The notes under the pieces were generated by a model. That model did not search any database. It was not told the DNA's origin and was given only the letters and a program-made list of their open reading frames with translations. Below, in pieces: positions 1-64,000 of a stretch of DNA of 64,000 nt. Position 1 is the first letter of the stretch, and every line of letters begins with the position of its first letter. The stretch is taken from assembly GCF_020010925.1 (NCBI RefSeq), contig NZ_JAGJBZ010000001.1, positions 62,001 to 126,000 of the forward strand, given 5' to 3'. The translations under genes were made by a program, and so were the position numbers. The stretch is from Streptomyces griseiscabiei (GTDB lineage Bacteria; Actinomycetota; Actinomycetes; Streptomycetales; Streptomycetaceae).

Positions 1-467
1 GCCACCAGCAGATCTACCGCGTGCTCAAGCGCATGGAGAACGACGGCTGGGTCGACGTCCGGGATGTCCCGCAGCAAGGCCGGCCGGACAAGAAGGAGTA
101 CTCCGTCGCCGATCTCGGCCGGGCCGCGCTGTCCTCGTGGCTGCACGACCCGATCGAGCCGGACAGCGTCCGCCACGAGCTGGCGGTGAAGATCCGGGGT
201 GCCGCCTTCGACGACCCTGCCGCACTGATCCGCGAGGTGGAGCGGCACCGGCAGGCCCACCGGTCCCGCCTGGAGCACTATCTCGCGGGCGAGGAACGGG
301 ACTTCACGGGCCCCGAGGCGAGCACGGCCGCCGCGCGGACCCCGCTCGATCCGGAACGAGAGCTGCAGCACGTCGTCCTGCGCGGCGGCATCGCGTACGA
401 ACGCATGATGATCGGCTGGCTGGACGACGTGCTCACCACGTTGGCCCGGTTCGACCCGGGCCACTGA
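1..467 (+). CDS. PadR-family transcriptional regulator, 5' end outside the window
   Basis: The reading frame is already open at base 3 (codons HQQIYRVLKRME) and closes at 467, so the N-terminal part of the winged helix lies upstream of the window. What remains is the end of the recognition helix and wing (GRPDKKEYSV, typical of PadR) followed by a C-terminal helical region (about residues 45-150, with LIREVERHRQAHRSRLEHY) like the Vir_act_alpha_C dimerisation domain. PadR proteins usually repress a neighbouring gene in response to a small molecule. The acyl-CoA dehydrogenase 75 bp downstream on the same strand is the obvious candidate partner, although this is inferred from adjacency only. 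The family is clear; the ligand is unknown. Confidence 0.85.
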   Translation, partial: HQQIYRVLKRMENDGWVDVRDVPQQGRPDKKEYSVADLGRAALSSWLHDPIEPDSVRHELAVKIRGAAFDDPAALIREVERHRQAHRSRLEHYLAGEERDFTGPEASTAAARTPLDPERELQHVVLRGGIAYERMMIGWLDDVLTTLARFDPGH

Positions 468-542
468 CCGCCGCCACACCCCAGTCCCCCGCCGTCACAC
501 CTGACTGTTCCCATCCACCCGCCGGCCGAAAGAGACCTCACC

Positions 543-2264
543 ATGGCTGACCAGCTGCTCTTCAACCCGCGCACCTACGACCCCGCGCACTTCGACCCCG
601 AGACACGCCGTCTGCTGCGTGCCACCGTCGACTGGTTCGAAGAGCGTGGGAAGCGGCGACTGATCGAGGACTACCGGACCCGGGCCTGGCTCGGGGACTT
701 CCTCGCCTTCTCCGCGAAGGAGAACCTGTTCGCCACCTTCCTGACGCCGTCCGCCGCCGGGGAGGGAGAGCCGGACAAGCGGTGGGACACCGCCCGTATC
801 GCCGCGCTCAACGAGATCCTCGGCTTCTACGGACTGGACTACTGGTACGCCTGGCAGGTCACCATCCTCGGCCTCGGCCCGGTCTGGCAGAGCGACAACG
901 CCGCCGCCCGCGCCCGCGCCGCCGAACTCCTCGCCCAGGGTGAGGTGTTCGCGTTCGGGCTGTCCGAGAAGGCCCACGGCGCCGACATCTACTCCACCGA
1001 CCTGCTCCTGGAGCCCGACGGCGACGGCGGCTTCCGCGCCACCGGCTCCAAGTACTACATAGGCAACGGCAACGCCGCCGGACTCGTCTCCGTCTTCGGT
1101 CGCCGCACCGACGTCGAAGGCCCCGACGGTTACGTGTTCTTCGCCGCCGACAGCCGTCACCCGAACTACCACCTGGTCAAGAACGTCGTCGACTCCTCCA
1201 AGTTCGTCAGCGAGTTCCGCCTGGAGGACTATCCCGTCACGGCCGCGGACGTCCTGCACACCGGCCGGGCCGCCTTCGACGCCGCCCTCAACACGGTCAA
1301 CGTCGGCAAGTTCAACCTGTGCACCGCCTCGATCGGCATCTGCGAACACGCGATGTACGAGGCTGTCACCCACGCCCACAACCGCGTCCTCTACGGCCGT
1401 CCCGTCACCGCCTTCCCGCATGTGCGCCGCGAGTTGACCGACGCGTACGTCCGGCTCGTCGGCATGAAGCTGTTCAGCGACCGTGCCGTCGACTACTTCC
1501 GCTCCGCCGGTCCCGACGACCGCCGCTACCTGCTCTTCAACCCGATGACGAAGATGAAGGTGACCACGGAGGGCGAGAAGGTCATCGACCTCATGTGGGA
1601 CGTGATCGCCGCCAAGGGCTTCGAGAAGGACAACTACTTCGGCCAGGCGGCCATCGAGATCCGCGGTCTGCCGAAGCTGGAGGGCACGGTCCACGTCAAC
1701 CTGGCGCTGATCCTGAAGTTCATGCGCAGCCACCTCCTCGACCCGGCCGGGTACCCGGCGGTGCCGACCCGTCTCGACGCGGCCGACGACGACTTCCTGT
1801 TCCGTCAGGGCCCGGCTCGCGGCCTCGGCTCGGTGCGCTTCCACGACTGGCGCCCGGCCTTCGAGACGTACGCCCACCTCCCCAACGTCGCCCGCCTGCG
1901 CGAACAGGCCGACGCGCTCTGCGAGTTCGTCGCCACGGCCGGCCCCGACGCGGACCAGAGCCGCGACCTCGACCTCGTCCTCTCCATCGGTCAGCTCTTC
2001 GCCCTCGTCGTCCACGGCCAGCTCGTCCTGGAGCAGGCCACCCTCACCGGACTCGACGAGGACGTCCTCGACGAACTCTTCGCCGTCCTCGTGCGGGACT
2101 TCTCCGGGCACTCCGTGGAACTGCACGGCAAGGACTCGGCGACCGAGCAGCAGCAGGAATGGGCGCTGGCCTCGGTCCGCCGCCCGGTCGTCGACACGGC
2201 ACGCACGGAGCGTGTCTGGCAGCGGGTCGAGGCGCTGTCCGGCGCGTACGAGATGGCCCCGTAG
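543..2264 (+). CDS. acyl-CoA dehydrogenase family protein
   Basis: This 573-aa flavoenzyme probably oxidises an acyl-CoA (alpha,beta-dehydrogenation) or acts as a related acyl-CoA oxidase. Its length is that of the larger two-domain members, not the 380-aa core type. The FAD/substrate segment FAFGLSEKAHGADIYSTDL sits near residue 140. A second conserved stretch, AAIEIRGLPKLEGTVHVN (about residue 375-390), places a Glu in the LEGT position that is the catalytic base in many acyl-CoA dehydrogenases. The ATG at 543 follows a purine-rich AAAGAG. It lies directly downstream of a PadR regulator on the same strand, possibly co-transcribed. The substrate chain cannot be deduced. Confidence 0.85.
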   Translation: MADQLLFNPRTYDPAHFDPETRRLLRATVDWFEERGKRRLIEDYRTRAWLGDFLAFSAKENLFATFLTPSAAGEGEPDKRWDTARIAALNEILGFYGLDYWYAWQVTILGLGPVWQSDNAAARARAAELLAQGEVFAFGLSEKAHGADIYSTDLLLEPDGDGGFRATGSKYYIGNGNAAGLVSVFGRRTDVEGPDGYVFFAADSRHPNYHLVKNVVDSSKFVSEFRLEDYPVTAADVLHTGRAAFDAALNTVNVGKFNLCTASIGICEHAMYEAVTHAHNRVLYGRPVTAFPHVRRELTDAYVRLVGMKLFSDRAVDYFRSAGPDDRRYLLFNPMTKMKVTTEGEKVIDLMWDVIAAKGFEKDNYFGQAAIEIRGLPKLEGTVHVNLALILKFMRSHLLDPAGYPAVPTRLDAADDDFLFRQGPARGLGSVRFHDWRPAFETYAHLPNVARLREQADALCEFVATAGPDADQSRDLDLVLSIGQLFALVVHGQLVLEQATLTGLDEDVLDELFAVLVRDFSGHSVELHGKDSATEQQQEWALASVRRPVVDTARTERVWQRVEALSGAYEMAP

Positions 2265-2569
2265 GGCGCGCCGTACGCATCACCGGTGGCTGGGTCGGGC
2301 GGGACCGGCCCGGCCCGGCCACTGGCAGTTCGGGCAAGTGGCCTGACACGGTAGGCCGTCGGTGTGGGTGCGGTGGCCTTCCCTTTCGGTGTCAGGTTCG
2401 GTGTCAGGCGGAGACCCGAACCGGATTGCCCCGCGCCCGTCTGCCCGACGGTTCGGTCAGGGCCGGCAGCACTTCTTCCACGGGCAGGCATCGGCCGGCC
2501 GTCATCGGATCTACTCGTCATCGGATTCACTCGTCGTCGGCGGCCATGGTCGGAAGCCGCCCTGTCCGA
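2265..2569. other. intergenic stretch between convergent genes, short direct repeats
   Basis: No convincing gene is seen. It holds two adjacent copies of the 12-mer TTCGGTGTCAGG (2385-2396 and 2397-2408) and two adjacent 16-mers beginning CGTCATCGGAT (2500-2515 and 2516-2531), followed by a partial third. The flanking genes converge, so promoters are not expected. These look like small slippage duplications, not a functional site. Confidence 0.5.
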
Positions 2570-3097
2570 CTACTCGCCGGTGGCGCCGTCGGCGAGTTCG
2601 CGGACCACGTCGAGTTGGCCGACATGGCGGGCGTACTCCTGCAGCATGTGGAAGAGGATCCAGATCAGGGCCGGGTGGTGGTCAGGAGGGTTGAAGCCGC
2701 CTCTGCTGCGTGCGGCTTCCTGTAGTCCGGCGGCCGCCACAATCTCTCGGGACCGTGCGCACTCGTCCAGGAAGAGGGCTCGGATCGCCTCTGTGGACTC
2801 CTCGGCTCCGACCTGCCACTTGTGGGTGTCGGGGTCTTCCTCGCCCCAGATGGGATCCACTGGTTCGGCGGCGAACCCCCAGCGGAACCAACGCCGTTCC
2901 ACGAGCGCGAGGTGTTTGAGGAGGGCGAGGGGGACCCAGCCGGATGGGAGTCTGCTGGTGCGCAGATCCTCCTCGGACATGCCGTCGAGCTTGCGCAGCA
3001 GGGCGGCACGGTAGTAGTCGAGGTAGGCGACCGCCAGTTCGCGAGGATCGGTCAAGTGGTCCGGTGGCTCGGCTGCGGACTCAGGGGAAACGACCAT
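2570..3097 (-). CDS. DinB/DUF664-family protein (probable metal-dependent thiol-S-transferase-like)
   Basis: This 175-aa protein has the DinB-like four-helix bundle signature of the DUF664 branch. It opens with YLDYYRAALLRKLDGMSEEDL, then WVPLALLKHLALVERRWF with the first metal His, and ends with FHMLQEYARHVGQLDVVREL, which supplies the second His pair. The related mycothiol-dependent enzymes bind Zn or Ni through such histidines and handle thiol conjugates, and this is the most reasonable role in an actinomycete. No substrate is visible. No Shine-Dalgarno is seen before the ATG at 3097, but TACCGT ends 7 nt upstream of it, suggesting a leaderless mRNA. It is a single gene between unrelated neighbours. 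Confidence 0.8.
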   Translation of the reverse strand: MVVSPESAAEPPDHLTDPRELAVAYLDYYRAALLRKLDGMSEEDLRTSRLPSGWVPLALLKHLALVERRWFRWGFAAEPVDPIWGEEDPDTHKWQVGAEESTEAIRALFLDECARSREIVAAAGLQEAARSRGGFNPPDHHPALIWILFHMLQEYARHVGQLDVVRELADGATGE

Positions 3098-3164
3098 GCG
3101 CCGGACGGTAGCGTCGCGCGGGCTCGGCGGACCACTCGATATCGCCGCGAGGGCGGGCGTCGGG

Positions 3165-3806
3165 TCAGGTGTGTGCGATGTTGCCGACCGCGGTGCGCAG
3201 GTCGTCCTCTCCGGGGCGCAGCGGGGGCAGGGGGGTCGCGTTGGCCGGGTTCAGGGAGTCGAACAGCAGGGCGATGAAGCGGGCCCGCATCGAGGGTGTG
3301 GTGCCGGGGATCGCGAGCCCGGCGACGGCCATGACCAGAAAGCGCGGGATGTCTTCCGCGGTGAGGTCCTGGCGGACCTCGCCCTGTCGCTGCGCGCGAA
3401 GCAACAAGGGGTGCAACGACTCGCTGAAGCGCTGAACGGCGTCCACGGCGACGTCGGAGAAGTTGCTGGCGAAGGTGACCAGCCCCTTCTCCTCGGTGAT
3501 CAGGTCGAGCAGGCGCGTGGCGATGTCCTGGAGCGACTGGCGGGGGTGGGGGGCCTCGGCGGCGTGGTCGATGAGGGGGAGCAGGTCGGTTTCGAGGATG
3601 TCGTCGAGGACGGCCCGGACGATGGCCTCGCGGTTGGGGAAGTGGCGGTAGAGCGTGGCGATTCCCACGCCGGCCTCGGCCGCGATCTGCTCCAGGGAGG
3701 CTTCGCCCGTACCGAGGACGGTCCGTCCGGCGGCAATGATGCGCTCGATCGTGGAGCGTGCGTCCACTCTGCGTCGCGGGGCCCGGTCGCCCTTGGTGCT
3801 GGCCAT
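3165..3806 (-). CDS. TetR-family repressor, divergent from an MMPL exporter
   Basis: This is a 213-aa TetR regulator. The N-terminal helix-turn-helix is ASLEQIAAEAGVGIATLYRHF (about residues 37-57) and is preceded by a basic tail (APRRRVDAR). The remaining helical domain resembles the SbtR/TetR_C_33 type, with PRFLVMAVAGLAIPG near residue 155. The start ATG at 3806 is preceded by GGAAGGAG on the minus strand at normal spacing. It is transcribed away from the MMPL transporter at 3968. The 161-bp gap holds a double inverted repeat that is the probable operator, so the likely job is repression of the exporter and of itself until an inducer binds. The inducer is unknown. Confidence 0.88.
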   Translation of the reverse strand: MASTKGDRAPRRRVDARSTIERIIAAGRTVLGTGEASLEQIAAEAGVGIATLYRHFPNREAIVRAVLDDILETDLLPLIDHAAEAPHPRQSLQDIATRLLDLITEEKGLVTFASNFSDVAVDAVQRFSESLHPLLLRAQRQGEVRQDLTAEDIPRFLVMAVAGLAIPGTTPSMRARFIALLFDSLNPANATPLPPLRPGEDDLRTAVGNIAHT

Positions 3807-3857
3807 CTGTGGCTCCTTCCTGGTCTGCGCCGAAGCCTATCCGCCTGCCGAGTGACC

Positions 3858-3890
3858 GATAGCCATCTATCGCTTCGATAGTCACCTATC
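3858..3890. promoter_or_regulatory. double TetR-type operator between TetR and MMPL genes
   Basis: There are two identical-arm palindromes, GATAG-N4-CTATC, at 3858-3871 and 3877-3890, with centres 19 bp apart, and a further AATAG half at 3896. The site lies between the divergent TetR (ATG 3806) and MMPL (GTG 3968) genes. TetR dimers commonly bind such paired sites, so this is the probable control point for both promoters. Confidence 0.6.
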
Positions 3891-3967
3891 ATTTTAATAG
3901 TAGCCTCTCACTTCGTACCGGTGCGGCCTGCGGGGCGCACGAGGACGCCTGACGATGGGAGAGAGCT

Positions 3968-6331
3968 GTGTCCGTTCTGCTGTATCGGCTGGGAGGGTTC
4001 GCCTACCGCAAACCCTGGTACGTCATCGGGGGCTGGCTGGCCGTGGTGGCTGCCGTGGCGGGGCTCCTGGTGGCCGCTCCGGTCAAGTTGAGCAGCGAGG
4101 TCCGCATCGACGGCACCCCGTCCCAGCAGGTCGTCGACGATCTGGCCGGCTCCCTGCCGGAGGCGTCCGGAGGGCAGGGCATGCTGGCTTTCAGGGCGCC
4201 GGACGGTGCCCGGATCGGCGACGAGAAGGTCCAGGGTGCTCTGCTGGCGGCCGTGGACGCCGTCTACGGCCACGACCACGTCGTCGATGTCCGAAAGACC
4301 CTCGCGAAGGAAGCCGCGAAGGGCGACAGCAGCCCGCTGTTGCGGGCGCAGGCGGCGGTTGCCCAAGCCGCGGGACAGCCGTCGCCCGGCAGGACACCTG
4401 TCCCGTTGCAGGTGGACGGGCAGCCCGTGCCCGGCATCGTCGTGTCCGCCGACGACTCCGCCGCACTGATGCAGTTCCAGTTCGACGAGCAGACGTACGA
4501 ACTGCCCTCCGGGACCATCGACAGCACCGTCGAGGCCGCCGAGCGGCAAGCCGCCCGCGGCGGCCTCGAAGTCCTGCCCTCCGCCTCGATGATGGAGATT
4601 CCGGAGGTCGTGGGCGTCGGAGAGATCGTCGGCGTCGCCGTGGCGGCCATCGTCCTGCTGGTCACCCTGGGGTCGGTCGTGGCGGCGGGTCTGCCCCTGG
4701 CCATCGCCCTGGTCGGCGTCACGGTGGGCGTGGGCGGAGCCTTCACCCTCTCCACCGTCTTCGAGATCCACTCGCTCACCGCGGTCCTCGCCCTGATGCT
4801 GGGGCTGGCCGTCGGCATCGACTACGCCCTGTTCATAGTCAACCGGGAACGCCGCCTGATCCTCGACGACGGCCTGGACGCGTACGAAGCGACCAGCCGC
4901 GCCATCGGCACCGCCGGAAGCGCGGTCTTCTTCGCCGGCAGCACCGTCATCATCGCCCTCACCGGGCTCCTGGTCGTCGGGATCACCCTGCTCAGCACCA
5001 TGGCGATCGTCGCCGCCGCCACGATCGGGATCGCCGTCCTGCTCGTCCTGACCCTGCTGCCGGCCCTGCTGGGACTGGTCAAGGAACGCGTCTGCCCCGC
5101 CCGCACACGGCACCGGGTGGAGCGGGCGGCCGACACCGAGCACCCCTCCCCCACACGCGCGACCCGGTGGGGAACCCGTCTGATCCGCCACAAGTACCCG
5201 GCGCTCGCGGCCGCGTTCCTGATCCCCGTGATCCTGGCGGTGCCCGCCGCCGACATGAGGATGGGCCTGCCCTCCGGCGCCAGCTACAACTCCGACACCG
5301 CGCAGCGCCAGAGCTACGAGCTGGTCAGCGAGGCCTTCGGACCCGGCTACAACGGCCCGCTCATGATCGCCGTCGACTCCGACACCGAGGGACGTCCGCT
5401 CACCCCGGCGACCCTCACCACGGTCACCGCCGGTCTCAAGGACGTCAGGGGCGCGGCCGCCGTGTCACTGGCCGGGATGAACAACGCCGGGACCACGGCC
5501 ATCCTCGTACTCGTTCCCGGCAGTGGCCCCAACGACGACGCCACCAAGGACCTCGTCACCGCCGTACGGGACGAGAGCGCGCAGATGAGCGAGGCCACCG
5601 GCACCAGGATCGGCGTCACCGGCTTCACCGCTCTCGCCATCGACGTCTCCGACCGGCTCGGCGATGTCCTGCCCCTCTACGTGGCCACCGTTCTCGGGCT
5701 CTCCCTGATCGTCCTGCTCCTGGTCTTCCGCTCCGTCATGGTCCCCGTGACGGCGACGCTCGGCTTCCTGCTGACGATCGCGGCCACGTTCGGTGTCACC
5801 ACGGCCGTCTTCCAGTGGGGCTGGCTGCAGGCCCTGATCGGGCTCGATGCCACGGCGCCCGTCGTCAGCCTGCTGCCCATCATCATCACCGGCGTCCTGT
5901 ACGGGCTGGCCATGGACTACCAGATGTTCCTGGTCACCTCCATGCGCGAAGCGCACGTCCACGGCGCCACCCCGCTGAACGCCACCGTCAACGGCTTCGC
6001 ACGCGCCGGCTCCGTCGTGGTGGCGGCGGCCACCATCATGGTCTCCGTCTTCGCCGGGTTCGTCTTCAACGCCCACCCCATGATCAAGCAGGCCGGGTTC
6101 GCGCTCGCCGCCGGCATCCTCATCGACGCCTTCGTCATCCGCATGACACTCATCCCGGCCACCATGGCGCTGGCCCGGGAGAAAGCCTGGTGGCTGCCCG
6201 CCTGGCTGGACCGGCTGCTGCCGGATCTCGACGTGGAGGGCGACAAGCTCGCGCAGAAGATCCCGCTCCCCCACCCCGTCGCCGTCCAGCCGCACGCCGC
6301 CTCGGCACAGAGGGCCGACATCACGTCGTGA
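3968..6331 (+). CDS. MMPL/RND-family membrane transporter
   Basis: This 787-aa inner-membrane exporter belongs to the MMPL family (MmpL/ActII-3 type), which moves lipids or hydrophobic compounds using the proton gradient. It has the expected layout. An N-terminal helix (WYVIGGWLAVVAAVAG) precedes an external loop of about 150 residues. Five further helices follow, then the same pattern is repeated in the second half. The two Asp-Tyr pairs that carry protons in this family are present: VGIDYALF (about residue 284) and LAMDYQMFL (about residue 649). The GTG start at 3968 follows GGGAGAGA. Divergence from a TetR gene with a shared operator suggests induction by its substrate or a toxic compound. 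The cargo is not predictable. Confidence 0.9.
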   Translation: MSVLLYRLGGFAYRKPWYVIGGWLAVVAAVAGLLVAAPVKLSSEVRIDGTPSQQVVDDLAGSLPEASGGQGMLAFRAPDGARIGDEKVQGALLAAVDAVYGHDHVVDVRKTLAKEAAKGDSSPLLRAQAAVAQAAGQPSPGRTPVPLQVDGQPVPGIVVSADDSAALMQFQFDEQTYELPSGTIDSTVEAAERQAARGGLEVLPSASMMEIPEVVGVGEIVGVAVAAIVLLVTLGSVVAAGLPLAIALVGVTVGVGGAFTLSTVFEIHSLTAVLALMLGLAVGIDYALFIVNRERRLILDDGLDAYEATSRAIGTAGSAVFFAGSTVIIALTGLLVVGITLLSTMAIVAAATIGIAVLLVLTLLPALLGLVKERVCPARTRHRVERAADTEHPSPTRATRWGTRLIRHKYPALAAAFLIPVILAVPAADMRMGLPSGASYNSDTAQRQSYELVSEAFGPGYNGPLMIAVDSDTEGRPLTPATLTTVTAGLKDVRGAAAVSLAGMNNAGTTAILVLVPGSGPNDDATKDLVTAVRDESAQMSEATGTRIGVTGFTALAIDVSDRLGDVLPLYVATVLGLSLIVLLLVFRSVMVPVTATLGFLLTIAATFGVTTAVFQWGWLQALIGLDATAPVVSLLPIIITGVLYGLAMDYQMFLVTSMREAHVHGATPLNATVNGFARAGSVVVAAATIMVSVFAGFVFNAHPMIKQAGFALAAGILIDAFVIRMTLIPATMALAREKAWWLPAWLDRLLPDLDVEGDKLAQKIPLPHPVAVQPHAASAQRADITS

Positions 6332-6400
6332 GACCACCCAAGGGGGAGCGCGGAGCGCCCTGGACCGGGTCTCGCCGTCGGCCTTCTGCGAGGCCACCCC

Positions 6401-6970
6401 TCAGCGCACGCCTGCCGCGTCGAGCAGGGTGATCACCGTGGGCGCGATGAGACCCGTCAACTCGTCCGCGCCGATGCCCGCGCGGGCGCTGGCACCGTCG
6501 AAGACCAGGCTGAGCTGCCGGGCCAGCAGAGCGGGGTCGCCCGCCCCGCCCTGCTCGGCCTCGGCGCGGAAGAAGGAGGTCAGGTTCTCCTTGACCCCGT
6601 GGGCGACCCGGCTCGCGGGGTGGCTCTGGTCCTTGAGCTCGACCTGCGCGGCCAGGAAGGGGCAGCCGTGGAACTCGGGCGCGCGCGACTGTGATTCCAC
6701 CTGCTCGAAGACATGGAGGATCCGCTCCCTGGGCGAACGGTCGTCGTCCGCCGCGGGCAGGAGCGCCGCCGCGTAGGTGGAAGTGCGCCGCTCCAGGCTC
6801 GCCGCGAGCAGTTCGTCCTTGCTCTGGAACAGCTGGTACATGGAGCGCTTCGACACTCCCGCCGCCTTGCACAGCGCCTCGACGCCGATACTGACGCCCT
6901 CTCGGTAGGTGAGCGCGGCCGCGGCGTCCAGCAGTCGCTCCCTGGGGCTTTGCTTCACTTCGGTGGTCAT
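6401..6970 (-). CDS. TetR-family regulator, copy A of a paralogous pair
   Basis: This 189-aa TetR protein has its HTH at about residues 28-47 (SIGVEALCKAAGVSKRSMYQLF) and a C-terminal domain with the motif SLVFDGASARAG. It is clearly a paralogue of the TetR at 8393-8962, being collinear and similar over its whole length, with almost identical HTHs. The minus-strand promoter reads TAACCT, six bases, then ATG, implying a leaderless transcript. The palindrome at 7003-7016 ends 33 nt before the ATG, the same spacing as in the other copy. It probably represses itself and one or more genes of the local palindrome regulon (4Fe-4S protein, MFS exporter, SDR-hydrolase operon). Confidence 0.88.
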   Translation of the reverse strand: MTTEVKQSPRERLLDAAAALTYREGVSIGVEALCKAAGVSKRSMYQLFQSKDELLAASLERRTSTYAAALLPAADDDRSPRERILHVFEQVESQSRAPEFHGCPFLAAQVELKDQSHPASRVAHGVKENLTSFFRAEAEQGGAGDPALLARQLSLVFDGASARAGIGADELTGLIAPTVITLLDAAGVR

Positions 6971-7002
6971 ACCGCGAGGTTAACCCAGAGGGAAGCAAAT
7001 GA

Positions 7003-7016
7003 AAACCGATCGGTTT
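7003..7016. promoter_or_regulatory. operator palindrome AAACCGATCGGTTT upstream of TetR copy A
   Basis: This is a perfect 14-bp palindrome. It sits 20 bp before the TAACCT -10 box of the TetR gene on the minus strand, so a bound repressor would cover the -35 region. The same sequence recurs upstream of four other transcription units between 7.0 and 11 kb. Confidence 0.65.
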
Positions 7017-7034
7017 CCACCGACGGCTCGACGT

Positions 7035-8165
7035 TCACGGCGTACGTCGCTCCGGGTCGGCGGACGCGGAGCGACTCGCCGGGGGCTGCCAGCCGCCGGC
7101 GACCTCCTTGACGGGCTTGTGGGGGAAGCGCCGCCGGGCGTACTCCTGCGCGGGCGAGCCCGGCAGGACGTAGAGCGTCTCCTCCTTGCCCTGGAGCGGT
7201 CGCAGCACGGTGTCCATGAACGACTTGCGGTCGTCCAGGTACGGGCCGAGGACGTCCTCGCCGGCGGGGCAGACGGCCAGACAGTAGCCGGACTTGTAGC
7301 CGGGCGGTGAGGACAGGCTCTGCCACATGGAGGCGCTCTCGGAATCGGTGACGCGGGAGCGGTAGTCGGCGGCGTCCTCGCTGTCGGCCACGGTCTGCGC
7401 CCAGTCGGTGAACCCGCTCATGAACTCACGGTAGTTGTGCGTGGTGCAGGCCAGCCCGTCGAAGGCGCCGTCCTTGGCGATGGCGCCGACCGGGCAGGCC
7501 GCGACGCACAACTTGCAGTCGATGCACGGGTTGTAGTCCAGCGCCTGTCCGTACTCGCTCACCTCCGCGTCCACCAGGACGGTGACCAGCAGGACGAAGC
7601 TGCCGAACTTCGGGTGGATGACGTTGCGGTGGAGTCCCATCACGCCGAGTCCGGCGGCCACCGCGACCGTCTTGTGTGCCACCACCCAGATCCGCTCGTG
7701 GGGGAAGCGGTCCATTTCCTGGGGGAAGCCGACGGACGGGTTGAGCGCGCGGTAGCCGGCGTCCTGGAGTGCCCGGGTGACGCCGCGGGCGGCGTGGTTG
7801 GCCTGTTCGTCGGCCTGGTGGAACTCCTGGTTGGCCACGCTGCGGGCCGGGGAGCGGCAGTTGTCGCGGTTCATCCGGACCGCCATCGCGATCAGACTGC
7901 GGGTGCCGGGCAGCGCCGACTGCGCGTACTCGCGCTCGCCGGCCAGGTCCGGGTGGTCCAGGCTCACCGCGGCGGCGTCGTCCGCTCCGACCGCCAGGCA
8001 CAGCTCGCGCAGCCAGGCCGCGTCGATCACTCCGGGCGGGCGGCCCGGGGCGCCGGTCGCGCGCCGGGCGAGTACGGCCTGTACGGAGGGGTGGGCGGCG
8101 AGCTTCGCCGGAAGCCTAGGCGGCGGGGTCGTCGGTTGCCCCTCGGCGTTGCGCGCGGCGGTCAT
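7035..8165 (-). CDS. double [4Fe-4S] protein, QueG/reductive-dehalogenase-like
   Basis: This 376-aa cytosolic redox protein carries a first cluster CIDCKLCVAACP (CxxCxxCxxxCP) near residue 240. A second cluster is built from LACTTHN and YCLAVCP around residues 265-320. The region before them (GLGVMGLHRNVIHPKFGSFVLL) matches the conserved core of epoxyqueuosine reductase (QueG) and the cytosolic respiratory-type reductive dehalogenases, which use cobalamin plus two 4Fe-4S clusters. Whether it binds cobalamin and what it reduces are unknown; it is not a canonical QueG. I chose ATG 8165 because GGAG precedes it and the family homology begins after it; the open frame continues upstream to 8300 across the operators. 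Two operator palindromes lie 45 bp upstream, tying it to the flanking TetR genes. Confidence 0.75.
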   Translation of the reverse strand: MTAARNAEGQPTTPPPRLPAKLAAHPSVQAVLARRATGAPGRPPGVIDAAWLRELCLAVGADDAAAVSLDHPDLAGEREYAQSALPGTRSLIAMAVRMNRDNCRSPARSVANQEFHQADEQANHAARGVTRALQDAGYRALNPSVGFPQEMDRFPHERIWVVAHKTVAVAAGLGVMGLHRNVIHPKFGSFVLLVTVLVDAEVSEYGQALDYNPCIDCKLCVAACPVGAIAKDGAFDGLACTTHNYREFMSGFTDWAQTVADSEDAADYRSRVTDSESASMWQSLSSPPGYKSGYCLAVCPAGEDVLGPYLDDRKSFMDTVLRPLQGKEETLYVLPGSPAQEYARRRFPHKPVKEVAGGWQPPASRSASADPERRTP

Positions 8166-8209
8166 CCGTACTCCTCGGGGTTCGGGGCACCGGCTCTCCC
8201 GCACAGAGA

Positions 8210-8247
8210 GAAACCGATCGGTTTCACCACCGTAAACCGATCGGTTT
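8210..8247. promoter_or_regulatory. paired operator palindromes upstream of the 4Fe-4S gene
   Basis: GAAACCGATCGGTTTC, a perfect 16-bp palindrome, is at 8210-8225, and AAACCGATCGGTTT is at 8234-8247. Their centres are 23 bp apart, about two helical turns. They lie 45-82 bp upstream of the ATG at 8165 on the minus strand, the expected promoter position. Confidence 0.65.
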
Positions 8248-8333
8248 CTGCACGCAACCCGCGAGACTCCCGCGGTCGCCGGACCCCCCGCAAGCGGCAC
8301 AGGGCAGGGGCGTGACGGCCCTTCAGGTCCGCC

Positions 8334-8368
8334 GGTCGCCGGTCGCCGGTCGCCGGTCGCCGGCCGCC
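8334..8368. repeat. 7-bp tandem repeat GGTCGCC
   Basis: Four exact copies and one imperfect copy (GGCCGCC) of GGTCGCC stand in a row downstream of TetR copy B. No coding role is seen; this is probably a simple-sequence expansion. Confidence 0.7.
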
Positions 8369-8392
8369 GGAAAGTCGGGGGCGCGCGGCGCG

Positions 8393-8962
8393 TCAGCGCA
8401 TGCCCGCCGCATCGAGCAGGACGGCCACGGTGGGAGTGACGAGCCCGCCCTGCGTGTCGGCCCTGACTCCCGCGCGGGCGCTGGCGCCGTCGAAGACCAG
8501 GATCAGCTGACGGGCCAGCAGGTCCGGGTCGCGCGCCCCGCCCTGTTCGGCTTCGGCACGGAAGAAAGCCGTCAGGGTCTCCTTGACCCGACGAGCCACC
8601 CGGCTCGCGGGGTGGCCCGGGTCCTTGAGCTCGATCTGTACGACGAGGTACCGGCAGCCCTGGAAGTCGGGCGCGCCCGCCTGCGCCTCCGCCTGCTCGA
8701 AGACGTGCAGGACCCGCTCACGGGGTGGACGTTGGTCGTCCGCCACAGGAAGGAGTGCCGTCACATAGGCGGAGGCGCGTTCCTCCAGGCTCGCCGCCAG
8801 CAGGTCGCCTTTGCTCTCGAACAGCTGGTACATGGAGCGCTTGGACACTCCCGCCGCCTTGCACAGCGCGTCGACGCCGATGTTGACGCCGTCTCGGTAG
8901 GTGAGCGTGGCCGCTGCCTCCAGCAGCCGCTCTCGGGAGCTTGGCATTGCTTCGGTGGTCAT
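8393..8962 (-). CDS. TetR-family regulator, copy B of a paralogous pair
   Basis: This 189-aa TetR protein is the same length as and collinear with the regulator at 6401-6970. It shares the recognition segment ALCKAAGVSKRSMYQLF and most of the ligand domain, and differs mainly at scattered positions (for example TQGGLVTP against ELTGLIAP). The promoter is laid out identically: TAACCT, six bases, ATG at 8962, with an operator ending 33 nt before the ATG. Its operator has one changed half (AAACAGA), so the two regulators may differ slightly in affinity while still cross-binding. The pair flanks the 4Fe-4S gene and looks like a tandem duplication that has begun to diverge. Confidence 0.88.
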   Translation of the reverse strand: MTTEAMPSSRERLLEAAATLTYRDGVNIGVDALCKAAGVSKRSMYQLFESKGDLLAASLEERASAYVTALLPVADDQRPPRERVLHVFEQAEAQAGAPDFQGCRYLVVQIELKDPGHPASRVARRVKETLTAFFRAEAEQGGARDPDLLARQLILVFDGASARAGVRADTQGGLVTPTVAVLLDAAGMR

Positions 8963-8994
8963 ACTGCGAGGTTAACTCGATTCCGATCCACTGG

Positions 8995-9008
8995 AAACAG
9001 ATCGGTTT
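8995..9008. promoter_or_regulatory. operator AAACAGATCGGTTT upstream of TetR copy B
   Basis: This is a one-mismatch version of the shared palindrome, 33 nt upstream of the ATG at 8962 and 20 bp before the TAACCT -10 box. It mirrors exactly the arrangement at copy A. Confidence 0.6.
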
Positions 9009-9096
9009 ACGGATGGACGCCGCGAGGAAGCGGTGGAAGCCCGGCGGCGCCTCGAAGGGGGTGGAACCCCCGATGGCCGATGTGCCCACCGGCCTC

Positions 9097-9152
9097 GGTC
9101 CACCGGCCGCGGTCCACCGGCCGCGGTCCACCGAGGTCGGTCCACCGGCGTC
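9097..9152. repeat. 14-bp tandem repeat, four units
   Basis: The unit GGTCCACCGGCCGC is present twice exactly (9097-9110, 9111-9124), followed by two variants (9125-9138, 9139-9152). It lies between the 3' end of the MFS gene and the promoter of TetR copy B. No hairpin stronger than the repeat itself is evident and its function is unknown. Confidence 0.75.
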
Positions 9153-9235
9153 GGAAGTTCAGCCCACATCGTGTGCGTGCCCTCTCCCGGCGATGACCGG
9201 CGCGCAGGGCATTTCGTGCCACGCCGGATGCGGGC

Positions 9236-10735
9236 TCAGTGGGCGATCACAGGCTCGCCCTCCGACGGCGCGAGAGCCGAATTCGGCATCAGGAACAGTG
9301 TGAGCACCGCGCCGACCACGAAGATCCCGGCGCCCCACGCCAGGGTGGCCGTGTAGCTCTCGACCCCGGCCTGGGCCATGGTCAGCGCGCTGGGCCTGTG
9401 CGAGGACAGGTAGTCGGTCGCGGCCGTCGAGGCGACGGTGGTCAGCAGCGCCGTACTGATCGAGCCGCCCACCTGCTGACTGGTGTTGATCAGCGCCGAG
9501 GCGACGCCCGCGTCCTCGTGGTGCACGCCCGCGGTCGCGCCCTGGAAGGAGGTGGTCATCACCGCACCGATACCGAGCCCCAGCAGGATCATGCCCGGCA
9601 TGATGTCGGCGACGTAGGCACTGTCCAGCGTGAGCCGCGTCAGCAGGGCCATACCGGACGCGGAGATCAGGAAGCCGGCGCTGACCACGGCCTTCGGGCC
9701 GACCCTGGGCAGCAGCAGTGCGGGCACCGTGGTCGACGAGGCGACGATGCCCGCGACCATCGGCAGGAAGGACAGACCGGCCTCGATCGGCGAGTAGCCG
9801 ATGCTGGCCTCCAGGTAGTAGGTCAGGAACAGGAAGATCGAGAACATCCCCATGCCCAGGACGAACACGGCCAGGAACGCACCGCCCCGGGTCCGGTCCA
9901 GCACGACGCGCAGCGGCAGCAGCGGATGCGCGACCCTCGACTCCAGCCGGGCGAACACCGCGAGCAGCACCACGCCGCCGATCATGGAGCCGAGGGCGAC
10001 CGGGTCGGTCCAACTGGTGGATTCGACGTGCGCGAAGCCGTAGACAATGCCGAACAGCGCGGCGCTCACCACGACGGTGCCAGGAACGTCGATCTTGGGT
10101 CGCTCGGTGACCGCGGGCTTGGCCAGCAACAGCAGCGCACCGGCCAACGCGACGCCCGCGAAAACGACGTTCACGTACATCACCCAGCGCCATGACGCCC
10201 ATTCGGTGAGCATGCCGCCGAGCAGGAGTCCGACCGCGGCGCCCGCACCGGACAACGCGCTGAAGATGCCGAACGCCTTCGGCCTCTCGGCCGGGTCGGT
10301 GAAGGTCACGCTGAGCAGGGAGAGCGCCGCGGGCGCGAGCAGCGCGGCGAAGACACCCTGGGCCACGCGTGCCGCGACGAGTATCTCGAAGCTGCCGGCC
10401 GCGCCGCCGACGACGGACGCGGCCGCGAAACCGATCAGGCCCGTCACGAAGGTCGTACGCCGGCCGAACAGGTCACCGAGTCGGCCCCCGAGCAGCAGCA
10501 GACTGCCGAACGCCAGGGCGTACCCCGTGATGACCCACTGCCGGCTGCCGTCACTGAACCCGAGGTCGTGCTGCGCCTCGGGGAGCGCGATGTTCACGAC
10601 GGTCGCATCGAGCGTCACCATGAGCTGCGCCACGCCCAGCACGACAAGCACCCACCAGCGCACGGCATGTGAGCCGCGGCGGCCCGAGTCTGTTTTCCGG
10701 GAGGCGGGCGCTCCGCGGTCGAAGGTGGTACTCAC
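9236..10735 (-). CDS. MFS drug exporter, DHA2 (EmrB/QacA) type
   Basis: This 499-aa protein has about 14 membrane helices. The antiporter motif A is GGRLGDLFGRR, after helix 2. The first helix carries the DHA2 signature QLMVTLDATVVNIALP, and a motif-C-like GAGAAVGLLLGG follows in helix 5. Such proteins expel hydrophobic drugs or metabolites in exchange for protons. The GTG start at 10735 follows AAGGGG. Two operator palindromes forming one large inverted repeat are 40-80 bp upstream, so expression is probably controlled by one or both TetR paralogues to the left. The SDR-hydrolase operon starts divergently 258 bp away. The efflux substrate is unknown. Confidence 0.88.
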   Translation of the reverse strand: MSTTFDRGAPASRKTDSGRRGSHAVRWWVLVVLGVAQLMVTLDATVVNIALPEAQHDLGFSDGSRQWVITGYALAFGSLLLLGGRLGDLFGRRTTFVTGLIGFAAASVVGGAAGSFEILVAARVAQGVFAALLAPAALSLLSVTFTDPAERPKAFGIFSALSGAGAAVGLLLGGMLTEWASWRWVMYVNVVFAGVALAGALLLLAKPAVTERPKIDVPGTVVVSAALFGIVYGFAHVESTSWTDPVALGSMIGGVVLLAVFARLESRVAHPLLPLRVVLDRTRGGAFLAVFVLGMGMFSIFLFLTYYLEASIGYSPIEAGLSFLPMVAGIVASSTTVPALLLPRVGPKAVVSAGFLISASGMALLTRLTLDSAYVADIMPGMILLGLGIGAVMTTSFQGATAGVHHEDAGVASALINTSQQVGGSISTALLTTVASTAATDYLSSHRPSALTMAQAGVESYTATLAWGAGIFVVGAVLTLFLMPNSALAPSEGEPVIAH

Positions 10736-10774
10736 TTTTCCCCTTAGTCGCTGGTCATGGGCCGACCATCAGTC

Positions 10775-10816
10775 GGAAACCGATCTGTTTCCACTTAGGT
10801 AAACAGATCGGTTTCC
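10775..10816. promoter_or_regulatory. two operators nested in a 16-bp-arm inverted repeat
   Basis: AAACCGATCTGTTT (10777-10790) and AAACAGATCGGTTT (10801-10814) are each one-mismatch palindromes. Together, bases 10775-10790 and 10801-10816 are exact reverse complements around a 10-nt centre. The site is the promoter region of the MFS gene (GTG 10735). Confidence 0.6.
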
Positions 10817-10876
10817 GCTGCGCAAGTGACGCCGGGTGCGGGCCCGGACGCACGGAACCCTTCAACTCCCCCGAGC

Positions 10877-10969
10877 GGAAACGGATCCGCTTCCACGCCA
10901 CCGCCTCGATGAGCTTGCGCTCGGAAACCGATCGGTTTACCTTGATGGAACCGATGGAACCGATCGGTT
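10877..10969. promoter_or_regulatory. operator cluster upstream of the SDR gene
   Basis: AAACCGATCGGTTT at 10925-10938 is perfect. AACCGATCGGTT at 10958-10969 is 12-bp perfect. GGAAACGGATCCGCTTCC at 10877-10894 is a related palindrome with one mismatch and may be a weak or decoy site. The distance from the last site to the ATG at 10994 fits control of the SDR-hydrolase promoter. Confidence 0.55.
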
Positions 10970-10993
10970 TCCAATATCTGCGTGGAGGTAGTC

Positions 10994-11707
10994 ATGACGA
11001 CTTTGAAGGCCGCGAACGTCTTCGTCACCGGTGGCAGCCGGGGCATCGGCAAGGCGCTGGTGGAGGAGCTGTACGCGCGCGGCGCCGCCAAGGTCTACGC
11101 CACGGCCCGCGACCCGCGCACCGTGACGCACCCCGACGCGGTACCGGTGGCCCTGGAGGTCACCGACCCGGCCTCGGTGGCGGCCGCCGCCGCTCAGGCC
11201 GAGGACGTCATCGTACTGATCAACAACGCGGGTGCCTCGGTCGGCGCCTCCTTCCTCGACTCCCCGGTGGACGACGTACGCAGCGAGTTCGAGACCAACT
11301 TCTACGGCCCGCTCCTGCTCACCCGGGCCTTCGTGCCGGTGATCGAGCGCAACGGCGGCGGCCACATCCTGAATGTGCACTCCGTGCTCTCCTGGCTGGC
11401 CCTCGGCAACTCCTACAGCGCCTCCAAGGCCGCCCTGTGGTCGCAGACCAACTCCCTGCGCCTGGAGCTTCAGCCGCGCGGAATCGCCGTCACCGGACTG
11501 CACATGGCGTACGTCGACACGGACCTGGCGGCGGGCGTCGACGCGCCCAAGTCCGACCCGCGTGCCATCGCCTCGCTCGCCCTCGACGGCATCGAGTCGG
11601 GCGCGTACGAGGTCCTCGGCGACGACCTCACCCGCCAGGTCAAGGCGGGCCTGGCCGGAGACCTGGCCGGAGACCTGGCCGGGCTGTACGCCCAGCTGGC
11701 CAAGTAG
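10994..11707 (+). CDS. short-chain dehydrogenase/reductase (SDR)
   Basis: This 237-aa classical SDR is an NAD(P)-dependent oxidoreductase of alcohol/ketone groups. The cofactor motif is VTGGSRGIGK (residues 10-19). NNAG is near residue 76, and the catalytic pair is Ser in the NVHSVLSW segment and Tyr-x-x-x-Lys in NSYSASKAAL (about residues 139-148). ATG 10994 was chosen over the in-frame GTG 10982 because GGAGG at 10984-10988 serves it. The C-terminus holds a short duplication (GLAGDLAGDLAGLY) encoded by a 12-bp direct repeat. It is followed 19 bp later by an alpha/beta hydrolase on the same strand, probably one operon under TetR control. Confidence 0.9.
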   Translation: MTTLKAANVFVTGGSRGIGKALVEELYARGAAKVYATARDPRTVTHPDAVPVALEVTDPASVAAAAAQAEDVIVLINNAGASVGASFLDSPVDDVRSEFETNFYGPLLLTRAFVPVIERNGGGHILNVHSVLSWLALGNSYSASKAALWSQTNSLRLELQPRGIAVTGLHMAYVDTDLAAGVDAPKSDPRAIASLALDGIESGAYEVLGDDLTRQVKAGLAGDLAGDLAGLYAQLAK

Positions 11708-11726
11708 AAAAGGAAGACAGAGACAG

Positions 11727-12605
11727 ATGTCCAGCCAGGAACCGCGTCCCACGATCCAGATCCCGGGGACCACCAGCCACACCATCGCTCCACGCGCGGG
11801 AGGCCACGGCGGCGAGGGGACACTGCGCTACCTCAAGGCGGGGACCGGAGCGCCCCTGGTCCTGCTGCACACCGTGCGCACCCAGGCCGAGCACTTCCGG
11901 CTCCTCGTCCCGCTGATCGCGGACCGGTACACCGTGTACGCCCTCGACCTGCCGGGGATGGGCTACTCCGAGATCGTGCCCGGGGCGTCGTACGACGAGC
12001 CCGCCATGCGCGCCGGCGTCGAGCGGCTCCTCACCGAACTCGACCTCCACGACGTGACGCTGGTCGGGGAGTCCATGGGGGCGGTGCTCGCCCTGACCAC
12101 CGCGGCCGACCTTCCGGAGCGCGTCCGGCGCGTCGTCGCGGTCAACACCTACGACTTCCCCGGCGGCATCGCCCGCTCCAGCCTCCTCGCCCGCGTGGTG
12201 GTCAGCGGTGTCCTCACGCCCGGCGTGGGCCCGGTGATCGCCGGGGTGGAGCCCAAGCCCGCCCTCACCAAGATCTTCCAGGGCGGCCTGGGCGACAAGA
12301 GCGCGCTGCACGAGGACTACGTCGACGAACTGCTCCGGGTGGGCAAGCGTCCCGGTTACCCGGCCGTCGCCCGGGGTGTGTACCAGGCCCTGCCCAGCCT
12401 CATCGCGGCCCGCTCCCGCTACCCCGAGGTCAAGGCACCCGTCCACCTCGTCTACGGCGAGAAGGACTGGTCCCGCCCCTCGGACCGGGAGGCCAACAGG
12501 AAGCTGCTGCCCGCCGCCGAGTTCACGCAGGTATCGAGGGCCGGCCACTTCATCGCCCTGGAACGGCCCGATGTGCTGGCCGACTTGCTCAACTCGGTGG
12601 CGTAG
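11727..12605 (+). CDS. alpha/beta-fold hydrolase
   Basis: This 292-aa serine hydrolase of the alpha/beta fold has its nucleophile in GESMG (Ser116). The acid is probably the Asp in YGEKDW (about residue 247) and the catalytic His is in AGHFIALERP (about residue 273). The oxyanion region is LLHTVRTQAEHF. The ATG at 11727 is chosen because AGGAAG precedes it and it falls just after the SDR stop. It is probably co-expressed with the SDR gene and so belongs to the TetR palindrome regulon. Together they could oxidise or reduce and then hydrolyse a xenobiotic ester, but no substrate can be named. Confidence 0.88.
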   Translation: MSSQEPRPTIQIPGTTSHTIAPRAGGHGGEGTLRYLKAGTGAPLVLLHTVRTQAEHFRLLVPLIADRYTVYALDLPGMGYSEIVPGASYDEPAMRAGVERLLTELDLHDVTLVGESMGAVLALTTAADLPERVRRVVAVNTYDFPGGIARSSLLARVVVSGVLTPGVGPVIAGVEPKPALTKIFQGGLGDKSALHEDYVDELLRVGKRPGYPAVARGVYQALPSLIAARSRYPEVKAPVHLVYGEKDWSRPSDREANRKLLPAAEFTQVSRAGHFIALERPDVLADLLNSVA

Positions 12606-12863
12606 GCAGAGGCGGGGCACCTGACGGGGATCCGGATCGACATCGACGGGCTCGCCGAGATGTGTGACGGCACGGGGATGGGCAGCTGTCCCTGGCGGTC
12701 GCGGTCCTTGTTCCGCCGCTCTTCACGCGGCGCGAACGGCTCCCTCGGCCTGATCGGTGTCGGCTACTACGGCGGCACGCAGTGGATTGCCCGTCCCGCT
12801 GAGCGTTGCCGGGGCTGAAGCAGGTACTTCGGTCAGGGCGCGGTATGCGTCTGCCGAGCGCCG
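12606..12863. other. 258-bp region without a recognisable intact gene, possibly decayed coding DNA
   Basis: The frame of the preceding hydrolase stays open after its stop codon from 12606 to about 12815 and reads protein-like segments such as RIDIDGLAEMCDG and LGLIGVGYYGG. A neighbouring frame reads LSLAVAVLVPPLF. No start with a ribosome site is apparent and I recognise no family. It may be a remnant of a lost gene. Confidence 0.35.
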
Positions 12864-13826
12864 TCACTGCCGGTCCTGGGCCGGTTGCCGCGAGGCGGCG
12901 GGGCCGGACGCCGACGCCGGTCGGCGTGAGATGGCAGCGATGTGCCAGGCGGCGGAGTACAGCAGCAGGGCGACCGTGAACGAAGCGCCCGCTCTCTTGG
13001 CGGCTCCGGTCAACACGCCTTCGGCGAGGGTCCCCCACGGGGCTCGGACCGTCCTGGAGGGATAGGTGGTCTCGCTCGCGCCGTCGCCCAGGTCGACGGT
13101 GGTCGGTCGGCTGTAATCCACTTCGGTGACATGGCGGTAGGCGTTGAAGTCGGCACGGGCGTCGACGGCGCCGCCCAGCACGGGTGCCGCGACCAGCAGG
13201 GCCACCGCACTCCACCGCGTGACGGGACCCAGGCGGGCCACCGTGTCGGTGCCGGTGCCTCCGTGGGTGCGCAGCCGGGCCCGGCGCCGCCAGAGATACC
13301 GGCCGACGGCCGCCAGGCCGAAGGCGGTGCTCGCGTACTGCAGGAGTCGGGCGACCGTCAGGCCTCCGAGGACCGAGGCGCGCAGCGGCTGTGCGTGCGC
13401 GACCAGGAAGCCGTCGCCGTGGGTGAAGGAGTCCCAGGCGAGGTGGGAGGCGATACCGATCAGGGCGGAGAGCAGTAGCCACAGGATGTGGCGGGCCTTG
13501 GCCGGGAGGCCGGTCCTCCGTTCGGGTTCAGGAAGGCGGAGGCCGGTGGGGAGCAGTGCTGTGATCGGCGCGCGCAGCATCCGGTAGGCGGCGACCAGGC
13601 CGAGCGCGAGGGGCAGGCAGACCGCCGGGCCCACGCCGGGCGAGTGGGTCTCCGAGGCGTTGAGGAACGGCCCGTACCAGTCCTGGGGGCTCGTCTCGGA
13701 CACGCCGAGGGCGCCCAGGAAGTACGGGACGTCGGGTGCCATGGCACCCGCGACCAGAGACGCCGGAACGAAGGGCCGGCGCATCAGCGGCAGCACTGCC
13801 GCGGGGTGGGACAAGGTGAACGGCAA
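12864..13826 (-). CDS. DUF4184 family integral membrane protein
   Basis: This membrane protein of about 320 aa is recognised by its opening PFTLSHPAAVLPLMRR, the hallmark of DUF4184, followed by DVPYFLG and the later SHLAWDSFTHGDG, whose His/Asp residues resemble those of membrane-bound metal hydrolases. About seven hydrophobic segments follow. The family function is unknown. I favour the TTG at 13826 because it puts the family start at residue 1 and AGAGAAG lies 9 nt upstream. The open frame continues to a GTG at 13949 that would be leaderless behind a -10-like box, so a 41-residue extension cannot be excluded. It is downstream of, but separated by a strong terminator from, the PadR operon. 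Confidence 0.7.
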   Translation of the reverse strand: MPFTLSHPAAVLPLMRRPFVPASLVAGAMAPDVPYFLGALGVSETSPQDWYGPFLNASETHSPGVGPAVCLPLALGLVAAYRMLRAPITALLPTGLRLPEPERRTGLPAKARHILWLLLSALIGIASHLAWDSFTHGDGFLVAHAQPLRASVLGGLTVARLLQYASTAFGLAAVGRYLWRRRARLRTHGGTGTDTVARLGPVTRWSAVALLVAAPVLGGAVDARADFNAYRHVTEVDYSRPTTVDLGDGASETTYPSRTVRAPWGTLAEGVLTGAAKRAGASFTVALLLYSAAWHIAAISRRPASASGPAASRQPAQDRQ

Positions 13827-13946
13827 CTCGATGATCTTCTCTGCTCGGAAGGGACACCGGGCAGGGGTGCGCGTCGCGCCGCGGGCGCCCTTCGCCGAGG
13901 GCACCCGATATCGCGCGGCCGGCCCAGACAGCACTCCCGGATAGAA

Positions 13947-13963
13947 CACCGGAGAGAGTATTC
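13947..13963 (-). promoter_or_regulatory. promoter motif GAATACTCTCTCCGGT shared with the PadR operon
   Basis: On the minus strand this closely matches the sequence in front of the PadR gene at 15285-15299 (GAATACTCTGTCGGT). TACTCT fits a -10 box. A second ATACTCC lies just upstream at 13973-13979. It may be a common operator/promoter linking the DUF4184 gene to the PadR regulator. Confidence 0.4.
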
Positions 13964-14002
13964 ATCTCAACGGAGTATCGCAAGGTGGGCGCGGCACGGC
14001 GA

Positions 14003-14032
14003 AGCCGGCCGCCCGTCGGCGGGCGGCCGGCT
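14003..14032 (-). terminator. strong hairpin terminator after the PadR-membrane operon
   Basis: Perfect 13-bp arms (14003-14015 and 14020-14032, AGCCGGCCGCCCG and its complement) surround a TCGG tetraloop, 18 bp beyond the stop of the membrane gene. There is no clear T-tract, which is common in actinomycetes. Confidence 0.8.
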
Positions 14033-14049
14033 CGGAAAGGCGGGATCAG

Positions 14050-14940
14050 TCAGCGTCGGTGGCGCACTGCCTGGACCAACGCGGTGAGCCCGGTCACGAC
14101 CGACAGCAGGAGAAGGGTGCCGAGGACGGGCGGCCGGGGGTCGCCCCAGGCGGTCGCGTAGGAGTGGGCGACCAGGGGCGGACAGGCCACGGCCATCGCA
14201 CCCATCTCACGCAGGCCCGAGGAGCGCGCACGGAGGGCGAGGACGGCCCCTGTGCAGGCAAGGACCAGCATCGGCCAGGCACCGTAGTCCGTGGTCACAC
14301 CGAAGGCCCCCGTATAGGCACCCGCATGCACGACGACGATGGGAAACCAGCCCGCGGCGGCCATGGCGCCGGCCGCCGCCGACAGTCGCCTGTCACCGCG
14401 TCGATCCGGCGGACAGGCGAGGACGACGGCCACGGTCAGCAGCGCCACGACCGGAGTGAGGGCCCCGTCGTCGTGCGCGGGTGCGCCGGCAGCCCCCTGT
14501 ACGGCCGTCCCCAGCAGCCCGCACACGGCCACCCCCGCGCCCGTCCCCCACCGGCCGGTCAGGGCGATGACCGCGCCGACGCACACCAGCAGCGAGAGCA
14601 GCAGGGACAGGGTCGACGCAGCATCCATGGCGGAGAGCTGGACCCGTACGGGGGCCGGTGAGAGAACAAGCCCGGCGTACCAGCGCGTCAGATGCAGACC
14701 GCCGGCCACCGCACCGGCCGCCAGTGCGAACGGGGCGGCCAGGGCGAAGAAGCGCCCCGCGGGCGACGCCGAGTCAAGCCCCAGCCGAACCCGCAGGGCA
14801 TGCGCGACGAGGTCGGCGTCGGCACGCAGCCGGGCGGCACACGGCATGTCCGCCGTCATCTCCCGGTGCACGTCCATGATTTCCTGCCCGTGAGCAGCCC
14901 GGTACGCGGCCGGGTACAGACGGACGAGGGTATCTCTCAC
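14050..14940 (-). CDS. multi-pass membrane protein in a PadR operon, function unknown
   Basis: This 296-aa protein has a charged cytoplasmic N-terminus (LYPAAYRAAHGQEIMDVHRE) followed by about seven hydrophobic helices (for example FFALAAPFALAAGAVAGG and LSLLLSLLVCVGAVIAL). The N-terminal segment LYP..YR...G.E is common in actinobacterial membrane proteins that sit beside PadR regulators and often accompany ABC exporters, but no ABC genes are here. Its ATG overlaps the PadR stop by four bases (14937-14940), so the two are translationally coupled. Its role may be as a sensor or target of the PadR circuit, which is speculative. Confidence 0.75.
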   Translation of the reverse strand: MRDTLVRLYPAAYRAAHGQEIMDVHREMTADMPCAARLRADADLVAHALRVRLGLDSASPAGRFFALAAPFALAAGAVAGGLHLTRWYAGLVLSPAPVRVQLSAMDAASTLSLLLSLLVCVGAVIALTGRWGTGAGVAVCGLLGTAVQGAAGAPAHDDGALTPVVALLTVAVVLACPPDRRGDRRLSAAAGAMAAAGWFPIVVVHAGAYTGAFGVTTDYGAWPMLVLACTGAVLALRARSSGLREMGAMAVACPPLVAHSYATAWGDPRPPVLGTLLLLSVVTGLTALVQAVRHRR

Positions 14941-15284
14941 GCCGACGCCGACGCTGACGCCGCCGTGCCGTCGGCCAGGCGCCGCCTGACCTCACGGGCG
15001 GTCGCGGCCAGCCGCTCGGCCTCGGCCTCCAGCCTCTCCCGCCCGGCGGGAGCGAGGGCGAAGACACGACGAGCCCGGCCGCCCACCACCTCCTCACGCT
15101 CCACCTGGATGAGCCCCTCGGCCAGCAGCCTGTCCAGCGCTCCGTAGAGCGCCCCGGTACGCGGCACCACTCGGCCGTCGGTGATGGTCTTGACTTCCTG
15201 GGCGACGGCGTACCCGTGCCGAGGGGCATTCGCCAGCGCCGTCAGCAGCAGCAGGGCCAGCTCCTGCATTCCTCGTTCGCTCAT
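14937..15284 (-). CDS. PadR-family regulator, short form
   Basis: This 115-aa protein consists mainly of the PadR winged helix: LALLLLTALANAPRHGYAVAQEV, then the recognition helix segment RTGALYGALDRLLAEGLI and the wing GGRARRVFALAPAGRERL. A short dimerisation helix and a low-complexity tail (TAASASASA) complete it. It is the PadR_s1 type without the long C-terminal domain seen in the PadR at 1-467. The ATG at 15284 has no Shine-Dalgarno but follows TACTCT by six bases, implying leaderless translation. It heads a two-gene operon with the membrane protein and probably represses itself through the promoter motif, which recurs in front of the DUF4184 gene. Confidence 0.88.
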   Translation of the reverse strand: MSERGMQELALLLLTALANAPRHGYAVAQEVKTITDGRVVPRTGALYGALDRLLAEGLIQVEREEVVGGRARRVFALAPAGRERLEAEAERLAATAREVRRRLADGTAASASASA

Positions 15285-15317
15285 ACCGACAGAGTATTCC
15301 GCCCGACGGACCGTCGG
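15285..15317 (-). promoter_or_regulatory. PadR operon promoter and inverted repeat
   Basis: GAATACTCTGTCGGT (15285-15299, minus strand) supplies a -10 box directly before the ATG. CCGACGG-A-CCGTCGG, a perfect 7-bp-arm palindrome, is at 15303-15317 in the -35 region. Either or both could be the autoregulatory operator. Confidence 0.45.
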
Positions 15318-15423
15318 TGGGCCGGATGCGTCGATGAAGCGACTCGCCCGGGAGCCGGGTGTCAGGCGTCGGTGCCCGCCCCTGCCCGCGCTGACGCGGA
15401 CCCACCGGCGCGGTCCCGGGTGC

Positions 15424-16647
15424 TCAGGGGAGGAACGCCACTGCCGGAAAGGCCGGGGACGGCCCGTCGAGCAGGTGACTGCGTCGGTGGCGCAGGTGCT
15501 CGTCGAAGAACGCGAGCGGGTACGCCTGCTGGATCCTCACCCCCTGCTCAGGATCCAGGGTGCCGATGACGTCCTGGAGCTGTTGTGGGCTCCAATCGAA
15601 CAGCTTCGCCACCTGGGGGAACAGCGCCTCGTTGTCGCCGTACGAGGCGTGGGCGGCGCCCTGGGCCTGGATGTCGAGCCGCCGGCCCCGTAGCAGCGAC
15701 CAGAACGCGGCGATCTCGGGATCGGTGGACCGGGTGAACACGGCGGACATCAGCATGAACGGCCGGTCCAGGCCGCCGGACAGCGGCGGGTTCATCTGCA
15801 TCGGGCCGTCGAGGCTCAGCCCGGCCCGGATGCGCTCGTCCGCGAGCATGGCGCAGGCGGTGGCCGTACCGCCCTTCGACCAGCCGAACGCGCCCACGCG
15901 CCGCGGGTCGAGGGAGCCGAGCAGCCCGGACGGCAGCTCCCGCCTGCCGGCATCCGGATTGCACCCGGCGGCGAGTTGCTCGACGCCGTCGAGAACGAAG
16001 CACAGGTCCTGGGCGAAGTCCCCGGGCAGGGTCGGCGCCGTCCGGTCACGGAGCGGGACGGCGACCCGGCCGTCGGGAAACTCGGTGTACGTGTCGTACT
16101 GGTGAGCCACCGTGATCGCCGCGTATCCGTGGCTGGCGAGCTCTTGGACCACGACGGTGTGGTCGCCCTGATGGCTGTGCGCGCCGTGCGAGAACACGAC
16201 GACGGGCAGCCGCCGGGCCGACCGCCGCACCGGAGCACCCACGTGGCCGGCGGTGAGCGGCGCCCGAGGGACCAGGGCGCTGAATCCCGCGTCGGCGAGG
16301 AACGCCTGCAGCGCGCCGTCCGGCATCCAGGGGGCCACCGGGTACCGCTCGACGTCCCGCGCCGGGTACCAGACGGTGGCCATCAGCTCGCGGAAGTGCC
16401 CCGGTCCCGCGATGTCGTCCGGGCGCGAGCGGTCGACGAGGTGCAGTTGGACCGTGCCCACCGGGTACGGCCCGGTGGGCACGGGCAGTGTGAGCCGCGT
16501 CGGAGCGTGGGCGGGTCTGCCCTGGTCCGCCCGCGCGGGGCCGGCGACGGCGGTGAGCGGTACGGCGGTGCCGGCCGCCAGCGCGGCTCCCAGCATGTGG
16601 CGGCGCGTCATGCCTGTCCGGCTGATGTACGGCGTGGTGGTGGTCAT
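15424..16647 (-). CDS. Tat-exported PAF-acetylhydrolase-like serine hydrolase
   Basis: This 407-aa alpha/beta hydrolase resembles the platelet-activating-factor acetylhydrolase/DUF4187-free lipase group. It begins with a twin-arginine signal, TRRHMLGAALAAGTAVPLT, and a likely cleavage near AGPARA (about residue 40), so it is predicted to be secreted folded through Tat. The oxyanion region is VVVFSHGAHS, the nucleophile lies in FGWSKGG (GxSxG), and the late His is in AAHASYGD. Known relatives cleave short-chain esters such as acetyl phospholipids or polyesters; the substrate here is open. ATG 16647 is preceded by AGGGAGGGG. It stands alone, read away from the tRNA gene. Confidence 0.85.
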   Translation of the reverse strand: MTTTTPYISRTGMTRRHMLGAALAAGTAVPLTAVAGPARADQGRPAHAPTRLTLPVPTGPYPVGTVQLHLVDRSRPDDIAGPGHFRELMATVWYPARDVERYPVAPWMPDGALQAFLADAGFSALVPRAPLTAGHVGAPVRRSARRLPVVVFSHGAHSHQGDHTVVVQELASHGYAAITVAHQYDTYTEFPDGRVAVPLRDRTAPTLPGDFAQDLCFVLDGVEQLAAGCNPDAGRRELPSGLLGSLDPRRVGAFGWSKGGTATACAMLADERIRAGLSLDGPMQMNPPLSGGLDRPFMLMSAVFTRSTDPEIAAFWSLLRGRRLDIQAQGAAHASYGDNEALFPQVAKLFDWSPQQLQDVIGTLDPEQGVRIQQAYPLAFFDEHLRHRRSHLLDGPSPAFPAVAFLP

Positions 16648-16734
16648 GGTTCCCCTCCCTTGATCACGGATCGTCAGTCGTGCCGGGACGGCCGGTCCGT
16701 GGGCACAGCGCAACGCTGTCACCCGCCCTCCCCC

Positions 16735-16803
16735 GCGGCATCGGCCCACCGATTGATCAGCCGCGCGGCATCGGCCCACGGGTCTACATCCCCGGGCCGA
16801 TGC
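16735..16803. repeat. GCATCGGCCC repeats upstream of the Tat hydrolase
   Basis: GCGGCATCGGCCCAC occurs at 16735-16749 and exactly again at 16765-16779, 30 bp apart. The inverted decamer GGGCCGATGC is at 16794-16803. They lie about 90-155 bp upstream of the ATG at 16647 on its minus-strand promoter side and could bind a regulator. Confidence 0.45.
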
Positions 16804-16907
16804 GGATCGGATGCTTCGAGAACGTCCCGCGCCTGCCCCCTTCGCGGCGCTCCGCCCGAAAACCGATGGCAGAGCGAACCACCGCCGTGTCAGGCTCCAG
16901 TCATCGA

Positions 16908-16982
16908 AGGGGCGTAGCTCAGCCCGGCCAGAGCAGCGGATTCCAAACCCGCACGCCGCAGGTTCGAATCCTGCCGCCCCTG
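16908..16982 (+). tRNA. tRNA-Trp (anticodon CCA)
   Basis: This is a full cloverleaf. A perfect 7-bp acceptor stem pairs AGGGGCG (16908-16914) with CGCCCCT (16975-16981). The D arm is GCTC/GAGC, the anticodon arm carries loop TTCCAAA with CCA at 16943-16945, the T arm is GCAGG-TTCGAAT-CCTGC, and the discriminator is G. No CCA tail is encoded. The anticodon stem's closing pair (position 31-39) is A-C instead of a Watson-Crick pair. The usual Streptomyces neighbours of tRNA-Trp (secE-nusG) are not here, so this could be a second copy. CCA reads only UGG, so the amino-acid call is firm if the gene is functional. Confidence 0.85.
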
Positions 16983-17113
16983 CTCGAACGGCACGGCGGC
17001 CGGGGCCTCATGGGACCCGGCCGCCGGCTCGTTCCACCTCGCCGGTACACCGGCTCGGGCACTCCCTGACGGCCCGTGACGAAGGGGTCCGCCGCGTCGG
17101 CGGGTTCCTCGCG

Positions 17114-17509
17114 CTATCCCACGGAGGGGTCTTCAAGCGTCGGGACGCATGGCGACAGCAGCGGCTCGGTATGCTCGGTCACGCTTCCGCGGGCCAGCCT
17201 CAGGACCCGGACCTCGTTGTCATGAGCGGGATCTTCGTCGTCGCGCAGGTGGAGGAGGCCGTAGGAGCCGGGAGCGATGGTGCCGACGTGGCTGAACAGT
17301 TCGAGGATCTCGGGTGAGGTGCGGTGGTTGGAAAAGCCGCCCATGTGGAGGAAGGGCTCGCCGTTCATCCATCGGAGGTCGAGCAGGTAGGGGCTGGCGA
17401 TTTTCTGGACACGGTGCCGCAGGCTCTCGACGATCTCCGCCAGTCGGCTGTCGTCCTCGTCGTCCGTGGCACCGTCACAGATGGTGATCCAGCCGTGGTA
17501 TTCGAACAT
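17114..17509 (-). CDS. Imm7-family immunity protein, orphan
   Basis: This 131-aa cytosolic protein opens with MFEYHGWITI, the characteristic start of the Imm7 polymorphic-toxin immunity family, followed by acidic DDEDDSRLAEIVE and the FLHMGGFSNHR segment. Imm7 proteins neutralise nuclease or deaminase toxins delivered by contact-dependent or secretion systems. No toxin gene is adjacent: the neighbours are a tRNA and a PucR regulator. It may be an orphan immunity gene that protects against non-kin toxins. It is a single gene with the ATG at 17509. Confidence 0.75.
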   Translation of the reverse strand: MFEYHGWITICDGATDDEDDSRLAEIVESLRHRVQKIASPYLLDLRWMNGEPFLHMGGFSNHRTSPEILELFSHVGTIAPGSYGLLHLRDDEDPAHDNEVRVLRLARGSVTEHTEPLLSPCVPTLEDPSVG

Positions 17510-17618
17510 GACCGGAGCCTATCGGCGTGCCAGCGGCGGTCCGGCGGGATGCGGGCGGAGAGGCCGAGCGACCGCGATGCCGCCGTCGGTCTGCCGCACA
17601 GTGCGTTCGAGCAGCGCG

Positions 17619-18758
17619 TCAGCCGGCCCGGAGGCCGACCGCCAGCGTCAGTTCGAGGACCCGGTGCGGCGCTGCGAGATCCGGAAACAGCTCCCGCAGC
17701 TGCGACATCCGGTACCGGACGGTCTGGGGATGGACGAACAGCGCCGCCGCCACCTCCTCCCGCCTGCCCTGGTGCAGCAGCCAGGCCCGCAGGGTCTCCT
17801 CCAGCCGCCGCGCGGTCGCGGCGGGCACGGTCCGGAGCGGGGCGAGGGCCCTGGCGCGCAGGTCCGCGTGCGCGTCCGCGTCGGCGCTCAGCACCAGCTC
17901 TGGCAGGTGGTCCTCGGTGTCGCGGATGTCGGAGGAGAGGGAGCGTGCGCGTACGGCCCGTTCGTAGGAGGCGGACGCACGGGTCCAGGGCCGGGCCGGG
18001 CCGACCACGGCGGTGCGGTCGGTGAGCTGCCTCAGGAGACGTGACCGGTCGGCGTCGGGGACGAGCAGCACGCCGAGGGCGTCCGGCAGATCGTCGAGGA
18101 CGAGGGTCCCCGGGTCGAGCGCGCGGTGGGCGGGCCGGGCCTGGGCGGCGGGCAGCAGGACCGCGGTCAGCGAGGCCGGCGGCTGCCACGCGGCTCGCTG
18201 GGCGGAGGCCAGCAGGACGTCCGGGCTCGCTCCGGCGAGGAGGTCGCGGACCAGTTGTTCCAGGTGGCGCTCATGAACCCGGCCCCGGGCGGCCAGTTCG
18301 TCGGCGTGGCCGGCGGCGCTCGCGGCGGAGAGCTCGTCGATGTAGGCGAAGGTCAGCTCGGCGAACTTGGCGACCTCGGCGGCGGGCAGCCCCGCGGGTA
18401 CGGCACCCGCGGCCAGGCCTCGCCAGGCCACGCGGGCGCCGACGCGGTAGGCGCTGAGCAGGGCGTCCATCGAGCGGCCGTCGCGTACCTCGCCGCGGCC
18501 CAGCTCGTAGGCCGCGTCACCGGCGTCGCCGCCCGTGGCGTTCCCGCTCGCCACGTCCAGGTAGTGGCCCAGGGCGGTGCGGACGGCCCGGCGGATGGTG
18601 CCGCCCATGCGGCCCGACAGGGCGTTGGCATAGGGCGGGACCTCGTCGATGATGGCCTGGACGACCTCGTCGGCGGTGGTCCTCAGCGCGGCCCGAAGGG
18701 CGGTGACCGTCGTCTCGTCCAGGGCCAGCTCGGTGGCCCTCCGGATTACATGGCTCAT
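17619..18758 (-). CDS. PucR-family transcriptional regulator
   Basis: This 379-aa regulator has an N-terminal RsbRD/diguanylate-like helical domain (to about residue 165, with GRGEVRDGRSMDALLSAYRVGARVAW-type sequence). A GGDEF-like central part follows, and a PucR C-terminal HTH closes the protein (LFVHPQTVRYRMSQLRELFPD, about residues 340-360). PucR proteins activate or repress adjacent catabolic genes. ATG 18758 was selected because AGGGAA lies 8 nt before it; the open frame extends to 18797. The gene diverges from the ferredoxin reductase-desaturase pair with an 86-bp gap containing a palindrome, so it most likely controls membrane-lipid desaturation. Confidence 0.85.
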   Translation of the reverse strand: MSHVIRRATELALDETTVTALRAALRTTADEVVQAIIDEVPPYANALSGRMGGTIRRAVRTALGHYLDVASGNATGGDAGDAAYELGRGEVRDGRSMDALLSAYRVGARVAWRGLAAGAVPAGLPAAEVAKFAELTFAYIDELSAASAAGHADELAARGRVHERHLEQLVRDLLAGASPDVLLASAQRAAWQPPASLTAVLLPAAQARPAHRALDPGTLVLDDLPDALGVLLVPDADRSRLLRQLTDRTAVVGPARPWTRASASYERAVRARSLSSDIRDTEDHLPELVLSADADAHADLRARALAPLRTVPAATARRLEETLRAWLLHQGRREEVAAALFVHPQTVRYRMSQLRELFPDLAAPHRVLELTLAVGLRAG

Positions 18759-18761
18759 GTT

Positions 18762-18778
18762 TTGTTCCCTGCGAACAA
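18762..18778. promoter_or_regulatory. palindrome TTGTTC-N5-GAACAA, probable PucR operator
   Basis: Perfect 6-bp arms at 18762-18767 and 18773-18778 overlap the ribosome site of PucR and sit 67 bp upstream of the ferredoxin-reductase ATG. The position suits autoregulation plus control of the divergent desaturase operon. Confidence 0.55.
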
Positions 18779-18844
18779 TTCGGCCGACCAGATTCACGTC
18801 TTACGGACAGGACTTTACGCCCTGAGGCGCATCAAGCTGGAGTC

Positions 18845-19900
18845 ATGACGAGTGCAGCCCTCCGCAGCAGGGCGTGGAAAATGCTGGAGATGGTCACGAC
18901 GCCACTGCTGCCGTCGGACTACCTCGACCTGGTCAGCCCGCTGCGCGCGGGCGCCGACCTGCGCGGGCGCATCGAGGCCGTGCACCCCGAGACGGCTGAC
19001 GCCGCGACCATCGTGATCAGACCGGGACGGGGCTGGCGCGGCCACACGGCCGGTCAGTACGTGCGGATCGGGGTCGAGGTCGACGGGGTGCGCCTGTGGC
19101 GTGCCTACTCGCTCACCTCACCGACGAACCGTCCGGACGGCCGCGTCACGATCACCGTGAAGGCGATCCCGGACGGCAAGGTCAGCAACCACCTGGTCCG
19201 CAGGGCGAAACCGGGCACGCTGATCCAGCTCGACCAGGCGACCGGTGACTTCGTACTGCCGCGGGCCAAGCCCGCCAAGGTGCTCTACCTGACGGCCGGC
19301 AGCGGCATCACGCCCGTGATGGGCATGCTGCGCGACACCGAGTTCGACGACGTCGTCATGGTCCACTCCGCGCCTCGGCCGCAGGACGTGATCTTCCGCG
19401 ACGATCTGCACGGCCTGGTCGCGGCCGAGAAGCTGCGTCTCACCGAGCTGCACACCGACACGGACGGCGTGCTCGACATCTCCCGTCTCGACGAACTCGT
19501 GCCCGACTGGGCCGAGCGCGAGACCTGGGCCTGCGGGCCCGCGGGCCTGCTCGACGCCGCCGAGAAGCACTGGAGCGAGCACGGCGTCCCGGAACGCCTG
19601 CACACCGAACGCTTCCGCCCCACCATCGTCGCCACCGGTGACGGCGGCGAGGTCACGTTCAGCACCACCGGCAAGACCGTCGACGCGGACGGCGCCACGC
19701 CGTTGCTGGACGTCGGCGAGGAGGCGGGCGTCCTCATGCCGTCCGGGTGCCGCATGGGCATCTGCTTCGGCTGCGTCACGCCGCTCAAGGCGGGCGCCGT
19801 CCGCGACCTGCGTACCGGCGAGATCACCGAGGCCGAGCCGGGCGTCCTCATCCAGACCTGCGTGTCCGCCGCGGCGGGCCCCTGCGACATCGAACGGTAG
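18845..19900 (+). CDS. ferredoxin reductase (FAD, NAD(P)H, 2Fe-2S) for the desaturase
   Basis: This 351-aa electron-transfer flavoprotein has three domains. The FAD-binding barrel contains RAYSLTSPTN (about residue 87), the NAD(P) domain opens with YLTAGSGITPVMGML (about residue 145), and the C-terminal plant-type 2Fe-2S domain has the ligands C-RMGI-C-FG-C (about residues 302-310) and a final Cys in QTC. It passes electrons from NAD(P)H to the diiron desaturase encoded 7 bp downstream, as in the mycobacterial Rv3230c-DesA3 pair. ATG 18845 opens the coding frame close to the divergent PucR promoter. The two genes form an operon. Confidence 0.9.
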   Translation: MTSAALRSRAWKMLEMVTTPLLPSDYLDLVSPLRAGADLRGRIEAVHPETADAATIVIRPGRGWRGHTAGQYVRIGVEVDGVRLWRAYSLTSPTNRPDGRVTITVKAIPDGKVSNHLVRRAKPGTLIQLDQATGDFVLPRAKPAKVLYLTAGSGITPVMGMLRDTEFDDVVMVHSAPRPQDVIFRDDLHGLVAAEKLRLTELHTDTDGVLDISRLDELVPDWAERETWACGPAGLLDAAEKHWSEHGVPERLHTERFRPTIVATGDGGEVTFSTTGKTVDADGATPLLDVGEEAGVLMPSGCRMGICFGCVTPLKAGAVRDLRTGEITEAEPGVLIQTCVSAAAGPCDIER

Positions 19901-19907
19901 GAGCACC

Positions 19908-21026
19908 TTGACCGCCATCGACCCCACCGCCCACCTGACCGCGGAGCAGATCGAGGAGCTCGGCCGCGAGCTGGACGCCATCCGCGACGAGGTGATCGCC
20001 GACCGCGGCGAGAAGGACGCCGCCTACATCCGCAAGGTCATCTCGGCGCAGCGCAAGCTGGAGCTGGTCAGCCGGGGCGTGCTGCTGTTCTCGTTCTTCC
20101 CGCCCGCGTGGATCATCGGCACCGCCGGCCTGTCCGTGGCGAAGATCATGGACAACATGGAGATCGGCCACAACATCCTGCACGGCCAGTGGGACTGGAT
20201 GCGGGACCCGAAGATCCACTCCACCACCTGGGAATGGGATCACGTCTCGCCGGCCGACCAGTGGAAGCACTCGCACAACGAGCTGCACCACACGTACACC
20301 AATGTGATCGGCAAGGACAACGACCTCGGCTACGGCATCATGCGCGTCGACGAGGACCAGAGGTGGCATCCGTTCCACCTCGGCCAGCCGGTGTGGAACT
20401 TCATCAACGCCTGCTTCTTCGAGTACGGCATCGCGGCGTACGACCTGGAACTCGGCAAGAACCTGCACAAGCGCCGGCGCAACAACCCGGAGTTCCGCGC
20501 GCGGGCCAGGGCCGTGGGCCGCAAGATCCGCAAGCAGGTGCTCAAGGACTACGTGATCCACCCGCTGCTGTCGGGCCCGTCGTTCCTCACCACGCTCGCC
20601 GCGACGTTCACCGCGAACCTGGTCCGCAACCTCTGGACCCACTCGGTGATCATGTGCGGGCACTTCCCCGAGGGTGTGCAGGTCTTCGAGCGCCGGTCGA
20701 TCAAGGGCGAGACGCGCGGCCAGTGGTACCTGCGCCAGATGATGGGTTCGGCGAACATCAGCGGCAGCAAGGCCATGCACTTCATGTCCGGCAACCTCTC
20801 GCACCAGATCGAGCACCACCTCTTCCCGGACCTGCCGAGCAACCGGTACGCCGAGGTCGCGGTGAAGGTACGCGCGCTGTTCGAGAAGTACGAGCTGGAG
20901 TACGTCACCGGACCGCTGCCCAAGCAGGTGTTCTCCGCGTGGCGCAAGGTCTTCCGGCTCTCCCTGCCGAACAGGAAGCCCAAGACCAGGACGCCGGACC
21001 GCGAGCAGGAACTCGTCGCGGCCTGA
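19908..21026 (+). CDS. acyl-CoA (fatty acid) desaturase, integral membrane diiron enzyme
   Basis: This 372-aa membrane desaturase introduces a cis double bond into an acyl chain, very likely at the delta-9 position by analogy with DesA3. All three histidine boxes are present: HNILH (His88), HNELHH (His123) and HQIEHH (His299). Two hydrophobic segments flank the second box region (LLFSFFPPAWIIGTAGL; FLTTLAATFTANLV). The frame has no nearby ATG. The TTG at 19908 fits, with GGAG at 19899-19902, directly after the reductase stop. Electrons come from the upstream ferredoxin reductase. Expression is probably set by the divergent PucR. Its role is membrane-fluidity control. Confidence 0.9.
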   Translation: MTAIDPTAHLTAEQIEELGRELDAIRDEVIADRGEKDAAYIRKVISAQRKLELVSRGVLLFSFFPPAWIIGTAGLSVAKIMDNMEIGHNILHGQWDWMRDPKIHSTTWEWDHVSPADQWKHSHNELHHTYTNVIGKDNDLGYGIMRVDEDQRWHPFHLGQPVWNFINACFFEYGIAAYDLELGKNLHKRRRNNPEFRARARAVGRKIRKQVLKDYVIHPLLSGPSFLTTLAATFTANLVRNLWTHSVIMCGHFPEGVQVFERRSIKGETRGQWYLRQMMGSANISGSKAMHFMSGNLSHQIEHHLFPDLPSNRYAEVAVKVRALFEKYELEYVTGPLPKQVFSAWRKVFRLSLPNRKPKTRTPDREQELVAA

Positions 21027-21073
21027 CATCCCGGTATCGGTCCAGACCCTCTCGACCGTATCCGCCGAGGTGG

Positions 21074-21445
21074 TCAGAGCCGCCAGGAGCGGATGCGGTC
21101 GGCGGCGTCGTACCCGTCGGCCCGCCCGGTGTCGATGTCCCGGGCGAGGTCGATCAGCGCACCGTACGGCGGGTCGACCGCCTCGCCCACGGCGTCCATG
21201 TACGCGACGACGATCGCGGCGCCGTACAGGGCGTTCCGGGCGGGAAGCGGGCGCAGCCGGATCACGGCGTGCAGCAGCGCGGCGGCGCGCCAGGCGTTGT
21301 CGACCCTGGCGCCGACCCGCGGGGTGTTGACGCGGTGCCGGGCGACGGCGGCCACGAGGTTGGAGAAGTCGTGGACCTCGGGGTGCTTGGGCAGCACCTC
21401 CGCCTGGCGCTCCAGCAGCCACCGGATGTCGATGTGGAGCTCCAC
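21074..21445 (-). CDS. Fic-like toxin component of a toxin-antitoxin pair
   Basis: This 123-aa protein matches the small Streptomyces proteins annotated as Fic/Doc-type toxins: ELHIDIRWLL at the N-terminus, LVAAVARHRVN, RAAALLHAVIRL and ARNALYGAAIVVAYMDAVGEAVD. The canonical Fic motif HxFxxGNGR is not intact; only ARNALYGAA stands in that place. It may therefore be a Doc-related fold with altered chemistry, or inactive. The GTG start at 21445 comes one base after the antitoxin stop, so expression is coupled. Neutralisation by the upstream RHH protein is inferred from the operon layout. Confidence 0.7.
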   Translation of the reverse strand: MELHIDIRWLLERQAEVLPKHPEVHDFSNLVAAVARHRVNTPRVGARVDNAWRAAALLHAVIRLRPLPARNALYGAAIVVAYMDAVGEAVDPPYGALIDLARDIDTGRADGYDAADRIRSWRL

Positions 21446-21446
21446 C

Positions 21447-21704
21447 TCAGGCCGCCCGCCCCGGAGCCTCGGCGGCGTCCAGACGGGCGGGGGCGTCCTC
21501 GGGGAACGCCGCGTCGAACGCGTCCGCGTTCGCGGTGACGTACTGGCGGAAGACGTCTGCGGCGCCTTCGAGCCGGGGATCGCGGACCGCGTTGCGCGCG
21601 GCCTCGGTGATGAGCGCGGTCACCGTGGTGCCCTCGGTCTCGGCACGCTCCTGCAACTGGGCGTGGAGATCCTCGGGGACTCTGATCGTCACTGATTTCG
21701 ACAT
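21447..21704 (-). CDS. ribbon-helix-helix (CopG-like) antitoxin
   Basis: This 85-aa protein has an N-terminal RHH DNA-binding fold: strand SKSVTIRVP, then helices EDLHAQLQERAETEG and TVTALITEAARNAV. A C-terminal toxin-binding tail (VFRQYVTANADAFDAAFPED) follows. Start ATG 21704 is favoured over the upstream frame to 21737 because the palindrome at 21715-21730 then falls in the promoter. It precedes the Fic-like toxin and probably represses the pair through that palindrome. Confidence 0.8.
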   Translation of the reverse strand: MSKSVTIRVPEDLHAQLQERAETEGTTVTALITEAARNAVRDPRLEGAADVFRQYVTANADAFDAAFPEDAPARLDAAEAPGRAA

Positions 21705-21714
21705 ACCCACGACC

Positions 21715-21730
21715 GTACAGCAAGCTGTAC
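21715..21730. promoter_or_regulatory. operator GTACAGC-AA-GCTGTAC of the toxin-antitoxin operon
   Basis: A perfect 7-bp-arm palindrome lies 11 bp upstream of the antitoxin ATG, overlapping a probable -10 (TACGGT). RHH antitoxins bind such short palindromes to repress their own operon. Confidence 0.6.
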
Positions 21731-21750
21731 AGCACATGGGGGGAATCTCC

Positions 21751-21776
21751 GTCCCGCTCTCCCGGGAGTACGGGAC
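21751..21776 (-). terminator. hairpin after the universal stress protein gene
   Basis: GTCCCG and CGGGAC (21751-21756, 21771-21776) enclose CTCCCGGGAG, forming a nested stem that begins immediately after the stop codon of the stress-protein gene on the minus strand. Confidence 0.55.
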
Positions 21777-22646
21777 TCAGTCGTGCGGGACGACGGCGAC
21801 GGGGCAGCGTCCGTGGTGGATGGCCGCGTGGGCGACGTGATCCAGGTGGTGCGTCGCACCGTGCCGGTGCACGCGCCGTCCGACGACCAGCAGCGCGGCA
21901 CCCTCGGCCGCGTGCACGGCGGCCTTCGCCGGGCTCGTGAGACGGATGTCCTCGTCCACCTCCACCTGCGGGTACTTCTCGCGCCAGGGCTTCAGCGCCC
22001 TGTCCAGTTCCTCCCGCGCCTCCCGCGTCAGCTCCTCGGTGACTCCGTGGTCCACCCCCCAGGGCATGCGCGCGTGGAACGGCACGCTGCGCCCCTGGAC
22101 GGCGAGCAGGGGAACGTCCCGGGCGGCGGCGCTGTGGAACGCGAAGTCGAGCAGTTCGTCGGCGGAGCCGTGCGGTGCCGGCGCCACGACGACCCTCTCG
22201 GTCGGGGCGGGGGCCGACGGCTCCCTGGCCTGTTCCAGACGGACCAGGACCACGGGCCGCCCGGCCCGCGCCACGACCTGCATGCTGACGTCACCCATGA
22301 AGTAGCTCTCGGCGGACCCCAGCCCCCTCGAACCCAGCACCAGCACCTCGGACTCGGCGGCGGCCCGGAGCAGAGCCTCCTGGGCGTCGTCGGCGACCAG
22401 GCTGCCGACGACGGACAGTCCCGGGTGGCGTGCGCTCAGCTCCGCCTGCGCGGTGTGGACCAGGCGCTTCGCCCAGTAGTTCTGGTCGACCTCGGAAGGG
22501 GCGCGGGCCGGCTCCGGTGCCAGCAGGGGCCACGCGTGCAGCAGCCGCAGGGTGAGCTTGCGTTTCTCAGCCTCCACGGCGGCCCAACGGGCTGCGGTGA
22601 GGCTCGCGGGTGAGCCGTCCAGGCCCACGGTGACGACTGGTTCCAT
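21777..22646 (-). CDS. tandem-domain universal stress protein
   Basis: This 289-aa protein has two UspA domains. Domain 1 starts VVTVGLDGSPAS and ends with the nucleotide-loop residues VLGSRGLGSAESYFMGDVSMQVV (G-x2-G-x9-S like), so it could bind ATP. Domain 2 (from about residue 150, ERVVVAPAPHGSADE) ends VVGRRVHRHGATHHLDHVAHAAIHHG. Its loop is rich in His and lacks the standard Gly-Ser pattern, so ATP binding there is doubtful. Such proteins support survival under hypoxia or stress. The ATG at 22646 has no marked ribosome site. It is a single gene with a hairpin at its end. Confidence 0.85.
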   Translation of the reverse strand: MEPVVTVGLDGSPASLTAARWAAVEAEKRKLTLRLLHAWPLLAPEPARAPSEVDQNYWAKRLVHTAQAELSARHPGLSVVGSLVADDAQEALLRAAAESEVLVLGSRGLGSAESYFMGDVSMQVVARAGRPVVLVRLEQAREPSAPAPTERVVVAPAPHGSADELLDFAFHSAAARDVPLLAVQGRSVPFHARMPWGVDHGVTEELTREAREELDRALKPWREKYPQVEVDEDIRLTSPAKAAVHAAEGAALLVVGRRVHRHGATHHLDHVAHAAIHHGRCPVAVVPHD

Positions 22647-22994
22647 GGCTGCGGCCTCCGTCTCGTACGAAGCCCCTCCTTCGAGAATGACCCCAATCCC
22701 CTCGGCCTCGCATGTGGACCGGGGTCGAGGACGCGGAGAACGCGGGATTCCGGCCGGAGAGCCGGCCGGGCGACGTCATGTCCCGTGCCGTGCCACAGGC
22801 CGGTCTTCAGGGGGCGGAGGGGTTTACACAGACGGTTCGTTCCGCGCTGCGCCGATTCTCGCGCGTCCCGGACTCCCGGTGGCCGCGCTCGTCCCGCCGG
22901 GCCCTCGCTGAGGACACCCCATCCCTCCGGCCGACACCGGATGGCAGTGAAACCAAGGTGCTTCGACGGATACCGGTCGGGTAGCGTGCGGGCC
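22647..22994. other. 348-bp divergent intergenic region
   Basis: No gene is seen. It must contain the promoter of the stress-protein gene (leftwards) and that of the exporter leader (rightwards). For the latter, TAGCGT at 22982-22987, seven bases before the ATG at 22995, fits a -10 box with a leaderless start. Confidence 0.5.
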
Positions 22995-23060
22995 ATGTCG
23001 AGTCCTGAGTCGGACGAGGTGGGGGCTTTCGGTCACGCCGTCAGCCCCCTGAACCACTGA
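22995..23060 (+). CDS. candidate 21-aa leader peptide of the exporter gene
   Basis: This is a short ORF, MSSPESDEVGAFGHAVSPLNH, ending 112 bp before the exporter ATG. TAGCGT seven bases upstream of the ATG suggests leaderless translation at the very 5' end of the mRNA. Its last third (23032-23048) is complementary to 23113-23130, so ribosomes stalled on it would change the downstream folding. Chloramphenicol resistance genes such as cmlA and cat are controlled by translated leaders in this way. Here the role is inferred from position and structure only. Confidence 0.5.
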   Translation: MSSPESDEVGAFGHAVSPLNH

Positions 23061-23165
23061 GCTCGTAGCCCTGCGTCGCACCGCTTTCCGTGGTGGAACG
23101 AGTAGGGCGGTCGGGGCTGGCCGCGGTGACGAGATGACCCTCTCGTGCCTCTCCTCACCTCGGAG
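23032..23165 (+). promoter_or_regulatory. possible attenuator with alternative hairpins before the exporter
   Basis: The long stem pairs GTCAC (23032-23036) with GTGAC (23126-23130) and CAGCCCC (23042-23048) with GGGGCTG (23113-23119). A competing hairpin ACGAGA/TCTCGT (23129-23134, 23141-23146) overlaps its right arm. CTCC (23151-23154) can pair with the Shine-Dalgarno GGAG (23162-23165). The set fits drug-induced translational or transcriptional attenuation. Confidence 0.4.
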
Positions 23166-23172
23166 CCACTCG

Positions 23173-24351
23173 ATGCCTCTCCCGCTGTACCTGCTTGCCG
23201 TGGCGGTCTTCGCCATGGGCACCTCGGAGTTCATGCTCGCCGGTCTCCTGCCGGACATCGCCTCGGATCTTGACGTCACCGTCGGGACAGCGGGCGTCCT
23301 CACCTCGGCCTTCGCGATCGGCATGATCGTCGGGGCCCCTTTGGTGGCCGCGCTCGCCCGTGACTGGCCCAAGCGCTCCGGCCTTCTCGGGTTCGTCCTC
23401 GTGTTCGCGACGGCTCACGCCGTGGGCGCCGTCACCACAAGTTTCCCCGTCCTGTTCGCGACCCGGATCGTCGCCGCGCTCGCGAACGCGGGGTTCCTCG
23501 CCGTCGCTCTCACGGCTGCCGCCGCGCTGGTCCCGCCCGACAGGAAGGGACGCGCGCTGGCCGTGCTGCTGTCGGGCACGACGGTGGCCACGATCGCCGG
23601 TGTCCCTGGTGGGTCGGTGCTCGGCACAGTGTTCGGCTGGCGGGCCGCCTTCTGGGCTGTCGCCGTTCTCTGCCTGCCGGCCGCTCTCGGCGTCCTCAAG
23701 GGAATCCCCGCAGGACGTGACGAGGATGCGACGACCGGCAGGCCGGCGTTGCGAGCGGAGCTCGCTCAACTCACACGGCCTCGGTTGGGTCTGGTGATGC
23801 TGCTCGGCGCGTTGGTGAACGGGGCCACCTTCGGAAGTCTCACGTTCCTCGCCCCCGTGGTGACCGACAGTGCCGGGCTGGGCGAGTTGTGGATCTCTGT
23901 CGCGTTGGTGCTCTTCGGCATCGGTTCCTTCGTGGGCGTCACCGTCGCCGGCCGCCTGTCCGACCGGCGTCCCGGTCCGGTCATCGCGGTCGGCGGTCCA
24001 CTGCTGCTCATCGGCTGGCCGGCCCTGGCGATGCTGTCCGACGAGCCGGTCGCCCTCTTCGTCCTCGTGTTCGTGCAGGGCGTGCTGTCGTTCGCGCTGG
24101 GCAGCACCCTGATCACTCGGGTTCTCTACGAGGCGGCAAGCGCCCCCACCCTGGCCGGCTCGTACGCGACCGCGGCACTCAACGTGGGCGCCGCCGTCGG
24201 CCCCGTCATCGCCGCAGCCGCCCTCAGCACGGACGCCGGAACACTCGGGCCGCTCTGGGCGAGCGGACTCCTCGTCGCGGTCGCGCTGCTCGTCGCGTTT
24301 CCCCTCCGCACCGCCGTCACGGCCGGCCGAAGCAGCGAGGTGCCGCGGTGA
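23173..24351 (+). CDS. Cmx/CmrA-type MFS chloramphenicol exporter
   Basis: This 392-aa, 12-helix DHA1 transporter opens with LPLYLLAVAVFAMGTSEFMLAGLLPDI-type sequence, which is diagnostic of the Cmx/CmrA/CmlR chloramphenicol efflux family of actinomycetes, and has the usual family length. Motif A is weak in loop 2-3 (ARDWPKRSG) and a motif-C-like GVPGGSVLGTVFGWR lies in helix 5. ATG 23173 (MPLPLYL) is chosen because GGAG is 8 nt upstream and homology starts there. A leader ORF and hairpins precede it, suggesting drug-inducible expression. Chloramphenicol is the likely but unproven substrate. Confidence 0.85.
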   Translation: MPLPLYLLAVAVFAMGTSEFMLAGLLPDIASDLDVTVGTAGVLTSAFAIGMIVGAPLVAALARDWPKRSGLLGFVLVFATAHAVGAVTTSFPVLFATRIVAALANAGFLAVALTAAAALVPPDRKGRALAVLLSGTTVATIAGVPGGSVLGTVFGWRAAFWAVAVLCLPAALGVLKGIPAGRDEDATTGRPALRAELAQLTRPRLGLVMLLGALVNGATFGSLTFLAPVVTDSAGLGELWISVALVLFGIGSFVGVTVAGRLSDRRPGPVIAVGGPLLLIGWPALAMLSDEPVALFVLVFVQGVLSFALGSTLITRVLYEAASAPTLAGSYATAALNVGAAVGPVIAAAALSTDAGTLGPLWASGLLVAVALLVAFPLRTAVTAGRSSEVPR

Positions 24352-24416
24352 CACCCTGGGCCGAGAAGGGCCGTGCGGCAAGCGGCTGTTCATATGAGGG
24401 GGCGGGGATCGTGACG

Positions 24417-24929
24417 ATGGCTGGTGAACGGGAGCGTTGGGAACTGCTGCCCGGGCTCGGTGTCGGGCCGCTGCGGTTCGGGATGAGTCGGGCCGAGGTC
24501 GCGGAGGCCCTCCAGGCCTCCGGACCGCACCAGAAGGTGGGCGGCCCGTACGCGCAGGAAGACTTCGCCGACGGAGTGCAGGTCTTCTACGGCGAGGGCA
24601 GGCTGGCATGCGTGGCGATGGACGCCGTCGCAGGCCCGCAGGTCTTCCTGACGGACTTCGCCTTGGCCGGTCGTGATCCCGAGGAGGCGTACCAGTACCT
24701 CCTGGACCACGCCGCCGATCACGGCCACTGCCTGGCCTACACCCCCGACGAGTCCCTTGCCCTCACTGATCTGGGGCTGCTTCTGCGGGTCCAGCAGATC
24801 GGGGACGTGCTGCTGTCGCGCCCGCTCTTCGTCATGGACGAGTGGCTGGAGTCCGAGTACTACTGCGCCCGCGGCCACCTGCCGCTCGAAGGAGCCCCGG
24901 TCGCACACGGGCCTGGCGAAGGCTTGTAG
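24417..24929 (+). CDS. uncharacterised protein with a GPLRFGMSRAEV motif
   Basis: This 170-aa cytosolic protein has no recognised family. Residues 12-28 (PGLGVGPLRFGMSRAEV) match a motif often found in bacterial proteins of unknown function and in some lipoproteins, but no signal peptide or helix for membrane insertion is seen here. The composition is acidic, with several Tyr/Trp near the C-terminus (DEWLESEYYC). ATG 24417 follows GGGGCGGGG; GTG 24411 in the same frame is possible. It lies 65 bp after the exporter on the same strand and may be read through from it. No function can be assigned. Confidence 0.65.
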   Translation: MAGERERWELLPGLGVGPLRFGMSRAEVAEALQASGPHQKVGGPYAQEDFADGVQVFYGEGRLACVAMDAVAGPQVFLTDFALAGRDPEEAYQYLLDHAADHGHCLAYTPDESLALTDLGLLLRVQQIGDVLLSRPLFVMDEWLESEYYCARGHLPLEGAPVAHGPGEGL

Positions 24930-25007
24930 GAGATACGTGCACCCCTGTCATCGACGTGCGGCTTCCTGTCGTACGTCGGGGGCGTACCCACGGCATGAGA
25001 CCGCGGG

Positions 25008-25039
25008 AGCCGGCGGATCGGGTGTCCGGGCCGCCGGCT
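25008..25039. terminator. hairpin between convergent genes, end of the kdp operon
   Basis: AGCCGGCGG (25008-25016) pairs with CCGCCGGCT (25031-25039) across a 14-nt loop, 23 bp past the kdpC stop and 79 bp past the convergent gene. It is probably used in both directions. Confidence 0.65.
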
Positions 25040-25061
25040 TCCTGGGGAGCGCGGGCCGTCG

Positions 25062-25730
25062 TCAGTTCTTGGCCGTGAGGTTCTTGAGCGCGATGTTGAG
25101 TTCGAGGACGTTCACGCGGGGCTCGCCGATGAAGCCGAGGGTGCGGCCGTCGGTGTGGGCGTCGACGAGATTCTGGACCTGGGCGACGGGCAGGCCGTTC
25201 TTCTCGGCCACCCGGTGGACCTGGAGGTCGGCGTAGGCCGGGGAGATGTCCGGGTCAAGGCCGGAGCCGGAGGAGGTGACCGCGTCGGCGGGGACCTGGG
25301 ACGGCTCGACGGTGTGGCCGGGCACGGAGTTGTCCTTCACCACGGCGGCCTTGGCGGCGGTCACCCAGTCGATCAGCTCCTTGTTGTCGGCGGACCGGTT
25401 GGTCGCGCCGGAGAGGATCAGTTTGTACCGGGTGTTGACGGTGTTGGTGCCGAGGCCGTTCTGCGGGCGGCCCTGGAACCACTTGAGGTCCGGTTCCGGG
25501 GTCTCCTGGCCCTTCTTCAACGGCAGGTTGTACGCCTGGCCGATGAGGGAGGAACCGACGACCCTGCCGTCCGCCTCGATCTCCGAGCCGTTCGCGCTGT
25601 CGTGGAACAGTGCCTGGCCGACACCGGTGACGGCGAGCGGGTAGAGGACGCCCGTGAGCAGCGTCAGCACCAGCAGGGCGCGCAGCCCGGCCCACAGCAA
25701 CCGGCCCGTGTTCGCTACGGAGTTGTTCAT
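25062..25730 (-). CDS. kdpC: potassium-transporting ATPase subunit C
   Basis: This 222-aa single-pass subunit has one N-terminal helix (LRALLVLTLLTGVLYPLAVTGVGQALF), then a periplasmic domain with the family motifs GSSLIGQ, SGSGLDPDISPAYADLQ and VNVLELN near the end. KdpC stabilises the KdpAB complex and aids potassium binding. It starts 5 bp after kdpB and is the last gene of the operon. The usual sensor pair kdpDE is not downstream; the next gene converges. Family identity is certain. Confidence 0.96.
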   Translation of the reverse strand: MNNSVANTGRLLWAGLRALLVLTLLTGVLYPLAVTGVGQALFHDSANGSEIEADGRVVGSSLIGQAYNLPLKKGQETPEPDLKWFQGRPQNGLGTNTVNTRYKLILSGATNRSADNKELIDWVTAAKAAVVKDNSVPGHTVEPSQVPADAVTSSGSGLDPDISPAYADLQVHRVAEKNGLPVAQVQNLVDAHTDGRTLGFIGEPRVNVLELNIALKNLTAKN

Positions 25731-25735
25731 GGCGT

Positions 25736-27862
25736 TCAGCCGATCCCGGGGATGAGGGAGATGAGCAGGTCGATGAGCTTGATGCCGACGAAGGGGGCGA
25801 TCAGGCCGCCGAGGCCGTAGACGGTCAGATTGCGGCGGAGCAGCTTGTCCGCGCTGACCGGGCGGTACCGCACGCCCTTCAGGGAGAGCGGGACCAGCGC
25901 GATGATGATCAGCGCGTTGAAGATGACGGCGGAGAGGATCGCGGAGTCGGGTGAGGACAGGCCCATGATGTTGAGCTTGTCCAGGCCCGGGTGGACGGCG
26001 GCGAACAGGGCGGGGATGATCGCGAAGTATTTCGCGACGTCGTTGGCGATGGAGAACGTCGTCAACGCGCCCCGGGTGATGAGGAGTTGCTTGCCGATCT
26101 CGACGATCTCGATGAGCTTGGTGGGGTTGGAGTCGAGGTCGACCATGTTGCCGGCCTCCTTGGCGGCCGACGTGCCCGTGTTCATCGCGACGCCGACGTC
26201 CGCCTGGGCGAGGGCCGGCGCGTCGTTGGTGCCGTCGCCGGTCATCGCGACGAGCTTGCCGCCCGCCTGTTCGCGCTTGATGAGGGCCATCTTGTCCTCG
26301 GGGGTGGCCTCGGCGAGGAAGTCGTCGACGCCCGCCTCCTCGGCGATCGCCTTCGCGGTCAGCGGGTTGTCGCCCGTGATCATGACCGTCTTGATGCCCA
26401 TGCGCCGCAGTTCCTCGAACCGCTCGCGCATGCCGTCCTTGACGACGTCCTTGAGGTGGATGACACCCAACACCCGGGCGCCTTGGGCGTCTTCGACCGC
26501 TACGAGCAGCGGGGTGCCGCCCGCCTCGGAGATCCGGTTGGCGGCCGTGTCCGCGTCCTCGGCGACCGTGCCGCCACGCTCCTGGACCCACCTGGCGACC
26601 GACCCGGCCGCGCCCTTGCGGACCTTGCGCCCGTCGACGTCCACTCCCGACATCCGGGTCTGCGCGGTGAACTCGATCCAATCGGCTCCCGCGAGTTCGC
26701 CCTGGCTCCGCTCGCGCAGCCCGTACTTCTCCTTCGCCAGGACGACGACGGAACGGCCCTCCGGGGTCTCGTCGGCCAGTGACGACAGCTGCGCGGCGTC
26801 GGCGAGTTCGGCCCCCGTCACCCCGCCCACGGTGACGAACTCGGCGGCCCGGCGGTTGCCGAGGGTGATGGTGCCGGTCTTGTCGAGCAGCAGGGTGGAG
26901 ACGTCACCGGCGGCCTCGACCGCGCGGCCGGACATCGCGAGGACGTTGCGCTGGACCAGGCGGTCCATGCCCGCGATGCCGATCGCGGAGAGCAGGGCGC
27001 CGATCGTCGTCGGGATGAGGCAGACCAGCAGCGCCACCAGGACGACCATCGTCAGGTGCGTGCCCGCGTAGTCCGCGAACGGGGGCAGGGTCGCCACCGC
27101 CAGCAGGAAGACGATCGTCAGCGAGGCGAGGAGGATGTTGAGCGCGATCTCGTTGGGGGTCTTCTGCCGGGCCGCGCCCTCGACCAGGTTGATCATCCGG
27201 TCGATGAAGGTCTCGCCCGGCTTCGTCGTGATCTTGATGACGATCCGGTCGGAGAGGACCTTCGTGCCGCCGGTGACGGCGGAACGGTCGCCGCCGGACT
27301 CCCGGATGACGGGCGCGGACTCACCGGTGATGGCGGACTCGTCGACCGAGGCGACGCCCTCGACCACGTCACCGTCGCCGGGGATGATGTCGCCGGCCTC
27401 GCAGACCACCAGGTCGCCGATGCGCAGTTCGGTGCCGGGGACCAGTTCCTCGCCGTCCTCCACGACCCGGCGGGCCACCGTGTCCGTCTTGGCCTTGCGC
27501 AGGGTGTCGGCCTGCGCCTTGCCCCGGCCCTCGGCGACCGCCTCCGCCAGGTTCGCGAAGACGACGGTCAGCCACAGCCAGACACTGATCGTCCAGCCGA
27601 ACCAGTCGGTCGGGTCCTTGAAGGAGAAGACCGTGGTCAGCACGGACCCGATCCACACCACGAACATCACAGGCGACTTGACCATCACCCGGGGATCGAG
27701 CTTGCGGAAGGCGTCCGGCAGCGACTTCACCAGCTGCCTGGGGTCGAACAGGCCCGCGCCGACCCGGCCCTCGGGGGACTTGTGCCCGGTCGGTACGTCG
27801 CTGTGCGGCGCCCGGGTCGCAGTGGCTGTGGACATCTCTTCGCTTTCGGTACGGGTGGTCAT
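25736..27862 (-). CDS. kdpB: potassium-transporting P-type ATPase subunit B
   Basis: This 708-aa catalytic subunit hydrolyses ATP to drive high-affinity potassium uptake. It has the phosphorylated Asp in LLDKTGTIT (Asp327), the dephosphorylation loop ITGESAPV (TGES), and the hinge [16 protein letters not shown]. Early transmembrane helices ([14 protein letters not shown]) and three C-terminal helices are present. The N-terminal 40 residues are a non-conserved charged tail. ATG 27862 overlaps the kdpA stop by four bases (ATGA), so translation is coupled. All key residues are intact. Confidence 0.97.
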
Positions 27863-29538
27863 GACGCCAGCCCCTCGGCCAGCGGCCCCAGCGCGAGGGC
27901 GGGGAAGTACGTCAGACCGGTGATGATCAGGATCGCGCCCACCAACAACCCGGTGAACAGCGGCTTCTCGGTGCGCAGGGTGCCCGCTGTCACCGGCACC
28001 GGCTTCTGCTCGGCGAGTGAGCCGGCCAGCGCGAGGACGAAGATCATGGGCAGGAAGCGGCCGAGCAGCATGGCGACGCCGAGCGTGCTGTTGAACCACT
28101 GGGTGTCGGCGTTGAGCCCGGCGAAGGCCGAGCCGTTGTTGTTGGCCGCGGACGTGTAGGCGTAGAGGATCTCGGAGAAGCCGTGCGCGCCGCTGTTGGT
28201 CATCGAGTTAGCCGGGGTGGGCAGGGCCATCGCGGCGGCGGCCAGGACGAGCACCAGGGCCGGGGTGACGAGGATGTAGCAGGCGGCCAGCTTGATCTCG
28301 CGGGTACCGATCTTCTTGCCCAGGTACTCGGGGGTGCGGCCGACCATCAGTCCGGCGATGAACACCGCGATGACCGCCATGACCAGCATGCCGTAGAGGC
28401 CCGAGCCGGTGCCGCCGGGGGCGATCTCGCCCAGCATCATGCCGAGCATGGTGATGCCGCCGCCGAGACCGGTGAAGGAGGAGTGGAAGGAGTCCACCGC
28501 GCCGGTCGAGGTGAGCGTGGTCGCCACCGCGAAGATCGACGAGGAGCCGACGCCGAAGCGGACCTCCTTGCCCTCGTACGCCCCGCCCGCGATCTGCAGC
28601 GCCGGGCCGTGGTGGGCGAACTCCGTCCACATCATCAGGGCGGTGAAGCCGAGCCAGATGGTGGCCATGGTGGCGAGGATCGCGTAGCCCTGCCTGACCG
28701 AGCCGACCATGATCCCGAAGGTGCGGGTCAGGGCGAACGGGATGACCAGGATCAGGAAGATCTCGAACAGGTTGGTGAAGGGCGTCGGGTTCTCGAACGG
28801 GTGGGCGGAGTTGGCGTTGAAGTAGCCACCGCCGTTGGTCCCCAGCTCCTTGATGGCCTCCTGCGAGGCGACCGCGCCGCCGTTCCACTGCTGCGAGCCG
28901 GCCATGCCGTGCCCGTCGAAGAACTGGCCGACCTCGTGGATGCCGGAGAAGTTCTGGATGACGCCGCACGCCACCAGCACGACCGCCGCGACGAACGCGC
29001 CCGGCAGCAGGATCCGGACCACACCGCGCACCAGGTCCGACCAGAAGTTGCCCAGCTCACCGGTACGGGCCCGGGCGAACCCGCGCACCAGCGCCACGGC
29101 CACCGCGATGCCGACCGCCGCCGACACGAAGTTCTGCACGGCGAGACCGGCGGTCTGCACGACGTGGCCCATGGCCTGTTCGCCGTAGTACGACTGCCAG
29201 TTGGTGTTGGTGACGAAGGAGACGGCGGTGTTGAACGCCTGGTCCGGGTCGATGGAGGCGAAGCCCAGCGAGCCGGGCAGCACTCCCTGGAGCCGCTGCA
29301 TCAGGTAGAGGAAGAGGACACCGACGGCCGAGAAGGCGAGGACGCCGCGCAGGTACGCGGGCCAGCGCATCTCGGTGTCGGGGTTGGCGCCGATGCCCTT
29401 GTAGATCCACTTCTCGACCCGCCAGTGGTGGTCGGAGGAGTAGACCTTGGCCATGTAGGTGCCGAGGGGGATGTAGGCGAGAGCCAGTGCGCCCATGAGG
29501 GCCAGCAACTGGAGGACGCCCGCGAGTACGGGACCCAT
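27859..29538 (-). CDS. kdpA: potassium-transporting ATPase subunit A
   Basis: This 559-aa channel-like subunit has about ten helices and the four degenerate selectivity-loop repeats of the SKT superfamily, including [35 protein letters not shown] and AANNNGSAF. It binds and passes K+ to the KdpB ATPase. The start ATG 29538 is 7 bp after kdpF. It overlaps kdpB by four bases. Length and motifs are normal for the family, so the subunit should be functional. Confidence 0.97.
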
Positions 29539-29545
29539 CTCTGTC

Positions 29546-29635
29546 TCAGAACCTCTCCGGGAAGATCAGGGCGAGGACGAGATAGCCCAGCAGGGAGACG
29601 GCCACGACGAGGCCGACGATGTTCTCGGCGGTCAC
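29546..29635 (-). CDS. kdpF: small stabilising subunit KdpF
   Basis: This 29-aa single-helix peptide ([20 protein letters not shown] then ALIFPERF) has the typical KdpF ending PE(R/K)F. It starts with GTG at 29635, overlapping the stop of the 27-aa ORF upstream, and precedes kdpA by 7 bp. KdpF stabilises the KdpABC complex in the membrane. Confidence 0.9.
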
Positions 29636-29715
29636 AGCTTTGTCACCCCCTTGGCGACGAGAGCCACCAGCGCGAACAGCGCGATCGTGGTGACGACGAA
29701 GGCCAGATCGGCCAT
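29632..29715 (-). CDS. 27-aa single-helix membrane peptide at the head of the kdp operon
   Basis: The ORF encodes MADLAFVVTTIALFALVALV followed by AKGVTKL, a short hydrophobic helix with a positively charged cytoplasmic end. ATG 29715 has GGAG 8 nt upstream. Its TGA overlaps the kdpF GTG (GTGA), so it is coupled to the operon. It resembles a second KdpF-like peptide in size but not in its ending. Its role is unknown; it may modulate Kdp assembly or serve as a translational coupler. Confidence 0.7.
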   Translation of the reverse strand: MADLAFVVTTIALFALVALVAKGVTKL

Positions 29716-29841
29716 CGCAAACTCCTGGAAGGTGTTCGGGAGAGACGCGGACACCTAGAGGAAACCTCGCCCCCGGACGAGATCGACCGACCGTTGACGA
29801 GTCCCTGACGCGGGCGCCCCCACCTTTGACGGGTCTCATAC

Positions 29842-29860
29842 GGCGCCGGCCCGGGGCGCC
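29842..29860 (-). terminator. short GC hairpin between the WYL gene and the kdp operon
   Basis: GGCGCC (29842-29847) repeats at 29855-29860 as its own complement with a 7-nt loop. It lies 68 bp past the WYL gene stop and upstream of the kdp operon promoter. This is a weak candidate. Confidence 0.35.
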
Positions 29861-29927
29861 TACGGCACGGCACCGAGAGTCGAGACACGAACGTCGCGCC
29901 ACCGTCGCAGTGCCACGGCGCGGAAGG

Positions 29928-30884
29928 TCATGCGCGTACGCGGGTGGCCCGGATGAAGCGGGCGCCCCACCCCTGGACGTGCGCGGCGAACTCCGGCGGC
30001 CCCAGGACCTCGAACTCGGCGCCCACATTGCCCAGTGCCTGGGTCGGCCAGTCGAGGGAGGCCGAGGTCATGGTGAGCCTGCAGCTGTCCTGGGCGAGTG
30101 GCTCGACCGTGCCCCAGCTGCCGACCACGCGCCGCACCCGCGAGGAGGGCGCGTGCACAAGGACCTCGACCGTGTACGGAGCCTGGGCCCCGCTCGCTTC
30201 CTGGACGAAGGACACGGCGTCCTCGGCCGGGAGCGGGCGCGGCCGGAAGCGCGTACCGGTCGCCGTCGGCTCGGTCAGCCGGTCGAGGCGGAAACTACGC
30301 CAGTCGTGCCGCCCCAGGTCGTAGGCCACCAGGTACCAGCGTCCACCGAGTGCGACGACGCGGTGCGGCTCGACCTCGCGCTCGGTGGGTGCGGAACCCC
30401 TGGCCGTGTAGCCGAACCGCAGCCGCTCCTCGTCCCGGCAGGCCTGGGCGACCGCGGTGAGGACCCCCGCCGCGACGACCGGCCCGGACCCGCCGGCGGA
30501 GAGGGTCATCGCCCGCAGGGCGTCCACCCTGGCCCGCAGCCGGGGCGGCAGGGCCCGCACCACCTTGGTGAGTGCGCGCAGCGACGCCTCCTCCAACCCC
30601 GCGATCCCGCTCTGCGCCGCGTCACCGATGCCCACCGCGAGGGCCACCGCCTCCTCGTCGTCCAGCAACAGCGGCGGCAGGACGGCGCCGGGCGCGAGCT
30701 GGTAGCCGCCGTCGGTGCCCCGGGCCGCGCCGACCGGGTAGCCGAGCTCGCGCAGCCGCTCGACATCGCGGCGCAGCGTCCGCTCGGAGACCCCGAGCCG
30801 GTCGGCCAGTTCCACGCCGGACCAGTGCCGGTGGGTCTGCAGCAGCGCGAGCAGTCTGAGAGTCCGTGAGCTGGTGTTCGCCAT
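29928..30884 (-). CDS. WYL-domain (YafY-type) transcriptional regulator
   Basis: This 318-aa regulator has an N-terminal HTH_11 winged helix (SGVELADRLGVSERTLRRDVERL, residues 22-44). The WYL domain sits at about residues 135-215 (RWYLVAYDLGRHDWRSFRLDRL), followed by a C-terminal WCX extension (VEVLVHAPSSRVRR). WYL domains sense nucleic acids or small ligands; in PafBC they respond to single-stranded DNA. The gene diverges from an oxidoreductase/AlkZ-like operon, with a 10-bp-arm inverted repeat in between, and is therefore the likely regulator of that operon. Confidence 0.88.
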   Translation of the reverse strand: MANTSSRTLRLLALLQTHRHWSGVELADRLGVSERTLRRDVERLRELGYPVGAARGTDGGYQLAPGAVLPPLLLDDEEAVALAVGIGDAAQSGIAGLEEASLRALTKVVRALPPRLRARVDALRAMTLSAGGSGPVVAAGVLTAVAQACRDEERLRFGYTARGSAPTEREVEPHRVVALGGRWYLVAYDLGRHDWRSFRLDRLTEPTATGTRFRPRPLPAEDAVSFVQEASGAQAPYTVEVLVHAPSSRVRRVVGSWGTVEPLAQDSCRLTMTSASLDWPTQALGNVGAEFEVLGPPEFAAHVQGWGARFIRATRVRA

Positions 30885-30902
30885 GGCGCCATCGTGCCTC
30901 GA

Positions 30903-30927
30903 CTTCCGGTCAGAAAGTGACCGGAAG
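30903..30927. promoter_or_regulatory. inverted repeat CTTCCGGTCA-N5-TGACCGGAAG
   Basis: Perfect 10-bp arms (30903-30912 and 30918-30927) lie 18 bp upstream of the WYL ATG and 50 bp upstream of the oxidoreductase ATG, just before a TAGAGT -10-like box (30935-30940). It is a probable WYL-regulator operator serving both directions. Confidence 0.65.
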
Positions 30928-30977
30928 CCTCCCTAGAGTCGATCTCGACGGCCACACCCGAGGCAAGGGACAGAACC

Positions 30978-31967
30978 ATGATCACCCGTGAGATCCAGCT
31001 GACCGCCCAGGTCACCGGCGCCCCCGCGCTCGAACATTTCACCGTCGCCGAGACCGAGGTGGACGGTGAAGTCCTGGTACGCACCGACCGGCTCGGGCTC
31101 GCCGCGACCTACCTGGAGCTGATGCGGGCCGACTGCACGATCCCGGTCCCGGCCTGGCAGCAGGGGCAGCGGGTAGGGGTGGCCGCCATCGGCACCGTGG
31201 TCCGGTCCGACAGTCCCGAACTCGAGGTCGGCGACCTGGTCCAGTCGATGACCGGCTGGAGCGAGTACTCGGCCGGCCCGGCCGGCTCGTACGTCAGGCT
31301 CGACCGCGAGCTTTTCGCCGACCCCGGCTACCACCTAGCCCAGGGCCCGACCGCCTACTACGGGATGGCCGAGGTCGCGGCCGTCGGCGAAGGCGACGTG
31401 GTCTTCGTCTCCGGCGCGGCGGGCGGTGTCGGCTCGCTGGCCGGGCAGATCGCCAAGTGCCTCGGCGCGGCGCGGGTGATCGGCAGCGCCGGGAGCCCGG
31501 CGAAGGTCGACTACTTGGTGAACGAACTCGGTTACGACGCCGCCTTCGACTACCACGACGGCTCTGCGGCCGACCGGCTCGGGGAGCTCGCGCCCGAGGG
31601 CATCTCGGTGTTCTTCGACGTGGTGGGCGGCGAGCAGTACCGGGCCGCACTGCGGGCGGCCCGGCCCGGAGCGCGCTTCGCGCTGTGCGGCTCGCTGTCC
31701 AGTCAGCTCGGCGGCGCGGCGCAGCGCTTTCCGCGGCCCGACCGCGCGGCGGCCGAGGCCAGGGGTGTGGAGCTGCTGCCGTTCTCCTGCCACCACACGC
31801 CCGATCAGATCGCGGCCTGGCGTGAGCATTTCGGCCGCTGGCTGGGCGAGGGCCGCTTCGTCTACCCGCAGACCGTCGTCGAGGGCGGGATCGAGGACGT
31901 GCCGCAGGCGTTCCTCTCCCTGCTGCAGGGTTCCTACCAGGGCAATGTCTCGGTGCGGCTGTCGTGA
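30978..31967 (+). CDS. NADP-dependent medium-chain oxidoreductase (leukotriene B4/curcumin-reductase type)
   Basis: This 329-aa zinc-free MDR enzyme typically reduces the double bond of alpha,beta-unsaturated ketones or aldehydes using NADPH. The cofactor motif is VFVSGAAGGVGSLAGQIAK (about residues 145-163). The preceding GPTAYYGMAEVA corresponds to the substrate-side helix of the family, and FFDVVGG is at about residue 216. The ATG follows AGGGACAG. Its stop overlaps the start of the AlkZ-like gene (GTGA), so the two are coupled. Detoxification of reactive electrophiles fits both the enzyme class and its DNA-repair partner. Confidence 0.88.
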   Translation: MITREIQLTAQVTGAPALEHFTVAETEVDGEVLVRTDRLGLAATYLELMRADCTIPVPAWQQGQRVGVAAIGTVVRSDSPELEVGDLVQSMTGWSEYSAGPAGSYVRLDRELFADPGYHLAQGPTAYYGMAEVAAVGEGDVVFVSGAAGGVGSLAGQIAKCLGAARVIGSAGSPAKVDYLVNELGYDAAFDYHDGSAADRLGELAPEGISVFFDVVGGEQYRAALRAARPGARFALCGSLSSQLGGAAQRFPRPDRAAAEARGVELLPFSCHHTPDQIAAWREHFGRWLGEGRFVYPQTVVEGGIEDVPQAFLSLLQGSYQGNVSVRLS

Positions 31968-33088
31968 CCACACTCTCCCTCCGAGCCCTGAACCGGGCGT
32001 TGATGGACCGCCAGTTCCTGCTGGCCCGCACCGATCGCACCCCGCTGGAGGTGATCGGGCGACTGGTCGCACTGCAGGCACAGGAGCCCAACTGGCCCTA
32101 TGTCGGGCTGTGGAGCAGGATCCGCGCCTTCACGCAGTCCGAGCTCACCGCACTGCTGGAGGACGGGCAGGTGGTCCGCTCCGGTCTGCTGCGCAGTACC
32201 CAGCACCTCGCCACGGCCGACGACTTCCGTCGGCTGCGGCCGTTGCTGCAGCCCGTGCTCGACCGCACGGCCGGCTCGCCCCACTTCACCCGGAACAGCA
32301 CCGGCTTGGACGCGGCGTCCTTGGTCGCCGAGGGACTCGACCTGCTCGCGGGAGGGACCCTGTCGCGCAAGGAGCTGGCCCGGCGGCTGGCCGAACGCCA
32401 TCCGGGACGCGACGGGCGGATTCTGGCCGGGGAGGTGGAACTGCGCACCCCCCTCGTCCATGACGCGGCCACCGGCGCATGGGGCTCCTGGGGCAACCGG
32501 TCGGCGGTCCTGGTCACGCCCGCCGAGGTCCGGCTGGGCCAGCCGATGGCCACGGCGGCGACGCCGACTGCCGCCAAGGATTCGGCGAAGGAGCTGATCC
32601 GCCGCTATCTGGCCGCCTTCGGCCCGGCCGGAGTGAAGGACGTCCAGGCCTGGAGCGGACTGACCCGCCTGACCGAGGTCGTCGCGGAGATGCGCACCGA
32701 ACTGCGCCGCTACGGCGGCCCCGACGGCAGGGATCTGCTCGATCTGGCCGACGCGGAGCTGCCCGACCCCGAGACCCCCGCCCCGGTGCGGCTGCTGCCC
32801 GCCTTCGACAACGTCCTGCTCGGCCACGCCGATCGGACCCGCGTCATCAGCGACGAGGACCGAAAGCGTGTGATGCCCGGCCAGGCACGAGTACGGCCCA
32901 CCTTCCTGGTGGACGGCCGAGTGCACGGAACCTGGTCCCTCGACGCCGGGACGCTGCGGCTCACCCCGTTCCGACCGCTCCGCGTAACCGATCGGGCAGC
33001 CCTGGAACAGGAAGCTGACCGGCTGCTGCCGTTCGTGGGAGTCACGATGGTGTCCTGGAGCGACCCGGTCGGGACCCGGTCGTCCTGA
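31964..33088 (+). CDS. AlkZ-like winged-helix DNA glycosylase (HTH_42 family)
   Basis: This 374-aa protein of the AlkZ/YcaQ superfamily is built from three winged helices. These enzymes excise bulky or crosslinked alkylated bases; Streptomyces AlkZ protects against azinomycin crosslinks. The catalytic QxQ motif is present as LQAQEP (Gln38, Gln40), which distinguishes it from the QxD form of YcaQ. The RSTQHLATADDF segment (about residue 77) and GRVHGTW near the C-terminus also match the family. The GTG start overlaps the oxidoreductase stop by four bases. Its control by a WYL regulator suggests response to DNA-damaging agents. The lesion specificity is unknown. Confidence 0.8.
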   Translation: MTTLSLRALNRALMDRQFLLARTDRTPLEVIGRLVALQAQEPNWPYVGLWSRIRAFTQSELTALLEDGQVVRSGLLRSTQHLATADDFRRLRPLLQPVLDRTAGSPHFTRNSTGLDAASLVAEGLDLLAGGTLSRKELARRLAERHPGRDGRILAGEVELRTPLVHDAATGAWGSWGNRSAVLVTPAEVRLGQPMATAATPTAAKDSAKELIRRYLAAFGPAGVKDVQAWSGLTRLTEVVAEMRTELRRYGGPDGRDLLDLADAELPDPETPAPVRLLPAFDNVLLGHADRTRVISDEDRKRVMPGQARVRPTFLVDGRVHGTWSLDAGTLRLTPFRPLRVTDRAALEQEADRLLPFVGVTMVSWSDPVGTRSS

Positions 33089-33255
33089 GATTCCACCCCG
33101 GGATCCCCCGCTGGAACGAGGCCGGGCGGGACGAGCGCCCGATGGGTGATCGCAGGGCAAGCCGCCGCGTCGTCGCAGCCGCGAGCCGAAGGCGCAACCC
33201 CCACACCACAGGGGCGGTCATGCGGCCGACGTGGCAACACCTGTCCGCGCGGATT

Positions 33256-34107
33256 CTAGGAAAACCCGACCCCCGACCAGTCGTCCACGGCGCACCGGCC
33301 GTCGGCGTCGTTTCCCGTGGACACGACTGTCCCGTCCGCGCGCAGACCGAGGGTGTGCGTCGAACCGGCCGCCACGGCGATGATGCCGCGCCAGTCGCCG
33401 ACCTCGCACTGTCCGTGACCGTTGTCCCCCACGGCGAGGACGCGCCCGGAAGCGGTGACCCCGACCGTGTGATAGCTGCCCGCGTCGAGCGCCACCACCT
33501 CTTCCCACCCGTCGACCTCGCACGCCCCGGTCGTCCGGTCGCCGGTCGCCACCGCCCGCCCGTCGGCCCTGAGGCCGACGGTGTGGACGTAACCGGCGGC
33601 GATCGCGGTCAGGTCCCGCCAGCCCTCGACGGCGCACTGACGTCGTCGGTCGTTGCCCGCGGCCAGTGCGGAACCGTCCGACCGGACGCCGACCGAGTGC
33701 CAGTCACCGCACGAGAGGGCGACCACCTCGCGCCAGGACCGTACGTCGCACTGCCCTTCCGCGTTCCGGCCGACGGCCAGCACGCGGCCGTCGCCGAGCA
33801 GCCCGAGGGTGCGGCGCCAGCCCGCGGCCACGGCTGTGACTCCACGCCATCCGGCGACAGCGCACTGCCCGTCGCCGTTCCACCCCGTCGCCAGCACCGT
33901 GCCGTCCGACCGGAGCCCCACCGTGTGGGACCGGCCCGTGTTCCTCGCCGTATGGACGTTGCCGACCGCCACGGAGACGACCTCCGCCCAGCCGTCGACC
34001 CGGCATTCCTCGGCCGCGGCGCGGCCCACGGCGAGGACGGTTCCGTCCCGGCGCCGTCCGACCGAATGACGCCTTCCCGCCGCCAACGCCGATGGATCGG
34101 CGAGCAT
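33256..34107 (-). CDS. seven-repeat RCC1-like beta-propeller protein
   Basis: This 283-aa protein is made almost wholly of seven repeats of about 38 residues with the consensus HTVGLRxDGTVLAxGxNxxGQCxVxxWRxVxAVAAG, as in RCC1 (alpha-tubulin-suppressor-like) repeats. They should form one closed seven-bladed propeller. Repeat 2 has an 8-residue insertion (ARNTGRSH region) and the last repeat is short. Each blade keeps a Cys in the QC/EC position and a Trp four or five residues later. No signal peptide is seen with the ATG at 34107, which AAGGAGG strongly supports over upstream starts. The propeller is probably a protein-binding scaffold. Its partner is unknown; it borders the STAND cluster. Confidence 0.82.
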   Translation of the reverse strand: MLADPSALAAGRRHSVGRRRDGTVLAVGRAAAEECRVDGWAEVVSVAVGNVHTARNTGRSHTVGLRSDGTVLATGWNGDGQCAVAGWRGVTAVAAGWRRTLGLLGDGRVLAVGRNAEGQCDVRSWREVVALSCGDWHSVGVRSDGSALAAGNDRRRQCAVEGWRDLTAIAAGYVHTVGLRADGRAVATGDRTTGACEVDGWEEVVALDAGSYHTVGVTASGRVLAVGDNGHGQCEVGDWRGIIAVAAGSTHTLGLRADGTVVSTGNDADGRCAVDDWSGVGFS

Positions 34108-34340
34108 CGTGCCTCCTTGTCCTCGCGCCGGGGCGAGTTCGCCGCACGCGACCCACATACGACCCAATCGCGACAGGGGATCCACTGAAGCAGACATGTC
34201 GGCCGCGCGACGGGATCTCCGGGGAGGTGGCCGCTCGTCGCGGCCGAACCTGCCTCGACGGTTCGGCGATCTCGGTCAGGGCTCGCGTGACTCTTGATCA
34301 AGGGGGCGCCCGGTTGGTTCACTTGCCCCTTGTGGAGAGC

Positions 34341-34802
34341 ATGCTGGCGGCGCTGATAGCGGTGGTGGGAACACTGCTCGGTGTCGTCGTAACAAACCGG
34401 CAGCAGAACAGACGTGCCGACCGGAGCGAGACGATCGCCGCCGCCGAGCGGCTGCGGCAGGAGAGGATCACGGCCTACGCCGAATTCGCCCGTACGGTCA
34501 TGGAGTTCAGGTCGTCGCAGTACCAGCGCTGGCGCCATCGCCAGGACGGACTCGACAGCCCTGCCTACGAAGAGGCCCGGTACGAGTCCCATCAGCGCAG
34601 GGCCCAGGCGTGGTACGCGCTGTACCGCGTCCGTCTGGTCGCGGCGGGCGAACGCGGCCTGGTGGAGCTCGGCAAGACGGCCATGACCCTCGCGACGCGT
34701 ATCGACGAGGCGAACGACGTGGAGGAGCTCAGGGACATCGGCTCCAGGACCCGGGTCGCGGTGGAGGAGTTCATCGACGCGGCCACCCCGCACATCTCCT
34801 GA
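34341..34802 (+). CDS. membrane-anchored helical protein, function unknown
   Basis: This 153-aa protein starts with one hydrophobic helix (MLAALIAVVGTLLGVVVTN) and continues as a charged, largely helical and probably coiled-coil domain (RRADRSETIAAAERLRQERI; RDIGSRTRVAVEEFIDAA). It is an inner-membrane anchored cytoplasmic protein. The ATG follows GTGGAGAG. Small proteins of this shape are widespread and unassigned in Streptomyces. It is read towards the kinase/NB-ARC gene and may be associated with that locus, but nothing in the sequence proves it. Confidence 0.65.
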   Translation: MLAALIAVVGTLLGVVVTNRQQNRRADRSETIAAAERLRQERITAYAEFARTVMEFRSSQYQRWRHRQDGLDSPAYEEARYESHQRRAQAWYALYRVRLVAAGERGLVELGKTAMTLATRIDEANDVEELRDIGSRTRVAVEEFIDAATPHIS

Positions 34803-34913
34803 TCCACGGATGGGGTGAATACCGGTGCTACGGGCGTGCGAAGGGGACGGCGCCGCTAGTTTGGAACGGCCCCCGGCCGGAGCGCGAGGGGGCACACGGC
34901 GGAAGGGCGGTCG

Positions 34914-35108
34914 ATGGGCGGCGCGGTGCACGAGGACGAACCCGAACCGGAGACCGGGGAGGTGAGATTCGGGGTCGAGGGCGAGGTGGAGGTCTTCGAC
35001 GGGACGGGATGGACTCCCTACCGGGGTCTGCCCGGTGACGATGCCGGAAGTGCCATGCGGGAGGACCCCGAGACCGACGCCGTGACGCGCCCGCCCGGCA
35101 GTGGCTGA
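34914..35108 (+). CDS. 64-aa acidic protein overlapping the kinase-STAND gene
   Basis: This is a short acidic protein with a small beta-rich centre (EVRFGVEGEVEVFDGTGWTP then YRGLPGDD) and disordered ends. Its last 8 bases overlap the GTG of the 1160-aa gene at 35101, so translation is coupled. The ATG at 34914 follows GGAAGGG. The segment V-E-V-x-D-G-x-G-W-x-P-Y resembles short partner proteins often encoded next to bacterial kinase or CHAT conflict genes, but I cannot name a family. It could be the trigger, adaptor or substrate of the large protein. Confidence 0.6.
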   Translation: MGGAVHEDEPEPETGEVRFGVEGEVEVFDGTGWTPYRGLPGDDAGSAMREDPETDAVTRPPGSG

Positions 35109-38100
35109 GGACCCCGGCGCACCACCCGGGCCGGACCACGGGGATGTGCCGCGGCGGGTACGGGACCCCCACGCCCGCCGCACGCTGGAGGAGTGGCTGG
35201 CCCGGACCGGAACGGTGCTGTCCTACGCGGGCTGGGAGGACGCGGGGAACTCCGGCGCCCAGGTGTTCGCGGTCTACGCGCAGCGCCTCGCCCAGGGGCG
35301 GCTCACCGATGCCCGCAAGCTCGTCGTCAAGGTGCTGCCACCGCGCGCCGCCACGGTCCGCGAGCCCCAACGGCACGCCTGCGCCGAGAGGTTGTCGACG
35401 CCCTACTTCGTCGAGCGCCGACTCGCACGGCAGTTGCCCGACTATCCGCCCCAGCCCCTCGACGGCAACGGCTGGATCATGTTCCAGGAGATCGCGGGCG
35501 GCAGTCTGACCGACTACCGGTCGCTGGCGGCGCTCATGGAGGCCGGAACCGTGGGCGCGCCCACGATCGCCGCGCTCTGCGGGCAGGTCGTCGAGTCGGT
35601 CCTGAACGAGTGGAACACGCCCCGGACCCTCAGCTTTCGCCGGGGGACGGCCTCCGAGATCCTCTCCCAGCTCCTCGGGCCCCGTATCGAGAAGGGCGGA
35701 ACCCTTCACACCTGGGCACGTCACGACCCCGGGCTGCTGGAGAGACCGCGCCGGTCCCTCTCGCTGCCCGGTGAGACACGGCCCTTCCCCAATCCCTTCG
35801 CCCTGGTGACCGGGCCCCGTACGGCCGGCGACGAGAACCTGGCGCTGCTGGCGGGTCTGGGACACGGCGATCTGCATCCGGGCAACGTGGTGTGCCGTCA
35901 TCGCTCCGCACACGAGGCGGACGCCCACCGGTTCATCGATCTGTCGAGGTTCGGCGAGGACGCGCCCCTGGTGTGCGACCCCGCCCACTTCGTTCTCTCG
36001 ATCGTGGCCTCGCGGCTGGCCTCGGAGCGGGCTCCCGAGGTCCGCACCGACCTCGCCCGGTATCTCATCGACCCCGACCGGCATCCGGGGCAACAGGTGC
36101 GCGGCGGCCTGCGCGAGGTGATCCGGTCGATCCACGAGGCGGAGAAGGGCTGGGCCGAGCACAACGGCCGCGGACTGTACGCGGAATGGCGGAGCCACCG
36201 GCTGCTGGCCCACCTCGCCTGCGCCCTGGTCTTCACCGGGCGAGCCTGGCTCCGCCCGGAGGACCGTTGGTGGTTCTTCGAACTGGCCGCGCGCGCGGCC
36301 GAGGCGTATCTCGCCCTCCAGGGCGAACGGACCGCCGCTCCGGCGCGCCCGGCCGACCCCCGTGCCGCCGCTGCCCGGGACGCCCGGTCCGGCGCCACGA
36401 CGCCTGCCCCGCCCGTGGTGTTCTGGCGGACCGCGCGCCCCACGGCCCCCCTCGCCTACCACGTGCCCCGCGAGCGGGAACTGGACGCCGTCGACCGGCT
36501 CCTCGCCCAGCGGGAACAGCCGGTGATCATCACCGGGCCACCCGGTACCGGCAAGTCCCAGCTGGCTCTGGAGTACCTGGACCGGCACGGCGGCGCGTAC
36601 GACTTCGTCGCCTGGCTGCCCGCCCGACGCGAGGAACTGCTGTCCCAGGTGGTGTCCGACCTGGCGCGGCTCTGCGGCGTCGAGACCGACGCCGCCGCCG
36701 GGACCGACGCCGTCATGGCGGCCCTGGGCCGGATGGGCAGCTGGCTCGTCGTGCTCGACGACGCCGACCGGCCCGCCGCCGTCCGCCGTCACCTCCCGCG
36801 CCCCGGCTCGCGCTTCACCGTACTGATCACGTCACGCAACCCCCTGTGGTCCCAGCTCGGGCCCCAGCATCCGCTCGGTGACTTCGACCGCGCGCAGTCC
36901 ACCCTCCTGCTCACCCGACGGGCCGGGCAGCTGTCCGCGCACGACGCCGACCGGGTCGCCGCCGCGCTGGGCGATCTGCCCCTCGCCGTGGACCAGGCCG
37001 CACAGCAGCTGGAGGGCTCTCCGATGAGCGCGGAGCGATACCTCGCGCTCATCGAGAAGCACGCCGGGAGCACCCTGGCCCGCGGGCTCGACGAGGACGT
37101 CTACCCGGCGTCCCTGGCCGCCGTCGTACGGATCGCCGTCGAACGGCTGGAGGAACAGGAACCCGACGCGGCTCGTCTCGTCCGGCTGATCGCGTGTTTC
37201 GCGACCGCCGCACTGCCCTTCTCGCTCCTCGACGAAACAGCCGCGCTGCTTCCCCCCGCCCTGCGCGGCGCCGTCGACCGGACGCCCGGCCTGCTCTCCG
37301 ACCTGGTGAAAACCGCGTCCCAGGTCGGCCTGGTACGGGTCGACCGCGGTGACCTCCACATGCATCAGCTGTTCCGCAGACTCGTCCGTGAGGAATGGAC
37401 ACCCGAGGTGGCCATGGACCGTTCATGGGCGCGACGCATGCTGTCGGCCACCGATCCGGGTGATCCCCGCGACCCCGGCACCTGGCGGACGTACGGTGCG
37501 CTGCTGCCGCACGTCCTCGAACTCGACCTCCCCGCCGCCCCGGAGGCCGCCTGCCATCGGATGTTCCTGCGCATGGTCCACTTCCTCACCGTGAGCGGCG
37601 ACGCCCGCACCGCGCGGGACCTCGTCCGGGCCGCGATCGAACGCTGGAGCACCGAGTACGGGGCCGACGTCGACCTCACGCTGTCCGCGACGGAGCACCT
37701 GGCCCGTGCCCATGTACAACTCGGCGACCACCGTACGGCGGTGGAGCTGGACCGGCGTGTGCTGGACCACCACATCCGCCGGTCGGGCGCCCGGAACGCC
37801 GAGACCCTCACCGCCGAGCACAACCTCGCGGCCGACCTCATCAGTCTCGTCTCCCACACCACGGGGCTGTACAGCGACGACGGCCGCGAGGTACTGCGGC
37901 TGCAGCGCGAGGTGGTGGACCACCGCACCGAGCTGCTCGGGGCGGACCATCGCGACACCCTCCTCTCGTTGCACAACCTGGCTCTGGTCCTGCGGGGCAC
38001 CGGGCACCTGGTCGAGGCCCGGGACACCCATCGCCGCGCGTACACGGCACTGGTACGCCTGCTCGGCAACGACCACCCCGAGACCCTCCGGGCGGCCCAC

Positions 38101-38583
38101 GGTCTCGCCGTCGGCCTCAAGGACACGGGGGAATCCGAAGAGGCCAGGAACCTGCATGAGGACACCCACCGGCGGCGCCGAGCGGTCCTCGGCCCGCATC
38201 ATCCCGATGTGGCGCAGTCCGCCTACAGCCACGCCCGCGCCCTCGGCGCCGGCGGGGACCACACGGCGGCGCTCGCACTGCTCAGGGACGCGCACGGCCG
38301 GGCCCTGAGCGTCCTGGGCCCGGACCACCCCGACACCCTGCGCTACGCCCACTGGCTGGCGGTGAGTCTGCGCCGCACGGGCGAGGGGGAGCGGGCCGCC
38401 CAGCTCATCGAGGACACCTACCGGCGCCGGCGGCGCCTGCTGGGCGAGTCGCACCTCGACACCCTGCGCTCGGCGTCCGTCCACGCGGCGGAGCTGCGGT
38501 ACGCCGGTGACGTGGACGCGGCCCGCGAACTGGAGCGGGCGACACGGACCGGGCTGGCACGGCTGACCAGCGGCACCGCCTGA
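35101..38583 (+). CDS. kinase-like / NB-ARC / TPR STAND protein
   Basis: This 1160-aa cytosolic fusion has three parts. Residues 1-420 form an aminoglycoside-phosphotransferase-like kinase fold: Lys77 in VVKVLP, catalytic loop HGDLHPGN (Asp257, Asn262) and metal Asp280 in FIDLS, all intact. Residues 455-760 are an NB-ARC ATPase: Walker A GPPGTGKS (Lys485), Walker B LVVLDDAD (Asp553), GDLPLAVDQAA as the GxP motif, and MHQLFRRLV as the winged-helix MHD region. Residues 840-1150 are tetratricopeptide repeats of the LGxDHPDTLxxxxxLA type. NB-ARC/TPR proteins act as signal-induced switches; here the output may be phosphorylation. It is co-expressed with the overlapping 64-aa ORF and faces two CHAT-STAND genes. 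Its substrate is unknown. Confidence 0.8.
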   Translation: MAEDPGAPPGPDHGDVPRRVRDPHARRTLEEWLARTGTVLSYAGWEDAGNSGAQVFAVYAQRLAQGRLTDARKLVVKVLPPRAATVREPQRHACAERLSTPYFVERRLARQLPDYPPQPLDGNGWIMFQEIAGGSLTDYRSLAALMEAGTVGAPTIAALCGQVVESVLNEWNTPRTLSFRRGTASEILSQLLGPRIEKGGTLHTWARHDPGLLERPRRSLSLPGETRPFPNPFALVTGPRTAGDENLALLAGLGHGDLHPGNVVCRHRSAHEADAHRFIDLSRFGEDAPLVCDPAHFVLSIVASRLASERAPEVRTDLARYLIDPDRHPGQQVRGGLREVIRSIHEAEKGWAEHNGRGLYAEWRSHRLLAHLACALVFTGRAWLRPEDRWWFFELAARAAEAYLALQGERTAAPARPADPRAAAARDARSGATTPAPPVVFWRTARPTAPLAYHVPRERELDAVDRLLAQREQPVIITGPPGTGKSQLALEYLDRHGGAYDFVAWLPARREELLSQVVSDLARLCGVETDAAAGTDAVMAALGRMGSWLVVLDDADRPAAVRRHLPRPGSRFTVLITSRNPLWSQLGPQHPLGDFDRAQSTLLLTRRAGQLSAHDADRVAAALGDLPLAVDQAAQQLEGSPMSAERYLALIEKHAGSTLARGLDEDVYPASLAAVVRIAVERLEEQEPDAARLVRLIACFATAALPFSLLDETAALLPPALRGAVDRTPGLLSDLVKTASQVGLVRVDRGDLHMHQLFRRLVREEWTPEVAMDRSWARRMLSATDPGDPRDPGTWRTYGALLPHVLELDLPAAPEAACHRMFLRMVHFLTVSGDARTARDLVRAAIERWSTEYGADVDLTLSATEHLARAHVQLGDHRTAVELDRRVLDHHIRRSGARNAETLTAEHNLAADLISLVSHTTGLYSDDGREVLRLQREVVDHRTELLGADHRDTLLSLHNLALVLRGTGHLVEARDTHRRAYTALVRLLGNDHPETLRAAHGLAVGLKDTGESEEARNLHEDTHRRRRAVLGPHHPDVAQSAYSHARALGAGGDHTAALALLRDAHGRALSVLGPDHPDTLRYAHWLAVSLRRTGEGERAAQLIEDTYRRRRRLLGESHLDTLRSASVHAAELRYAGDVDAARELERATRTGLARLTSGTA

Positions 38584-38631
38584 ACCGGGCCGTCCGCCGC
38601 CCCCCGGGCGACTCCGGCGACGGGTAACGTC

Positions 38632-41600
38632 TCAGTCCGGGTCCCCGAAGTCCTGTGCCGTGCGCACGGCTTCGACGACGGCGTCCGCCTCCGAGGGCTC
38701 CAGCGACCCCGCCAGCAGTTCCCGGAACCGGTCGTCCCCCACCTCCCTTGCCACGTCGGCTAGTTCGTACAGGGCAGTCGCCGCCACCGGTGTCCGTGGT
38801 CCGCATTCGAGCCCCGCGACGAAGCCGCGCAGGGCCAGGCCGAAGGCGGTCTCGGGGCTCCCCGCGAGCCGCTCCCGCTCGCTGAGCGCGGACAGCGCCC
38901 TGGCCTGTCCGTCGTGGTCCTCGATCGTCTCGAAGGTGTCCAGGGCCTGCCGGTGCCAGACCCGCGCACCGGCCGCGTCGCCCTCGGCGGCAGACAGCAG
39001 TCCCAGCTGGTGACGGGAACGGCCCGCGCCGTACCGGTCGCCGCAGTCCTCGGCGACGGCCAGCGCCCGCAGGTACAGGTCGCGGGCGCGCCCGGTGTCG
39101 CCCGTGCCCTGTGCCAGCACGCCCAGTTGGTGATGGACGGTGCCCACCCCCGCGCGGTCACCGGCGAGAGTCAGGAAGGCCAGGGCCCGCTCGTAGTGGG
39201 CCCTGGCCTGTCCCGGTTCGCCGGCGTCGTCGGCGATCATGCCCAACAGGTGTTCCCCGGCGGCGGTCCCGGCCACATCGCCCACCTCGTCCCCGATGCG
39301 CATGGCGCGCCGGCACAGGACGGTCGCCTGTGCGCGGTCGCCCTGTTCCTGTGCCAGCAGGGCGAGCTGGAGGTATCCGAAGGCGGTCGCCGTCCGGTCG
39401 CCGAGCCGTTCATGCACGGTCAGCGCGCGCCGGTAGTGACCCTCCGCCACGTCCAGCCGACCGCAGTTGTGTTCCACCACACCCAGTTGGTGCAGGGCGG
39501 CGGCCGTCCCCGCCGGGCTCTCCGCGTCGGGTTGGGCGGTCTCCAGGTCGAGAAGCGCCTCGTAGTGGCCCCGGGCCGCGGCCGTGTCACCCGTCGCGAT
39601 CGCCACACTGCCCAGGAAGTGCCGGGCGCGCTTCACCTCCGCCGGGTCGTCGGCCCCGGTGAAGGTCACCAGCGCTCGCTCGTAGCGCTTCCTCGCGGCC
39701 GGGTACTCCCCCATCGCCTCCTCCAGTGTGCCGAGTTCGAGGTCGGCAATCGCAGCGGCGTCTTCGAAGCCGACGCGGGTGAACAGCTCCAGTGCCCGCT
39801 CCCGGTGTGCCCTGGCCTCGGTGAAGCGCCCGGCGTCCTGTGCCGCGCAGCCCAACGCGTCGTACAGGACGGCGGCGGCATGGTCCTCCAACGGTGTCCA
39901 CGCCAGCGACTCCCGCGCCACGCGCTCCATCTCGGCGAAGGCGCCGGTGGGCCGCAGCCGGTCGACCAGTGCCACGGTCATCGTGAACGCCTCGTCGATC
40001 AGGCCCGCTTGCCGGAAGTGGTGTCGGCTCTCGGTCAGATCGAGCACGATCCTGGCGGTGTCGCCCTTCGACCGCTGGATGTCCAGCCAGTGCCGTGCGG
40101 CTTGCTCGTGGACGGCGGCCATCCGCTCCGGCGGCTCGGAGCCGGCCAGCAGCGAGGCCAGCCAACGGCACACGAAGTACGTGGGCCGATCGGCGACGGC
40201 GGAGGAGTGGGTGGCGTGGGTGGCGGTGCATTGCGTGGCGGTGGCGTCGGCGGTGGCCAGCAGGCCTCGGCTCTCCAGCAGGTCGATCGTCACGCGCGCC
40301 GGAACCGTACGGGTCTCCGGCCACTCCGCGAGGGCGTCCGGATGGAGGGGGTGCCGGTGGACCGACAGCGAGACGAGCAGCGTGTGCTGAACGGGCGTGA
40401 GGTCCCGCAGCAGCCGGTCCACCCCCGTGTCGCGGGCCAGCAGCCGGTACGTCGAGCGAATCGCGGACCCCAGTCCGGCCGAGCGGACCTCCGTACGCGA
40501 ACGGCCCTCGGCGGCCAGCCAGTCGGACAGCCGGTCGTCCAGCCCGGGCAGGACCGGCGCGGCGCCGCGTACCAGCGCGTCGAGCAGCCCCAGGCCGGCG
40601 GGATGGCCGCCGATCTCGGCCAGCACCCGCCGCACGGCTTCGTCGGGGAACCGGCTCAGGCCGGGCAGTCGGCCGATGAGCAGTCTCGACTCGCCCGGTG
40701 ACAAGGGGCCGAGGTGGTAGGACGCCGGCGCGCGGCCGGTCCGGGTCGGGAGTCGGAGCCGGTGCCGACCGGTGATGATCAGCCGGCACCGGTCGGAGTC
40801 GTCGGCCCAGTCGGCCAGCTGCCGGGCGAGCACGGGATCGGCGCAACGGGCGTACGGCTGACCCGGTACCGGTTCGGTCACCAGGTCGTCGACGACCACG
40901 ATCGGCGGCGGGCCGCCCGCCGGGTGTTCGGCCACCTTCCGGCGCGCCTCGGCCAGGACGGAGGCGTCGGCCGCGCCCGCGATCCGCACCACGTCCTCGT
41001 CCGGGGCGGCGAGGCGCTGGAGGAACTGGGTGACGAGCGTCGACTTGCCCACCCCGGCCTGTCCGTGCAGGACAAGTCCCCCGCACCCGTCGTCCCAGAG
41101 CCGCATCAGGTCACGCAGCACGGCGCGGCGGGCCACCGGCCGTACGTGCGGGCCCGGGCCCGGGGCGGTCACCGGCGTGGTGCGGGGCACGGCGTCGCGG
41201 GGCGTCGACCGGGGCCCTGCGGGCAGCGGCGGCGCTCCGAGGAACAGCGCCGGAGTGGGCCATTCGCACAGGTCGGCCGGGCCGCCGTGGTCCTGTGGGT
41301 GACGTTCCTCCAGCCGCTGCCGGGCCTCGGCGACCGCGTCGAGGACGGCCGACGGGTCCGCGACTCCGTCCGCGGGGTCGGGGCGGCCCAGGAGGGAGTA
41401 CAGCTCGGCGCAGAAAGCCGCGGCGTAGTCGTCGCTCACCGCCGCTGTCATGGCCAGTACGGACGGTACGCCGGACGCGACGAGTTCGGCGGCGAGGCCG
41501 CTGAGCCGTTCCTCCTCCCCCGCGGCCGGTGCCGGGTCGTCCGGGGAGCGCCCGGCCCCCGTGGAGCAGCCCGCCAGCACCACGAGCCGGGGCATGCCGC

Positions 41601-42420
41601 CGACCGGGACGGCGTCGGCGAGGTCCCGCGCGGTCACCGGGTGGGTCCGGCCACGGCCGTCCTCCAGCAGCAGTGCGTCCGCGCGCGCATGGCAGGACAG
41701 GTGCAGGATGTCGCGGGGGCGGCGCCCCATCGCCCGGCGGATCTCGGTGAGCGTGTCGGGGCCGTCGATCATCTCGACGTCGATGTGCCGCTGCCGCACG
41801 CCCGCCTCGACGGCGCCGACGATCCGTCGTGCGTCCGCCTCCAGGTCCAGCGCGACCCCCTCGACCTCGTCGAGGGGGTCCGCGAAGGCGGCCAGGATCC
41901 GCAGACCGTGCGCCGGAGCGGGTTCGTGGACGGGCTCCCGCCGCACCGTCGGCACGCGGTAGAACCGGACCCGGGGCGACAGCGCGAGCGGTGCGGGGGC
42001 CCCGGGCAGCAGCACGGTCTCCCACGGCAGCCCGGCGAACTCCGGTACGGACACCGCGACTCCGATCCACACGGGCCGCTCGGGACCGCTCGTGTCCAGC
42101 GCGTGGGCGACGGCGTCCGCGGCGGGCCCGCCGAGGAACGCCTCGCCGAGTGCGATGCCCAGGGCGTGGACGGCGTACCGGGACGCGGTGGACGCCGACG
42201 TGGTCCTGCTCGTGGCCGGGTCGAACCTGGTCAGCGACGGGCGCCGGCCCCGGGCGAGCGTGAGCCTCCACAGTCGCTCCAGCACGGCGCGGGTGAGTCC
42301 GCGATGCTCTTGGGTGACGACGCAGGTGCCGTCGACCTCCACGGCGGTCTCCTTGCGGGTCACCGTCACCAGGACGGAGACCGGTCGCACGGTGGTGTCG
42401 GAGCCGGTCGCGGACCTCAC
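38632..42420 (-). CDS. CHAT protease / NTPase / TPR protein, second of a tandem pair
   Basis: This 1262-aa protein begins with a ternary-complex-like segment (to about residue 120). A CHAT caspase-like protease domain follows at about residues 160-420, with the catalytic dyad His244 (HLSCHAR) and Cys285 (LAGCSTG). Next is a STAND NTPase with Walker A HGQAGVGKST (Lys459) and Walker B IVVVDD. The remainder from about residue 790 is roughly ten TPRs of 40 residues (for example RARDLYLRALAVAEDCGD). CHAT-TPR proteins are proteases switched on by ligand binding or ATPase oligomerisation, some cleaving gasdermins. The GTG start at 42420 overlaps the upstream paralogue's stop (GTGA), giving one operon. 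No gasdermin-like substrate is next to it. Confidence 0.82.
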   Translation of the reverse strand: MRSATGSDTTVRPVSVLVTVTRKETAVEVDGTCVVTQEHRGLTRAVLERLWRLTLARGRRPSLTRFDPATSRTTSASTASRYAVHALGIALGEAFLGGPAADAVAHALDTSGPERPVWIGVAVSVPEFAGLPWETVLLPGAPAPLALSPRVRFYRVPTVRREPVHEPAPAHGLRILAAFADPLDEVEGVALDLEADARRIVGAVEAGVRQRHIDVEMIDGPDTLTEIRRAMGRRPRDILHLSCHARADALLLEDGRGRTHPVTARDLADAVPVGGMPRLVVLAGCSTGAGRSPDDPAPAAGEEERLSGLAAELVASGVPSVLAMTAAVSDDYAAAFCAELYSLLGRPDPADGVADPSAVLDAVAEARQRLEERHPQDHGGPADLCEWPTPALFLGAPPLPAGPRSTPRDAVPRTTPVTAPGPGPHVRPVARRAVLRDLMRLWDDGCGGLVLHGQAGVGKSTLVTQFLQRLAAPDEDVVRIAGAADASVLAEARRKVAEHPAGGPPPIVVVDDLVTEPVPGQPYARCADPVLARQLADWADDSDRCRLIITGRHRLRLPTRTGRAPASYHLGPLSPGESRLLIGRLPGLSRFPDEAVRRVLAEIGGHPAGLGLLDALVRGAAPVLPGLDDRLSDWLAAEGRSRTEVRSAGLGSAIRSTYRLLARDTGVDRLLRDLTPVQHTLLVSLSVHRHPLHPDALAEWPETRTVPARVTIDLLESRGLLATADATATQCTATHATHSSAVADRPTYFVCRWLASLLAGSEPPERMAAVHEQAARHWLDIQRSKGDTARIVLDLTESRHHFRQAGLIDEAFTMTVALVDRLRPTGAFAEMERVARESLAWTPLEDHAAAVLYDALGCAAQDAGRFTEARAHRERALELFTRVGFEDAAAIADLELGTLEEAMGEYPAARKRYERALVTFTGADDPAEVKRARHFLGSVAIATGDTAAARGHYEALLDLETAQPDAESPAGTAAALHQLGVVEHNCGRLDVAEGHYRRALTVHERLGDRTATAFGYLQLALLAQEQGDRAQATVLCRRAMRIGDEVGDVAGTAAGEHLLGMIADDAGEPGQARAHYERALAFLTLAGDRAGVGTVHHQLGVLAQGTGDTGRARDLYLRALAVAEDCGDRYGAGRSRHQLGLLSAAEGDAAGARVWHRQALDTFETIEDHDGQARALSALSERERLAGSPETAFGLALRGFVAGLECGPRTPVAATALYELADVAREVGDDRFRELLAGSLEPSEADAVVEAVRTAQDFGDPD

Positions 42421-45400
42421 GCGGGTTCCTGCGGACCGCGGGAGTGGTAGCGGCGCGCCGCCGCGGGCCGGCCCAGGTCCTGGAAGCAGTCGCCGATGAC
42501 GCGGTAGGTGGCGGGCCGCTCCCGTGTCTCGTCGGTCCGGCGGTACAGGGCCAGTGCCTCCCGGGCGTGGGCCAGTCCCGCGAGCGGCCGGCCCCGTCCG
42601 CGGGCGAGGGAGGCGAGCCGGGTCAGGCACTGGGCCTGGCCGACCACCCGGCGCAGTTCCCTGTTCAGGTCCAGCGCGATCCGCACATGCTCCTCCGCGA
42701 TGTCGAGCGAGCCCTGGCGCTCCGCGCAGATGCCCAGGTGCTGGTGGGAACGGGCGATCTCCTCGGTGGCGTCGCGAGCGGTGGCGATGCGCAGCGCGGT
42801 GTCGAACTCGGCGTGTGCCTCGTCGAGTTCGCCCGCGATCACGTGCAGGCTGCCGACCTGGTTGTGGATCTCCATTTCCTGCATCTCGTCGCCGATGTCC
42901 CGGCACAGGCCCGCCGCGGTGCGGCAGTGCGCCATGGCGGTGGTCATGTCCTGGGCGTCCTGGGCGACATAGGCCAGGCTGCGCAGACAGGCGACGACGG
43001 CACCGGTGTCCCCGGCCCGTTCGAAGGCGGCCAGTGCCTCCTCGTAGCCGGTCCGGGCCTGGCCGGCGCTGCCCCGGTACTCCTCCAGCATGGCCAGTTG
43101 GTAGCGGGAGGCAGCGGCGTCCCGGTCCAGGCCGAGGCGTTGGAACACCTCGAAGGCGCGGCGGTAGCGTCGCTCGGCGTCGGCGTAGTCGCCGAGTTCG
43201 TGGAGCACCGAGCCGAGCTGGTGCTCGGCGAAGGCGATCCCCTGGAGGTCGCCGGCCGCGTCGCTCACCGTCAGCGCGCGCTCCAGGTGTTCCCGCGCCG
43301 GATGCATCGTGCCTCGGTCGCGGGCGATGAGACCGAGCTGCCGATGGGCCTGGGCCGACTGCCCGGAGCCGGGTTCGACCCAGTCCAGTACCCGTCGGCA
43401 CAGGTTCTCCTCGGCGGTCCAACGGCCCATCCCGTGCAGCAGCCGGCACAGGCGCTGTGCCACCTCGGCGGCCCGTGCGGGCCGGTCGACGGCCTCGTGG
43501 TGGTCGACCGCCTCGAACCCCGCGTGGACGCGTTGCCGCTGGGGAAGCGTCTGCCGGTCGAGGACGTCCGCCCAGTGGGCGGCGGCCCGTTCATGGCCCC
43601 GATGGGTCGACGGGGCGTCCAGCGCGGCCAGTTCGGCCGCGGTCCAGCGATGCACCGACCACAGCGGCTCGCCGTCCGGCCCGATGCCGTCCGGGGCCAG
43701 GAGTCCGGCGGAGACCAGTTCGTCGAGGGCGCCCGCCACGTCCTCGGCGTCGGTGAACGCCTGTTGCGGAACGGGTGAGCGATGTACCGCCGCGTACGTG
43801 AGCAGGCTCCGGGATTCGGCGTCGAGGGTGGCGACGAGATCGCCGAGCAGTGTGTCGGCTGCGGTGATCCGTAAGGCCTCCCGCAGGGCGCCTCGCGTGC
43901 GTCCCGCGATCCGGCCCCGGGTGGCGGCGATGCCGTCGGTGAGTTCTTCGAGCCGGCGGGCAAGATCGGTGTCGGTGACGGAGGTGCGGCTGAGGAGGGC
44001 GTCCAGATAGCCGTAGGTCCGGGGGTGGCCGCCCACGGCTTCTTTGAACCGGTCCCATTCACCGGACGGCAGTCGACGGGTCTGCGGAAGTCTGAGGCGC
44101 AGCAGGTCCGTCTCGGCCGGCGTCAGCGGTGGCAGGGCCAGATGTGGCAGCCGTGCCGCTCCGTGTCGGCCGGGCGGGAGGGGGTGGCGGGAGGTGACGA
44201 GGACGGGCGGTCTCGGGTCGAGGGCCGCCCAGGATTCCAGGAACGCGCCGAGTTCCGGATCGGTGAAGCCCGTGGGCCGGCCCGGGCGGCGGGCGAGATT
44301 CGCCTCGAACTCGTCCAGCACCAGGACCGGCGCCGAGGCCGGGAGGTCGGCTGCCGTGCGGGCGAATTCACGCAGCCGGTCCGGCCATGGGCGCCGGGCG
44401 TCGGTGAGCGGATGGGTTTCGTCCACCGGCCCGGGCAGGACGGCCGTGATCGTGTGCAGGACCTCCTCGACGTCCGTCCTGCCCCGCACCAGGGCGACAG
44501 GACGGCCGGCGCCGTGGAAGCGCAGCAGTTCCCCCACGAAGGCGGACTTCCCTCCTCCGCCGACGCCGTGGACGACCAGCCCCGTGCCTTCCGTGCCCAG
44601 TGCGCGCGCGGCGATGCGCAGTTGGGGCCGGCGCCCCACGAACGTGCCCAGCGGCAGGGCGAGGGGTGGCTGCGCCAGGGGTGGCCGCGCGAGGGGTGTC
44701 GCGGTCGGGCCCGTACGGATGTGGCGTTCGTCCGGGACGGCTCCGGGGTCCGCGGTCCGTGGACCGGGCGCGGACGGGGACCCGGAACTGGGCGTGGCTG
44801 CCGTTCGGGCGGTGGTGTACAGGACCGGGATGTGCCACTCGGGCAGGGCGGCGTCACCGCCGACTGTCCGCCGGGCCGTCTCCAGGGCGAGGCGTGCCGA
44901 GTGCAGGGCGTGCAGCGGGCCGACCCCGGAGGCGAGTCCGGCGTGGAAAGCGGCGGTCAGCCGGCCCGCGTAGGCGTCCCGGACGGGTGCGGACATGGCG
45001 AGGACCGCGGGCATTCCGGAGGCGGCCAGTTGCTCGGCCATGCCGGGCAGGAAGGCCGTGCCGCCACTCTCCTGACCGGGCAGGCGCCGTGCGGAAGCCG
45101 TCGAGCAGCCTGCCAGGACCAGCACGGGCGACGACCGGGCGGCGGTCAGCGCCCGGTACAGGTCGTCGGCCGTGACCGGGTGCGGGGTCCCGTCGACGGT
45201 CTCCAGCCGGAGGTGCCCGGGGCGGGCGTGGCAGACGATGTGGACGATGTCGGCGGGTGCTTCCCGCAGCGCGGCGGCCAGGGCGTCCAGGCTGCCCGAA
45301 CTGAGCAGCCGCAGGTCGACGGTGGCCGAACCGGTCACCGCCGCGGTCAGACGGGCTGTCTCCGCCTCCAGGTCGAGCAGCCCCTCGTGCGGGGTGTGCG

Positions 45401-45938
45401 CGGAGGAGGGACCTGCCAGCAGCGCCACCAGCCGCAGGGGCCGCGCCGTGCCCGGCGCGGCCACCTGGGTCGGGTGTCCGCCGCCGGGGCCGGTGCGAAA
45501 GGGGCGGATGACGGGGTGCAGCGCGAGGGGGTCCGCCTCTCCGGGCAGCAGCAGCATCTCCCAGGGCAGTCCGGCGAGCGACGGTGACTCGGCCGCCAGT
45601 GCGAGCGGCAGGGTGTCTCCGCTCCGCAGGGCGTCCCGCGCCGCGTCGCTCAGTGCCCGGCACACGGGGCTCCCGGCCCGTTCCCCGAGGAGGCGCCCCA
45701 TCCGCTGAGTGAGCTGGATCGCCTCGCCGATCCGTTCGCGATCCAGTGACTCCCGCGAGCGCTCGTGCAGCCGGGTCACGGCACGCGCCGTCTCCACCAA
45801 CGAGAAGTCCGAGACGGTGCGCGGCGCGCGGGCGACCACCTGCCCGCCGGCCGACAGGGTGACGTCCGCAGTCGTCACGGTCAGACGGTGGTGCACCGGG
45901 TCGCCGTCGTATGCCTCGCTCGTGTGCTCTTGGTTCAC
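42417..45938 (-). CDS. CHAT protease / NTPase / TPR protein, first of a tandem pair
   Basis: This 1173-aa paralogue of the downstream protein has the same order of domains: N-terminal region, CHAT protease with His237 (HIVCHARPGH) and Cys278 (LAGCSTAS), STAND NTPase with Walker A GVGGGGKS (Lys464) and Walker B VLVLDEFE, then TPRs from about residue 770 (EHLERALTVSDAAGD). A Pro/Leu-rich linker (ATPLARPPLAQPPLALPLG) separates protease and ATPase. GTG 45938 (VNQEHTSEA) is chosen because GAGGAG lies 8 nt upstream; the frame is open to 45998. Both dyads and both P-loops being intact suggests two active, possibly specialised copies. The radical SAM gene begins divergently 211 bp away. Confidence 0.82.
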   Translation of the reverse strand: MNQEHTSEAYDGDPVHHRLTVTTADVTLSAGGQVVARAPRTVSDFSLVETARAVTRLHERSRESLDRERIGEAIQLTQRMGRLLGERAGSPVCRALSDAARDALRSGDTLPLALAAESPSLAGLPWEMLLLPGEADPLALHPVIRPFRTGPGGGHPTQVAAPGTARPLRLVALLAGPSSAHTPHEGLLDLEAETARLTAAVTGSATVDLRLLSSGSLDALAAALREAPADIVHIVCHARPGHLRLETVDGTPHPVTADDLYRALTAARSSPVLVLAGCSTASARRLPGQESGGTAFLPGMAEQLAASGMPAVLAMSAPVRDAYAGRLTAAFHAGLASGVGPLHALHSARLALETARRTVGGDAALPEWHIPVLYTTARTAATPSSGSPSAPGPRTADPGAVPDERHIRTGPTATPLARPPLAQPPLALPLGTFVGRRPQLRIAARALGTEGTGLVVHGVGGGGKSAFVGELLRFHGAGRPVALVRGRTDVEEVLHTITAVLPGPVDETHPLTDARRPWPDRLREFARTAADLPASAPVLVLDEFEANLARRPGRPTGFTDPELGAFLESWAALDPRPPVLVTSRHPLPPGRHGAARLPHLALPPLTPAETDLLRLRLPQTRRLPSGEWDRFKEAVGGHPRTYGYLDALLSRTSVTDTDLARRLEELTDGIAATRGRIAGRTRGALREALRITAADTLLGDLVATLDAESRSLLTYAAVHRSPVPQQAFTDAEDVAGALDELVSAGLLAPDGIGPDGEPLWSVHRWTAAELAALDAPSTHRGHERAAAHWADVLDRQTLPQRQRVHAGFEAVDHHEAVDRPARAAEVAQRLCRLLHGMGRWTAEENLCRRVLDWVEPGSGQSAQAHRQLGLIARDRGTMHPAREHLERALTVSDAAGDLQGIAFAEHQLGSVLHELGDYADAERRYRRAFEVFQRLGLDRDAAASRYQLAMLEEYRGSAGQARTGYEEALAAFERAGDTGAVVACLRSLAYVAQDAQDMTTAMAHCRTAAGLCRDIGDEMQEMEIHNQVGSLHVIAGELDEAHAEFDTALRIATARDATEEIARSHQHLGICAERQGSLDIAEEHVRIALDLNRELRRVVGQAQCLTRLASLARGRGRPLAGLAHAREALALYRRTDETRERPATYRVIGDCFQDLGRPAAARRYHSRGPQEPA

Positions 45939-46149
45939 AGATCGACTCCTCGACTCGGCGGGAGGAAGTGGAGCATCGCCGGGTGCGCGCGGACACATCC
46001 GCCCATTGTGGGGTGCGCGGGCGTGGCAGTGCGCCGACTGCCCCCCGATTACGGGAAGTTGATCGGGTACGGCCGATGCCCTGCGAGGCGAGGGGCGGGG
46101 CGGGGGCGGGCATGGCGAGGGACGGGGTGGCGGGAGCCCGAGGAGCCGG

Positions 46150-47538
46150 GTGATCTCCGGCCTTCAGAGGGGGAGGGAAGTCGAGCATGATGACGGGATG
46201 AACCACAGCGACCAGCGCTTCCATGTCATCGTGCTGTCGAACTTCGCGAGGGGCTTCGACAAGTACGCGTTCGCCTACGGCAAGGCGGGGATCCCGGAAA
46301 GCACCTATCCCGACCGGTTCCATCTGCTGACCCGCGCGGAGTTGGGGATCGGCGTCGGCAAGGCGCGACGCCTGCTGGACCGGCTGGCGGTTCCGGGCGA
46401 CCGGCTGTTGGTGCTGGAGACCACGGTGGACCCCGACAGGCTGGTGCCCAATGTGTCGACCGGGCTCGGCATGGAACTGCGCGAGGCTCGCATCCGGTTG
46501 TCAGCGGTCCATGAACTCGACCACGAGGGCGACGAGTTCACTCTGCGGCCGACGACCGTCGAGGACGCGATGGCGGCCTCGCTGCACCTGCACGGCTCGG
46601 CGCTGCGTCGCTACGCCGACACACGGCCGCGCTCGGTGTCGATCCTGCCGGTCGCCTCCGCCTGCCAGGCCCGCTGTTCGTTCTGCTTCTCCTCGGCCTC
46701 GATCTCCAGCGACCAGCCGCCCGCACGGGTCCCCTGGGACGCGGTCGCCCACTGGCTGGAGCGGGCCCGTGCGGCGGGCGCCGAGCGTGCGGTGATCACC
46801 GGCGGCGGGGAGCCCACGCTCATACCGTTCGAACAGCAGCTGCGGCTGGTGTCCGCCTGCTCGGCGGCCTTCCCGAAGGTCGTCCTGATCACCAACGCGC
46901 ACACCCTGGCCAAGGGCGGGCACACCGACCGGGCCGACCGCCTCGCCGCCCTGGGCGCCGCGGGCCTGAGCGTGCTGGCGGTCTCCCGGCACCATCAGGA
47001 CGACACCGTCAGCGAGCGGCTGATGATGCTTCGCACACCGGTGACCTCCGTGATCGACACCTGGCGCACGGAACGCGACCGCTGGCCGGGCTTGCGGATG
47101 CGGCTGATCTGCGTGCTCCAGCACGGGGGCGTCGCCGACGCGGCCGATGTCGCCGACTACCTTTCGTGGGCCGCGGCCCGAGGTGTCGAGGAAGTCTGTT
47201 TCAAGGAGCTCTACGTGTCCACCAGCACGGAGTCGCTCTACTTCGACCGCACCGCCAACGTCTGGAGCCGCGAACACCAGGTCTCGCTGTCCGTCGTCAC
47301 CGAATTCGCCGAGCGGCACGGCTTCGCGCTCGCGGACCGCCTGCCCTGGGGCGCGCCGGTGTACCACGGCAGCTGGGACGGCCGGCCGATACGGATCGCC
47401 GCCTACACCGAACCCAGCCTGCTCTGGGAACGCACCCACGGGATCGCGCGCAGCTGGAACGTCATGGCCGACGGACGGTGCTACGCCTCCCTGGAGGACC
47501 GGGCCAGCGAGATCGTGCCGGAAGGCGCGACGGCATGA
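46150..47538 (+). CDS. radical SAM protein
   Basis: This 462-aa protein (446 aa if ATG 46198 is used) has the radical SAM signature CQARCSFC (C-x3-C-x2-C, about residue 172) and a following SAM-binding GGGEPTL (about residue 216). An N-terminal domain of about 150 residues (FHVIVLSNFARGFDKYAF) that I do not recognise precedes the barrel. No SPASM cluster motif is evident at the C-terminus. GTG 46150 has GAGGAG 4 nt before it, whereas ATG 46198 has no clear ribosome site, so the longer form is preferred with doubt. Its stop overlaps the aminotransferase ATG (ATGA). The pair looks like a two-step modification of an amino acid or peptide. The substrate is unknown. Confidence 0.75.
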   Translation: MISGLQRGREVEHDDGMNHSDQRFHVIVLSNFARGFDKYAFAYGKAGIPESTYPDRFHLLTRAELGIGVGKARRLLDRLAVPGDRLLVLETTVDPDRLVPNVSTGLGMELREARIRLSAVHELDHEGDEFTLRPTTVEDAMAASLHLHGSALRRYADTRPRSVSILPVASACQARCSFCFSSASISSDQPPARVPWDAVAHWLERARAAGAERAVITGGGEPTLIPFEQQLRLVSACSAAFPKVVLITNAHTLAKGGHTDRADRLAALGAAGLSVLAVSRHHQDDTVSERLMMLRTPVTSVIDTWRTERDRWPGLRMRLICVLQHGGVADAADVADYLSWAAARGVEEVCFKELYVSTSTESLYFDRTANVWSREHQVSLSVVTEFAERHGFALADRLPWGAPVYHGSWDGRPIRIAAYTEPSLLWERTHGIARSWNVMADGRCYASLEDRASEIVPEGATA

Positions 47539-48602
47539 GGTCCCAGGAGTTCGAGGAGTTCCAGGCATTCCGGCAGCGGCAGCTCAGCGCTTCCGCGTCG
47601 CTCCTGGACGCCGCCGAGACGAATGTGTACCGGGCGCTTGCCCCGATGCGACCGGAACCGCCGGCCGACACGCAGAAGGTGTACCGATGCGACCTCGCCC
47701 GAACCTGGCTGCGGCGCTTCGAACTGCCGGAGGAGTGGTCCGGCCGCGCCATGGTCTGCCGAGGGGTCCGGCACGGGCTCGGGGTGGTGTTCCCCTGGCT
47801 GCGCGCCGTCGGGGCACGGCTGTGGCTGCCCGGCGACGTGTACCCGGTGTACTTCGAGCTGGCCCGCGCGGCGGGGCTGGCGCCCGGCTCCTACCCGACG
47901 CTGCCGGCACCGACCCTGCCGACGTCCCCGGCCTCCCCGACACCTCCGTCCTTCCCGATGTCGCCGCCGGACCAGCGGCCCGAGTACCTGCTGCTCGCCA
48001 ACCCCAGCAAGCCGCTCGGCCGATACCTGTCCGACGACGAGTGCGCAGCGGTGATCGCGTGGTTGCGGGAGGCACCGCATCGCCACATTCTGATCGACAG
48101 CGTCTACGACCTGGGAGCCCCGTTCGCCGCCGGCACACGGCGGCTGCTGGACACCGGTCGTGCGATCCTGCTGCATTCGGTCACCAAGGGATGGCTGTGG
48201 CCCCGTACGTTCGGCGTGGTCCTCCTGGGTCCGGCGCACACCGAACTGGCCGAGGCGTTCCGGGCGGATCCGCCGGCGCCGGCGCAACTGGGGCTCGCCG
48301 ACCGCCTGCTGACCGAGCACGGTGACGTACCCCGGCGCGTCGGCGACGAACTGACGGCGCGGGCTGAGCGGCTGTTCGAGCGGTTGCCGGACGACGTGCT
48401 CAAGGCGATTCCCACGGCGAGCCGGACGTGTCCCGGCAACTACTTCTTCCCGGCCGACATCCCCGCGCAGACGCTCCAACGCGAGTACGGCGTACTCGCG
48501 CTGCCGGTCGGCGTGTTCGGTGAGAGCACCTGGTCCGGCTCCGTCCTGACCAGCCTCGGTGACGCGCTCTCCCCCACGCCGACGGGCACAGGGAACCGCT
48601 GA
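47535..48602 (+). CDS. fold-type I PLP aminotransferase-like protein
   Basis: This 355-aa protein is of the aspartate-aminotransferase superfamily. The Schiff-base Lys is Lys218 in HSVTKGWLWPRTFG, the pyridine-binding Asp lies in LIDSVYDLG, and the Asn in LANPSKPLGRYLS is the usual cofactor contact. It is shorter than most aminotransferases and has a Pro-rich insert (TLPAPTLPTSPASPTPPSF, about residues 120-138) not typical of the family. It is translated with the preceding radical SAM protein (ATGA overlap). Together they could make an unusual amino acid, aminated product or cofactor-like signal. Aminotransfer, lyase and cyclase chemistry are all possible for this fold. Confidence 0.75.
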   Translation: MRSQEFEEFQAFRQRQLSASASLLDAAETNVYRALAPMRPEPPADTQKVYRCDLARTWLRRFELPEEWSGRAMVCRGVRHGLGVVFPWLRAVGARLWLPGDVYPVYFELARAAGLAPGSYPTLPAPTLPTSPASPTPPSFPMSPPDQRPEYLLLANPSKPLGRYLSDDECAAVIAWLREAPHRHILIDSVYDLGAPFAAGTRRLLDTGRAILLHSVTKGWLWPRTFGVVLLGPAHTELAEAFRADPPAPAQLGLADRLLTEHGDVPRRVGDELTARAERLFERLPDDVLKAIPTASRTCPGNYFFPADIPAQTLQREYGVLALPVGVFGESTWSGSVLTSLGDALSPTPTGTGNR

Positions 48603-48622
48603 AGTACCCGGCCGTAGCGCGG

Positions 48623-48658
48623 GCGTGGGGTTCCATCCGTGACAGGGACCCCACGCCG
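48623..48658. terminator. bidirectional hairpin between convergent genes
   Basis: GGCGTGGGGT (48623-48632) pairs perfectly with ACCCCACGCC (48649-48658) around a 16-nt loop, 20 bp from each of the two convergent stop codons. Confidence 0.65.
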
Positions 48659-48677
48659 CGAGCCGTGCATCGGAGAA

Positions 48678-49052
48678 TCAGTCACCGCTGCGTTCAGTCA
48701 GCGGGGACTCCCGCCCCTCGGACACGGGCGACTCCGCCGGGCGGCCGTCCAGTTCCCGCTCTCTGGCGGCCAGGGCCCTCGCCAGCATCTTCGCCCGGTA
48801 GGGATTCGAGGTACTGAGGGCCTTCGCCACCTCCACGGCCTCGTCCAGCAGGGCCAACCGCTGCCCGGGCGACTCCCGCACCAGAGGCGAGGCGCTCGCC
48901 TCCACCAGGACGTACGCCAGCTTCGACCCGTACACCTCCGGCTCGACCTGTGTCAGTAGCCGGTAGATCCACAACCCCTCGGCACCACGCACCACCCGCC
49001 GGTTGGCACTCAGCAGTCTGACCCTCGCCAGCAAGAGCATGCCCTGATCCAT
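48678..49052 (-). CDS. uncharacterised 124-aa protein
   Basis: This small helical protein has no recognised domain. The centre (RRVVRGAEGLWIYRLLTQVE and YGSKLAYVLVEAS) looks amphipathic and resembles a helical-repeat fragment; the C-terminal 25 residues are charged and probably disordered. No signal peptide is present. It converges on the aminotransferase gene, separated by a shared terminator hairpin, and is the last gene before the amino-acid catabolic group. It may or may not belong to the STAND/radical SAM locus. Confidence 0.55.
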   Translation of the reverse strand: MDQGMLLLARVRLLSANRRVVRGAEGLWIYRLLTQVEPEVYGSKLAYVLVEASASPLVRESPGQRLALLDEAVEVAKALSTSNPYRAKMLARALAARERELDGRPAESPVSEGRESPLTERSGD

Positions 49053-49345
49053 CGATCCCCTTCGTCAGGCCCCCTCCGGCCCGCGCACGTCACACGGTGC
49101 GACAGCACGGCGACCACGCCGACAACCGGGAACGGCTGCCGACGCGTTGGCCGGAGTGGGGATGACGACGAGTCTGACGCGCGGCATCAACGGCCACAAG
49201 AACAAACGGACGTGCGCTGCGTCCTACCGAAAACCACCTCCGAACAGGCATGATGGATCTGACACTCACTCCGGCGAGGGGTGATCGGTGCGGCGGCGGT
49301 AGGCCCCGGCGCGTAGGGCGCGGTGCGGGATGCCGCTTCGCGGCG

Positions 49346-50644
49346 TCACTGCGATGCCGGCCGCGGGCGCCATGTGCCGTCGAGCGGAATGCCGGCGGCT
49401 GCCGCGATCCGGTCGCGTGAGGCGAGCAGTCGGGTGCGGAGTGCCGCGAGGTCGACGTCCACCAGGGTGCCGTCGCGTTTGACCGTGCGGCCGGCGACGA
49501 GGACGGTGTCGACCAGGCCGGGGTGACCGTGGCTGACGACGGTGGCGACCGGGTCGGTGACCGGGAAGACGGTCAGGTCGTCGGTGCGCAGGAGGATGAT
49601 GTCGGCGTCCTTGCCGGGGGCGATGCTGCCGGTCCGGGCGTCGAGTCCGCAGGAGGCGGCGGCGTCGAGGGTGGTGAAGGCGAGCAGGTCGCGGCAGCGC
49701 AGGCCGCCGTCCAGGCCGCGTTGGACGGCGAAGGCGGTGCGCATCGTGGAGAACAGGTCGCCGCCGGCCGAGGGGACGTCGTCGACGGACAGCGTCGGGC
49801 GCAGCCCCGCGGCGAGCGCCCGGCCGGTCATCGGCCAGCCGAAGCCCATCTTCAGCTCGACGTCCGGGCTGATCGACAGCGAGCTGCCCGCGTCGGCGAG
49901 CATCCGCAACTCCTCGTCGCCGAGCCCGTTGCCGTGCACGAACGTGGTGGTGTCCCGCAGCAGTCCGTGCGCGCGCAGCTCGGCGACCGCCCCGCCCACG
50001 AGGTCCACGTGCAGGCTGGTGCGCAGGCCGAGTTCGGCCGCTAGTTCCAGTTCCCGGGCGACGGTGTCCATGCCCGTCGCCTCGGGTCCGCGCAGTCCGA
50101 ACGCCATGGTGACCAGGCCGCCGTCCTCGCCCAGGTCGGCGCGGAGGCGGCGGACGGCGGCGTCGACGGGGTCGGCGGTGCCCCATCCGGCGCCGAGGCA
50201 GAAGACCGACCGTCCCGGCGCGTCCCGCAGCGCGGCGACGGCGGCGTCCTCGTGCTCCGGGGTCTGTGCGACGTGGTACCAGTCGAGCATCGTGGTCACA
50301 CCGGAATGCAGGGCCTCCAGACGGCCGAGCAGGGTGCCCGCGTAGACGTCCTCGGGCCGGTAGTGGGGTTTGACCGTGCCGTGCATGGCCACCGCCCACT
50401 CGGGGAACGTCCAGTCGGCGCCGACGCCCCGGAACGCGGTCTGCCAGGTGTGGCGGTGGTTGTCGACGAAGCCGGGCATGACGATCCGGTCGGTCGCGTC
50501 GATCACCTCGGCGCCGTCCGGTACGGCGAGGTGTTCGGCGACCTCGACGATCACGCCGTCCTCGATGAGCACGTCGCCGCGGGCGAGATCGCCGACAGCC
50601 GGGTCCATCGTGACCACGGTGCCGCCGGTGAGCAGGGTTTTCAT
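49346..50644 (-). CDS. amidohydrolase-superfamily deaminase
   Basis: This 432-aa metal-dependent hydrolase is of the cytosine/guanine/atrazine-chlorohydrolase type. Metal ligands are visible: FVDNHRHTWQ (His-x-His, about residue 62), HVDLVGG and HGNGLGD, and SVDDVPSAGGDL in the position of the catalytic Asp. The usual signature GFVDxHxH reads GFVDNHRH. N- and C-terminal strands (LLTGGTVVTMDP; VLVAGRTVKRDGTL) form the composite beta domain. The likely reaction is hydrolytic deamination of an amino-heterocycle; the substrate is unknown. ATG 50644 follows GGAG. It is 13 bp after the permease and probably co-transcribed. Confidence 0.85.
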   Translation of the reverse strand: MKTLLTGGTVVTMDPAVGDLARGDVLIEDGVIVEVAEHLAVPDGAEVIDATDRIVMPGFVDNHRHTWQTAFRGVGADWTFPEWAVAMHGTVKPHYRPEDVYAGTLLGRLEALHSGVTTMLDWYHVAQTPEHEDAAVAALRDAPGRSVFCLGAGWGTADPVDAAVRRLRADLGEDGGLVTMAFGLRGPEATGMDTVARELELAAELGLRTSLHVDLVGGAVAELRAHGLLRDTTTFVHGNGLGDEELRMLADAGSSLSISPDVELKMGFGWPMTGRALAAGLRPTLSVDDVPSAGGDLFSTMRTAFAVQRGLDGGLRCRDLLAFTTLDAAASCGLDARTGSIAPGKDADIILLRTDDLTVFPVTDPVATVVSHGHPGLVDTVLVAGRTVKRDGTLVDVDLAALRTRLLASRDRIAAAAGIPLDGTWRPRPASQ

Positions 50645-50657
50645 CGGGTGTACTCCT

Positions 50658-52181
50658 TCACGGACGTTTCGGATGTTTCGGATGGTTCGGGCTCGTGCCG
50701 TGGCGGGGCCGAGGTCGGCGCTCATGCGGGATCGGATCCGGGCGGGCGGTCCGGGCCCTCTGCCGCAGATGGCCGACGAGGGCGAGGGCCAGGGTCAGGC
50801 CGCCGGTGAAGTACAGCTGCACACGGGTGTCGGGCCGGCCCGCCATGAGGGCCAGGACGGTCAGCACTCCGGCCAGGGCCACCCAGGTCAGGACGGGGAA
50901 CGCCCACATCCTCACGACCAGCTTCTCGGGGGCCTCCCGCTCCAGCCGCCGGCGCGTCCGCAGCTGGGCGGCGGCGATGAAGCCCCACACCACGAGCACG
51001 GCCGCGCCCACCGTGTTGAGCAGCCAGGTGAAGACGGTCTCCGGCCACCGGTAGCTGAGCAGCACCGCGAGGAAGCCGAAGCCGGAGGAGGCGATGACCG
51101 CGGGTCTCGGTACTCCTTTGGAGACCTTGCCGAGGGCTTTGGGGCCCTGGCCGCGGGCCGTCAGCGAGTACGCCATGCGGGAGGAGCCATAGATGTTGGC
51201 GTTCATCGCGGAGAGCAGGGCGATGAGCACGATCACGTTCATCACCTGTCCGGCGGCCGGTATGTCGAGATGGTCCAGCACCGCCACGTAGGGGCCGCTG
51301 GTGGTGACGGCCGGGTCGCCCCACGGGATGAGGGTGACGATGACCAGCATCGAACCGACGTAGAAGACGGCGATCCGCCACATCGCGGTGCGCACGGCCT
51401 TGGCGACTCCCCTGACCGGGTGTTCGGACTCGGCGGCGGCGATGGTGACCGTCTCCAGGCCGCCGTAGGCGAAGACCGAGGTGAGCAGGCCGACGACCAG
51501 GCCGTTCGTGCCGTGCGGCAGGAAGCCGCCGTCCCCGGTGAGGTTGGCCGCGCCCGGGGCGTTCGTGCCGGGCAGCAGGCCGAGGATCGCGAGGCCGCCC
51601 AGCAGGAGAAAGAGCGAGATCGCGCCGACCTTCAGGGCCGCGAACCAGAACTCGAACTCACCGAAGTTGCCCACGGCCGCGAGGTTCGTACCGCAGAACG
51701 CGGCCATGAACAGCAGGACCCACATCCAGGACGCGGTCTGCGGGAACCAGCCGGTCATGATGGTCGCGGCGCCGATCGCCTCGGCGGCGACGCCCACGCA
51801 CAACAGCGTCCAGAACATCCATCCGGCGGTGAAGCCCGCCCAGGGGCCGATGGCCCGCTCGGCGTGCACCGAGAACGATCCGGAGGCGGGGTCGGCCGCC
51901 GACATCTCGCCGAGCATGCGCATCACCAGCATGACGAGCACGCCGGAGAGGGCGTAGGCGACGACGATCGACGGTCCGGCCGCCGCGATACCGGCGCCGG
52001 AGCCGACGAACAGCCCCGCGCCGATGACACCACCGAGGGCGATCATCGACAGGTGACGCTGTTTGAGCCCCCGGGAGAGCGGGGTGCCGCCGAGGGGCGA
52101 GCCGCCGGCGGTCGCGGGAACGGATGCGGGAACGGATGCGGATGCGGGGTCGGCGAGGCGGTGGTCGTGCGGGTCGGGCAT
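50658..52181 (-). CDS. amino-acid permease (APC superfamily, GABA-permease type)
   Basis: This 507-aa protein has 12 helices and the APC start motif LKQRHLSMIALGGVIGAGLFVGSG (about residues 38-60). The family-typical PSIVVAYALSGVLVMLVMRMLGEM and SRMAYSLTARGQGPKALGKVS follow. It should import an amino acid with protons. ATG 52181 (MPDPHDH) is served by AGAGG; the in-frame ATG 52199 is possible. The C-terminal tail PNHPKHPKRP comes from a 9-bp repeat (TTTCGGATG, 50667-50684) and is not conserved in kind. It sits between a PLP lyase and an amidohydrolase, all read leftwards. Confidence 0.9.
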   Translation of the reverse strand: MPDPHDHRLADPASASVPASVPATAGGSPLGGTPLSRGLKQRHLSMIALGGVIGAGLFVGSGAGIAAAGPSIVVAYALSGVLVMLVMRMLGEMSAADPASGSFSVHAERAIGPWAGFTAGWMFWTLLCVGVAAEAIGAATIMTGWFPQTASWMWVLLFMAAFCGTNLAAVGNFGEFEFWFAALKVGAISLFLLLGGLAILGLLPGTNAPGAANLTGDGGFLPHGTNGLVVGLLTSVFAYGGLETVTIAAAESEHPVRGVAKAVRTAMWRIAVFYVGSMLVIVTLIPWGDPAVTTSGPYVAVLDHLDIPAAGQVMNVIVLIALLSAMNANIYGSSRMAYSLTARGQGPKALGKVSKGVPRPAVIASSGFGFLAVLLSYRWPETVFTWLLNTVGAAVLVVWGFIAAAQLRTRRRLEREAPEKLVVRMWAFPVLTWVALAGVLTVLALMAGRPDTRVQLYFTGGLTLALALVGHLRQRARTARPDPIPHERRPRPRHGTSPNHPKHPKRP

Positions 52182-52305
52182 GAGGATGCACCTCTTCATC
52201 GAGCTGCTGGGCGCAGGGGCCGGTGGTGTCGGGAACCGCGCCGGTCACAGGCGCGCGCCCATGGACGGCGTCGCCGCACGGTGTGACCGGCGCTCTCCGG
52301 GTGAT

Positions 52306-53490
52306 TCAGGCGGTCGCTGCCGCGGTGTGTACGGCGTCGGCGGCGGCGAGGGCGTCGGCGACCAGGTCGGCGGTGTCCTCCGTGCCCGCGGCCAGCCGGA
52401 CCAGGCCCGGCGGCACCGACTCGGCGATCTGGTCCTCGCTGAGCATCCCGCGCCACATGGACGCCGGGTGCACCGCCAGGGACTCCACACCGCCGAGGCT
52501 GGCCGACCGCAGCGAGTAGCGCAGTCGGCCGAGGAAGGCGTCGGCCGTCTCGAAGCCGCCGGTGAACTCGATGCCGAGCACCCCGCCGAAGCCGCTCATC
52601 TGACGGGCCGCCAGCTCGTGCTGCGGATGCGACGCCAGGCCGGGATAGTGCACCCTCGCCACGGCCGGATGTCCGGCGAGCGCCTGCGCGAGGGCGAGGC
52701 CGTTGGCGTTGTGCCGGGGCATCCGCAGCGGCAGGGTGCGCATCCCGCGCAGCAGCAGCCAGGCGTCGACGGGGCCGAGGGTGGCGCCGGTGAGGAGGCC
52801 GACGTCCCAGATCCGGTCCAGGAGTTCGGCGGACCCGGCGATCACTCCGGCGGAGACGTCGGAGTGGCCGTTGAGGTACTTGGTCGCGCTGTGCCAGACC
52901 AGGTCGATGCCGAGGTCCGCCGGACGCTGGTTGAGCGGGGTGGCGAAAGTGTTGTCCGCCATGGTCGGCACGTTGTGCGCGCGGGCCAGGTCCGCGACGG
53001 CGCGCAGATCGGTGATCTGCAGCAGAGGGTTGCTCGGCGTCTCCACCAGGATCAGCCGGGTCCTCGGGGTCAGCGCCTTCGCGAACGCCTCCGGGTCGGT
53101 CTGGTCGACCTGGGTGGTGGAGACGCCGAGGCGCGGCAGCAGGTTCAGCAGGACGGAGCCCGTGCCGCCGTAGGTGGACCGCTGCCCGATGACATGGTCG
53201 CCGGCGGACACCAGGGCCAGCACGGCGGTGGTGAGCGCGGCCATCCCGGACGCGGTGACCATGGCCGCCTCGGTGCCCTCCAGCGCGGCGACCACGGCGG
53301 CGACCTGGGCGTGGTTGGGGTTGCCGAAGCGGGTGTAGAAGTCCCTGCCGCGCGGTTCGACGGCGCCGCGGGCGAACGTCTCGCCGTCCTCGGCCCAGAA
53401 CGCCGCCGTCTGGTAGATGGGCGGTGCCACGGCACGGGTGGGGTGGATCCCTCGGTCGGCGTGGACGGTGATGGTGCTGTTGCCCGGCAT
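52306..53490 (-). CDS. Cys/Met-metabolism PLP lyase (methionine gamma-lyase/cystathionine gamma-synthase type)
   Basis: This 394-aa fold-type I enzyme has the full family pattern: AVAPPIYQTAAF near the start, TRFGNPNHAQ, ASGMAALTTAVLAL, the cofactor loop VETPSNPLLQ, and the Schiff-base Lys in HSATKYLNGHSD (about residue 205). C-terminal GVESLAVHPASM closes the active site. It cleaves or replaces the gamma-substituent of a sulfur amino acid. The next-door permease and Lrp regulator favour a degradative role (methionine gamma-lyase-like) over biosynthesis, which is an inference. ATG 53490 follows AAGGAC. It heads the leftward group. Confidence 0.9.
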   Translation of the reverse strand: MPGNSTITVHADRGIHPTRAVAPPIYQTAAFWAEDGETFARGAVEPRGRDFYTRFGNPNHAQVAAVVAALEGTEAAMVTASGMAALTTAVLALVSAGDHVIGQRSTYGGTGSVLLNLLPRLGVSTTQVDQTDPEAFAKALTPRTRLILVETPSNPLLQITDLRAVADLARAHNVPTMADNTFATPLNQRPADLGIDLVWHSATKYLNGHSDVSAGVIAGSAELLDRIWDVGLLTGATLGPVDAWLLLRGMRTLPLRMPRHNANGLALAQALAGHPAVARVHYPGLASHPQHELAARQMSGFGGVLGIEFTGGFETADAFLGRLRYSLRSASLGGVESLAVHPASMWRGMLSEDQIAESVPPGLVRLAAGTEDTADLVADALAAADAVHTAAATA

Positions 53491-53565
53491 GGCTGTCCTT
53501 CCGTGGACATCGGTACGACGCCATGAAGCGTGGCCGACCATCGGTCCGAGACGGACGGATCTCGG

Positions 53566-53619
53566 CAACTTTGGCAGCAAATTGCGCTCACCACGGGCGC
53601 ACGATTGTGGTACTCCACA
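53566..53619. promoter_or_regulatory. probable Lrp-regulator sites between the lyase and Lrp genes
   Basis: A near-palindrome, CAACTTTG-N4-CAAATTG, is at 53566-53584, and TGTGG-TACT-CCACA, perfect, is at 53606-53619. TAATCT (53631-53636) followed by six bases and the ATG at 53643 suggests a leaderless Lrp transcript. The region serves both divergent promoters. Confidence 0.5.
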
Positions 53620-53642
53620 CTCAGGAGCAATAATCTGCCACC

Positions 53643-54086
53643 ATGGATGAGGTGGACCGGTCGATCCTGGCCGTGCTGGAGAAGAACGGCCGGATCAGCA
53701 ACAACGAACTGGCCGCCCGGGTCGGGCTGTCACCGTCGCCCTGTCTGCGGCGTGTACGGCAGCTGGAGGAGGCCGGGGTCATCCGCGGCTACCGGGCGCT
53801 GGTCGACCCGGTCGCGGTCGGGCGCGCTCTGCGCGTGTTCGCCGGGGTCCGGCTGATGCGGCACACCCGCGCGGACGTGGTCGCGTTCGAACGCGGGATC
53901 ATCCGACTGCCCGAGGTGGTCGCCTGCCACCACATCACCGGCAACTACGACTACCTGCTCCAGGTCGAGGTCGCCGACCTGCCCGCCTACGAGGACTTCC
54001 ACGCCAACCAGCTGGCCGCCCTGCCCGGCGTGGCCACGGTGACCAGCTACGTCACCATGAAGACACTCTCCGCCGACCCCGCCTGA
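53643..54086 (+). CDS. Lrp/AsnC-family regulator
   Basis: This 147-aa feast/famine regulator has an N-terminal winged helix (SNNELAARVGLSPSPCLRRVRQLEEAG, residues 19-45) and a RAM ligand-binding domain (VRLMRHTRADVVAFERGI; CHHITGNYDYLLQVEVADL; GVATVTSYVTMKTL). Lrp proteins form octamers that bind amino acids and switch nearby transport or catabolic genes. It diverges from the lyase-permease-amidohydrolase group, the clear target, and probably activates it when the cognate amino acid is present. Confidence 0.93.
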   Translation: MDEVDRSILAVLEKNGRISNNELAARVGLSPSPCLRRVRQLEEAGVIRGYRALVDPVAVGRALRVFAGVRLMRHTRADVVAFERGIIRLPEVVACHHITGNYDYLLQVEVADLPAYEDFHANQLAALPGVATVTSYVTMKTLSADPA

Positions 54087-54089
54087 CGG

Positions 54090-54110
54090 GGCCCCTCCCA
54101 CCCTGGGGCC
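54090..54110 (+). terminator. hairpin after the Lrp gene
   Basis: GGCCCC (54090-54095) pairs with GGGGCC (54105-54110) over a 9-nt loop, starting three bases after the stop codon. It also faces the end of the P450 operon. Confidence 0.5.
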
Positions 54111-54183
54111 GGGCACGAGACCGAGCGCCCCACCGACGTGCACCGGTCCCGTGCGATCGCCGTCGCGGTCACTCGGCCCGCCG

Positions 54184-55431
54184 CTACGCAGTCACGCCGG
54201 CAGTCGTTCCGCCACCCGCGTGTGTGCGGACCGGCAGGGACCGCACGCCGCGGTGCAGCATGCTGGGCCGCACGTTCAGCTCCGCCGGGTCGGCCGCCAG
54301 GTGCAGGACGGGGAAGCGTGCGAGCAGGCGTGCGAAGGCGATCTCGCTCTCGGCCCTGGCGAGCGGTGCGCCCACGCAGTGGTGGATGCCGTGGCCGAAC
54401 GCGAGATGACCGGTCGCGGCGCGGGTGATGTCGAGTGCGTCCGGGGCGGGGTAACGGGCCGAGTCACGGTTCGCCGCCAGGAGGCCGACGAAGACGAACT
54501 CGTCGGCCGGTATGGTCACGTCCCCGACGGGGACCGCGGCGGTGGTGCGCCGGAAGTGACTGATGTTGGCGGAGCCGTCGAAGCGCAGGAACTCCTCGAC
54601 CGCGCCCGGCAGCAGCGACGGATCGGCCCGCAGACCGGCGAGCTGGTCCGGGTGGCGCAGCAGGGCGAGAGTGCCGTTGCCGATGAGGTTGACCGTGGTG
54701 TCGAAGCCGCCGACGAAGAGGACGACGGCGAGGGAGACCACCTCCTCGTGGCTGAGCCTGTCCTCGCCGTCGGCCGCGAGGATCAGCGAACTGAGGAGCC
54801 TGTCGTCGGGCTCGGCGCGCTTGGCCTCGACGATGGCACTCACCAGGGTCAGCAGTGCGTTGGACGCCTTGTTCACCAGGCTCCGGTCCGCGTCGGAGGT
54901 CAGGATCTCGGAGGTTTCGCGGAACTCGGCGCGGTCGCCCTCGGGGACCCCCAGCAGTTCGGAGATCACCGTGCTGACCAGAGGGGCCGCGTAGTCGGCG
55001 ACGACGTCGAACTCGCCGCGGTCGGCCAGGGAGTCGAGGATCTCGTCCGCGATCTCCTCGATCCGGGGGCGCAGCCGGTTCACCTGCCGCATGGTGAACG
55101 CCTTGCCGACGAGGCCGCGCAGCCGGGTGTGGTCCGGCGGATCCATGTTGATCATGGACTGCTGGATCGAGTGGGAGTAGTCGCGCTGACGGTTCATGTC
55201 GGTCTGGTGAAGCTCGAAGAGGTGCCCCGCGTCGGCCATGTTCTTGCTCACGCGCGGGTCGGCGAGCAGGGCCCGGCCCTCCTCGTAGGAGGTGATCAGC
55301 CAGACCTTGAGGCCGGTGGGCAGAATGGCCCGGTGGACCGAACCCTCCTGGCGCAGCCGGTCGTAGACGGCGTGGGGGTCGCGGACGAAGTCGGCGCCGA
55401 GCACCACGGGTTCGGTCGTCGGGGATGACAT
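54184..55431 (-). CDS. cytochrome P450
   Basis: This 415-aa soluble bacterial P450 has the haem-binding loop FGHGIHHCVGAPLARAE with Cys352, the K-helix motif EEFLR and the I-helix oxygen-activation segment VGGFDTTVN, where Gly replaces the usual Ala before the Gly. The early DPPDHTRLRGLVGKAFT is typical of the CYP105/107-like families used in secondary metabolism. It needs an external ferredoxin and reductase, and none is adjacent. ATG 55431 was picked over the frame start at 55461 because homology starts with the former. It is the last gene of the leftward polyketide operon and probably oxidises the product. Confidence 0.92.
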   Translation of the reverse strand: MSSPTTEPVVLGADFVRDPHAVYDRLRQEGSVHRAILPTGLKVWLITSYEEGRALLADPRVSKNMADAGHLFELHQTDMNRQRDYSHSIQQSMINMDPPDHTRLRGLVGKAFTMRQVNRLRPRIEEIADEILDSLADRGEFDVVADYAAPLVSTVISELLGVPEGDRAEFRETSEILTSDADRSLVNKASNALLTLVSAIVEAKRAEPDDRLLSSLILAADGEDRLSHEEVVSLAVVLFVGGFDTTVNLIGNGTLALLRHPDQLAGLRADPSLLPGAVEEFLRFDGSANISHFRRTTAAVPVGDVTIPADEFVFVGLLAANRDSARYPAPDALDITRAATGHLAFGHGIHHCVGAPLARAESEIAFARLLARFPVLHLAADPAELNVRPSMLHRGVRSLPVRTHAGGGTTAGVTA

Positions 55432-55538
55432 GGGGTGACCGCCTTTCAGGGAGGTTCTCACTCAAGGGGGCGTCCCGGGCCGGGAGTTGCCGGAGGGCTC
55501 GGGGGGATCCGGGGACGGCCGTGGTCCCCGGGGTCCGC

Positions 55539-56369
55539 TCAGCGGAGGCGGTCGCCGAGGCGGAGCGCGATCCGGTCGACGGTTCTCGTCATCCGGGCGG
55601 TGTCGAGGGGCCGCGCCCAGATCAGGACGCGGTCGACTCCGGCGGCCTCGTAGGCGTCCACGTCGCGGGTCTCACCGCCGAAGAGGGTGACCGGGAGGGG
55701 TTCGTCTCTGCCAGGTCTCCGGGCGGTCTTCTTGAACTCGGCGATCCGGTCGAGGACCCCGGGGCGGGCCATGGGGATCCACTCGTCTCCGTAGGCCAGG
55801 ACGCGCTCGGTGACGCGGGGGCCGTTGCCCGCGACGAGGATCGGTGGGTGGGGCGTCCGGACGGGCTTGGGCCAGGAGGTGATGTCGGAGAAGTCGACGA
55901 ACTCGCCGTGATAGGAGGCGATGTCCTTGGTCCAGATCTCCCGCATGGCCCGGACGCGCTCCTCCATGACCTGCCAGCGGTCGTCGGGGTCCGTGCCGTG
56001 GTTGCGCAACTCCTGCTTGATCCAGCCCGGCCCCACCCCGACGTTCATCCGGCCGCCGGAGAGCACGTCCACCGACGCGACCGCCTTGGCGGTGACGATG
56101 GGATCGCGCTCGGGGACCAGCAGGATCGCGGTGCCGATCTGCAGCGTGGACGTGGCCTGCGCGAGGGCTCCCAGGGTGACGAAGGGGTCCATGCCGTTCC
56201 TGAACTCGGGCGCGAGGGCCGCGACGTCGTCCTTCTCGGGTGTGACGGCCGGGATGTGGGTGTGGTCGGGCACGAACAGGGACTCGAAGCCCCGGTCCTC
56301 CAGGAGGGTGCCGAGGTCGGCGAGGGGGATGGCGTCCCGCGTGGGGAACATGACGAAGCCGAACTTCAC
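55539..56369 (-). CDS. F420-dependent LLM-class oxidoreductase
   Basis: This 276-aa luciferase-like TIM-barrel protein has the layout of the F420 subgroup: VKFGFVMFPTRDAI at the start, SLFVPDHTHIP, GTAILLVPERDPIVTAKAVASVDVLSGGR-type strand-helix, GVGPGWIKQELRNHG, and HPPILVAGNGPRV. Such enzymes use F420 (or FMN) to reduce or hydroxylate small molecules and are frequent tailoring enzymes in actinomycete clusters. GTG 56369 has GGAGG upstream. It lies 16 bp after the ligase and 107 bp before the P450, all leftwards, and is probably a tailoring step. Confidence 0.85.
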   Translation of the reverse strand: MKFGFVMFPTRDAIPLADLGTLLEDRGFESLFVPDHTHIPAVTPEKDDVAALAPEFRNGMDPFVTLGALAQATSTLQIGTAILLVPERDPIVTAKAVASVDVLSGGRMNVGVGPGWIKQELRNHGTDPDDRWQVMEERVRAMREIWTKDIASYHGEFVDFSDITSWPKPVRTPHPPILVAGNGPRVTERVLAYGDEWIPMARPGVLDRIAEFKKTARRPGRDEPLPVTLFGGETRDVDAYEAAGVDRVLIWARPLDTARMTRTVDRIALRLGDRLR

Positions 56370-56385
56370 GACGGGCCGCCCTCCT

Positions 56386-57951
56386 TCAGCCCGCGTGCGC
56401 CGGCATGGTCGGGGAGGTCTCCGTGGCCGCCCGGGACGATGTGTACTCGGTGGCGAGCCGTTGGCGGCCGAGCTTGCCGCTGGGCAGTACCGGCAGCTTC
56501 TCGACGATGTCGATCTCCGCGGGGTGCTTGTACGCGCCGAGCCGGCCGGACAGGTGCTCAAGCACCGCCGCCGGCTCGATCCTGCGTCCCGGCTCCGGCT
56601 CGACGAGCGCGACCGCACGCTCGCCGGTCGCGGTGTCGGGGACCCCGAAGACGAGGGCGGCGGCGACATCGGGGTGCGCGGCGATCGCCTGCTCGATCTC
56701 CAGCGGCGAGACCGGATAGCCCTCGACCATGATCAGGTCCTTCTTGCGGCCCACGAACAGCAGACAGCCGTCCTCCCGTCGCCGGACGATGTCACCGCTG
56801 GCCAGCCACTCCGTACGGTCGAAGCGCTCCACTCCGCTGCCGTTCCACGACCCGACGGGCCGGGAGGGGGTGCGCAGCAGCAACTCCCCCGACTCCTCGC
56901 CCTCCTCGGCGTCGACCCGCACCTCCACACCGGGCAGCGGCCAGCCGATGGACGGGACGTCGACGGCGTCGATGCGCGGCTGTTCGATGACGGGCGCGGC
57001 GGTCTCCGTCATGCCGTAGACACCCGTCAGGGAGGCCCCGAAGGTCTCCGCGAAGTCCCGGCTCAGCTCGATCGGGCAGGCGTCGCCTCCGGCCACGCAC
57101 CGGGTCCCCGCCAGATCGGGTGCCGGTTCCGCGGCGGTGCGGGCCTCCGTGAGCAGGGTGCGGAAGGTGGTGGGCGCGCCGCCGATCCAGCCGAAGCGAT
57201 GGGTGCGCAGCATCCGCAGGACGACGTCCGGGGTGTTCGTCGCCGTCAGGGCCAGGGGCCTGCCCCGGCGCAGTGAGGTGAGCAGGACGAGGATTCCCCA
57301 CGGGTTCATCAGATTGATCATGTAGTAGGTGGCGTCGGCGTGCCCCACGCCCTGGGCCTGCGTCAGGTCGAGGCCCGCTTCCAGGGTGGCCTGGGACAGT
57401 ACGAGGCTCTTGGGCCGTCCGGTGGTGCCGGAGGTGTAGAAGATGGCGGCGAGTTCGTCCGGTCCGATGTCGTCGGCGGATACGGGGGTGTCCGCGAGGA
57501 GACTGCTCCACGGCCGCGTGATCGCAGTGTCGCTGGAGTCGGTGGAGTCGGTGGAGTCGGTGGAGTCGAGGATCCAGCTGTACTCGACCGTCCCGTGCTT
57601 CTCGATCACCTGGGCGCACGGCTCGTGGACCTCGGCCTCGCCGAGATAGAAGCGGGGTGCGCTGTCCTCGATCAGCTGGTCCACCTCGCCCGCCGACAGC
57701 TTGTGGCTCACCGGCACGATCACCGCGCCGACCCGCAGGCACGCGTAGTAGACCGAGACCAGTTCGTACCGGTTGGAGAGGTGCACCGCGACCCGCTCGC
57801 CCGTGCGCAGGCCGGCCCGCAGCAGCCCGGCGGCGACCTGGTGGGCGAGATCGAGGACGGTTCCGTAGGACACGGCGTCGTCGAAGGTGACCAGTGCGGG
57901 CGCGTCCGGTTGCCGGAGCGCGACCTGCTGGAAGTCCGAGAAGATTGACAT
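56386..57951 (-). CDS. AMP-dependent acyl/aryl-CoA ligase family enzyme
   Basis: This 521-aa ANL-superfamily ligase activates a carboxylic acid as an acyl-adenylate. The P-loop is YTSGTTGRPKS (about residue 170), VYGMTETAAP is motif A5, SGDIVRRREDG is A7/A8, and the catalytic Lys near the end is in PSGKLGRQRL. A short run DSTDSTDSTDSSD, from a 9-bp repeat, interrupts the N-terminal domain and is probably a surface loop. The ATG at 57951 has GGAGGAA. It follows the PKS gene by 86 bp. It could load a starter acid, release or activate a product, or supply an extender; the sequence does not decide. Confidence 0.88.
   Translation of the reverse strand: MSIFSDFQQVALRQPDAPALVTFDDAVSYGTVLDLAHQVAAGLLRAGLRTGERVAVHLSNRYELVSVYYACLRVGAVIVPVSHKLSAGEVDQLIEDSAPRFYLGEAEVHEPCAQVIEKHGTVEYSWILDSTDSTDSTDSSDTAITRPWSSLLADTPVSADDIGPDELAAIFYTSGTTGRPKSLVLSQATLEAGLDLTQAQGVGHADATYYMINLMNPWGILVLLTSLRRGRPLALTATNTPDVVLRMLRTHRFGWIGGAPTTFRTLLTEARTAAEPAPDLAGTRCVAGGDACPIELSRDFAETFGASLTGVYGMTETAAPVIEQPRIDAVDVPSIGWPLPGVEVRVDAEEGEESGELLLRTPSRPVGSWNGSGVERFDRTEWLASGDIVRRREDGCLLFVGRKKDLIMVEGYPVSPLEIEQAIAAHPDVAAALVFGVPDTATGERAVALVEPEPGRRIEPAAVLEHLSGRLGAYKHPAEIDIVEKLPVLPSGKLGRQRLATEYTSSRAATETSPTMPAHAG
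57535..57570. repeat. 9-bp tandem repeat inside the ligase gene
   Basis: There are four units of GGAGTCGGT (the last is GGAGTCGAG), which encode the Asp-Ser-Thr repeat on the minus strand. The unit keeps the frame, so copy-number change would lengthen or shorten the loop without breaking the gene. Confidence 0.85.
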
Positions 57952-58037
57952 GAGTTCCTCCGGTGAGTCTCCGAGGGGCCCTCGGGCCGTGCGGTGCGGG
58001 TGTTCGTGGGGTCGGGGCGAGGCCGTGGTGCGGTGGT

Positions 58038-61000
58038 TCAGCCGCGTGGGGTGGCCCGGTCGGCGCCGAGCAGGTCGGTGAGGGTGCGGGCCGTGTCGGC
58101 GACATGGTCGGTGAGCAGGCCGAAGTGGCTGCCCGGGGTGGTGGTGCGGGTCGCGAGGCCCTTCCACAACCGGGCCCATGCGCCGTCGGGCGCGGAGGGC
58201 ACCTGCCGGGCCGCCTGGACGAGGTGGACGGCCGTGTCGAGGGCGTCCGGTGTCCAGTGGTTGCCGAACAGGTCCAGGTACCAGCCCATGGCGGTGAGTC
58301 CGGTGTCGTCGCGGGACCAGAACTCGCCCTGGGCGTCGGCCCATTCGCGCAGGATGTCGGTCGCCGCCGCGGTGGTGAGGGTGCCCGGCGGCAGTGTGTC
58401 GATCAGGACGAGTGCCTCGGGCCGGATCCCTCGGGCCGCCAGCCGGTGGGCGACGGCGTGCGCGACGAGACCTCCGGTGGAGAAGCCGGCCAGGGTGAAC
58501 GGCTCGCCCTCGGCGCACCCCTCGACGGCGGTGGCCACGGCCTCGGCCACCGCGTCGGCGGTGTCGGGCAGCGGCTCGCCTTCTCGGTAGCCGGGCAGCG
58601 GGACGGCCGCGACGTCGTACCGGCCCTCCAGGGCGACGGCCAGCCGCTGGTAGGTGAGATTCGCCGTGGCGGGGATGAACGAGTCCACGCAGATCAGCGC
58701 GGGTCGTCCGACCCGGTGCAGCCAGAGCGCGGCGGGGGTGTGTCCGGGTAGCGGGGGGTGGGAGAACGCGGGCCGCAGGCGCGCGACCGCCGCCAGCACA
58801 CGCACCCCGTCCGCGATACGTCCCTGCGCGACCGCCTGCCGCAGCAGTGTGCCGAGGGGGCCGTCCGGCCGTTCCTCGGGGGCGGCGGCCGACGCTGTGG
58901 GGTTGGCCGGGGACGTGGCGTCGGCCAGTCGGTCCGCCAGGTGGCCCGCGAGCGCGGCGGGGGTGGGGTGGTCGAAGACCGCGGTCGCCGGGAGGCTCAG
59001 CCCGGTCGCGGCGGCCAGCCTGTTACTCATCTCCACGGAGGTCACGGAGTCGAATCCCAGGGACCTGAATCCGGCGTCGGCGGTGAGCGTCCCGGGCTCG
59101 GGACGGCCGAGGACGGCGTCGGCGTGATCGGTGACCAACTCCAGCAGAATCCGCCGCCGTTCGGCCTCCGGCAGCTCCCCGAGCCGATGGGTGACGGCGG
59201 GCGCCGACGTCGGCCGGGACGCCGCGGGGGCGGTCAGGTCCGACAGCAGCGGTACGGGGTGCCGGGCCCGCAGCGCGGCCAGGTCGAGCCGCGCGGGGAC
59301 CAGCGCCGCGAGGTGGCTGTCGGCGCCGGTTCCGACGGCGGCGTCGAACCGGGAGAGCCCCTCGGCGGTGGGGATCGGCGCGAGCCCGGCGCCGAGGACC
59401 TGACCGATGCCGTCCGCGCCGAGCCGCTCACCCATCGCGGAGCGTTCCCCCCACATCCCCCAGGCCAGCGCGGTGGCCGGCAGGCCGGTGGTACGGCGAT
59501 GGGCGGCGAGGGCGTCGAGGAAGGTGTTGGCGGCGGCGTAGTTGCCCTGGCCGGCGAGTCCGAGGACGCCCACCGACGAGGAGTAGAGGACGAACGCGGC
59601 GAGGTCGAGCGGGCGGGTCAGCCGGTGCAGGTGCCACGCGGTGTCGGCCTTGGGCCGCAGCACGCCGTCCAGCTGATCGGTGGTCAACTGTCCGACGGGA
59701 CCGGGGTCCACGGTTCCGGCCGCGTGCACCACGGCCGTCAGCGGGTGCTGGGCGGGGACGGCGCGCAGCAGCGCGGCGAGGGCGTCGGGGTCGGCCGTGT
59801 CACAGGCGGCGACGGTGACCTCGGCACCGAGGCGGGCCAGTTCGGCGCGGAGTTCCACGGCACCGGGGGCGTCCGCGCCCCGGCGGCTCACGAGCAGCAG
59901 ATGCCGGACCCGGTGTTCGGTCACCAGGTGCCGGGCGAGGAGGGCCCCGAGGGTTCCGGTGCCGCCGGTGACGAGGACGGTGCCGTCCGGGTCGAGCGGA
60001 CGGGGAACCGTGAGGACGACCTTTCCGGTGTGGGCCGCGTCGCGCATGAGCCGCAGGGCCCGGGGAGCCTGGCGGATGTCCAGGGCGGTGACGGGCAGCG
60101 GGGCCAGGGCGCCCGCGCGGAACAGTTCGGCCAGGCGGGTGAGGGTGCCGTGGACGTGCTCGGGGTCGATGCGGAGTTCGTACGGCAGTCGGCGTGCGTC
60201 GGGGTGGTCCCCGGTGTCGTTCGGGGTCCTGCCGAGGTCGACGAGGCGGCCTCCGGGGGCGAGCAACCGCAGTGAGGCGTCGGTGAGTTCGCCGCTGAGG
60301 CTGTGCAGGACGACGTCGACGCCCCGGCCGCCGGTGGCGGCACGGAACTTCCCCTCGAAGGAGGTGTCCCGTGAAGAGGCGATGCGGGAGTCGTCGAGGC
60401 CGAGGGCGCGCAGGGTGGCGTGCTTGCCGGGGTGCGCGGTGGCGTAGACGTCCGCGCCGAGGTGCCGCGCGATCTGGACGGCGGCCGTCCCGACCCCTCC
60501 GGCGGCGGCGTGCACGAGCACGGTGTCGCCGGGCCCGAGCCCGGCGACGTCGACCAGGCCCTGCCAGGCGGTGACGAAGGCTCCGGGCACGGTGGCGGCC
60601 TCGGCGAACGTCCAGCCGTCCGGGGCCCGGACGAGCGTGCGCCGGTCGGTGACCGCGAGGGTGCCCACGGCCCCGCCCTCGACCAGGCCCATCACCCGGT
60701 CACCGGGACGGAGGCCGTCGTACGCGCCAGGCGCCGACTCGACGACCACGCCCGAGATCTCGGTGCCGATCCGCCCCTCCCCGGGGTACATGCCGAGCGG
60801 GATGAGGACGTCACGGAAGTTGAGCCCGGCCGCCCGTACGGCGACCCGGACCTGTCCTTCGGCGAGGGGCGCCTCGGACGCGGCGCAGGGGGCGAGTCGG
60901 AGGTCGTCGAGACTGCCGGTGGGGTCCTCACGGAGGGTGAGGTGCCAGGCCCGTTGTCCGGTGGGGGGTACGAGGACGTCCGCGGGGTCGGCGCCGACCA

Positions 61001-64000
61001 GCCGTGGCGTCTTCATCACGCCTCGGCGCAGGGCGAGTTGGGGTTCGCTGTCGGCGAGCGCGGCTGCCACGGCCGTGGGTACGTTCCGCCAGGAGTCGTC
61101 GTGGTCGTCGACGTCGAGAAGGACGAAGCGGCCCGGGTGCTCGGTCTGGGTCGTACGCAGCAGTCCCCACACCGGTGACTGGGCCAGCCCGGGGACGTGC
61201 TCCCCGGCCTCGGTGGCGACCGCGCCCCGGGTGAGCACCACCAGGGTGTGCGCGCGGGTCCGCTCGTCGGCCAGCCACGCCTGGACGGACGCGAGGAGGT
61301 CGCGTGTGACGTAGTGAGTGTCGGAGGGCAGGCGCGCGGCGTCGTGTGCGCCGTCGCGGTGCTCGGCACACCCTGGGGACACAAGGACCGTGACCGCCGG
61401 TCCGGTGCCCAAGCTGTCGAGGGCGTCGCCGACGCTCCCGAGGATCGGCGCGTCCGCGTCAGCGAGGGCGTGCGGCGGCCGGGGAGCGCTCTTCCCGGAG
61501 ACGATCCAACGGACGTCCCGCTGGGGCGCGTCGGAGGCGGGCGCGTACGGGCGCCAGTCCAGGTGGTAGGGCCGTGGGCGGGGTGGTGTCGTGCCGGTGG
61601 TGAGCGGTCTCAGCTCCAGCGAGCGGACGGTGGCGACGGGGCGGCCGGAGGAGTCGGCCAGCCGGAGCGAGTGGCGGCTGTGACCGGCCGGGGCCGAGGC
61701 GTCCGTCGTGGTCGACAGATGGCCGCGTACGGCGGTGACGCCACTGGTGTCGTGGAGGGTCAGGCCGCCGAGGGAGAAGAGCATCCTGAGCCGCCGTTCG
61801 TCCTCGGCGGTGGAGAGGGTCGCTATGAGGCCGGCCTGGAGACCCGCGTCGAGCAGGGTCGGGTGGAGGGCGTGTCCGTCCCGCGTCCACGGGGTGTCCG
61901 CGGGCAGGGCGGCCTCCACATAGACGTCACCGTCACGTCGCCAGGCCGCCGTGATCCGCCGGAAGGCGGGCCCCAGGACGATGTCCTGGCCGGCAAGACG
62001 TGTGTGGAGCGCGTCGAGGTCGACGGGCTCCGCGTCGGCCGGCGGCCAGACCCGCAGGTCGGGCCAGTCGGGAGGAGAGACGTCGACGGGGGCGAGGACG
62101 CCGGTGGCGTGCCGGGTCCACGGCGGTGTCCCGTCGTCGGGCCGCCCGCCGTCGGCAGGCTGGACACGGTCAGCCCGGCCGGCGGGCAGGCGGAAGTGGA
62201 AGTCCACCGGGCGCCCGCCGTCGGCCGTGGGTGGTCCGACGCGGACCTGGATGTCGACGGCGCCGCGCTCGGGCAGCGGCAGGGGCGTGTACAGGGAGAG
62301 TTCGTCGAGGCGGGCGTGTCCGAGCGTCCGTCCGGCGTGCAGGACGATCTCGGCGGTGGTGGCCCCGGCGATCGTCGCCGTACCGGCCACCACGTGATCG
62401 CTCAGCCAGGGGTGGGTCTCGGTGGACAGGCGCCCGGTGAAGACCCGGTCCGGCTGTGCGGCGAGATCGAGTTCCGCCGTGAGGAACGGGTGGGCCGGCG
62501 GGGTCGGACCGCCGGCTCCGGCCTGCTGCCGGGGTGGTGGGGTGCGCAGCCAGTAGCTCCGGCGCTGGAACGGATAGGTGGGCAGTTCCACGTGGCCGGC
62601 CCCGGCGGTCCGGGGCAGCAGACGGGGCCAGTCGAGTTCGGCTCCCCGGACGTGGAGTCGGGTGAGCGCGGCGCCGAGGACACGTACCTCGTCACGTCGC
62701 CTGCGCAGGGTCGGCGTCCATACGATGTCGGGCGCCCCGGAACGGGGATCCCCGGCGGGAGCGGTCTGCCCCTGGCCCAGCGCGGTCAGTACGGCGTCCG
62801 GTCCGATCTCCAGGAACGTGGTGGCGCCCCGGTCGCGCAACCGGGCGACGGCGTCCGCGAAGCGCACGGAGCCCCTCGCGTGGCGGCCCCAGTAGTCGGG
62901 AGAGCAGGCCTCGTCCGCGGTCAGCGCGGTGCCGGTCAGGGTGGACACGATGGGGACGGAGGGCGGCCGGAGGTCGAGTTCGGCGGCCGTCCGGACGAGT
63001 TCGTCGAGCACGGTGTCGACGTGCGGTGAGTGGAAGGCGTGGCTGACGCGCAGCCGGTTGACGCGGCGTCCCCGCTCGCGCCACTGGTCGGCGATCCGGG
63101 TGACGGTGTCACGGTCGCCGGAGATCACGGTCGAGGACGGCGCGTTGACCGCGGCCACGGAGACCTGCCGCTCATGACCGGCGAGCGTGGCCAGGACCTC
63201 CGCCTCGCCCGCGCCGATCGCGATCATCGCCCCGGTGTCGGGCAGCGACCGCATGAGCCGCCCGCGCGCGGCCACGAGCCGGGCCGCGTCCGTGAGGGAC
63301 ATGACCCCGGCGACATGAGCGGCGGCGATCTCCCCTATGGAGTGCCCGGCCACGAAGTCGGGGCGGGGCCCGAGCTGTTCGACCGTCCGGAACAGCGCCA
63401 CTTCGAGAGCGAACAGGGCTGCCTGGGTGAAGTCGGTACGGTCGAGGAGGGTGGGCTCCTCGACCGTCCCGACCTCGGTCCCGGTCTCGATCTCGGTCTC
63501 GGCGAACATCACCTGCCGCAGCGGGTGCGGCAGGAACGGGTCGAGGTGGGCGCAGGCCTCGTCGAGCGCCGCGGCGAACACCGGGGAGTGCGCGTACAGT
63601 TCGCGCCCCATGCCCGCCCACTGGGAGCCCTGGCCGGAGAACAGGAACGCGGTCCGGCCGGTCACCACGCGCACACCTCGGACGACGCCGGCCGCCGGCC
63701 GGTCGCCCGCGAGGGCGTCGAGGCCGGCGAGCAGTGCGGTGCGGTCGGGCGCGGTGACGACGGCCCGGTGCTCCAGGTGCGCACGGGTGGTGGCCAGGGC
63801 ATGGCCCACGGCTGGGAGATCGGCGTCCGGGGTCTCCGAGGCGATCCGGGAGAGCTGCGCGGCCTGGGCGCGCAAGCCGCCCGGCGACGCGGCGGAAAGC
63901 GGCCACACGAGCCCGTCCGGGGCGAGCACGGCCCCCGGCCCGCCGGGACCGCCGGGAGCCGCCGTGTCGGCCGCGGTCCCGAAGGCCGGGGTCGCGCCGT
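58038..64000 (-). CDS. type I polyketide synthase, terminal reducing module with thioesterase (5' end outside)
   Basis: The frame enters from beyond 64000 in the post-KS linker and encodes almost 2000 residues. Visible domains in order are as follows. AT (about 63640-62730): [18 protein letters not shown] and HAFH, indicating malonyl-CoA. DH (about 62530-61600): [10 protein letters not shown], in which the motif Pro is Ala, with LLDAGLQ keeping the Asp. ER (about 60900-60010): [10 protein letters not shown] (about 59990-59430): GGTGTLG, YSSS and NYAAAN, without a clear [22 protein letters not shown] and SHFGLL. This is the last, fully reducing extension followed by chain release as acid or lactone. 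Ligase, LLM enzyme and P450 follow in the same direction. The stop is at 58038. Confidence 0.93.

Follow-up and report, generated by a model that had tools for sequence, protein, structure and literature searches.

In this study, we analyzed a stretch of 64,000 nucleotides from Streptomyces griseiscabiei (the window) and characterized a locus in which a small acidic protein is encoded directly ahead of a large kinase-NTPase protein that faces two predicted CHAT proteases. The recurrent association of such a small gene with a membrane-protein gene and a CHAT gene in other loci is well supported, and in the window genome the kinase-NLR A takes the place of the membrane protein beside the small gene. 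It is the small protein, together with its membrane-protein/CHAT module elsewhere, that forms the more informative part of the locus. The features of the locus are as follows:

34914 to 35108, plus strand: small gene, encoding an acidic protein of 64 aa, with an ATG start and GGAAGGG upstream
35101 to 38583, plus strand: gene A, 1160 aa, predicted APH-type kinase, NB-ARC-type NTPase and TPR
35140 to 36336, plus strand: predicted kinase domain of A, with K77, H255-x-D257-x4-N262 and D280
38632 to 42420, minus strand: gene B, 1262 aa, predicted CHAT protease, P-loop NTPase and TPR, with a GTG start
42417 to 45938, minus strand: gene C, 1173 aa, predicted CHAT protease, P-loop NTPase and TPR

The small gene and A share 8 bp, from the start of A to the stop of the small gene. 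Gene A converges on the tandem CHAT genes, C first and then B, with 48 bp between the stops of A and B, and C and B share 4 bp at the stop of C and the start of B, as read from the sequence. The sequence-only reading had begun its locus at 34914, but this position starts the separate 64-aa gene (34914-35108), and A starts at 35101; the small coupled protein and the membrane-protein/CHAT module of other loci were overlooked there. Codon-position GC bias was strong in all three large genes, and the small gene gave values of 0.78/0.55/0.83. Gene C has a second possible in-frame start at 45998; the lengths of its full-length close homologues P0144-P0147 (1160-1173 aa) favour the start at 45938, and the database copy of B is likewise 1262 aa long. 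Upstream of the small gene, a 162-aa gene with one TM helix (34314-34802) matched no family and was not significantly similar to the TM protein encoded next to the kinase gene of locus L041.

The kinase part of A had no Pfam match of its own, and a PDB search with its sequence returned a single match (E 0.4). The predicted fold of this domain (about residues 16-412; pTM 0.85) gave structure matches to kinases, and the domain is predicted to adopt the APH/choline-kinase-type fold of the choline/aminoglycoside kinase superfamily. K77, H255, D257, N262 and D280 were invariant in 19 aligned sequences, the window included; the kinase motifs were kept in all 12 aligned homologues of A and the Walker A/B motifs in nearly all of them. 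The TCAD9 family (PF19974) is carried by the kinase relatives P0014, P0018, P0020, P0022 and P0023, had no match in A, and reached 30.6 bits (cut-off 40) in the kinase relative of locus L042. When the kinase alignment was run against named genomes, six distant loci were among the matches listed.

The remainder of A matched the NCBIfam model FxSxx_TPR (NF040586) at 529 bits against a cut-off of 300, with the best stretch at residues 457-983, as well as Pfam TPR_12 over its cut-off and AAA_22 (27.8 bits, cut-off 27). Named homologues of A bear the FxSxx name, and the distance from C to the start of a radical-SAM gene is 150-260 bp, according to which starts are taken, so that the locus could be read as an FxSxx-COOH peptide-modification system with the radical-SAM protein as maturase. 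We consider this highly improbable. The match is confined to the NTPase/TPR half of A, which does resemble the TPR protein of that system, whereas the N-terminus of A is a kinase; the small protein ends in RPPGSG instead of the FxSxx end; and the radical-SAM protein matched no FxsB model, its best NCBIfam match being viperin-like (31.6, cut-off 180). Moreover, in each of 14 further genomes that carry the radical-SAM gene, the flanking 1.5 kb on both sides are free of A, B and C. The name "FxSxx-COOH system" that A receives from databases is misleading. The radical-SAM/aminotransferase pair (46195-48602) was itself rejected as part of the locus, being found without A, B and C at that distance in these 14 of 392 genomes (89-94% identity); the aminotransferase adjoins the radical-SAM gene in all 14, with only a partial match in L076.

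Genes B and C probably encode CHAT proteases, as judged by profile and motifs. The Pfam CHAT model (PF12770; cut-off 24) scored 67.4 bits in B and 71.5 bits in C, and TPR_12 scored 114.9 bits in B. We take the SCHAR/VCHAR and AGCST motifs of these proteins to be the catalytic His and Cys sites of CHAT. Both motifs were kept in all 11 aligned homologues of B; among 17 aligned homologues of C, the Cys motif was kept in every one and the His motif in 16, the exception being P0149, which is without the His region (pooled, Cys in 28 of 28 and His in 27 of 28). Walker A/B motifs lie between effector and repeats in A, B and C; they were kept in the homologues of C, and were degenerate in the B homologue P0036 and partly so in P0034/P0035. 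The kinase, protease and P-loop residues had been described as intact, and this was borne out, B and C having the catalytic His/Cys and Walker A/B, and A the K, HxD..N and D residues with Walker A/B. The description of three large STAND-type genes facing each other held for the presence of A, B and C, but the P-loops of B and C reached Pfam AAA models (AAA_16) only below cut-off, and for these two the name STAND would rest on architecture and motifs. PADLOC returned generic TPR matches for B and C, a weak SAVED_CHAT match for C (26.2 bits), and no match for A or the small protein. For most bacterial CHAT proteases, we know of no identified substrate.

The small protein is acidic (16 D/E and 4 K/R in 64 aa), has zero TM helices by hydropathy, and had no Pfam or NCBIfam family over cut-off. 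It is 31-42% identical to 12 other family members, and R18, E26, G30 and W33 were invariant in all 13 sequences. In a single-sequence model (mean pLDDT 71), residues 17-36 are predicted to form three short strands, with pLDDT of 79-89 in the strand-holding blocks, and the tail is loose; Foldseek with this model found nothing significant, WW domains being among the chance-level matches (best E 1.9). The family profile, run over 392 Streptomyces genomes, hit 49 places, 14 of them with E <= 6e-6, in searches that scored 4 to 88 first-look candidates per genome and could miss members. Ten of the strong matches were new, and all ten adjoin a CHAT gene, while none of the three places fetched from the 35 weak ones (E > 6e-6) does. 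A further search of 110 genomes around G362 matched G362 alone and added nothing new.

In all 14 loci examined, the gene next after the small one encodes a membrane protein, always of the same family, and in 13 of them the stop of the small gene and the start of the membrane-protein gene overlap by exactly 4 bp. The membrane protein has three TM helices in 13 loci (hydropathy) and no Pfam or NCBIfam family over cut-off. The CHAT partners fall into four layouts: Pfam CHAT was over cut-off in all 11 large neighbours scanned, which cover three layouts, and the proteins of the fourth (three loci) are 49-51% identical to C. Because several of the 14 loci are orthologous, the independent cases come to about four layouts. 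Searching 33 chosen genomes with a membrane-protein profile gave nine matches, five already known; it revealed one more complete triad, in Micromonospora, as well as a match cut at a contig end (G017), a weak one (G020, E 0.009) and a partial one adjoining neither a CHAT nor a small gene (G011, locus L161). The window genome had no match to this profile. As a control, 374 kb of sequence from 19 loci of a kinase relative contained no small gene, no membrane-protein gene and a CHAT gene in one locus only (L099), the last count coming from a broadened CHAT profile with L099 in its training, where a narrower first profile had missed that gene. The triad of small gene, membrane protein and CHAT was found without a description in the literature searched, a coverage that leaves out most subscription papers.

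Conserved co-occurrence of the large genes had been proposed as a check. When it was run, close relatives of A, B and C recurred in the same Streptomyces strains, with same-sized contigs for relatives of A, B and C (61977), A and B (67011; 791047) and A and C (414066), which suggests that these relatives lie on one contig in four other genomes. S. bottropensis has all three, on contigs of different size according to their records. Relatives without a listed partner were A of NBC_00481, B of NBC_00391 and B of NPDC058683, in a database clustered at 90%, where a missing entry does not mean absence. Because strains are shared and contig sizes match in four genomes, A, B and C were probably inherited together. 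An alternative is that A and the B/C pair are unrelated neighbours, independent genes in an accessory region, as might be suggested by the convergent layout and by three other genomes that have C-type proteins (about 50% identity) but neither A nor its kinase. The shared strains and contig sizes argue against it, as does the small-protein family, which ties the operon of A to CHAT genes elsewhere, and we regard it as improbable.

With a likelihood that we put a little short of even, the locus is a co-inherited, CHAT-protease-gated signalling module of conflict or programmed-death type, in which the small protein is the gate and the gene coupled to it the executor. We infer its mechanism, that is sensing, cleavage, inhibition and killing, as follows. 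C and B would be NLR-like CHAT proteases, with the TPR end as sensor of a trigger; the P-loop NTPase would switch state and form oligomers, after which the CHAT protease at the N-terminus becomes active. The small protein, produced ahead of the executor and coupled to it in translation, may hold the executor off as a target or brake, or serve as a switchable tag, and would be the most likely CHAT target. At other loci the coupled executor would be the membrane protein, with the membrane as its presumed target; here it would be the kinase-NLR A, whose phosphotransferase domain may act once released. We infer the shared pathway from the other loci, because the small gene of the window couples to A and the CHAT genes are convergent. 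The small protein might instead be a substrate of kinase A that, once phosphorylated, controls the CHAT proteases, A then being a regulator and not a killer; some Thr/Ser in its tail, where several relatives have more acidic tails, is consistent with this reading, which we judge unlikely.

A developmental or metabolic signalling switch, with CHAT and NTPase/TPR proteins as regulators and no part in defence or death, is a somewhat stronger competitor, yet still a minority one. HetF and AfsR-type proteins act as regulators, and B gave a weak HetF match and both B and C gave AfsR TPR matches, all far below cut-off; a signalling or developmental role also fits the same anatomy. Furthermore, phage, plasmid and IMG/VR scans gave no sign of a mobile setting: neither C nor the membrane protein had a match in 50,697 phage records; in 72,556 plasmids the membrane protein again had none, C had TPR-range matches only, and there was one distant kinase match; and IMG/VR, scanned with C, with A and with the membrane protein, yielded no confirmed relative, the scans with C and A reaching close relatives only. 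Against such a switch stands the patchy spread: of the 392 Streptomyces genomes sampled, the 391 others yielded no close kinase relative (four candidates scored per genome), which would be unusual for a core developmental function.

The gated conflict module was also compared with known systems. No MoxR, vWA or VMAP Pfam match, as in the VMAP/vWA/MoxR ternary system, was present among 14 window genes (29928 to 52199). CATRA systems have reportedly been described in an earlier paper. Judging from the available text of two reports on multicellular bacteria, which describe conflict systems with caspases, STAND/AP-ATPases and APH kinases (Kaur et al., 2020, PMC7159879; Kaur et al., 2021, PMC8195603), the domain make-up of A, B and C appears to fit the themes of the former, and the present locus is similar to both in actinobacterial setting, NTPase switches with repeats, caspase-superfamily proteases and APH-like kinases, whereas the small and membrane proteins have no counterpart in that text. 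The two-gene EACC1-caspase membrane system, as outlined there (PMC7159879), also has a small 5' gene, a caspase-type protease and a membrane link, but EACC1 has a single TM helix, in contrast to zero in our small protein and, in 13 loci, three in the membrane protein (hydropathy). Craspase, or TPR-CHAT with Csx30, likewise joins CHAT with TPR, and its switched-on protease cleaves a separate partner protein according to the text available (PMC10028731, PMC11106740); its activation is RNA-guided, however, whereas B and C have a P-loop NTPase-TPR arrangement and no CRISPR effector match was found among the window genes scanned. Finally, in the nuclease-trypsin pairs of antiviral systems, as far as the accessible portion of PMC12799240 describes them, a paired protease similarly releases a proenzyme executor, although the protease and executor families differ from ours.

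Taken more broadly, the locus may possibly represent an undescribed actinobacterial switch, a proposal that we make tentatively, in which a portable, acidic, Trp-bearing gate of 50-75 residues links CHAT proteases of NLR type to executors that can be exchanged, most often a membrane protein and here a kinase-NLR. Protease attack on one shared target would then fire different death or defence outputs, and two proteases with one kinase would form a layered NLR circuit in this genome. A small-protein family whose genes accompany CHAT genes in four layouts and overlap the gene of a presumed executor offers a concrete candidate CHAT substrate, a question that can be tested with small proteins. If true, a single gate would serve different outputs, which would parallel the NLR-caspase circuits of animals and fungi.

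The genome holding the window is 10.6 Mb in eight contigs. Between 34914 and 45938, where the sequence-only reading had counted three genes facing each other, there are in fact four; the convergent arrangement was correct for A and B, with 48 bp between their stops. Position 34914, given there as the start of the locus, is not the kinase gene but begins a separate ORF of 64 aa, which is preceded by a good ribosome-binding sequence, shows the GC bias of coding DNA and terminates within the start of A, overlapping it by 8 bp.

Genes of the window locus
34914-35108, + strand, small gene, 64-aa acidic protein
35101-38583, + strand, A, kinase/NTPase/TPR protein
38632-42420, - strand, B, CHAT/P-loop/TPR protein, in tandem with C (4-bp overlap)
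42417-45938, - strand, C, CHAT/P-loop/TPR protein, in tandem with B (4-bp overlap)

B and C, two of the five CHAT places found by searching the window genome, are paralogues with ~29% identity, and A showed no BLAST similarity to either (E <= 1e-3). The catalytic motifs are intact in A, B and C, as had been claimed, and are kept in aligned homologues (12 of A, 11 of B and 17 of C) with few exceptions, among them C homologue P0149, which has no His region, and B homologues P0034-P0036, whose NTPase motifs are degenerate. Upstream on the same strand, 34314-34802 codes for a protein of 162 aa that has a single hydrophobic segment, at the N-terminus; this gene ends 111 bp before the small gene and may be part of its operon. 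At 33256-34029 a 257-aa protein consists largely of RCC1 repeats, which are unusual in bacteria.

A single-sequence search of 100 genomes with the small protein found the window's own copy alone, and its family was recognised through gene order at three C-type loci of other Streptomyces: a relative of 59-62 aa is followed by a 251-aa membrane protein and then by a C-type gene (49-51% identical to C). With a profile built from these four small proteins, 392 genomes were searched and 49 places scored E <= 0.05; 14 of them (the four seeds and ten new) reached E <= 6e-6, and the other 35 were weaker and mostly in long frames. All ten new strong places adjoin a CHAT gene, one of them (in genome G208) having also been reached through the search with C, and in all ten the gene after the small gene belongs to one membrane-protein family. 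Silent changes are favoured in the small gene between closest orthologues (pS 0.06-0.15, pN 0.01-0.03) and, over the conserved core, in three of four distant pairs, the L140/L145 pair being the exception. A single-sequence model of moderate confidence predicts three strands and a loose acidic tail, which would be consistent with a binding module whose tail can be cleaved.

Pfam CHAT scored over its cut-off in all 11 large neighbours scanned; the three seed neighbours were called CHAT by similarity to C and a home-made CHAT profile. These partners fall into four layouts.

CHAT partners at the 14 loci
C-type CHAT/P-loop/TPR proteins, 3 of 14
B-like, divergent proteins, 2 of 14 (L094, and L160 in Micromonospora)
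Long CHAT/P-loop proteins, 5 of 14; NB-ARC over cut-off in one of the five
Long proteins with CHAT C-terminal, 4 of 14; TPR sub-threshold only, no P-loop motif

Since the five CHAT/P-loop loci share neighbours, they were counted as one lineage, and independent support comes from about four layouts, not from 14 separate loci. As a control, 19 loci (374 kb) were picked because A's kinase has a relative there: a CHAT gene, missed by the first home-made profile, occurred in one of them (L099), and none of the 19 had the small gene or membrane gene. CHAT was also absent from the four loci where the small-protein or membrane-protein match was weak. The triad loci (small, membrane-protein and CHAT genes) supplied training sequences for both home-made CHAT profiles, so that Pfam is the independent evidence there.

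The small-gene stop and membrane-protein start overlap by exactly 4 bp in 13 of 14 loci, and by 25 bp in the fourteenth, given the start picked by the gene caller. Three hydrophobic segments were seen in the 13 membrane proteins scanned, that of L160 having been scanned only coarsely; no NCBIfam match (four scanned) and no Pfam match over cut-off (five scanned) was obtained, one CyanoTRADDas_TM match being sub-threshold. The membrane-protein profile matched in 9 of 33 chosen genomes, five of them known before; the others comprised the new Micromonospora triad (L160), a copy broken off by a contig end (G017), a partial match without CHAT (G011) and a weak one (G020, E 0.009). Nothing in the window genome matched this profile at E <= 0.01, with 88 of its 138 first-look candidates scored, and the kinase-NLR A is therefore taken to hold the coupled place. 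At L161:8852-9829, with no CHAT gene adjacent, a protein has first two hydrophobic segments like those of the triad membrane protein, followed by apparent pentapeptide-type repeats, judged by eye.

Co-occurrence of kinase and CHAT genes in other strains was supported, overlapping strains supplying close relatives of A, B and C. A has nine, with 59-87% identity over the kinase. Reading equal reported contig size as the same contig, which is evidence of size match and not of gene order, the A, B and C clusters agree in NPDC101237 (61977), A and B in MB09-02B (67011) and NPDC018972 (791047), and A and C in NPDC004270 (414066). S. bottropensis has all three on contigs of differing reported size. 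No partner is listed for A of NBC_00481, nor for B of NBC_00391 or of NPDC058683, in a database clustered at 90% identity, where members may be hidden. The NTPase/TPR half of A is widespread: whole-A matches (E <= 1e-30) occurred in 72 of 100 genomes, its own included, nearly always outside the kinase, and the kinase region matched in 18 other genomes of 392 searched, at <= 38% identity. It is this NTPase/TPR half that gives A's homologues their label, 'FxSxx-COOH system TPR protein'.

Loci L042, L043, L045, L046, L095, L096, L097 and L100 carry kinases (569-625 aa) of the family of A's kinase, with similar-sized neighbour genes; at L042 these encode xanthine-dehydrogenase, XdhC and permease proteins, suggesting that one branch of the family is tied to purine metabolism. 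Beside the locus, 46195-48602 holds a compact pair, a radical-SAM protein and an aminotransferase-like gene, conserved in 14 other Streptomyces of 392 searched (radical-SAM part 89-94%), in none of which A, B or C lies within 1.5 kb of it. The genes at 54184-63929 code for a P450, a luciferase-like monooxygenase, an AMP-binding enzyme and a polyketide synthase module of 1963 aa that includes a thioesterase, and probably mark one edge of a natural-product cluster.

Conflict systems built on caspase/CHAT, STAND and APH-kinase proteins have already been described; the triad module was not found in the literature searched, which included passages of PMC7159879, PMC8195603, PMC10910872 and PMC10907252. 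The anatomy, association and gene overlap are established. The small protein, which besides CHAT is the part common to the window and the 14 loci and is co-translated with the next gene, is proposed to be a protease target or a brake; that A phosphorylates it is a rival reading still in contention. As target or brake, the small protein would be acted on by the CHAT-NTPase-TPR protein as a triggered protease, or would restrain an executor, which would be the product of the gene that follows it.
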